29,421 nt of DNA from Streptosporangiaceae bacterium. Lineage in GTDB: Bacteria; Actinomycetota; Actinomycetes; Streptosporangiales; Streptosporangiaceae. The notes beneath the pieces were generated by a model. That model had not been told where the DNA came from and did not search any database. It worked only from the letters and a program-made list of their open reading frames with translations. A program made the translations under genes and the position numbers. This document shows positions 1 to 29,421 of the stretch, piece after piece (the first letter of the stretch is position 1; each line of letters begins with the position of its first letter). Location of the stretch: assembly GCA_025934635.1 (NCBI GenBank), contig JAICWX010000080.1, positions 1-29,421 on the forward strand. Reading direction: 5' to 3'.

Positions 1-1122
1 ACCCCGCTGTACCGGGCGCGCCGCCTGGAGAAGGCGCTGAACACCCCGGCGCGCATCTACTACAAGTACGAGGGCGTGTCCCCGGCCGGGTCGCACAAGC
101 CGAACACCGCCGTCGCGCAGGCCTACTACAACGCGGCCGAGGGCACCAAGCGGCTCACCACCGAGACCGGCGCCGGGCAGTGGGGCAGCGCGCTGTCCTT
201 CGCCTGCGCCCAGTACGGCATCGACTGCGAGGTCTGGATGGTCCGGGCCTCCTACGACCAGAAGCCGTACCGGCGCACGATGATGGAGACCTGGGGCGCC
301 ACCGTGCACGCCAGCCCGTCCCGGGCCACCAAGGCCGGGGCGGAGGTGCTCGGCCTGCACCCGGACTCCCCCGGCAGCCTGGGCATCGCGATCAGCGAGG
401 CGGTCGAGGCGGCCGGCGGCAGCGCCGATACCAGGTACGCCCTCGGCAGCGTGCTCAACCACGTGCTCATGCACCAGACGGTGATCGGCGAGGAGGCGCT
501 CAAGCAGTTCGCCGCGGCCGGCGAGTCGGCGCCCGACCTGATCGTCGGCTGCACCGGCGGCGGGTCGAACTTCGCCGGCCTGTTCTTCCCGTTCCTGCGG
601 GAGAAGCTGGCCGGCCGGTGCAACCCGGTCATCCGCGCGGTCGAGCCGGCCGCCTGCCCGTCGTTCACCCGCGGCCGGTACGCCTACGACTTCGGCGACA
701 CGGCCGGGTTCACCCCGCTGCTGAAGATGCACACGCTCGGCCACGACTTCATCCCGGACCCGGTGCACGCGGGCGGGCTGCGCTACCACGGCATGTCCCC
801 GCTGCTCTCGCACATGTACGAGCTCGGCCTGTTCGAGGCGGTCTCCAAGCAGCAGCGGGAGTGCTTCGCGGCCGCGGTCACCTTCGCCCGGGCCGAGGGG
901 ATCATCCCGGCCCCGGAGCCGTCGCACGCGCTCGCCGCCTGCATCGAGGAGGCCAAGCGGTGCGCCGAATCCGGCGAGCCGAAGGTGATCCTGACCGCGC
1001 TGTGCGGCCACGGGCACTTCGACATGGCCGCGTACGAGCGCTACCTGTCGGGCGAGATGGAGGACTTCGAGCTCTCCCAGGAGCGCATCGACGACGCGCT
1101 TACCCGGCTACCCAAGGTATAG
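1..1122 (+). CDS. trpB2: TrpB2-type tryptophan synthase beta chain, 5' end outside window
   Basis: PLP-dependent enzyme that joins indole to serine to make tryptophan; the TrpB2 form usually works without a close TrpA partner. The reading frame is open from base 1, so the gene is cut by the window edge and about 373 C-terminal residues are seen (TrpB2 proteins are usually a little over 400). The piece [12 protein letters not shown] carries the PLP lysine (codon 97-99). TETGAGQWG and the phosphate-binding loop GCTGGGSNF are the other PLP-site segments. The long insert around [19 protein letters not shown] is typical of TrpB2 rather than TrpB1. The GTG at 76 lies after conserved sequence and is not the start. 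The 3' end overlaps the convergent DAHP synthase gene by 82 bp. Family call is secure; the exact indole source is not shown. Confidence 0.93.
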
Positions 1123-2222
1123 AGCCGCAGGTCGGGTAGCCGGGCGGGGACACCACTCGTTCGGTATAAGACGTTACGGCGGGATCGGACGGCGGCGGCC
1201 AGCTCGTCGAGGACCTCCGCCGTCGTGCCGAAATCCATGCACGCGTCCGTGACGCTCTGGCCGTAGGTGAGCGTGTCCGGCGGGCCGGGCTCCTGCTTGC
1301 CCTCGACCAGGAAGCTCTCCAGCATCACGCCGGTCAGGCCGCGCTCGCCCGCGGTCACCTGCTCGGCGATCGCCGCGGTCACGGCCGGCTGGCGGCGGTG
1401 GTCCTTGCCGCTGTTGCCGTGGCTGGCGTCCACCATCAGCCGCCGCGGCAGGCCCGCCCCCGCGATCAGGTCCAGGGCCTTGGTCACGTCGGTGGCCTCG
1501 TAGTTCGGGCCGGAGCGGCCGCCGCGCAGGATCACGTGGGTGACCGGGTTGCCCGCCGTGGTGACCACGGCGGCGACGCCGTTGTGGGTGACGCCGAAGA
1601 ACGTGTGCCCGGTGGCCGACGCGCGGCAGGCATCCACCGCCACCTGCACGTCCCCGTCGGTCCCGTTCTTGAACCCGACCGGCATCGACAGGCCGGAGGC
1701 GAGCTGGCGGTGAACCTGGCTCTCGGTGGTCCGGGCGCCGATCGCGCCCCAGGTCACCGTGTCCGCGATGTACTGCGGGGTGATCGGGTCGAGCCACTCG
1801 CAGCCGACCGGCAGGCCGAGCTCGACGATGTCCAGCAGGAGGCGCCGGGCGATGCGCAGGCCGCGGTGCACGTCGTGGCCGCCGTCCATGCCCGGGTCGT
1901 TGATCAGGCCCTTCCACCCGGTCACGGTGCGCGGCTTCTCGAAGTACACCCGCATCACGATGAGCAGGTCCCGGTGATGACGGTCCCGGGCCTGCTGGAG
2001 CTGGGCGCCGTACTCGAGCGCGGCCCGGGGGTCGTGCGCCGAGCAGGGCCCGGCGATCACGAGCAGGCGGTCGTCCTCGCCGTCGAGCACGGCGCGGACC
2101 TCGCTGCGGCTGTGCTCCACGGTGGCCGTGGCCTCGTCGGTCAGCGGCAGCTCGTCGAGCAGGGCCGCAGGGGAAAACAGCGGCTCGTAGCCGGTGATCC
2201 GGGTATCGCTGGTGCTCGACAT
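1041..2222 (-). CDS. aroF: 3-deoxy-7-phosphoheptulonate (DAHP) synthase, class I
   Basis: Catalyses the first step of the shikimate pathway, joining phosphoenolpyruvate and erythrose 4-phosphate. Class I (AroG/AroF/AroH-type) motifs are clear: GPCSAHD (58-64, with a metal-ligand Cys), [15 protein letters not shown] (91-105), GARTTES (162-168), VGFKNGTDG (182-190), ILRGG (231-235) and [11 protein letters not shown] (265-275). The ATG at 2222 was chosen because GGGAGGA lies about nine bases upstream and it starts at the usual family position; the frame is open further upstream without a ribosome site. At 393 aa it is some 40 residues longer than usual: the natural C-terminus near residue 349 is followed by an unconserved tail that runs antisense into trpB2. 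Actinomycetes often use a class II enzyme as the main DAHP synthase, so this may be a second isozyme. With trpB2 it suggests aromatic amino acid supply. Confidence 0.93.
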
Positions 2223-2288
2223 CGAGCGATTCTCCTCCCGGGCGGGCCGCTGCCCGGGGCACGGGAGCCAGCACACCCTTGGTCTTGG

Positions 2289-2344
2289 CTGGCTCCAGGC
2301 GGTGATCAGTGCAAGCGCGAACGCCCGGCTCCGCCTGGAGCCAG
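2289..2344 (-). promoter_or_regulatory. 14-bp perfect inverted repeat in the DAHP synthase leader
   Basis: CTGGCTCCAGGCGG (2289-2302) and its exact reverse complement (2331-2344) flank a 28-base loop, ending about 67 bases before the ATG at 2222. On the minus strand the first arm overlaps a possible short reading frame beginning GTG-TCA-CGG-TGG-TAT (MSRWYRR...), which contains adjacent Trp and Tyr codons and ends at a TGA in the loop. No T-run follows the stem and no good ribosome site precedes the GTG. An attenuator or other leader control is therefore possible but unproven. Confidence 0.45.
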
Positions 2345-2485
2345 GGTAAAGCGCCGATACCACCGTGACACGCGACCGATGTTACACCCTGGGCGCCCCC
2401 TGGCTGTTGGAGCAGGGGTTATGACTGCGGGTAATTAGTGACAGCGCTTTGCGCTTGGTTCCGTACGCAGTGCGAGCACATGGTC

Positions 2486-2491
2486 TATAGT
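2486..2491 (+). promoter_or_regulatory. Probable -10 box of the siderophore operon
   Basis: TATAGT lies eight bases before the iron box and 38 bases before the GTG of the first siderophore gene. Transcription would start at or inside the iron box, a placement expected for repression by a DtxR-family protein. No convincing -35 hexamer is seen at normal distance. Confidence 0.45.
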
Positions 2492-2498
2492 CCTCTCG

Positions 2499-2517
2499 TT
2501 AGGTTAGGCTAACCTAA
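2499..2517 (+). promoter_or_regulatory. Iron box (IdeR/DmdR/DtxR operator)
   Basis: TTAGGTTAGGCTAACCTAA is a perfect 19-bp palindrome matching the consensus operator of the iron-dependent DtxR-family repressors IdeR and DmdR1. It lies just downstream of a -10-like TATAGT and only two bases before the GGAGG ribosome site of the first siderophore gene. Iron-bound repressor should block transcription of the operon when iron is plentiful. Confidence 0.93.
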
Positions 2518-2528
2518 GTGGAGGACAT

Positions 2529-3824
2529 GTGCGGCTCTGTCTTATCGCGTCGAAGCCGACCGATGCGGTGACGTACGGATTCCTGCCGGCCGCGGAGCGG
2601 CTCGGCCTGGAGGTTTTCCTGCTGACCGACCAACCGGAGGCACACGTGGGCGCGCTCGCCCGGGCGGCGGACGTGACGGCGCACTGGCCGGCCGGCACCG
2701 GTCCGGCCGGCGAGCGGGCCCTGACCAGCGGCGCGCCCGTCATCGAGCGGCTGCCGGGCGGCGGCGCACCCGGGATCGTTCCGTGCGACGTTCACGATAC
2801 CCGGGCGCTGATCGGGCGGATCGCCGGGCTGCCGGCGATGGACGCGGTGTTCACCAACTCCGATCACCTGCAGATGCAGGCGGCCCTGGCCGCGGAGTAC
2901 TTCGGGCGGCCGGGCAAGGACTGGCGCGCGGGCCTGCGGGCCAAGAACAAGTCGCTGATGCGGCACCGGCTGGCCCAGACCGGCGCCGAGAAGGTCGCCG
3001 TGACGGAGATCACGGTCGGCGATGGCTGGCCGCCGGCCGGGCTGCCCTACCCGGTGGTACTCAAGCCGGCCGAGGGCGTGGCCAGTGAGGATGTCGCGCT
3101 CGCCGAGACTCCGGCGGCGCTGGCGATGCGGTGCGCGGAGTATTTCGGGCGCCACCCGGACGGCCGGCTGGTGGCCGAGGAGTACCTGCCGGGCACGCTG
3201 CGCACGCTGGAGACGCTCGGAGACGGCCGGTCGACCTGGGTGTTCGGCGGGTTCCGGACCACGCTGTCGCCGCTGCCCTACTTCATCGAGGAGCGGCTGA
3301 CCTGGGAGCCGCTGGCCCCCGGGGGCGAGCTCGACCACGTCCGGCGGGCACTGGACGACCTGGGGGTGACGTTCGGCCCGTGCCATACCGAGTTCGTCGG
3401 CGACGGCTCGGGCGGGGCCCGGCTGATCGAGGTGAACGACCGCCTGATCGGTGATCACGACGAGTTCCTGCTGGACAGCCTGCTCGACGACGACCTGTTC
3501 GAGCGGGTGCTGCGGGTGCACCTCGGCGAGCCCCTGCCCGCGGGCCCGGCGCCGGTCCGGGCCGGGCACGCGGTCGCGGATTCGGTGATCACCGAACGGG
3601 CTGGCCTGCTGCGCCATGCCCCGCCCGGCGGGCCGCTGGCAGGCGCGGAACCCGGGGTCAGGCTCGGCTACTGGCCGCTGCGCCAGCCGGGCGAGCGGGT
3701 GACCGTGACCCACTCCAACCGTGACTACCTCGGCATCATCACCGCGACCGGCCCCGATCGCGGCCGGGTGGAACGCTCCGTCAGCGCGGCCAGGACCATG
3801 AACCGGTGGGAGGTCGCCGCGTGA
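2529..3824 (+). CDS. ATP-grasp ligase of NIS siderophore biosynthesis, PvsA-like
   Basis: Likely forms an amide bond using ATP during assembly of a carboxylate siderophore, as PvsA does in vibrioferrin synthesis. The 431-aa protein has an N-terminal Rossmann-like preATP-grasp domain (RLCLIASKP...) and an ATP-grasp core: nucleotide-binding lysine in VVLKPAEG (about K179), hinge LVAEEYLPG (214-222) and the metal-binding E288, E301 and N303 in HTEF...LIEVNDR. GTG at 2529 was chosen because GGAGG (2520-2524) precedes it; an ATG two bases earlier is out of frame. It is the first gene behind the iron box, and its stop overlaps the next start (GTGA, 3821-3824), so it is translationally coupled. The specific amino acid substrate cannot be read from the sequence. 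Confidence 0.8.
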   Translation: MRLCLIASKPTDAVTYGFLPAAERLGLEVFLLTDQPEAHVGALARAADVTAHWPAGTGPAGERALTSGAPVIERLPGGGAPGIVPCDVHDTRALIGRIAGLPAMDAVFTNSDHLQMQAALAAEYFGRPGKDWRAGLRAKNKSLMRHRLAQTGAEKVAVTEITVGDGWPPAGLPYPVVLKPAEGVASEDVALAETPAALAMRCAEYFGRHPDGRLVAEEYLPGTLRTLETLGDGRSTWVFGGFRTTLSPLPYFIEERLTWEPLAPGGELDHVRRALDDLGVTFGPCHTEFVGDGSGGARLIEVNDRLIGDHDEFLLDSLLDDDLFERVLRVHLGEPLPAGPAPVRAGHAVADSVITERAGLLRHAPPGGPLAGAEPGVRLGYWPLRQPGERVTVTHSNRDYLGIITATGPDRGRVERSVSAARTMNRWEVAA

Positions 3825-5653
3825 TCGGGACCTACCCGGCCGCGCGGGCCGCAGACCCCGCGCGGCCGCCGCGGGACGCGACGGCGCTGGCCAGGGGCAC
3901 CGCGCTAGAGGCCGGACTGGCCACGGCGGTCATCGACACGCTGCTCAGGGAGGACTACGCGGGTCTGGCCGGGCGCGTGCGGGCGACCGCGGCCGGCCCG
4001 GTGCTCGACTGGCCGGGCGGCCCGGTCCTGCCGCTGCGGGCCGACGGCTTCCTGGCCGACTTCGCGGTGGCCGGGCTGGCGCCGCTTGCGCTCCGGGACG
4101 TCGACTCGCTGCTCGCCGCCGTCGCCCCGGCCGCGGACGCCGACGGCGTCGCTGCCTTCGGGGCGGAGTGCCGGCGGGCGCTGGCGACCCTGCGCCTGCG
4201 GGAACGGCACTTGCGCGAACGGTATCCGCACGATGAGCCCGCGCACGACCAGCAGCCGTGGCACGAGCGGCAGCCGCGCGACGTGGAGCCGGAGTGCTGG
4301 CTGGGGGCGGACGGGGCGGTCCGCTACGACGCGCTGGCGGCGGCGCGGCCGCACCCGGCTTACCCCACCGCGGCCTGCCGTCTCGGCTTCACCGACGAGG
4401 ACTCGCTGCGTTACGCGCCGGAGTTCCGGCCCGAGTTCGAGCTGGCCTGGGTCGCGATCCCGCGGGACGCGCTGGTGACGGCCCGGACCGGGCGGCCGGG
4501 CTGGTGGCCGGGGATGACCGAGGTGGGGCTGCCGGCCGGCCTGGCGGCCAGCCATGAGCTGCTGCCGGTGCACCCGCTGACCGCGCGGCTGGGCCTGGCC
4601 CAGGCGCTGGCCGAAGCCGGGCTGGCCGGGGCGGTGGTGGCGCCGGGGCGGTGGCTGGCGGTGCGGCCTACGCTGTCGACCAGGACGGTCGCGGTGACGG
4701 CGGATCCGGGGGTTCAGCTGAAGCTGCCGCTGCCGGTCAGCACGCTTGGCCTGCTCAACCGGCGCGGGCTGGTGCCGCGCACGCTGTCCGACGGGGCACT
4801 GGTCGGGCGGCTGCTGGCCGGGCTGACGGCCCGCGACCCCGCGCTCGCCGGGCTGCTGCTGGCTGACGACGGCGACTTCGCGCACGCCGGGCATCCGGCC
4901 CTGGGCTACCTGCGGCGGCACCTGCCGGACGGGCTCGGCGCGTACCGGGTTGTATCTGTGGCCGCACTGCTCGCTCCGGTACCGGGAGCGGAGGGGCCAA
5001 TGGAGGTACGCGGGGAGGCGCACGGGGCCGCGGGCCGGCTGGTGATCGACGAGCTGGCCGGGCTGGGCTGGGGCGGTGATCCGGTCGCGTTCTTCCGCGC
5101 CTACCTGGACCTGCTGTTCGGGGTGCAGGTGCGGCTGTTCACCCGGTACGGGATCGCGCTGGAGTCGCACCAGCAGAACGCGGCCGTGGTCGTCGGGCCG
5201 TCGGCGCCGCGGCTGCTGGTCAAGGACTTCGATGGCGCGCTGATCCACCACGCCCGGCTGGCCGGCGCGCTGGGCGGCGCGGGGCCTGAGCCGGCCGGGT
5301 TCGGTGACCAGCGGCTGCTGACCGGCTCCGACGACGAGCTCGCGGACGTGTTCGTCACGATCACCGTGCACCTGTGCGCCGGGGCGCTGGCTTTCGGCCT
5401 GGGCCGCCGGGGTTACGCCCCGCTGGCCGAACTGCTGGCCGCCGTCCGGGCGGCGCTGGCCGGCGCCCTGGACCGGGAGGATGACACGCCCGCGGCGCGG
5501 CGGCTGCGCGCCCGCGTGCTCGAGGCGGACCGGCTGACCGGCAAGGCCATGGTGACCGCGGGCACGCTCACCGGGAAGTCGCGCAGCGGTGCCCGCGATA
5601 TCAACAAGTTCTACGGTCCCGGCGGCCCGAACTACCTGAAGGCCGCCCGGTGA
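3821..5653 (+). CDS. IucA/IucC-family NIS siderophore synthetase, PvsB-like
   Basis: NRPS-independent siderophore synthetase: adenylates a carboxylate such as citrate or 2-oxoglutarate and condenses it with an amine or alcohol. The 610-aa length is normal. Family motifs: RPHPAYPTAACRLGF (177-190, a variant of the usual HPxHPxxKxRxG nucleotide motif with the lysine missing), LLPVHP (247-252), PTLSTRT (283-289), KLPLPVSTLG (301-310), LESHQQN (447-453) and LVKDFDG (466-472). GTG at 3821 overlaps the previous stop and has GGGAGGT upstream; the frame is open 15 bases further, without support. The first motif places it away from classic citrate-specific IucA. In a pvsA-B-D-E layout it corresponds to PvsB. 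Family is certain; substrate is inferred. Confidence 0.92.
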   Translation: MIGTYPAARAADPARPPRDATALARGTALEAGLATAVIDTLLREDYAGLAGRVRATAAGPVLDWPGGPVLPLRADGFLADFAVAGLAPLALRDVDSLLAAVAPAADADGVAAFGAECRRALATLRLRERHLRERYPHDEPAHDQQPWHERQPRDVEPECWLGADGAVRYDALAAARPHPAYPTAACRLGFTDEDSLRYAPEFRPEFELAWVAIPRDALVTARTGRPGWWPGMTEVGLPAGLAASHELLPVHPLTARLGLAQALAEAGLAGAVVAPGRWLAVRPTLSTRTVAVTADPGVQLKLPLPVSTLGLLNRRGLVPRTLSDGALVGRLLAGLTARDPALAGLLLADDGDFAHAGHPALGYLRRHLPDGLGAYRVVSVAALLAPVPGAEGPMEVRGEAHGAAGRLVIDELAGLGWGGDPVAFFRAYLDLLFGVQVRLFTRYGIALESHQQNAAVVVGPSAPRLLVKDFDGALIHHARLAGALGGAGPEPAGFGDQRLLTGSDDELADVFVTITVHLCAGALAFGLGRRGYAPLAELLAAVRAALAGALDREDDTPAARRLRARVLEADRLTGKAMVTAGTLTGKSRSGARDINKFYGPGGPNYLKAAR

Positions 5654-7482
5654 GCCCCGACGAGCTGGCCTGCCAGGCCCTGCTGAACTGCCTGATCCGC
5701 GAGGTGGCGGCGCCCGAGAACCAGGCCTGGGAGAACGGCGGGCACCTGATCATCCGGCTGCCCCGGTCGGCCGTCACGCTGCGGGCCGGGCTGCGGCGGC
5801 CGTCGGCCGGGATCGGCCCCCGGACGACCCGGGAGGTCCAGGTCCGGCAGGAAGGCGCGTGGCGGGACATCGGCTGGCGGCGGCTGGCCGACCTCATCGC
5901 CGCCGAGCTGACCATGGCCACCGGCACGGTCAACGCCGAGTTCGTGCCCCAGGTCCGCGACGGCCACGCCGCCTTCGCCGCGATCCTGGCGGCGCGGGCG
6001 GAGGGGCTGGACCGCGGCGATCGCCAGCTAGTGAACGGTTCCGTACCCGGTGGGGGCGGGGCGGCCGAGACTGGGGCCGGCGGCGGCGACCGGATCGAGG
6101 CGTACCTGGCTAGTGAGCAGGCGCTGGTAGCGGGGCACCGGTTCCACCCGTCACCGAAGACCCGGCCGGGGGCGCCGCGGGACTGGCTGCGGTACGCGCC
6201 GGAGGCCGGGGCGCGGTTCCCGCTGCGGTTCCTGGCGGTGCGGGAGGAGGTGCTGGCGGAAGAGGGCGACAGTTCCGCGCTCGACCGGCTCGGCGGGCCG
6301 GTCCCGCCGCCCGGGACCCGGCTGCTGCCGGTGCACCCCTGGCAGTTCCAGCTGCTGGCGTCGCAGCCGTGGCTGCGGCGGGCGATGGGCAGCGGGCTCC
6401 TCACCGACCTGGGCGAGGGCGGCCGCGCGGTGGTGCCGACCGCCTCGGTGCGCACCGTCTACGACCCGGCCGCCGACGTGTTCTGCAAGTTCAGCCTGAA
6501 CGTGCGGATCACCAACTGCCTGCGCAAGCTCGCCTGGTACGAGCTGCCCGGCGCGGTCGTGCTGACCCGGCGGCTGGCGCCGGTCTTCGCCGAGCTCGGC
6601 CGCAAGTTCCCCGGGACCGTGCTGCTCGGCGAGCCCGGGTACCGGACCGCGGCGCTGGCCAGCCGGAACGCATACGAGGGCCTGGCCGTGATCGTCCGCG
6701 AGGGCGTGCGGGCCCGGATCGCCCCGGACCTGACGCCGCTGCTCGCGGCGTCGCTGACCGAGCCGGCGGGCGGCCTGTTCGACGGACGGGACGGCGACTG
6801 GCTGCTCGGCTGGTGGCAGGCCTACGTCCGGATCGTCGCGCCGCCGGTCCTGGACGCCTTCTTCGGATACGGCGTGGTGCTCGAGCCGCACCTGCAGAAC
6901 GTCCTGGTCGGCGTGGACGCCGACAGCCGTCCCGTGCAGGCGGTCTTCCGCGACCTGGAGGGCACCAAGCTGGTCTCCACCCGGCACGGCGCGCTGCTCG
7001 GCGGGCTGCCGCCGGGAGTGGCCCGCGGCCTGGCCTACGACGCCCGCCGCGGCTGGGATCGGGTCGCCTACTGCCTGCTGGTCAACCACCTGGCCGAGGT
7101 CGCGGCGGCGATCGCCGACCGGTGCGCGCCGGCCGCCGACTGCGAGCGGGAGCTGTGGCGCCAGGCCCGGCAGGTGCTGACCGCGGCGGCCGCCGCGCAC
7201 GGCTGGCCGCCTGAGCTCCGGGCGGTGCTGGCCGGGGTGCCGCTGCCGGGCAAGGCCAACCTGCGGCTGCGCTGGTACCGCGACGCGGACCGCAAGGCGG
7301 AGTACATCCCGGTCCCGAACCCGCTCCGCGGGCTCGATCCGAATTATCCGGATCCGGATAATTCGGATCCGGATAGTTCAGATCCGGACTATCCGGTTCG
7401 GGATTATCCGGTTCGGGATGATCTGCACCGGGGCCGGCTCGTGCCAGCCCGGCCGGAGCTGGCGCAGCTGGAGCCCGCATGA
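5650..7482 (+). CDS. IucA/IucC-family NIS siderophore synthetase, PvsD-like
   Basis: Second NIS synthetase, expected to add the other half of a mixed carboxylate siderophore. The 610-aa protein carries the canonical motif AGHRFHPSPKTRPG (161-174), LLPVHPWQFQ (225-234), PTASVRTV (263-270), KFSLNVRITNCLRK (280-293), EPHLQN (412-417) and FRDLEGTK (433-440). GTG at 5650 overlaps the preceding stop as GTGA. The last 50 residues contain an odd Asp/Pro/Tyr/Ser-rich stretch (DPNYPDPDNSDPDSSDP..., about 562-595). It is encoded by short repeats that include a 34-bp perfect palindrome and has no counterpart in the usual family end. The stop overlaps the start of the decarboxylase gene (ATGA). Confidence 0.92.
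   Translation: MSPDELACQALLNCLIREVAAPENQAWENGGHLIIRLPRSAVTLRAGLRRPSAGIGPRTTREVQVRQEGAWRDIGWRRLADLIAAELTMATGTVNAEFVPQVRDGHAAFAAILAARAEGLDRGDRQLVNGSVPGGGGAAETGAGGGDRIEAYLASEQALVAGHRFHPSPKTRPGAPRDWLRYAPEAGARFPLRFLAVREEVLAEEGDSSALDRLGGPVPPPGTRLLPVHPWQFQLLASQPWLRRAMGSGLLTDLGEGGRAVVPTASVRTVYDPAADVFCKFSLNVRITNCLRKLAWYELPGAVVLTRRLAPVFAELGRKFPGTVLLGEPGYRTAALASRNAYEGLAVIVREGVRARIAPDLTPLLAASLTEPAGGLFDGRDGDWLLGWWQAYVRIVAPPVLDAFFGYGVVLEPHLQNVLVGVDADSRPVQAVFRDLEGTKLVSTRHGALLGGLPPGVARGLAYDARRGWDRVAYCLLVNHLAEVAAAIADRCAPAADCERELWRQARQVLTAAAAAHGWPPELRAVLAGVPLPGKANLRLRWYRDADRKAEYIPVPNPLRGLDPNYPDPDNSDPDSSDPDYPVRDYPVRDDLHRGRLVPARPELAQLEPA
7336..7426 (+). repeat. Perfect 34-bp palindrome and ATCCGG-type repeats inside the NIS synthetase gene
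   Basis: Bases 7336-7369 equal their own reverse complement over all 34 positions (centre 7352/7353, core ATCCGGATCCGGAT). A second inverted pair follows, CCGGATAGT then ACTATCCGG, and the unit ATCCGGTTCGGGATT recurs up to 7426. The reading frame stays open through it. The A/T content is far above that of the flanking gene, suggesting an inserted or amplified element. Confidence 0.85.
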
Positions 7483-8669
7483 ACGTGCCAGCTCAGGTGC
7501 TCGACCTGGTGGACCGGATCGGGCCGCCCGCGCTGCCCGCCTACGTCTACGACCTGGGCGCGCTGGACGCGCACGCGGCCGCCATCCGGGCCGCGCTCCC
7601 CCCGGCCGTGGAGTTCTACTACGCGGTCAAGGCCAACCCGGACGCCAGCGTGCTGCGCACGCTGGCCCGGCACGCCGACGGGTTCGAGGTCTCATCGGGC
7701 GGCGAGCTCGAGTACGCCGCTGCCGCCGCCGGGCCGGACCGTCCGCTGGCGTTCGGCGGTCCCGGCAAGACCGCGGACGAGCTGGCCACCGCGCTCAAGG
7801 CGGGGACGTCACGGTTCCATGTGGAGAGCCCGCACGAGCTCGCCCAGCTGGACGCCGCGGCCCGCGCCACCGGGCGGCAGGCGGACGTGCTGTTCCGGGT
7901 GAACCCGCCCGGGCGTCCCGACGAGGGCGGCGCGCAGCTGGTGATGGGGGGGAGGCCGAGCCCGTTCGGGATGGATTTTGACGGGCTGCGGACCTGTGCC
8001 GAATCGCTGCCGGGCCTGGGCGCGGTGCGGCTGCGCGGGCTGCACGCTCACCTGGCCAGCGGGCTCGGGGCCGGCGGGCTGCTGGACGCGGCCCGGCGGC
8101 TGGTCGAGTTCGGGCGGGACTGGTGCGCAGTCTGGGACGTGCGGGAGCCGGAGTTCAACCTCGGCGGCGGCATGGCGGTGGACTACGCGCACCCGGACAC
8201 GCTCTTCGACTGGGCGGCGTACGGGCGCGGGCTGGCCGGGCTGGCCCGGGACGGGGAGACGCTGCGGATCGAGCCGGGCCGGGCGGTCACCGCGTACTGT
8301 GGCTGGTACCTGACCCGGGTGCTGGACGTGAAGCACAGCCACGGCGAGGTTTTCGCCGTGGTCGCGGGCGGGACGCATCACCTGCGCACGCCCGCGGCCA
8401 AGGGGCACGACCAGCCGTTCGCGGTGATCGTTACACCGGACTGGGATGCACCGTGGCCGCGGCCCGGCGTATCCGGCCAGCCGGTGACGATCGCCGGGCA
8501 GCTGTGCACGCCCAAGGACGTGCTGGCCCGCGGGGTGGCGGTGGGGCGGCTGCGGGCGGGCGACGTGGTGGCCTTCGGGCTGGCCGGCGCGTACGCCTGG
8601 AACATCTCGCACCACAGCTTCCTCATGCACCCGCCGCCAGCCTTTTACCACCTGCCACTACTAACATGA
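7479..8669 (+). CDS. PLP-dependent decarboxylase of siderophore biosynthesis, PvsE/SbnH-like
   Basis: Fold-type III PLP decarboxylase of the diaminopimelate/ornithine decarboxylase superfamily. In siderophore clusters it makes an amine building block or decarboxylates an aminoacyl intermediate. K51 in FYYAVKANP is the PLP lysine; other active-site parts are LHAHLASG (188-195), FNLGGGMAVDY (226-236, phosphate loop), RIEPGRAV (263-270), VAGGTHH (295-301), QLCTPKDV (341-348, with the dimer-interface Cys and Asp) and FGLAGAYAWNISHHSF (366-381). Length 396 aa is normal. The ATG overlaps the stop of the second synthetase. CTPKD instead of the CESxD of lysine-pathway LysA supports a siderophore role, like PvsE and SbnH. 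Serine or a seryl conjugate is the likely substrate by analogy only. Confidence 0.85.
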   Translation: MNVPAQVLDLVDRIGPPALPAYVYDLGALDAHAAAIRAALPPAVEFYYAVKANPDASVLRTLARHADGFEVSSGGELEYAAAAAGPDRPLAFGGPGKTADELATALKAGTSRFHVESPHELAQLDAAARATGRQADVLFRVNPPGRPDEGGAQLVMGGRPSPFGMDFDGLRTCAESLPGLGAVRLRGLHAHLASGLGAGGLLDAARRLVEFGRDWCAVWDVREPEFNLGGGMAVDYAHPDTLFDWAAYGRGLAGLARDGETLRIEPGRAVTAYCGWYLTRVLDVKHSHGEVFAVVAGGTHHLRTPAAKGHDQPFAVIVTPDWDAPWPRPGVSGQPVTIAGQLCTPKDVLARGVAVGRLRAGDVVAFGLAGAYAWNISHHSFLMHPPPAFYHLPLLT

Positions 8670-8700
8670 ACAGGCACGATGAGATGGGGGGACAACCCGA

Positions 8701-9513
8701 GTGAGCTTTTCTTGCGAGCACGGGGCGGAATGCCACGCCGGGAACATAGTGTCCATGGCTTCGGCACCGGAGGCGTCGCGGGCCTGGCTGCTGGTCGAGC
8801 AGCCCGGGCCGTGGCCGCACGAGGCGGTCGGCGCGGCCATGCCCGCGCCGCTGGCAGCGCTGCTGACCGCGGCCGATAACTCCGGCATCCGGGTGCAGCT
8901 GATCCGCAAGCCGGGGCGCCGGCGGGTGAGCGACGCGCGCACCGTGTTCCTGGGCTGGACCGCGGGCCGCGAGCCGTGGCTGCGGCAGGCCACGGTGTCC
9001 GCGTCGGCTCCGGAACTGACCGAACGGGACCTGAAGGACCTGGCCGCCGGGAGCGCGCCGTCGTTCGGCGCGCCGTCCGGCGAGCCCGTTTTCCTGGTCT
9101 GCACGCACGCCAAGCGCAGCCTGTGCTGCTCGCGGTACGGGGTGCCGCTGGCCCGCGCCCTGGCCGTCCGGCATCCCGGTCAGGTCTGGGAGACCACCCA
9201 CGTGGGCGGCCACCGGTTCGCCGCCAACCTGGTGATCCTGCCGCACGGGCTGTTCTACGGCCCGGTCGGCCTGGAGACGGCCACCGCCGCGATCGGCGCG
9301 TACCAGCGCGGTGCGGTCGCGCTGGACCGTTACCGGGGCCGGGCCGGGACGCCCCGGCCTGGCCAGGAGGCCGACCACGCCCGGCTGGCCTCGGCCGGGT
9401 CGCTGCCGGTGGAGGGGCTCGCCTTAGGTTTCGTGCTGGAACGTGGGTGCGGTAGCGGTGAGGATGGCGGTCCGCGGTTCGGTCCGCCATGTTTCGCCGA
9501 TCTCGGCGGCTAG
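8701..9513 (+). CDS. Sucrase/ferredoxin-like (thioredoxin-fold 2Fe-2S) protein, atypical C-terminus
   Basis: Member of the sucraseferredoxin-like family, proteins with a thioredoxin-like 2Fe-2S fold. Recognisable pieces are the N-terminal SCEHGAEC, SRAWLLVEQPGPW (26-38), FLVCTHAKRSLCCSRYG (131-147, Cys 134, 142 and 143) and VWETTHVGGHRFAANLVILPHGLFYG (163-187). It starts 31 bp after the decarboxylase, in the same direction, so it probably belongs to the iron-regulated operon. There it could act in electron transfer to ferric siderophore; that role is inferred. The GTG start has only a GGGGGG stretch upstream. The last 30 residues (after about residue 241) are antisense to the next gene and look unlike the family, so the native end may be lost. 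Confidence 0.82.
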   Translation: MSFSCEHGAECHAGNIVSMASAPEASRAWLLVEQPGPWPHEAVGAAMPAPLAALLTAADNSGIRVQLIRKPGRRRVSDARTVFLGWTAGREPWLRQATVSASAPELTERDLKDLAAGSAPSFGAPSGEPVFLVCTHAKRSLCCSRYGVPLARALAVRHPGQVWETTHVGGHRFAANLVILPHGLFYGPVGLETATAAIGAYQRGAVALDRYRGRAGTPRPGQEADHARLASAGSLPVEGLALGFVLERGCGSGEDGGPRFGPPCFADLGG

Positions 9514-10116
9514 GACGGCGATGAGGTCGGGGACGTCTTGTGCGGCCTCGTCGTGCAGGGCCTCGGCCACGATGAGGACGGTGCTGGTTGTTTCGCGGAC
9601 CGCGGACCGGCCGCTCTGCCGGTTGGTCCAGCGGCGGGCGTGTGCCTGGCCGGCCTGGTCGGCGAAGATGACCTCGCCGGGCATGGGGTGCTCGACCTCG
9701 CCGCCGAACGTCAGGTAGTCCTCGTCTCCGTTCGCGTAGCGGACCTCGAGCGGCCAGGCGAGCCGGACCGCGTCCAGGGCGGCGACCGGGATGGCGAAGG
9801 CCAGCGAGACGGCGTTGCACAGGTCCACCAGCGGGTGCAGCCGGGGCAGGGCGCCTTCCTTGCGGAAGCGGCGAAGCAGCGACTCCGACGCGCAGCGGTA
9901 CTGGGTCGGCTTCAGGCCCATCGCGGCGAAGGCACGCCGCCAGGCCTGGATCTCGGGGAGTTCGCTCTCCGGGCCGCTGGCTAGTTTTTTCTGGGCTGCT
10001 TGCTCGTAGGGCCCGGTCTTCGGGTCGGCTTCGACGGTGATGTTGTTTGCGTAGATGACGCCGGGGACGAGGGCCGGGAAGTCGCGCCAGATGGCGGCGT
10101 CGTGCTGGAAGTGCAT
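9424..10116 (-). CDS. B3/B4 tRNA-binding domain protein (PheT-related)
   Basis: 230-aa free-standing B3/B4 domain, the domain that edits mischarged tyrosine in the beta subunit of phenylalanyl-tRNA synthetase. Features are an early GVIYANNITVEAD, the central EIQAWRRAFAAMGLKPTQYRCASESLLRRF, LPRLHPLVDLCNAVSLAFAIPVAALD and the later DEDYLTFGG. Free-standing members are thought to edit aminoacyl-tRNA or bind free amino acids. Its ATG directly abuts the stop of the EamA gene (TAG then ATG, no gap), with GGAAGGGGA upstream, so the two form an operon. The 3' end overlaps the sucrase/ferredoxin-like gene by 90 bp. Together with EamA and MocR it suggests amino-acid or related metabolite handling. Confidence 0.85.
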   Translation of the reverse strand: MHFQHDAAIWRDFPALVPGVIYANNITVEADPKTGPYEQAAQKKLASGPESELPEIQAWRRAFAAMGLKPTQYRCASESLLRRFRKEGALPRLHPLVDLCNAVSLAFAIPVAALDAVRLAWPLEVRYANGDEDYLTFGGEVEHPMPGEVIFADQAGQAHARRWTNRQSGRSAVRETTSTVLIVAEALHDEAAQDVPDLIAVLAAEIGETWRTEPRTAILTATAPTFQHET

Positions 10117-11103
10117 CTAACGGGTCCCCTTCCGGAAGCCGAGGGTCAGGCCGGCCGCGACGACCGCCATGCCCGCCCAGACCAGCGGCCGGGGCGCCGG
10201 GCCGCCGAGCAGCACCCCGCTGCCCGCGGCGGCGACCGGGGCGATCCCGGTGAGCAGGCCGGCCCGGCTGGCGCCCAGGCGGCTGACACTGGAATACCAC
10301 AGGACGAAGGCGGCCGCGGTGACCGCGACCGCGAGGTAGCCGGCCGCGAGCCAGTCGGGCGGGGATAGTTCGGTGACGGCGGCCGGGCCTTCGTGGACGA
10401 CCCCGATCAGGGCGAATATCGCGGTGGCGAGCCAGGTGGCGTGCACCGATACGCCCCACGGGCCGTGACTTTTCAGGACGGGGATGGCGAGCAGGGTGAA
10501 CGCGGCCTCGCACCCGAAGACGACGGCCGCCCAGGCCAGGCCGGTCCCGTCGGCCCGGCCGAGCCCCTGGACCAGGGCGGCGCCGGCTGTGACGACCAGC
10601 GCGGCGGCGATGGCTTTCGCGCGTGGCCGGCGGGTGCCCTCCAGCAGCGGGCCTGCTATTGCCAGCACGGCGGGGACGCAGGCCACGGCCACGCCGAGGA
10701 CGGCGGGCTCGGCGTGGCCGGATCCCTCGACCAGGGCCAGGTTGAACAGGACCAGGCCGGTCACGGCGATGCCGGTTAGCCACAGCCATTCGGTCCCGCG
10801 CGGCCAGGTGAGCTTCCGGCCGGTGAGCTTGGCCAGTGCGACCAGGAGCAGGCAGGCCGCGCCGTAGCGGACCGCTTCGGCGGTGAACACCGGCGCCCCG
10901 GCCAGCACTGTGGAGACCGCCACGCTGCCGCCCACGAAGACCATGCCGGTGGCGCCCGCGGCCACCCCGGCCGCCGTACCGCGGCGCGGTTCGGGGACGA
11001 GGCTGCGGCGTGGTCCGGGGACGACGCTGTGGTGCGGTCCGGGGACGACGCTGTGGCGCGGTCCGATGACGGCGGGAAGCTCGGGGGTGCGCAGACCAGG
11101 CAT
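10117..11103 (-). CDS. EamA-family (DMT superfamily) transporter
   Basis: Inner-membrane exporter of the drug/metabolite transporter superfamily, about 328 aa. Roughly ten hydrophobic segments form two EamA halves, the first from about GTAAGVAAGATGMVFVGGSV, the second from GTGLAWAAVVFGCEAAFTLL. The C-terminal LYSSV-like segment reads AFVLWYSSVSRLGASRAG. The ATG at 11103 (MPGLRTPELP) was chosen because the frame upstream overlaps the divergent regulator promoter. The N-terminus before the first helix is a 24-bp tandem repeat giving PGPHHSVV-type octapeptides, unusual for the family. It is divergent from a MocR regulator, a common arrangement in which the regulator controls the transporter, and is followed by the B3/B4 gene. 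Substrate not shown; an amino acid is likely from context. Confidence 0.88.
   Translation of the reverse strand: MPGLRTPELPAVIGPRHSVVPGPHHSVVPGPRRSLVPEPRRGTAAGVAAGATGMVFVGGSVAVSTVLAGAPVFTAEAVRYGAACLLLVALAKLTGRKLTWPRGTEWLWLTGIAVTGLVLFNLALVEGSGHAEPAVLGVAVACVPAVLAIAGPLLEGTRRPRAKAIAAALVVTAGAALVQGLGRADGTGLAWAAVVFGCEAAFTLLAIPVLKSHGPWGVSVHATWLATAIFALIGVVHEGPAAVTELSPPDWLAAGYLAVAVTAAAFVLWYSSVSRLGASRAGLLTGIAPVAAAGSGVLLGGPAPRPLVWAGMAVVAAGLTLGFRKGTR
10988..11059. repeat. 24-bp tandem repeat, three units, in the EamA gene
   Basis: Three consecutive units of the type GGTCCGGGGACGACGCTGTG plus four bases (10988-11011, 11012-11035, 11036-11059), with a partial fourth. They encode three octapeptides in the N-terminal cytoplasmic part of the transporter. 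Copies two and three differ by a single base, pointing to recent slippage. Confidence 0.85.
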
Positions 11104-11168
11104 GACGCCACGGTATGAACGATATGGTCTAGCGAACAGGACCATGGAGACCCGTTTATAGTGGACCA
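11104..11168. promoter_or_regulatory. Divergent promoter region of eamA and mocR with GGACCA repeats
   Basis: The 65-bp gap holds a direct repeat GGACCA (11139-11144 and 11163-11168, 24 bp apart) and an inverted pair ATGGTC (11124-11129) / GACCAT (11140-11145). MocR-family regulators often bind paired direct or inverted repeats, so these are candidate operators. TATAGT at 11157-11162 is seven bases before the regulator ATG and no Shine-Dalgarno is present, so mocR mRNA is probably leaderless. Confidence 0.55.
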
Positions 11169-12638
11169 ATGCCTGGGGCCGACTTTCTTCAGCTCAGCCC
11201 GCAGGACGCGCCGGCCCGCGGGCTGACCGGCTGGCTGGCCGACGCGATCAGGGCCGCCATCATGGACGGGCGGCTGCGGGCCGGGACGCCGCTGCCGGCC
11301 ACCCGGCTGCTGGCCGGCGACCTGGGCGTCTCGCGCGGCCTGGTCGTCGAGGCTTACCAGCGGCTCGCCGACGAGGGCCTGGTCAGCGGGCGGCCGGGGA
11401 CCGGGACGCGGGTGCTGGGCGTGTCCCGCCCGGCACCGGGGGTTTCGCCGGGGGTTTCTGAGGCGCCACCGGGGCCGCTGCTGGTGCCGCCCGGCTGGCG
11501 GGAGCGGGCGGAGATCGACCTCTCCCCCGGCGTCCCCGACCTGTCCGGGTTTCCCCGCGCCGCCTGGCTGCGCGCCGAGCGGCTGGTGCTCGAGCGGGCC
11601 AGCGTGGCCGACCTGGGCTACGGCGACCCGCGCGGCGCCGCGGCGCTGCGCACCGAATTGGCGGGCTGGCTGGCACGGACCCGCGGGCTGCGCACCGGGG
11701 CCGGCGACATCATCGTCGTCACCGGGGTCGCGCAGGCCCTGGCCCTGCTGGCCCGGGTACTGGGCCGGCACGGGCACCGCGAGATCGCGGTCGAGGACCC
11801 GGGCTCGCGCGGAGCCCGGGACGACCTGGCCTACTGGGGCCTGCGGCCGGTGCCGGTGCCGGTGGACGAGCACGGGCTGGACATCAGCGAGCTGGCCCGC
11901 GGCGATGCCCGGGCGGTGCTGCTCACCCCGGCGCACCAGTTCCCGACCGGGGTGGTGCTGGCCCCGCAGCGCCGCCGCGACCTGCTGGACTGGGCGGCCG
12001 GGGCGGACGCCGTGATCGTCGAGGACGACTACGACGCGGAGTACCGCTACGACCGGGCCCCGGTCCCGGCGCTGCACGCCTCGGCGCCCGGCCTGGTCGC
12101 CTACGCGGGCAGTACCTCCAAGACGCTGGCCCCGGGCATGCGGCTGGGCTGGCTGATCCCGCCGCCGGGGCTGCACGCCGACCTGGTCGAGGCCAAGTAC
12201 GCCAGCGACCTCGGCAGCCCGGCCCTGCCGCAGCTGGTGCTGGCCCGGCTGATCGCCAGCGGCGAGCTCGAGCAGCACATCCGGCTGGTCAGGAAGCGGC
12301 AGCGGAGCCGGCGCGACGCTCTGCTGCTGGCGCTGCGCGAGCACCTGCCGGCCGCCCGGGTGCAGGGCATCGCGGCCGGGCTGCACCTGCTCGTCACCTT
12401 TCCCGGGCTCTCCGGCGCGGGCGGTCTGGCCGGGACGGGCGGTCTGGCCGGCGCGGGCGGTCTGGCCGGCTCCGACGCGGATCTGGCCGAGGCGATCCTG
12501 GCGACCGGAGTCCTCGTGCACCCGCTGTCCTGGCACCGCCAGCGTCCCGGGGTGCCGGGGATCGTGCTGGGCTACGCCGCGCACACCCCCGGCCGGCTGC
12601 AGGAGGCGGCCCGGCGCATCGCGCGGGTCCTTACCTAG
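11169..12638 (+). CDS. MocR/PdxR-family transcriptional regulator (GntR-type HTH fused to aminotransferase domain)
   Basis: DNA-binding regulator of the MocR subgroup of the GntR family, 489 aa. A winged helix-turn-helix spans about 17-82 (GLTGWLADAIRAAIMDGRL...LPATRLLAGDLGVSRGLVVEAYQRLADEGL). A class I aminotransferase fold follows from about 115, with YGDPRGAAALR, EDPGSRGARDDL, HQFPTG, VEDDYDAEYRY and the PLP lysine K318 in GSTSKTLAPGMRLGW. It likely senses PLP or an amino-acid adduct and controls the divergent eamA-B3/B4 operon. ATG at 11169 has no ribosome site and follows a -10 box directly, so leaderless translation is likely. Near residues 415-432 a three-fold 18-bp repeat encodes GGLAGT/GGLAGA units in what is normally a short loop. 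Confidence 0.93.
   Translation: MPGADFLQLSPQDAPARGLTGWLADAIRAAIMDGRLRAGTPLPATRLLAGDLGVSRGLVVEAYQRLADEGLVSGRPGTGTRVLGVSRPAPGVSPGVSEAPPGPLLVPPGWRERAEIDLSPGVPDLSGFPRAAWLRAERLVLERASVADLGYGDPRGAAALRTELAGWLARTRGLRTGAGDIIVVTGVAQALALLARVLGRHGHREIAVEDPGSRGARDDLAYWGLRPVPVPVDEHGLDISELARGDARAVLLTPAHQFPTGVVLAPQRRRDLLDWAAGADAVIVEDDYDAEYRYDRAPVPALHASAPGLVAYAGSTSKTLAPGMRLGWLIPPPGLHADLVEAKYASDLGSPALPQLVLARLIASGELEQHIRLVRKRQRSRRDALLLALREHLPAARVQGIAAGLHLLVTFPGLSGAGGLAGTGGLAGAGGLAGSDADLAEAILATGVLVHPLSWHRQRPGVPGIVLGYAAHTPGRLQEAARRIARVLT
12415..12468 (+). repeat. 18-bp tandem repeat, three units, in the mocR gene
   Basis: Three 18-bp units of the form GCGCGGGCGGTCTGGCCG (12415-12432, 12433-12450, 12451-12468), the middle one differing by two bases. 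They encode a Gly/Leu/Ala-rich loop in the aminotransferase-like domain and keep the frame. Confidence 0.85.
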
Positions 12639-12692
12639 GGGGCGTCGCGGGCGGCGACTGACGGCATGGATGGAGCATCGATGGCGCTGGCG

Positions 12693-12717
12693 CGACATTG
12701 ATGGAGCATCAATGTCG
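12693..12717. terminator. Hairpin between convergent mocR and lapA-like genes
   Basis: CGACATTGATG (12693-12703), loop GAG, then CATCAATGTCG (12707-12717): a perfect 11-bp stem. A degenerate copy of the same motif (CATGGATGGAGCATCGATGG, 12665-12684) precedes it. It lies 55 bp after the mocR stop and 96 bp past the stop of the opposite gene. No T-run follows, as is usual in high-GC actinomycetes, so it may act as a bidirectional terminator. Nothing else is seen in 12639-12812. Confidence 0.55.
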
Positions 12718-12812
12718 TTGCGGGGGGGCCGGGGCGGGTGACGGGCGGGGTTTGTGATGTGGATGTGGCTACTGGGGCGAGTGACCGAGTTGGCAGGGGG
12801 CGAGTGGCCGGG

Positions 12813-13322
12813 TTAGCGGGCTGATTCGCGGGCGGCGGCCTTGGCGCGCCTGGAGTCGGCGCGGCGGTGGCGGCGGGCCACGGTCCGCAGCTGGCTGATC
12901 CGGGCCGCGCCGGCCAGGACGACCAGCAGGACGCCGCAGACCGCGGAGAGGAGCAGGGCCACGCCCAGCGGCAGGTGTCCGTGCGCGCCCAGGTAGTTGA
13001 CGCTGACCTGGGCGCCGTTCTGCAGGATGAAGATCAGCAGGAGGAGCAGGACGACGGCGAAGAAGCCCACCGCCACCCAGAGCCCGCTGGTCCTGGTGCG
13101 CTTGATCTTGAGCGGGGGCGGCGCTGGCGCAGGCTCCGCGGGAGCGGGCTGTCCGGGCACGAGCCCGGGCTGTGGTTCGGCCGCTTCGAGCAAGACCGAG
13201 TCTTCGGCCGGGTAGACCGCACCGGGCAGGACGGGCGCCTCGGACGGAGGCGGTACCTCCTCCCCCGGCACATGGCGCGGCAGCGGGGTGCCCGGCGGCA
13301 CGGGATGCGGTTCGCTGGACAT
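12813..13322 (-). CDS. LapA-domain (DUF1049) membrane protein
   Basis: 169-aa membrane protein. The first 70 residues are a Pro/Glu/Ala-rich cytoplasmic stretch; then come the two transmembrane helices of the LapA (DUF1049) domain, SGLWVAVGFFAVVLLLLLIFILQN (about 79-102) and LPLGVALLLSAVCGVLLVVLAGAARISQLR, with the family piece ILQNGAQVSVNYLG between them. The C-terminus is strongly basic (RRHRRADSRRAKAAARESAR). In Gram-negative bacteria LapA acts in lipopolysaccharide assembly; actinomycetes lack LPS and the role there is unknown. ATG at 13322 has AGGGGG about seven bases upstream. The gene is divergent from the lytic transglycosylase. Confidence 0.82.
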   Translation of the reverse strand: MSSEPHPVPPGTPLPRHVPGEEVPPPSEAPVLPGAVYPAEDSVLLEAAEPQPGLVPGQPAPAEPAPAPPPLKIKRTRTSGLWVAVGFFAVVLLLLLIFILQNGAQVSVNYLGAHGHLPLGVALLLSAVCGVLLVVLAGAARISQLRTVARRHRRADSRRAKAAARESAR

Positions 13323-13400
13323 CAGGGGACCCCCTTGGTCTGAATGGCCCTTACGTGCCCAGCTCAGGGAAGGTTATGCACGCCGTGACCGGCTCGCTGT

Positions 13401-13430
13401 GATTACTCATAGTAATTAAATGATTACAGA
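13401..13430. promoter_or_regulatory. AT-rich element with GATTAC repeats upstream of the transglycosylase gene
   Basis: A strikingly AT-rich patch in GC-rich surroundings. It contains GATTAC twice (13401 and 13422) and the inverted repeat ATTACT-CAT-AGTAAT (13402-13416), then the start region at 13433. TAGTAAT could serve as a -10 box and the repeats as an operator. The regulator is unknown. Confidence 0.4.
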
Positions 13431-13432
13431 GA

Positions 13433-14179
13433 GTGGATGAGGTGCATAACTGCCGTGTGCGCCGCATCCACGGCCTGGCCGTTACCAGCCTGCTCGCCGG
13501 GCTGCTCGCGCTGGTGCTCGTGGTGCTGGTCCTGCCCGCCTCCGCCGTGCCGATCCCCGCCAGTTACCTGACTCTGTACCGCCAGGCCGCCCGCACCTGC
13601 CCCGGGCTGACCTGGGAGGTGCTGGCGGGGATCGGCACGGTGGAATCGGCCAACGGCCAGTCCCGGGCCCGCGGCGTGCACCGCGGCAAGAACCGCAAGG
13701 GCGCGGAGGGACCGATGCAGTTCGAGCCGGCCACGTTCGCGGAGTACGCCGTCCGGGCCGACCGGACCGCCAAGCTGACGCCCTACAACCCGGCCGACGC
13801 GGTCTTCACGGCAGCCCGGATGCTCTGCGCCGACGGGGCGGCGAACGGGCCGCAAGGGCTGCGCCACGCTATCTACGCCTACAACCATGCCTGCTGGTAC
13901 GTCAGGGATGTGCTCACTCTGGCCGCGCGGTACGCGGGAGTCAGGAAGCCCCGTCCGGTACGGACCGGGTTCTGCGCGGCTCATCACCGTAAGCACGGGC
14001 ACGGGAAGCACGGACACGGGAAGCACGGACACGGGAAGCACGGGCATGGCCGTACGCGCGGGCACGGCCGGCCTCAGCGAGCACGTGCCGCCCGGGGTCA
14101 CGCTCCGGGGCACGTCGTCAAGCACGGCCGACATCACTCCCACCGGGGCCGGAAACCACCGAAGAGCAAGAGGAAGTGA
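13433..14179 (+). CDS. Exported lytic transglycosylase-like protein with His/Gly/Lys-rich tail
   Basis: Predicted peptidoglycan-cleaving enzyme acting outside the membrane. A basic N-terminus is followed by a hydrophobic signal or anchor (about 15-38). A lysozyme-like SLT domain follows: the probable catalytic Glu71 lies in LAGIGTVESANG, then GPMQFEPATFAEYA (93-106), NPADAVFTAARML and AIYAYNHACWYVRDVL. After residue 180 the protein ends in a 68-residue basic tail with four KHGHG units, then more His, Arg and Lys. This tail may bind wall polymers or metal ions (inference). A GTG nine codons-bases later (13442) is an equally possible start; neither has a clear ribosome site. Confidence 0.82.
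   Translation: MDEVHNCRVRRIHGLAVTSLLAGLLALVLVVLVLPASAVPIPASYLTLYRQAARTCPGLTWEVLAGIGTVESANGQSRARGVHRGKNRKGAEGPMQFEPATFAEYAVRADRTAKLTPYNPADAVFTAARMLCADGAANGPQGLRHAIYAYNHACWYVRDVLTLAARYAGVRKPRPVRTGFCAAHHRKHGHGKHGHGKHGHGKHGHGRTRGHGRPQRARAARGHAPGHVVKHGRHHSHRGRKPPKSKRK
13991..14050 (+). repeat. 15-bp tandem repeat, four units, encoding KHGHG
   Basis: Four 15-bp units (AAGCACGGACACGGG type) from 13991 to 14050, differing at one or two positions. They encode KHGHG pentapeptides in the tail of the lytic transglycosylase. Confidence 0.88.
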
Positions 14180-14277
14180 AGGGCGGGCGGGTCCAGCGCC
14201 CCGGGACTGCCGGTGACGCCGGACCCCGGCGCGGGGGGACCTAGGTCTACCCGGGAAACGTGGGTATGGTCGGTTTC

Positions 14278-14796
14278 ATGGCGCACGAACAGCGAAAGGT
14301 CCTGCTCCTGGCGGCCGACGACTTCGAGGACATGGAGCTGCTGTACCCGCAGTACCGGCTGGCCGAGGAGGATATCGCCGTCACCGTGGCCGGGCTGGAC
14401 GACCACCCGGTGCACGGGAAGAAGGGGCACGGACCGGTGCCGGTGGACACCACGGTGGACCAGGTGGCCGAGGGTGACTTCGACGCCCTGGTCATCCCGG
14501 GCGGCTTCGCCCCCGACAAGCTGCGGCGCTCGGAAACCGTGCTGGACCTGGTGCGGGCGTTCGACGCGGCGGCCAAGCCGATCGCGTTCATCTGCCACGC
14601 GGGCTGGGTGCCGATCTCGGCCCGGATCCTCAACGGCCGCCGGGCCACCAGCGTCGGTGCCATCCGGGACGACATGGTCAACGCGGGCACCGACTGGGTG
14701 GACGAGGCCACCGTGGTCGACGGCAACCTCATCTCCGCCCGGACACCTGCTGACCTCGGACCCTGGATGAAGGCGCTGCTCAAGGCGCTGGCCTAG
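14278..14796 (+). CDS. DJ-1/PfpI family protein (class I glutamine amidotransferase-like)
   Basis: Cytoplasmic protein of the DJ-1/PfpI superfamily, 172 aa, the group that includes YhbO/PfpI-type chaperone, glyoxalase or protein-deglycase activities. VLLLAADDFEDMEL (8-21) holds the acidic residue next to the active site (E17), ALVIPGGFAPDKLR is the core strand-loop, and FICHAGW (104-110) is the nucleophile elbow with Cys106 and His107. ATG at 14278 begins the conserved part; in-frame starts at 14260 and 14266 are possible and no strong ribosome site marks any of them. It is followed after 13 bp by the M24 gene with a strong ribosome site, so the two are probably co-transcribed. Confidence 0.88.
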   Translation: MAHEQRKVLLLAADDFEDMELLYPQYRLAEEDIAVTVAGLDDHPVHGKKGHGPVPVDTTVDQVAEGDFDALVIPGGFAPDKLRRSETVLDLVRAFDAAAKPIAFICHAGWVPISARILNGRRATSVGAIRDDMVNAGTDWVDEATVVDGNLISARTPADLGPWMKALLKALA

Positions 14797-14809
14797 AAGG
14801 AGGAGATCG

Positions 14810-15538
14810 GTGGCCAAGGGACGCCCGGCGGGGCTGGTCGAGGACGAGGACGCGCGCGCCGCCCGGCTGCTGGACGCGCAGGCCAAGGCGGCCGAGCTGT
14901 TCGCCGCCATCGAACCGCGCAGCATCATCGTGCCCGGCGCGCGCGAGGGCGGGGCGAGCGACGCGATCCGGGATCTGGCGGCCGAGATGTTCGGGGTGGA
15001 CCGGCACTGGCACAAGCGGATTGTCCGGGCCGGGCCCAACACCCTCGAGCCGTACAAGGAGAACCCGCCGGACCGGGTGATCGGCGACGACGACATCGTG
15101 TTCTGCGACTTCGGGCCGGTATTCGAGGAGTGGGAGGCCGACTTCGGCCGGACCTACGTGCTCGGCGGCGACCCGGTCAAGCTCCGGCTGCGGGACGACC
15201 TGCCGGTCATGTTCGACGCGGGGCGCCGGTTCTTCGCCGGGCACCCGGACATCACCGGCGAGCAGCTGTTCGCGTTCATGGTCGGCGCGGCGGAGGCGGC
15301 GGGCTGGGAGTTCGGCGGGACGATCGCCGGGCACCTGGTCGGCCAGTTCCCGCACGAGAACATCGACGGCGACAAGATCGAGTCCTATATCGCCCCCGGC
15401 AGCGACCGGCCGATGCGCCGGCGGGACGCCAACGGCCAGCTCTGCCACTGGATCCTCGAGGTCCACCTGGTGGACACCGAGCGGCAGATCGGCGGCTTCT
15501 TCGAGGAACTGCTGGACCTGGGCCTTGAGCCGGCTTAG
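14810..15538 (+). CDS. M24 family metallopeptidase-fold protein
   Basis: Short (242 aa) pita-bread-fold protein of the methionine aminopeptidase/creatinase group without the usual N-terminal domain. The expected metal ligands are present: D100 in VFCDFGP, D111 in EADFGRTYVL, H175 in TIAGHLVGQFPHE, and the glutamates in ILEVHLVD (E217) and near the C-terminus. Likely a Xaa-Pro-type peptidase or a creatinase-like hydrolase; the substrate cannot be read. GTG at 14810 is set by the strong AAGGAGGAG just upstream. It forms a two-gene unit with the DJ-1/PfpI gene and ends 12 bp from the convergent GH20 gene. Confidence 0.87.
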   Translation: MAKGRPAGLVEDEDARAARLLDAQAKAAELFAAIEPRSIIVPGAREGGASDAIRDLAAEMFGVDRHWHKRIVRAGPNTLEPYKENPPDRVIGDDDIVFCDFGPVFEEWEADFGRTYVLGGDPVKLRLRDDLPVMFDAGRRFFAGHPDITGEQLFAFMVGAAEAAGWEFGGTIAGHLVGQFPHENIDGDKIESYIAPGSDRPMRRRDANGQLCHWILEVHLVDTERQIGGFFEELLDLGLEPA

Positions 15539-15550
15539 TCCCGCACGGCG

Positions 15551-17167
15551 TCAGTCCCAGTTGACGGTGGAGGCGCGGAAGTACTCCAGGCCGTCCTGGG
15601 CCCACAGGCGGCCGTGCCGGGCGAGCCGGTCGCGATGGGCGGGCCAGGCACCGGACCGCGGGGCGCTCCACCCCTTGTCGGCGACGCCGGGCAGCCGGGG
15701 CAGCAGCAGGAAGGTCAGGTCGTCGAAGCCGGTGATGGTCTCGGCCCAGATCGCGGCCTCGACGCCCGCGACCTGCCCGGCCCGGCCGGGTCCGAGCGCC
15801 TCCCCCGGGTCCCAGCCGAACGACTCGGCGACGGTCCTGGATGCATAGACCCGCAGGCCGAGACGGCTGAGCCGGTCCGCCTGGGCGGCGTCGCCGAGGG
15901 CGGCAGCGGCCGGCGGCTCGGCGTACGGGACGTCGAGGTAGCAGTAGGGCAGCGGCGAGACGATCACGGGCACCGACACCGACACCGCCGCCTCGACATC
16001 GCGGCGGGCCAGCGCGAGCTCCGCGTCGACCTGCGCCCGGACCGGCGGCGCCACGTCCGGCGGAAGGTCGAAGCCGGTGAGCCAGAACTGGACGACGTCA
16101 TCCGGGCGCAGGCCTGCCCGCGCCGTCTCCTGCCAGCCCAGCGGCCGCCGTCCAAGGCTGCGGACCAGGCGGCGCAGTCGCCGGACGTACGACATGTAGG
16201 CCTCGTCCGGCATCGCGCGCGGCTCGTCCGCGCCGATGTGCAGGTACGGCCCCGGGAAGATCGCGGCCACCCCGGCCAGCACCTGCTCCATCAGCCCGAA
16301 CGTGGCAGGCAGCTCCGGGTCGAGCCACACGGCGTGGCGCGGGTGGCCGGGCAGGACCTCGTAGTCGACGTCGTTGCGGCCGGTGTCCAGTTCCGGGTGC
16401 AGCCGCATGAGCGCGGTCGCGTGCCCGGGCGTGTCGATCTCGGGAACGATCGTGACGAAGCGGTCCGCGGCGTAGGCGGCCAGCGCCCGGAGTTCGTCCT
16501 CGCTGTAGAACTCGTCGCCGGGCTCGGGCGAGGCCGCGGTACCTGATCCTGGGGCTGGCCGGCCCATCGGGAGCCGCCAGGCCTGGTCGTCGGTCAGGTG
16601 CAGGTGCAGCACGCTGAGCTTGTAGAACGCCAGCAGGTCGACGACCCGCCGGAGCTCCCCGGCGGTGAAGAAGGTGCGGGCCACGTCGAGCGACAGGCCG
16701 CGCCAGGCGTACCGCGGCGCGTCCAGGATCCGCGCGGCCGGCACCCGGATCTCCGCCGCGGCGCCGGGCGGCGCCGTGGCCGCCAGCTGGATCAGCGTGG
16801 TGAGGCCGCGCGCGACGCCGGCCGGTTCGGCCGCGCGCAGGACGACCCGGCCGGCCCCGATGAGCAGCGCGTACCGTTCGTCGGCGGGGTCACCGCCGGC
16901 CGGCGCGAGGCCGGCCGGCCCGGGGAGCTTGTCCAGTTCGGCCGCGGCCCCGAGTTCGATGGTGACGGACGGCCCGGCCGGCACCGGGTCGACCAGCGCC
17001 GGGACCAGGTGCACGCCGGTGCGCCGGGTGAACTGCGCACAGAATCGCTCGACGACCGGCGTGATACCGGGATCGGCGTACGTAACCGCCGTGTCCGGCG
17101 GGAAGACAAAACCGGGCCCGTTCGCCACGTCGAACTGGAACGGCGCCGGTATGACCGCGTTCTCCAC
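15551..17167 (-). CDS. Beta-N-acetylhexosaminidase, glycoside hydrolase family 20
   Basis: Hydrolyses terminal N-acetylglucosamine or N-acetylgalactosamine residues by substrate-assisted catalysis, 538 aa. An N-terminal GH20b-type domain (about 1-140) is followed by the TIM barrel: RYAWRGLSLDVARTFF (152-167), LHLHLTDDQAWRLP (187-200), VPEIDTPGHATA (241-252) and the catalytic Asp314-Glu315 pair in YLHIGADEP. QETARAGLRPDDVVQFW lies late in the barrel. No signal peptide is visible, so it probably acts on imported or recycled wall fragments. The GTG at 17167 starts eight bases after the small upstream gene stops; no clear ribosome site, so coupling is likely. Confidence 0.92.
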   Translation of the reverse strand: MENAVIPAPFQFDVANGPGFVFPPDTAVTYADPGITPVVERFCAQFTRRTGVHLVPALVDPVPAGPSVTIELGAAAELDKLPGPAGLAPAGGDPADERYALLIGAGRVVLRAAEPAGVARGLTTLIQLAATAPPGAAAEIRVPAARILDAPRYAWRGLSLDVARTFFTAGELRRVVDLLAFYKLSVLHLHLTDDQAWRLPMGRPAPGSGTAASPEPGDEFYSEDELRALAAYAADRFVTIVPEIDTPGHATALMRLHPELDTGRNDVDYEVLPGHPRHAVWLDPELPATFGLMEQVLAGVAAIFPGPYLHIGADEPRAMPDEAYMSYVRRLRRLVRSLGRRPLGWQETARAGLRPDDVVQFWLTGFDLPPDVAPPVRAQVDAELALARRDVEAAVSVSVPVIVSPLPYCYLDVPYAEPPAAAALGDAAQADRLSRLGLRVYASRTVAESFGWDPGEALGPGRAGQVAGVEAAIWAETITGFDDLTFLLLPRLPGVADKGWSAPRSGAWPAHRDRLARHGRLWAQDGLEYFRASTVNWD

Positions 17168-17174
17168 CGGCGGA

Positions 17175-17423
17175 TCAGGGGTTTTCCGGCTGGCCCGGCT
17201 GGCCCCTTTCCGGTTGGCCCAGCTCGGCGGCCAGCGCGGTGACCGCGGCGTCGGCTGCGACCTTGGCGGTGAGCGCGTGGGTGTGGGCCCGGTCGAGCTC
17301 GCCGAGGGCGATGCAGTCGAAGGCGACCTGGGCGTCGTGCGCGGCGGCCTGGAGCTCGCGGCTTGCTTCCTCCAGGGCCGGGCTGTTCTCGGTCTGCGGC
17401 TCCGTCATCGATGGCTCCGTCAT
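17175..17423 (-). CDS. Small alpha-helical protein of unknown function
   Basis: 82-aa Ala/Glu-rich protein, ALEEASRELQAAAHDAQVAF then LGELDRAHTHALTAKVAADAAVTALAAEL, ending in a QPERGQPGQPENP tail. No family recognised. GGGAGGG lies about ten bases before the ATG; a second ATG five codons later is possible. It ends seven bases before the GH20 start, so the two form an operon. Confidence 0.65.
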   Translation of the reverse strand: MTEPSMTEPQTENSPALEEASRELQAAAHDAQVAFDCIALGELDRAHTHALTAKVAADAAVTALAAELGQPERGQPGQPENP

Positions 17424-17558
17424 CGGCGGCTACACCCTCCCCGGTCAGCGAAAACTAGATCCTTGCGGGCCTCGGGCAACCCTACCCAGGGAAACGGACG
17501 TCATGTCTGGAGGGGGCAGCGGAGCGTCATCGTAGGATCGGCGTCAGGAGGGATGCCG

Positions 17559-18407
17559 ATGTGCCGCCTGTTCGGCCTGACTGCGGGCACGGTGCGGGTC
17601 ACGGCGACGTTCTGGCTGCTGGACGCGCCTGATTCGCTGGCCGTCCAGAGCCGCCGTAATGCCGACGGGGCGGGCCTCGGCTACTTCGGCCCGGACGGCC
17701 GGGTGGTGCTGGACAAGCAGCCGGAGCCCGCGTACAGCGACCGGGAATTCATCCGCGCCGCCGGGCAGGCCCGCTCGTCGGCGTTCGTGGCGCATGTCCG
17801 GTGGGCCACGACGGGCGGGCGGACGGCGCGGAATACCCACCCGTTCGGTATGGAGGGGCGGGTGATGGGCCACAACGGGGGCATTGGCTCGCTGGCCCGG
17901 CTGGACGCGGAGCTTGGCCGCTACCGGCGGCTGGTGCTCGGCGAGACGGATTCCGAACGGTACTTCGCGCTGATCACCAAGGAGACCGACGCGCACGGCG
18001 GTGACGTGGCGGCCGGGATCGCGGCGGCGGCGTCGTGGATCGGCCAGCGGCTGCCGGTTTCCTCGCTGAACGTCGTGGTCGCGGCGCCGGGTGAGCTGTG
18101 GGCGCTGCGGTACCCGGGCGCGCACGCCCTGCACATCCTGGAGCGGCCGGCCGGCGCCGGGCCGGGGAAACCGGGGCTGCACGTGCGGGATTCGACGTCG
18201 TCGGTGCACGTGCCGGGGCTCGAGGATGCCGCGTCAGTCGTCGTCGCGTCGGAGGCGATGGACGGGGAGAGCGGCTGGCGGATGCTGTCACCAGGTGAGC
18301 TCGTCCATGTGCGGGCGGATCTGTCGGTGGAGTCGCGGATCGCGGTGCCGGAGGCGCCGGCGCACCTGGTGCCGCTGCCCGCGGGGAACCCGAATATCGA
18401 CACCTGA
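17559..18407 (+). CDS. Class II glutamine amidotransferase (YafJ/EgtC-like)
   Basis: Ntn-hydrolase-type glutaminase domain, 282 aa. The start was set at 17559 for two reasons: it places the catalytic cysteine directly after the initiator Met (MCRLFG), as required for the Ntn nucleophile, and AGGAGGG (17546-17552) sits six bases upstream. An ATG at 17553 touches the ribosome site and would bury the Cys. Other motifs: NADGAGLGYF, AHVRWATTGG, NTHPF and MGHNGGI. Members include EgtC, which removes glutamate in ergothioneine synthesis, and YafJ; no other ergothioneine genes are present, so the substrate is unknown. Transcribed away from the GH20 operon. Confidence 0.9.
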   Translation: MCRLFGLTAGTVRVTATFWLLDAPDSLAVQSRRNADGAGLGYFGPDGRVVLDKQPEPAYSDREFIRAAGQARSSAFVAHVRWATTGGRTARNTHPFGMEGRVMGHNGGIGSLARLDAELGRYRRLVLGETDSERYFALITKETDAHGGDVAAGIAAAASWIGQRLPVSSLNVVVAAPGELWALRYPGAHALHILERPAGAGPGKPGLHVRDSTSSVHVPGLEDAASVVVASEAMDGESGWRMLSPGELVHVRADLSVESRIAVPEAPAHLVPLPAGNPNIDT

Positions 18408-18449
18408 GCGGGAGCCGGGCATATCCAGCCGCCATGCCACCTTGTTGCA

Positions 18450-18478
18450 ATACGCAGCATTAGAGTGACAATGCGTAT
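18450..18478. promoter_or_regulatory. Inverted repeat abutting the start of the coiled-coil gene
   Basis: ATACGCA (18450-18456) and TGCGTAT (18472-18478) form a perfect 7-bp inverted repeat ending right at the ATG at 18479. TAGAGT between the arms could be a -10 box. No ribosome site is present, so the message may be leaderless and the repeat could be an operator. Confidence 0.4.
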
Positions 18479-18994
18479 ATGCCTGATGTGCCTCTCTATA
18501 CGGCCGTGATCTCGGGGTGCGCCGCCGTGGTCGGCGCCGCGATCCCCACGGCCGCCAGCACCATCCAGAACATCCTGGCAGCCAGGCGCGATCGTCAGGA
18601 CCGGCACGAGACAGACCAGCGCCAGGCGTGCGTGGACCTGGTGCAGGCGGCTGAATATCTGCGGACTCAGGTCGCGGACAACCACGACTACCACGGAGAC
18701 GAGATGGCAGCCCGGCTGGCACAGGTACGGGCCTTCGCGGCCCAGGCCAGGATCCAGGCGGTCCGGATTTCGCTGGCCGTGCCGCCCGAGCTGGCCCAGG
18801 TCGCGGAGGAACTGGCGACGGCGGCCAGGAAGCTGGCTGAGGCGGCGGAGGCTCGTACCGACCTGCGGCAGGGAGTGTCGACCGAGCTTCCTGACCTCGG
18901 TGACCTCGACGCGCGCATCGCCGCCTTCAAAACAGCGGCAATGCACATCGCGGCGGAGCCCAGGAAGGGAATCGCTAGTGATCAGCACGACTGA
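18479..18994 (+). CDS. Membrane-anchored coiled-coil protein, unknown function
   Basis: 171-aa protein of unrecognised family. The N-terminus has a hydrophobic stretch, AVISGCAAVVGAAIPTAAS (about 9-27), likely a membrane anchor. A charged helix follows (ILAARRDRQDRHETDQRQ), then long Ala/Glu/Leu-rich helices with heptad character (LAQVRAFAAQARIQAV, LAQVAEELATAARKLAEAAEAR). ATG at 18479 has no ribosome site. The 3' end overlaps a second start (GTG 18978) that opens only a 16-codon stub, as if a partner gene had been cut off. It converges on the STAND gene 30 bp downstream. Confidence 0.72.
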   Translation: MPDVPLYTAVISGCAAVVGAAIPTAASTIQNILAARRDRQDRHETDQRQACVDLVQAAEYLRTQVADNHDYHGDEMAARLAQVRAFAAQARIQAVRISLAVPPELAQVAEELATAARKLAEAAEARTDLRQGVSTELPDLGDLDARIAAFKTAAMHIAAEPRKGIASDQHD

Positions 18995-19028
18995 CGCGGT
19001 GGCCCTGGACTGGGCCGACATCGGTTAA
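18978..19028 (+). pseudogene. 16-codon gene stub, probable truncated gene start
   Basis: GTG at 18978 with GGAAGGGA seven bases upstream opens MISTTDAVALDWADIG and stops at TAA 19026-19028. It overlaps the end of the previous gene by 17 bases, a typical coupled start. The stub then runs into the last codon of the convergent STAND gene. It looks like the N-terminus of a longer protein cut off by a rearrangement near 19020. Chance cannot be excluded at this length. Confidence 0.4.
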
Positions 19029-20992
19029 TTGGTCACGGTGTTTCGCTTCCAGCCGAGCTGCCTGGCGGCCTCGCGATGCGGGGGCGGCAGCGCCGGGTCG
19101 GTGGCGTCGATGGCCTGGCCCGCGAGTTCCCGGGCCGCGGCCTTGTCGCCGTCGAGCCAGGACACCCGGGCCGCGTACCACAGGACCGGCCCGCTGCGCG
19201 GGGCAGCGGCGAGCGCTTCCTCGACTTTGACCCGCGCCCGAGCCATGTCACCGGTTTCCGCCAGGGCAAGCCCGCGAGCCGCCTGGGTGGACGGCCCGGC
19301 GTGAGCGGCTACCCGGTCAAGATCGAGCAGGGCGGCCCGGGCATCGCCCAGATCCGCGAGGATCTCGCCGCGTGCGCGCAACGCGGTGAGATCCCCTCCT
19401 TCTTTTTCCAGCACCGTGGTGAGTACCGCGACCGCGCCGCGGCCCTGGCCGAGCTGCCATAGCGTCATGGCCAGCTCCATCTGCAGAAGGCGATCGTTGG
19501 GCAGGCGGTCAAGGGCCGAGCGGAACTGGCGGACGGCGCTCATCAGCTCACCTTGGGCGACCAGGCTCCGCCCGACCGCGGCCAGCTGACGAGCTACCGC
19601 GTCGGCGTCACGTACCGCTTCGTAGAAATTGGCGGCTTCCCGGTATCGCTCCTCCGCGTCTTTGGGCTTCTCCCGCTCAATGGCGAGGTTCCCGAGCAGC
19701 GAGGCGACCTCGGCTCGCGTTCTCAGGTCGGTGTCAGCCGAGGTGCGCATGGTGTCGCGGGCATAACGCTCGGCCAGATCGAACTCACCGAGCACCAGAG
19801 CGCGCCCGGCCGCCTTCAGGTAGTCCGCTGGCCCGGTCACCGGCGGGGCCTCGTCGGCGGCCTGCCGGACCGGCTCGATGAGGCGGTCGCTCAGCAACTC
19901 GTACCAGCGCGCCCCCTTTCGCCGCTCGGTCGTCAGGAGATGCCGGTCCTCGAGCGCTCGCGCCACGGCGCTGAGCATGCCTGCCGTCTTGGTGGCGCCC
20001 TCGTAAGCCGTTCCCCGCGTCCCCAGATCGGTGATGAAGGTTCTCTGCAGCCAGGTCCGCAATCGCGTCACCGGCACTTCGTGATCCTCAGCCACCGCCG
20101 CGATGACCCGGCCGCAGTGGCTGGCCAGGGCGGTGTCCGCATCGCCGTACCGGAGGGTCTCCCGCCGGGTGATAAGGCTGATGGCCGCCGGCAGCGAGTC
20201 CCATAGCCGTGCACAGACCACCTGGAGGAGGAAAGGCTCGACGTAGTCGCAGGTGACGTAGTGCTCGCCAGCTCCGGGCGGTTCGATCCGGCTGGTCTGC
20301 AGATCCGTGACGATCGCCTCGGCCGCTCCCTCGCCATACGGCCGCAAGGCGGTGCGGGCAGGTCCGGACACTGCCTCGATGGCATCCTGCCGGTTCAAGG
20401 GCTTGACCTGGTGCCTGACGCCAGCGCCCAGCACGTCGGCAATCATGTCGGCGGATTCCGCACGCACGACGAGCAGCAGGTGCAGCCGGGGCTCTTTCTC
20501 CATCGCCTCGGCCAGCTCGGCCAGGAACTTCCGGCGGTGGGAGGAGCGCAGGCCGGAGTCGGCGGCCAGCTCCTCCAGCTGGTCTATCGCCGCGAGGACG
20601 GGGCCGTCACGACGGCCGGCACAGGATCGCACATGGTCAAGAACGGTGCGGCCAGCCAGCCGGGAGACCGCCTCGCTGGGCGACCATGAACGAAGTACGG
20701 CGAGCGTGTACGGATTGTGCGGGGCAAGCGCAGCGAACGGGAACGTCTCACCGTAGGACAGACGGCCGAGCGGGAGAACAGTCATGCCAGCAGCGGTCAT
20801 TAATGGGAAGACTCCGGCATTCACCAGAGATGTCTTGCCGCTGGCCACGCCACCAAGAGCAACGGTGAGACGATTTTCCCGCCATAGCCGTGCGAGGCTG
20901 GCCGCTTGCGCTGACCGCCCGAAGAACCAGTGGTGCTCGGCAGGCTGAAAGGGCCGGGGGCCGGGGTATGGCCTTCCCGCGCTGTTGTTTAC
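19025..20992 (-). CDS. nSTAND-type NTPase with C-terminal TPR repeats, start codon missing
   Basis: P-loop NTPase of the STAND class, proteins used as regulators or defence sensors. Read in one frame it begins with the hallmark PYPGPRPFQPAEHHWFFGRS, then Walker A LGGVASGKTSLVN and Walker B VLAAIDQLEELA, followed by the winged-helix region and, from about FDLAERYARDTMR, several TPR-like repeats (SLLGNLAIEREKPKDAEERYREA, LAAVGRSLVAQGELMSAVRQFRSAL). Between the upstream stop (21068-21070) and Walker A there is no ATG, GTG, TTG or CTG in frame except a GTG inside Walker A (20848), which would destroy the domain. GAGGA lies eight bases before GTA at 20992, so a lost GTG start is suspected; the start here is set on that basis. 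Possible pseudogene or frameshift. Confidence 0.75.
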   Translation of the reverse strand, partial: VNNSAGRPYPGPRPFQPAEHHWFFGRSAQAASLARLWRENRLTVALGGVASGKTSLVNAGVFPLMTAAGMTVLPLGRLSYGETFPFAALAPHNPYTLAVLRSWSPSEAVSRLAGRTVLDHVRSCAGRRDGPVLAAIDQLEELAADSGLRSSHRRKFLAELAEAMEKEPRLHLLLVVRAESADMIADVLGAGVRHQVKPLNRQDAIEAVSGPARTALRPYGEGAAEAIVTDLQTSRIEPPGAGEHYVTCDYVEPFLLQVVCARLWDSLPAAISLITRRETLRYGDADTALASHCGRVIAAVAEDHEVPVTRLRTWLQRTFITDLGTRGTAYEGATKTAGMLSAVARALEDRHLLTTERRKGARWYELLSDRLIEPVRQAADEAPPVTGPADYLKAAGRALVLGEFDLAERYARDTMRTSADTDLRTRAEVASLLGNLAIEREKPKDAEERYREAANFYEAVRDADAVARQLAAVGRSLVAQGELMSAVRQFRSALDRLPNDRLLQMELAMTLWQLGQGRGAVAVLTTVLEKEGGDLTALRARGEILADLGDARAALLDLDRVAAHAGPSTQAARGLALAETGDMARARVKVEEALAAAPRSGPVLWYAARVSWLDGDKAAARELAGQAIDATDPALPPPHREAARQLGWKRNTVTN

Positions 20993-21086
20993 CGTGCCGG
21001 TCCTCGTCTCAACCGCCTCATCCCACGCTGCTGGCGCTTCCGCGTGCCTGCGTAAAGCATGAAACGCCTAATGACAACGTAAAATC

Positions 21087-21125
21087 AGGCGAGCGCCGTC
21101 CGAGCGCACATCGCCCTGCTCGCCT
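21087..21125 (-). terminator. Hairpin after the candidate precursor peptide gene
   Basis: On the minus strand AGGCGAGC is followed by a 23-base loop and GCTCGCCT (arms 21118-21125 and 21087-21094), then GATTTTACG. The first arm begins on the last base of the peptide stop codon. It resembles a terminator or attenuator that would make the small peptide mRNA more abundant than the downstream STAND gene. Confidence 0.5.
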
Positions 21126-21292
21126 TAATCCACATTAGCGTTAAAACTAGCGTAGGCGCTGTCGTGAGCGGAAGCCAGAACATGCTTGATCGCCTTGCCG
21201 AGGGCCGGCGCAAGATCTTTTTGCAGGAGCACCTCAAGATCGAATTCACTGAAGTCGGCCAAGCGACCGTCGCTGACAGGGTCGTGGTTCAT
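21125..21292 (-). CDS. Candidate FxSxx-like RiPP precursor peptide (55 aa)
   Basis: A short gene with ATG at 21292 and a strong GAGGAG four bases upstream. It encodes a helical acidic leader (MNHDPVSDGRLADFSEFD, then LEVLLQKDLAPALGKAIKHVLAS) and a C-terminal end AYASFNANVD. FxSxx-COOH precursors are short, have a leader of this type and end in Phe-x-Ser-x-x; here the end is Phe-Asn-Ala-Asn-Val-Asp, a variant with Ala for Ser and one extra residue. Tyr-Ala-Ser and Phe-Asn-Ala/Asn are the aromatic-x-x patterns that FxsB-type radical SAM enzymes can crosslink. It lies divergent from the FxsT-type gene and upstream of the STAND gene. Coding is well supported by the ribosome site; the precursor role is inference. 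Confidence 0.6.
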   Translation of the reverse strand: MNHDPVSDGRLADFSEFDLEVLLQKDLAPALGKAIKHVLASAHDSAYASFNANVD

Positions 21293-21318
21293 GATGCTCC
21301 TCGCTGGCCGCCATGATC

Positions 21319-21370
21319 AATCCGCGAAGTCGCCGAGACGCGCTCGGCGAGGCACGCTACTCCGCGGATT
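21319..21370. promoter_or_regulatory. Nested inverted repeats in the divergent peptide/FxsT control region
   Basis: Outer arms AATCCGCG (21319-21326) and CGCGGATT (21363-21370) enclose an inner hairpin CGCCGAG-acgcg-CTCGGCG (21331-21349). The structure is 27 bp upstream of the peptide ATG and faces the FxsT-type gene on the other side. It may be a regulator site or an mRNA structure. The remaining 21371-21540 is AT-rich with no other gene seen. Confidence 0.5.
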
Positions 21371-21540
21371 CATTACTTCACAAGTACCTGTTTTGAGGCC
21401 GCCTGTCGAGATCTGTTCAGTGAAATGTTTTAAATCTGGAAACATGAGTAACATAAGGCACTCGACGCAGCGTAATGCTCATCTCGAATGACGCAAGATC
21501 ACCGCTGCCAGAATTGCAGCCGCGAGCTTACGATGGGTTC

Positions 21541-24093
21541 ATGACGGTTCCGGATTCGCCATCAAGCCGCAGGCATGTGCCTGAGGTATGGGGACAAGTC
21601 CCGCAGCGCAATAGGAACTTTACCGGCCGGGAAGACATCCTGGCCGAGCTCTGGATGCGACGGGAGCAGCCGGCGGGAAAACGGGTCACGGCGGTGGTGC
21701 CGAGCGATCCCTTGCCGCGAGCGCTGCAAGGACTTGGCGGTGTCGGCAAGACGGCCGTCGCTATCGAATACGCCCACCGGCATCAGGCCGACTACGACCT
21801 GGTCTGGTGGATCCGCGCCGATCAGCTTCCGCTCATCCGTTCCTCGCTGGCGGCCCTAGCCGAGCGACTCGGGCTCGACGCGGCGCGAGCCAGCGGAATC
21901 GAGTCGGCGGCCACGGCGGTTCTCGAGGCACTTCGCCGCGGCGAGCCTTACAGCCGCTGGCTGCTGATCTTCGACAACGCGGACGAGCCAGAAGAACTCC
22001 TCGACATCATCCCGCAAGGTCCGGGCGACGTGCTGATAACGTCGCGAAACAACCGCTGGCAGTCTCGATTCGACACCGTGCAGCTGGACGTGTTCGCCCG
22101 CGCCGAGAGCAAGGAATTCCTGATGAAGCGAGCTCCGAGGGAGCTCAGCGAATCAGATGCGGACCGGGTGGCCCACAAGCTCGGCGACCTGCCGCTGGCG
22201 CTGGAACAGGCTGGCGCCGTCCAGGCCGAGGCCAGCATGCCCGTCGACGAGTACCTCCGCTTGATCGACGAGCAGGTGACTCAGATCATGGCCGAGGGTA
22301 AGTCAGTTGAATACCCGATGTCCATGACGGCCGCGTGGCAGGTCACCGTGGCTGCCCTGAACGACCGGCTCCCGGAAGCTCTGAAGCTCTTGCGCTGCTG
22401 CGCGTTCTTCGGCCCGGACCCCATACCGCGCGACGTGTTCCGCCGCGGCACCAAGGCCACCGAGACCCGGATCGGGGAACTGATCGAAGATCCCATCCAG
22501 CTGGCCCGGGCCGTCCGCGAACTCGGACGGTTCGCCCTGGTGAAGATCGACAAGCGGACGCTCTCGGTCCACCGGCTCATCCAGGCCCTGCTCCGGGACG
22601 AACTCGATGAGGTCGAGCAAGCCGACTACCGGCACGAGGTTCACATGATCCTCGCCGCGGCCGCACCAGCGACACCGGATGACAGCAACTTGTGGCCGCG
22701 CTACGACGAACTGGTCGCCCACGTATCCAATCCAGAGACCCAGCTCGCCCAGTGCCGGGAGCCTGCTGTCCGGGCCTTCGCCCTCGATGTCGTGCGCTAT
22801 CTTTTCCTCTCCGGCGACCTCGCTTCCAGCAGGGCCTTCGCTCAGCAATTCATCACCCAATGGAGTCTGGATTCTGGCCCGGAGCATCCTAACGTGCTCG
22901 ACGCCAAGCGCCATCTCGGTAATGCGCTCCGGCAGCTAGGCCGATATCGTGAAGTCTACGACCTCACCGAGGAGACACTAGGGCAAAGTCAGCGCATACT
23001 CGGCGATGACAATCGCCTGACCTTGGTCCTGCGTAACGCTTTCGGCGGAGACATGCGCGCTCAGGGGGACTTCTTCGGGGCGCTGAAGCACGACGAAGAG
23101 AGCCAGCACCTTCAGGAAGCTGTTTTCGGGGGAGAGAGCCCGCAGCTGTACCGAGTACTGAACAACCTGGCCAGCGACTACGGCCGCACGTGTCAGTACG
23201 ACAAGGCAAGAAAACTCTTTCAGAACCTCTACACCGCCATGAGCAAGGCACGGGATGGAGTATCAGCCACCGAGATGCTCTCGACGTGGACTGGACTGGC
23301 CTGGGTCGTGCGATGCTCGGGTAGTTATGCCGAGGCGCGCGACGTCAGCGAAGACGCCCGGGAATACGGAATCGAAAAGCTGCAGCCAGAGCATTACGCG
23401 ACTTCGCGATCTTCTATAGGCTTCTCTATTGCCCTTCGGCTCACTGGAGCCGCAAACGACGAAGCGCTGGAAATAGCCAGAGAAACCTATCATCTCTGTC
23501 AGCAGGCACGCGGGGACAGACACCCAGATACGCTGGCCGCTGCCGTCAACCTGACGAATATCCAGCGGAGCGTGGGCCAAATCGACGAAGCACTCGCGCT
23601 GAGCGAGCAAACGGTGGCTCGCTATCCCGAGGTCTTCGGCCCGGATCACCCGTACGTCTACGGCTGTATCGGGAACCACGCCCTGCTGCTACGTCTGAGG
23701 AAGCGCCCCGGCGAAGCACGCCAGCTCAACGAGCGGGCTCTAGCGGGCCTGGATGACAGGCTAACGCGAGACCACGACTACACCCTCACGGTAGCGATGA
23801 ACCTCGCCAGCGACCTCGCCGAACTGGGCGAGACCGCGCAAGCCAGCACGCTGGGCCAGGATACGCTGGGCCGGCTGCGCCGGATGCTGGGAGCCGACCA
23901 CCCGATCACCATCGCCTGCGCGGCGAACCTGGCTATCGACCTCCGCCGGACAGGAGCCGAGGAGGAAGCAGCCAAGCTGTCGGCCGAAGTGGCCAGCCGG
24001 TACGCCGACACGCTCGGCTCTGACCACCCTGATGCGATGGCAGCGGCAGCCGGTCAGCGGATCAACATCGACTTCGATCCCCCGTTCTTCTGA
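21541..24093 (+). CDS. fxsT: FxSxx-COOH system tetratricopeptide repeat NB-ARC protein (FxsT type)
   Basis: 850-aa STAND protein of the type found with FxSxx-COOH peptide systems. PEVWGQVPQRNRNFTGRED is the characteristic opening. The NB-ARC domain follows with Walker A GLGGVGKTA (about 64-72), YDLVWWIRAD, Walker B WLLIFDNAD, LITSRNNRW, the GDLPLALEQAG motif and a winged-helix region (LSVHRLIQALLRDEL). The C-terminal half is a run of NPHA-style TPR repeats, such as ALSEQTVARYPEVFGPDHPYVYG, TLGQDTLGRLRRMLGADHPITI and the last SDHPDAMAA, ending INIDFDPPFF. ATG at 21541 (MTVPDSPSS) was chosen because it begins close to the conserved part; 21475 is the alternative. It is divergent from the candidate peptide gene and ends four bases from the convergent HExxH gene. 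Confidence 0.85.
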   Translation: MTVPDSPSSRRHVPEVWGQVPQRNRNFTGREDILAELWMRREQPAGKRVTAVVPSDPLPRALQGLGGVGKTAVAIEYAHRHQADYDLVWWIRADQLPLIRSSLAALAERLGLDAARASGIESAATAVLEALRRGEPYSRWLLIFDNADEPEELLDIIPQGPGDVLITSRNNRWQSRFDTVQLDVFARAESKEFLMKRAPRELSESDADRVAHKLGDLPLALEQAGAVQAEASMPVDEYLRLIDEQVTQIMAEGKSVEYPMSMTAAWQVTVAALNDRLPEALKLLRCCAFFGPDPIPRDVFRRGTKATETRIGELIEDPIQLARAVRELGRFALVKIDKRTLSVHRLIQALLRDELDEVEQADYRHEVHMILAAAAPATPDDSNLWPRYDELVAHVSNPETQLAQCREPAVRAFALDVVRYLFLSGDLASSRAFAQQFITQWSLDSGPEHPNVLDAKRHLGNALRQLGRYREVYDLTEETLGQSQRILGDDNRLTLVLRNAFGGDMRAQGDFFGALKHDEESQHLQEAVFGGESPQLYRVLNNLASDYGRTCQYDKARKLFQNLYTAMSKARDGVSATEMLSTWTGLAWVVRCSGSYAEARDVSEDAREYGIEKLQPEHYATSRSSIGFSIALRLTGAANDEALEIARETYHLCQQARGDRHPDTLAAAVNLTNIQRSVGQIDEALALSEQTVARYPEVFGPDHPYVYGCIGNHALLLRLRKRPGEARQLNERALAGLDDRLTRDHDYTLTVAMNLASDLAELGETAQASTLGQDTLGRLRRMLGADHPITIACAANLAIDLRRTGAEEEAAKLSAEVASRYADTLGSDHPDAMAAAAGQRINIDFDPPFF

Positions 24094-24097
24094 TCGC

Positions 24098-25417
24098 TCA
24101 GCCGCGCTCACCGTCAGGGACGGGGCCGTTCGCCGCCTCCCAGTCGGCGAGGTGCTTCGCTGCCCGGTGCCGGGCCAGGGACTCCGCTTCGGGCGAGACG
24201 TGTTCTTCCCGCCAGGTATCCAGCGTCTTGGCCATGCCGTTGACGAAGTCCAGGCCGGTGGCAGTGAGATGCCCGCTCGACTGGAGAGTGCTTACCACCC
24301 GCCTGGCCGCCTCGCGCCACCGGAGGAACTCGGTCTCCGCCCGCAATCTGACCTTGCCCGAAGCCAGCCGGCACTGTCGTCGCCAGAATCCGCTGACGCC
24401 AAGGAAGGCGTAGGCCCCCTGCAGCAGGCCGCCCACCGGTCGCGGGTCGTCCCGCCACGGCGCGTAGTAGCGCCTGCCGTCGTCGGGCAGGGTCAGCGCT
24501 ACGACGTCGAGCAGCGCGGATAGCTTCAGATGCTGCATCTCATGCGCGAACGTCTCCGCGCAGGTGTACGGGTCCGGCGGCTCCGACAGGGCGACCGCGC
24601 CGAATGTGGCCGACGAACTCGAACTGATATGCCCGCCCGGGACGGAGACGAGCGGGACGACGACCGTCACCGCCTGGAGGACTTCCGCGGCGACGTCGGA
24701 GTGATCCGATGCCAGCAGCGGCCACGCCTGCCTCAGGGCATCGCCGAACCTGGTCATGGCGGCCGGACTCAGCCGGGGGGCCAGGTCGGTCGAGGACGGC
24801 ATGCGGAATGAATCGAGGTCATCGATAATCACGTCCAGCGCGCCGACCCGGACGCGACGCAGTCCCTGCCAGCCCGGCGCGTCGCTGTGCACGTCGGCTG
24901 GAATCGTCACTCGCCCTTGCGCGGAGAAGACCTCTGCGTGCGGCTGGCCGCTGCGAGCGACGGCGGCGTCCCCGTATACTCTCGCCCGCCCCAGCGACGG
25001 CAGCATGACAGCTCCGTCTACCGCCTCCACCTCGATCTCGGCCGCCACTCCCGCCCGGATCGCCGCTGCGGCAGCTATCGCACTCAGCCACCCGGGGTCC
25101 GCTCCAGCGAGTTCGGTTCGTTCCTGAGATGGCCCCATAGCGCGCAGCGCCCATGCTCCCACCGAAGGATGCATGATTACCTGGTCGGCGACGGCCGGAT
25201 GCTGCCGCTTCACCTCCGCCAGGAGGGAAAAACCCCGGCGAGCGAGACGTTGCTGCCGGTGGCCCGCGTCTTCGGCCTGACTGACTACTCCGGCCAGCAT
25301 GGTGACGTGCTTGCTGTAGCGCGCCCGGGCGAGGTCACGGATGGCGTCGGGGCCGCCTCCGCCCGCCGCGAGAGCATCGAATGCAGATCGCGGGATCGAG
25401 TGGTAATTCGAGTTCAA
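24098..25417 (-). CDS. HExxH-motif peptide-modification protein (putative 2-oxoglutarate-dependent beta-hydroxylase)
   Basis: 439-aa protein of the HExxH family encoded beside FxsB-type maturases (in some genomes fused to them). The opening HSIPRSAFDALAAGGGGPDAI and ARYSKHVTML are typical. The metal motif is HEMQH (292-296) in CAETFAHEMQHLKLSALLD, followed by YYAPWRDDPRPVGGLLQGAYAFLGVSGFWRR. Family members have been proposed as iron/2-oxoglutarate peptide hydroxylases rather than proteases; that assignment is from general knowledge. The start is TTG at 25417, overlapping the radical SAM stop as TTGA, so translation is coupled. It likely acts on the same precursor as the radical SAM enzyme. 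Confidence 0.8.
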   Translation of the reverse strand: MNSNYHSIPRSAFDALAAGGGGPDAIRDLARARYSKHVTMLAGVVSQAEDAGHRQQRLARRGFSLLAEVKRQHPAVADQVIMHPSVGAWALRAMGPSQERTELAGADPGWLSAIAAAAAIRAGVAAEIEVEAVDGAVMLPSLGRARVYGDAAVARSGQPHAEVFSAQGRVTIPADVHSDAPGWQGLRRVRVGALDVIIDDLDSFRMPSSTDLAPRLSPAAMTRFGDALRQAWPLLASDHSDVAAEVLQAVTVVVPLVSVPGGHISSSSSATFGAVALSEPPDPYTCAETFAHEMQHLKLSALLDVVALTLPDDGRRYYAPWRDDPRPVGGLLQGAYAFLGVSGFWRRQCRLASGKVRLRAETEFLRWREAARRVVSTLQSSGHLTATGLDFVNGMAKTLDTWREEHVSPEAESLARHRAAKHLADWEAANGPVPDGERG

Positions 25418-26631
25418 TCAGCGACCGTTTTCTCAGAATGCTTGATGATATCAGCTCGCATGACCTGGTAGATATGACGGATGAGGCGCATGAGATCCGG
25501 GCAATAGACTGAAGGGTTAGCAAATCCATTACCAGGCCGGTACCGGTGTGCATAGAGGCCGCCGCCGCACACGTTCTTGATAGCGCAAGCCTGGCATTCG
25601 GCACACAGCGCTCCCGGTCCGAGCTGCCGGGCTACCATCCCGGGAAGGAGCATCGCCGCGTCGAACTCGTCATGCGCGACATGGAGGTCGGTATGAGCCG
25701 CCCCGGAGAAAGCGATCTTCAGCGTGTCAGCCTGCTCGATGGCACCATCCGTCTCGATGACGATCATCTGCGATGACGCCAGCCCCACTCCCTCGGCCGA
25801 AGACTTAGCACCCAGAATCAGGCTCATGATGCCCTCAAATAGCCGGATGCCAGGAGCTGGCGATTTATACCAGTGATCGAAGATCGTGATCAGCCAATCG
25901 GCATAAGGTGTCTCGGCGGCATCAGGGATCCGGCCCGGCGGCGGGGATTCCCATGTCCCGTGCGGCAGCAGGAAATCGATTTTCGGTGGATCATAGGAAG
26001 CAAGTGCCTCATATGTCGCGAGCGGATCATTGCGGAGATCTATCGTGCAGAGCAAGCCCGCGAAGAGGTGCCGGAACGACGGCTGCATTAATCTATGCAC
26101 TCCCGCCGAGGCCGCGGCATGGCTCCCGCGGCCACTGGGAAACCGCCGGTGGCGATTGTGGGCCTCGGAATCACCGTCAAGGCTGACACCCACCCGGATC
26201 CCGAGGTCGCAGAAAAGTCGCAGGTACGATTCGTCAAGGCCGACGGCGTTAGTCTGGATGCGCGCGTTCACCTCCACATCCGGGCCGGCCGCTTTTCTGG
26301 TTACTTCCACAATGTGGGAAATGAGGTCACGTCCGGCGAGGAGGGGCTCCCCGCCGTGCAGTATCAACGCGACGCTCGGGAGTCCGTGCGCCCGGGCATG
26401 CTCTCCAATCCGCTGGGCCGTGCACTCAGCAATCTCCGGGGACATCCGCCGGGGCTGGCCACGCCAGGACTGGTCGGCCATCTCGTACATATAGCAGTAG
26501 TCGCAGGCCAGATCGCACCTGCTGTGGATCTTAACCACGAAATCACGGAAGGGAATGGGCCGCCAACCGCTGGCCATGAGAGCTGAAACGTCAAGGGTCA
26601 ACGGCCATTCAAGCGTGGGCTTCGGCCCCAT
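25414..26631 (-). CDS. fxsB: FxsB-type radical SAM/SPASM peptide maturase
   Basis: Radical SAM enzyme that installs a cyclophane crosslink on a ribosomal peptide; 405 aa from the ATG at 26631. FRDFVVKIHSRCDLACDYCYMYEMADQSW carries the radical SAM cluster motif CxxxCxxC (C39, C43, C46) in the form seen in the FxsB family. GGEPL (93-97) binds S-adenosylmethionine, and SLDGDSEAHNRHRRF is a further core motif. The SPASM-domain cysteines are C343, C346, C349, C355 and C377 (CAECQACAIKNVCGGGLYAHRY...YCPDL). No clear ribosome site is seen; upstream in-frame codons and a GTG nearby are alternatives. The HExxH gene overlaps its end, and a small unknown gene lies 26 bp upstream in the same direction. 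Confidence 0.9.
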   Translation of the reverse strand: MGPKPTLEWPLTLDVSALMASGWRPIPFRDFVVKIHSRCDLACDYCYMYEMADQSWRGQPRRMSPEIAECTAQRIGEHARAHGLPSVALILHGGEPLLAGRDLISHIVEVTRKAAGPDVEVNARIQTNAVGLDESYLRLFCDLGIRVGVSLDGDSEAHNRHRRFPSGRGSHAAASAGVHRLMQPSFRHLFAGLLCTIDLRNDPLATYEALASYDPPKIDFLLPHGTWESPPPGRIPDAAETPYADWLITIFDHWYKSPAPGIRLFEGIMSLILGAKSSAEGVGLASSQMIVIETDGAIEQADTLKIAFSGAAHTDLHVAHDEFDAAMLLPGMVARQLGPGALCAECQACAIKNVCGGGLYAHRYRPGNGFANPSVYCPDLMRLIRHIYQVMRADIIKHSEKTVAD

Positions 26632-26657
26632 AATGTGATTAAACCACACGGAGCTAG

Positions 26658-26828
26658 TTAGTAAAGTTCCGCGGCCATACGCTTCGCCACATCCGTCACT
26701 GCACCAGCTAGGTTCGCATCCACATGCCAAAGAACTCTATAATCACATGCAACTTCGTTGCTGTGCCTGCTCACCTGGCACGCAAATTGGAAGATGTAAT
26801 ATTTTTCTCCTCCTGCCTCATCCGACAC
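26658..26828 (-). CDS. Small protein of unknown function directly upstream of the radical SAM gene
   Basis: 56 aa from GTG at 26828 (an in-frame TTG at 26852 would add eight residues). The sequence MSDEAGGEKYYIFQFACQ, then YRVLWHVDANLAGAVTDVAKRMAAELY, has an even, protein-like composition and ends in an amphipathic helix. The stop is 26 bp before the radical SAM ATG on the same strand, so it may be the first gene of that operon. No ribosome site and only about half G/C at third positions weaken the case. It could be an alternative precursor or an accessory protein; it does not end in FxSxx. Confidence 0.4.
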   Translation of the reverse strand: MSDEAGGEKYYIFQFACQVSRHSNEVACDYRVLWHVDANLAGAVTDVAKRMAAELY

Positions 26829-27222
26829 GATACAGAAAATAACCAGGCACAAGCCGACCTATTTACGATTAATTAGCGGCGCTTAATTCTTTGCCACTAT
26901 CGTTTATCGCTAAACCAGTCCTCGAGAATACAGCCTGGGCTTAACCGCCAGCGGTTAGCTGTATACCAAAACTGGAAAACGACGCCAAAACCGGGCAAAT
27001 AACTAACAGCCGCCCAAACATGCCGCCCGCTAGCGCCGGGCATCATCCGGACATCAGTGACGGGCACGTCACGATTCTGAAACGATGCCCGGGTTGGCCC
27101 TCCCGAAGGGCGATAGGGTGCAGTGTGGCATAGGCGTGTCGCCACGTTCTGTAATCAAACGAGGGCTGCTTTGGGTATCGTAACCTTAAATTTGGCCTGT
27201 TCGAGGAGAAATTTAGCAGCTG
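26829..27222. other. Lower-GC gap between the maturase operon and the MFS gene
   Basis: About 390 bases without a gene that can be supported. It contains the inverted repeat TAACCGC-CA-GCGGTTA (26942-26957), a small hairpin GCCCT-cccga-AGGGC (27097-27111) and an AT-rich stretch near 26860-26910. A minus-strand reading frame at 26897-27145, rich in Trp and Phe, has weak codon bias and no ribosome site. The segment should hold divergent promoters for the maturase operon and the MFS gene. Confidence 0.5.
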
Positions 27223-29199
27223 ATGTCCGAACCAGACCCTCATCCTGCGACTACTCAGAGTCACCGCTACTCTGCAGTTCACGGACGCCCCTTCCGGTTG
27301 CTGCTAGCGGGGTCATCGGTGTCGCTGCTGGGTACGCGAATAAGCACGATCGCGTTCCCGATGCTGGTCTTGTGGATAACGCATTCGCCAGTCGCCGCCG
27401 GCTGGACGGCGTTCGCCGCTACCGCCCCCAGCGTCCTGGTTTACGTACCAGCCGGCGCCCTCGTCGACGTCTGGCCGCCGCGACGCGTGATGCTGATCAG
27501 CGAGTTCGGCCGCGGCCTCGCTCTGCTTACCGTAGTCATCGCTCTGCTGCTGGGGAAGGCGTTCCTGCCCCTGCTGATCGGGGCGGCAGTCATTGAAGAA
27601 ATTCTCGAGGTCTTCTCGACGCTGGCGGAAAGACGCTATGTAGGCTCCCTCGTCCAGCACGATCAGGCGTCATCCGCACTTGTACGGATGGAAGCCCGGA
27701 CCCATGTCATGGTATTGGCGGGCCGGCCGCTCGGCGGTATTCTTTTTGCCGCCGGTCCTCTTTTTCCCTTCATTGCCGATATGATTTCTTTTATCGTATC
27801 CGTAGGTACTCTTATTGCAATTAAGGGCGAGCAGGCGGTCAAATTTTTCACGTCGTTCCCAGGAACGACATTCTTGCGGCGAAACCTTCCCCCGTCCACG
27901 GGGCGAACAGGCGAAGAGGTAATTGACCAGACGCGCCCCAAGGCTTCGTGGGATGGCCTGTGGAAAGATATTGCCCGAGGTATCGAATGGCTTCGCAGCG
28001 ACCGTTTTACTTGTGTCAGTATATTGCTTTCGGCTGGAACCACACTCATCTGCCAGGCCTTGATAATGATCTTCCTTGCTTATGCGAGTGATCGGCACCT
28101 GCCATCTTTCATGATTGGAATAGCCCTCGCCGCATCAGGCTTCGGCGGTACTGCTGGGTCAGCGCTAGCAGCTCGCCTGCCCGCCCCCACTAGGTACAAT
28201 TGGACATTGACCCGGATAATCGCGTGGGCCATATCAATCGGCGTACTCGTAGCACCCTATGAATTGCAGTTCATGCCATCCGGAGATTTTCTATTTCTTC
28301 GCTTCGCGATCGTGATGTCTCTCCTGGGTTTCACCGGGGCGCTAGGAAATGTTGAACTCGGCACCTACCTTATCCAGAATGCACCGGTCGAAATGCTTGC
28401 CCGGGTGACCAGCATCGGCCGCCTGATGTCCTTCGGGGCATGCGCCGTCGGGCCGGTCCTTGGCGGGTTGATAATTCAGCGTTACAAGATTCTCGGCGCA
28501 GTCCTAGTACTGTCTGCAGCTATAATGATAATTTCCGTATTGTCGCTGCTGCTACCCTCCGCACAAACAAACAAGAGCCGTATCAGCAAATTCGCAGCCC
28601 TCGCACTGAAGACTGCGAAATCGGCGATGACGGGGGTCGGTCCTGGATTCAAAATTTCCTCGCTCCCTGGCCCTACCCTGATGGCGCAGGTAGGGGATGG
28701 TCTTTCAGAATCCGCGAAACAATCCGTCACCTGCTCAAGCGGCGCGCTAGCTGCCTCTGTTTGGGACCCGGCTAGGCAGGCTGACGCTACGACCGCACCG
28801 GACACCGGCGATGAACTAGTCGCCGCGAATCACGCCCCTAGCCAGCGGGACATCACCGGACTGAGCGCAGCGGGTGAGAACGCCGAGACGCCGAGAACTG
28901 CGCGGCGTCCGAAGCGGTTCCGGAAGGGCAGATGCGCGGCCGGCGCCGTCCGGCCGGTCGGCGACGACGACAGCGCTCTGAAGACGCGTCACAGCCACGC
29001 CATCGGCGCGGCGCCGGCCGGGGACTTTGCGTCTAGCCAGCGACTTGGCCAGGAAACCCCGGGCTCGTCAGCTGACGACCATCAGCATGCCGACTGGCCG
29101 GCCGAAGGTCACACCGCTGACTACACAGCAGCGGCCGCCCCGGTATCCGATCTCGAACCGGCCGGTTCCCGGGCAGCGCCGGCGATGCAGCCCGCCTGA
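27223..29199 (+). CDS. MFS transporter with long hydrophilic C-terminal extension
   Basis: Major facilitator superfamily exporter of the MFS_3/enterobactin-exporter type. About twelve membrane segments lie between residues 24 and 445: FRLLLAGSSVSLLGTRIS at the start, the loop LVDVWPPRRVMLISEFGRG (motif A region), and a central loop of about 65 residues (200-262). From about 448 to 658 it is followed by a hydrophilic tail rich in Ala, Ser, Asp, Arg and Pro with no recognised domain. ATG at 27223 has GAGGAG 14 bases upstream, an unusually long spacing. Codon bias is weaker than in the left half of the window up to about 28800, after which it becomes GC-rich again. It may export the product of the neighbouring peptide-modification genes (inference). 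Confidence 0.85.
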   Translation: MSEPDPHPATTQSHRYSAVHGRPFRLLLAGSSVSLLGTRISTIAFPMLVLWITHSPVAAGWTAFAATAPSVLVYVPAGALVDVWPPRRVMLISEFGRGLALLTVVIALLLGKAFLPLLIGAAVIEEILEVFSTLAERRYVGSLVQHDQASSALVRMEARTHVMVLAGRPLGGILFAAGPLFPFIADMISFIVSVGTLIAIKGEQAVKFFTSFPGTTFLRRNLPPSTGRTGEEVIDQTRPKASWDGLWKDIARGIEWLRSDRFTCVSILLSAGTTLICQALIMIFLAYASDRHLPSFMIGIALAASGFGGTAGSALAARLPAPTRYNWTLTRIIAWAISIGVLVAPYELQFMPSGDFLFLRFAIVMSLLGFTGALGNVELGTYLIQNAPVEMLARVTSIGRLMSFGACAVGPVLGGLIIQRYKILGAVLVLSAAIMIISVLSLLLPSAQTNKSRISKFAALALKTAKSAMTGVGPGFKISSLPGPTLMAQVGDGLSESAKQSVTCSSGALAASVWDPARQADATTAPDTGDELVAANHAPSQRDITGLSAAGENAETPRTARRPKRFRKGRCAAGAVRPVGDDDSALKTRHSHAIGAAPAGDFASSQRLGQETPGSSADDHQHADWPAEGHTADYTAAAAPVSDLEPAGSRAAPAMQPA

Positions 29200-29232
29200 C
29201 GGGCACCCGAGGCCAGCTGGGGTCAGAAACAC

Positions 29233-29267
29233 AATGACCCTGAACCTGCATCAGGTTCAGGGTCATT
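29233..29267. terminator. Strong bidirectional terminator
   Basis: A perfect 16-bp stem, AATGACCCTGAACCTG (29233-29248), with loop CAT and its exact complement (29252-29267), followed by T on the plus strand and GTGTTT on the minus strand. It lies 33 bp after the MFS stop and 15 bp beyond the 3' end of the tRNA gene, so it can serve both. Confidence 0.92.
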
Positions 29268-29281
29268 TCGATGTGCCTGGG

Positions 29282-29354
29282 TAGCCCCGACCGGATTCGA
29301 ACCGGCGTTACCGCCTTGAGAGGGCGGCGTCCTAGGCCTCTAGACGACGGGGCC
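29282..29354 (-). tRNA. tRNA-Glu (anticodon CTC)
   Basis: The minus strand folds as a 73-base tRNA. The acceptor stem is GGCCCCG/CGGGGCT (first pair G-U), the D arm includes CTAGAGGCCTAGG, the anticodon stem CCGCC/GGCGG encloses loop CTCTCAA with anticodon CTC, which reads GAG (Glu), and the T arm is CCGGTTCGAATCCGG. CCA is not encoded. No second copy of its 3' end is seen in the window, so an integration site cannot be claimed. Confidence 0.95.
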
Positions 29355-29421
29355 GTGCACTGTCTCATCAACACCGTGTACTGCATAGTCCGGAGTGAGC
29401 GCGGGCGCATGGCGTCCGCGC

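Follow-up and report, generated by a model that had tools for sequence, protein, structure and literature searches.

The window, by which we mean the whole stretch of 29,421 nt analysed here, contains a short minus-strand gene at 21125..21292, which reads from an ATG at 21292 to a stop codon at 21125 and encodes the 55-aa peptide MNHDPVSDGRLADFSEFDLEVLLQKDLAPALGKAIKHVLASAHDSAYASFNANVD, ending AYASFNANVD. A ribosome-binding site, GAGGAG, was read on the same strand at 21297..21302, 4 nt 5' of the ATG, in agreement with the first-pass annotation, which had reported the gene with this position, strand, length and ribosome site. From its reading frame, its matches to profiles of related peptides and its synteny, the gene is assigned as a candidate precursor peptide gene in the FxsA slot, the place that small peptide genes occupy in related loci. 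Residues 1-46 (21155..21292, minus strand) align with the N-terminal parts of such slot peptides and form the putative leader, with a predicted border to the core. The core, Y47-D55 (YASFNANVD; 21128..21154, minus strand), was delimited by alignment with the end FNSFNSSI of a clade of relatives and by a core matrix test. Two tandem aromatic-x-x sites are proposed within it, Y47-A48-S49 and F50-N51-A52. A codon bias check found a low third-position GC in the window core; across 64 slot peptides, leader and core did not differ in third-position GC (Wilcoxon p 0.27).

The precursor ORF is divergent from the gene for FxsT, and the gene of an nSTAND1-TPR protein is next downstream on its own strand. 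The genes for FxsB and an aKG-HExxH protein, both on the minus strand, precede it beyond FxsT. The divergent gap between FxsT and the precursor contains an imperfect, nested inverted repeat (21316..21373) with arms of 18 nt that are 83% complementary, possibly an operator. An RNA hairpin before the precursor ATG was considered and rejected (fold z -0.62; 52 of 200 shuffles as good).

The FxsB-type radical SAM/SPASM maturase is encoded at 25414..26730 (minus strand; TIGR04269, 473.6 bits, cut-off 370) and matches ChlB (PDB 9gm3) with an E value of 2e-73. MscB carries IPR026335, which we take to be the FxsB family. The true start of FxsB is uncertain; the listed ORF opens with TTG, and an internal ATG was rejected as the likelier start because the closest relatives align 5' of it. 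PADLOC returned only viperin-like matches for this protein (33.5 and 17.5 bits), which we attribute to the radical SAM fold. The aKG-HExxH-type protein (24098..25417, minus strand; motif HEMQH) scores 172.8 bits with TIGR04267 (cut-off 40). It aligns across most of its length with PDB 22nu (E 8e-35), deposited as a radical SAM core domain-containing protein, and with ChlH (PDB 8s5f; E 3e-9) over the HExxH motif plus a downstream PWRxDxRP stretch. FxsT (21475..24093, plus strand) combines an NB-ARC domain (AP-ATPase, PF00931) with TPR repeats (TPR_12) and scores 918.6 bits with NF040586 (cut-off 300). These three matches above curated cut-offs confirm that the peptide gene shares its locus with an FxsB-type maturase, a HExxH protein and an FxsT. 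It had also been placed between two STAND NTPase genes with an FxsT-type gene in addition; both STAND flanks are present, but FxsT is itself one of the two.

The other is the nSTAND1-TPR protein encoded at 19025..20848 (minus strand; PF20703, 63.9 bits). Its frame is open upstream to 21067 (20849-21067, minus strand) and there includes the expected N-terminal motif PYPGPRPFQPAEHHWFFGR, without any ATG, GTG or TTG. Most relatives have their start codon 45-54 codons upstream of the first codon of the listed ORF, and an ACG at 20995 lies near that place in the window. An atypical start, a sequencing error or decay may explain the lack of a usual start codon, and the three are indistinguishable from the sequence. 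Elsewhere in the window, the region 2529-8669 encodes two IucA/IucC-FhuF synthetases above Pfam cut-offs together with ligase-like and PLP decarboxylase-like proteins that match below curated cut-offs, and is probably an NIS siderophore cluster judging by these gene products. Two large adjacent minus-strand ORFs of 714 and 640 aa (8645-12698) matched nothing in NCBIfam at E 0.01 or in Pfam at E 0.001.

A scan of genome contigs for FxsB gave 95 relatives; the best 80 of these 95 were kept as loci, and the four large proteins of the window were mapped onto them. The recurrent layout is FxsB, the HExxH gene (absent in some loci), FxsT on the opposite strand, a gap, and then usually nSTAND1, with a small peptide gene in the gap that lies on the FxsB strand and has a ribosome site. 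Twelve of the 80 loci without FxsT beside FxsB and three cut by contig ends were left out of the slot census. Among the 65 eligible loci, a small peptide was picked in the slot in 62; the peptides were picked by eye, their start codons by ribosome-site score and eye. As for the remaining loci (L054, L071 and L078), L054 has a profile match in the slot and L078 an ORF containing RSFDNK. An nSTAND1 gene lies on the FxsB strand less than 3 kb past FxsT in 54 of the 65 (L017 has it elsewhere), and 39 of the 65 hold a HExxH gene. Many slot peptides combine a leader of the type LIDLSxLSLxxL...SALxxALxxVL with a C-terminal aromatic-x-S/N/A core, and in the alignment the window peptide fits this type along its whole length; those of HExxH-less Actinomadura loci form a group with a different leader. 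Locus L004 carries three tandem precursor genes (14892-16675) with the differing cores FNSFNSSI, FNTYSSSI and FNSFGSSI. Two Nocardia loci with HExxH genes, L070 (9345-9518 and 9771-9944) and L079 (9568-9852), in which no FxsT was matched, encode precursor-like peptides upstream of FxsB; these end SFNSFIDAGPTE and KFNSFIGSSV, each with two aromatic-x-x motifs in a row.

Profiles of the slot peptides were built without the window peptide and compared with the 231 window ORFs of 30-400 aa and with 2000 shuffles. With the 64-peptide profile, the window peptide scored 20.7 bits, the next window ORF 6.9 and the best shuffle 8.9; with a 42-peptide profile (the peptides of HExxH-holding loci and that of the unassigned L082) the values were 23.2, 5.9 and 10.5 bits. 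A clade profile of 117 proteins, namely the 120 listed relatives minus P0006-P0008, gave 35.4 bits for the window peptide; the best of 2000 shuffles reached 10.2 and the next window ORF 1.8. It has been necessary to weigh the alternative that the 55-aa frame is open by chance or encodes some unrelated small protein, the true precursor lying elsewhere. Such a reading would fit the lack of a curated family match and the single-sequence search, which yielded just three homologues (95, 91 and 71% identity). It is opposed by the slot synteny and the profile tests, by the failure of any other window ORF of 30-400 aa to score with the slot profiles, and by inspection of the small ORFs upstream of FxsB in the window, among which nothing alike was seen by eye; we regard it as highly improbable. 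The search for paralogues and other precursor ORFs covered the 29,421-nt window. We therefore conclude that the 55-aa gene is very probably the precursor gene of the FxsB-type RiPP of this locus, as far as sequence comparison can tell, and the role first proposed from the neighbouring genes is strongly supported.

The close relatives of the peptide are annotated only as hypothetical proteins, and the window peptide does not differ from its orthologues P0006-P0008 at any of the residues 37-52 (HVLASAHDSAYASFNA). At E 0.001, orthologues were found in none of the 341 genomes of the family of G001. At E 0.1, one of nine genomes of the genus of G003 and one of eight of the genus of G002 matched; these were G003 and G002 themselves, which carry other slot-type peptides. 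Membership in the FxSxx-COOH family was approached through curated models. The profile search that the first-pass annotation had suggested came out negative: the window peptide matched nothing in NCBIfam or Pfam at E up to 10, TIGR04268 (cut-off 28 bits) included. The strict F-x-S-x-x C-terminus is absent, the peptide ending F-N-A-N-V-D. Ten relatives were run against NCBIfam, of which nine came from the slot and one is encoded upstream of FxsB in L079: two, at 39.6 and 39.0 bits, exceeded the TIGR04268 cut-off of 28, one fell just below it (27.7), five matched more weakly (14.3-19.4 bits), and those of L001 and L015 gave no match. Since these intermediate slot peptides match TIGR04268, the window peptide is linked to the FxSxx-COOH family; the first-pass annotation had remarked that its end resembles FxSxx with Phe-x-Ala in place of Phe-x-Ser. 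By sequence, it is a diverged homologue that falls outside the strict FxSxx-COOH type. PF27839 is precomputed for some relatives; the local model missed two proteins listed with it (P0073 and P0117) and is therefore unusable as a membership test.

A 16-peptide profile, with the window peptide and P0006-P0008 among its seeds, retrieved 436 relatives at E 1 from 5.8 billion proteins. Core residues were counted in the best 120 of the 436, including P0006-P0008, with the last core aromatic (F) as anchor. This set leans towards the profile seeds and its figures therefore describe this clade, not all FxsA peptides: position F-3 is Phe in 107, Tyr in 9 and Ser in 4, hence aromatic in 116 of the 120; F-1 is Ser in 110, Gly in 4, Trp in 4 and Thr in 2; and the third motif residue is Ser in 98, Ala in 11, Asn in 10 and Thr in one. 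The residues counted as following number four in 77 of the best 120, five in 42 and eight in one. The typical end is thus FNSFNSSI, frequently with one residue more, and YAS-FNA-NVD of the window is built on the same pattern, with Tyr, Ser and Ala at the three core places in all of P0006-P0008. Given the aromatic at F-3 and the Ser at F-1 of the relatives, YAS-FNA fits a pair of tandem aromatic-x-x sites, the second of which has Ala instead of Ser. In a matrix of 45 distinct clade cores, the window core ranks first among 20,920 eleven-mers from the window ORFs of 30-400 aa; its score was reached by 92 of 200,000 shuffles of the core letters, or 446 of 200,000 with Phe held in place. The proposal that the end defines a variant core was too strong, because each of its odd features recurs in relatives: Ala occupies the third place in FNASI, FQASI, FNAIV and FQAYI, the C-terminus is longer by one residue in SSIS, SSIG and FNNSID, and a first-site Tyr is likewise seen in others. 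Within the best 120 of 436, only their combination is particular to the window peptide and its orthologues.

Across the FxsB loci, the first aromatic site is less regular. Phe or Tyr stands three residues before the core aromatic in 6 of the 42 peptides of loci with HExxH (three of L004, one each of L005 and L010, and the window peptide) and in 3 of the 23 of loci without it; beyond the clade few peptides have an aromatic at F-3, and in these it is followed by Ala-Arg (FAR-F in L010, L040, L052 and L056) and not by x-Ser or x-Thr. A phylogeny of FxsB was built from the 61 rows for which a peptide had been picked, excluding L004 and L035, whose aligned stretch read through a stop. The window groups with L002 and L001 (99/92), and at the next level L005 and L006 join them (100/99); four of these are Streptosporangiaceae or Nocardiopsaceae MAGs. 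Its near relatives L001 (CNGFNNSID), L002 (SNSFQASI) and L006 (NNGFNNFIS) lack the first site, and L005 (FNSFSSSI) has it, as has L004, which is absent from the tree. L001, L002 and L006, together with the low count among HExxH-locus peptides, speak for the modification of F50-N51-A52 only, with Y47 either neutral or serving recognition and the tandem pattern incidental. The near-constant aromatic and Ser of the clade and the conservation of Tyr and Ser between the window peptide and the three homologues close to it are against it, and we consider it a serious possibility at rather less than even odds. Hence, the two sites predicted by the first-pass annotation are backed by the clade comparison but not by the near FxsB relatives without the first site. 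That FxsB installs one crosslink in the peptide is likely from the sequence comparisons; a second crosslink falls just short of an even chance.

The HExxH gene is missing from L016, L022-L030, L034, L036, L037, L040, L042-L044, L047, L049, L052, L055, L056 and L060, and its absence corresponds to two changes on the FxsB tree. In these loci FxsT begins 9-139 bp after FxsB, and therefore no HExxH gene was overlooked there. Their assigned peptides have Asn as the third core residue in 23 of 23 cases, with Asp before Asn in 20. The peptides of loci with HExxH (n=42) have Ser in 22, Asn in 13, Ala in 6 and Gln in one, and Ser or Ala at the third place was seen only in loci with HExxH. This may point to a link between a third-place Ser or Ala and the presence of a HExxH partner; with two events, the association may serve as a lead. 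The partner itself could be a peptidase; cleavage would release the C-terminal peptide, which would be the toxin or signal, in line with a proposal made for FxSxx systems in PMC7159879. The zincin-like HExxH motif of the partner is compatible with such a role, and in PMC12636437 the aKG-HExxH enzyme PflC is reported to cleave the backbone oxidatively and, without leader, hydrolytically. The aKG-HExxH enzyme PflC is thus a precedent for cleavage within this enzyme type. The same paper describes the relatives fused to radical SAM domains as hydroxylases that depend on aKG, the NCBIfam name of TIGR04267 is aKG-HExxH-type peptide beta-hydroxylase, and the window protein aligns with ChlH over HExxH and PWRxDxRP, all of which make a peptidase unlikely. 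Hydroxylation of the peptide by the HExxH protein is suggested by sequence similarity, and we advance it tentatively, at somewhat below evens.

We propose the following scheme, to which we assign a probability of about 80%. FxsB would recognise residues 1 to about 46 and form three-residue cyclophanes, in which an aromatic ring is joined to the beta carbon two residues on; the first crosslink would be at F50-N51-A52 and a second perhaps at Y47-A48-S49. The HExxH enzyme would then hydroxylate one residue in the crosslinked core (candidates N51, N53 and D55) or trim the core. The mature peptide would act with the flanking STAND NTPases, one or both of which (FxsT, the nSTAND1 protein) would sense it as a ligand or signal. 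This last step draws on the gene neighbourhood and on the toxin or signal proposal in the accessible part of PMC7159879, and a STAND ligand is the less likely outcome for the mature peptide. As for the chemistry, the available text of PMC11002830 describes linkage of Phe to the Ser beta carbon by MscB, of His to the Ala beta carbon by HaaB and ScaB, and of Tyr to Ala by ScaB once the substrate His is mutated to Tyr. On these precedents the F50-A52 link is chemically plausible; no direct precedent for a Phe-to-Ala link was found in that text, and Y47-S49 would be nearer to the known Phe-Ser case. A more far-reaching reading is that a Streptosporangiaceae-type clade makes self-produced peptides that carry two adjacent cyclophanes, one at Tyr-Ala-Ser and one, built onto an unactivated Ala methyl, at Phe-Asn-Ala, and that are hydroxylated by the HExxH enzyme and act as ligands of the STAND pair in an NLR-like conflict system; all of this together is quite improbable.

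The analysis proposes a candidate substrate for an FxsB/HExxH pair to which the curated models applied here had assigned none. It also exposes a clade with two adjacent aromatic-x-x motifs (116 of 120, best of 436), which was not found in a literature search that is incomplete for these families and which may be in print. The tandem-core clade is a test case for one FxsB acting twice, for the Phe-Ala link and for the task of the HExxH partner. The place of the precursor between two STAND NTPases bears on why such peptides are tied to STAND NTPases.

The FxSxx-COOH precursors (TIGR04268, FxsA) occupy the same slot beside FxsB, HExxH and FxsT, and the window peptide can be aligned with slot peptides of which two match TIGR04268. 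It differs in having no match to the model, Ala for Ser, one residue more, and a second aromatic-x-Ser motif ahead of FNA. The window maturase resembles ChlB and the HExxH protein ChlH (PDB 9gm3 and 8s5f). Unlike in ChlB/ChlH and 22nu, radical SAM and HExxH proteins are here encoded by separate genes, with another precursor and with STAND NTPases present. The triceptides described in the available text of PMC11002830 (those of MscB, HaaB, ScaB, XncB, OscB, YxdB and YhhB) likewise have an aromatic-x-x motif beside a SPASM radical SAM maturase, whereas the window, known here from its genes, has two directly adjacent predicted motifs, YAS-FNA. The actinobacterial AP-ATPase peptide-processing systems share with it, according to the accessible part of PMC7159879, an FxSxx-type peptide, a radical SAM-SPASM protein, a zincin-like HExxH protein and an AP-ATPase with TPRs; the window adds an nSTAND1-type NTPase after the precursor, and its peptide is not strictly FxSxx.
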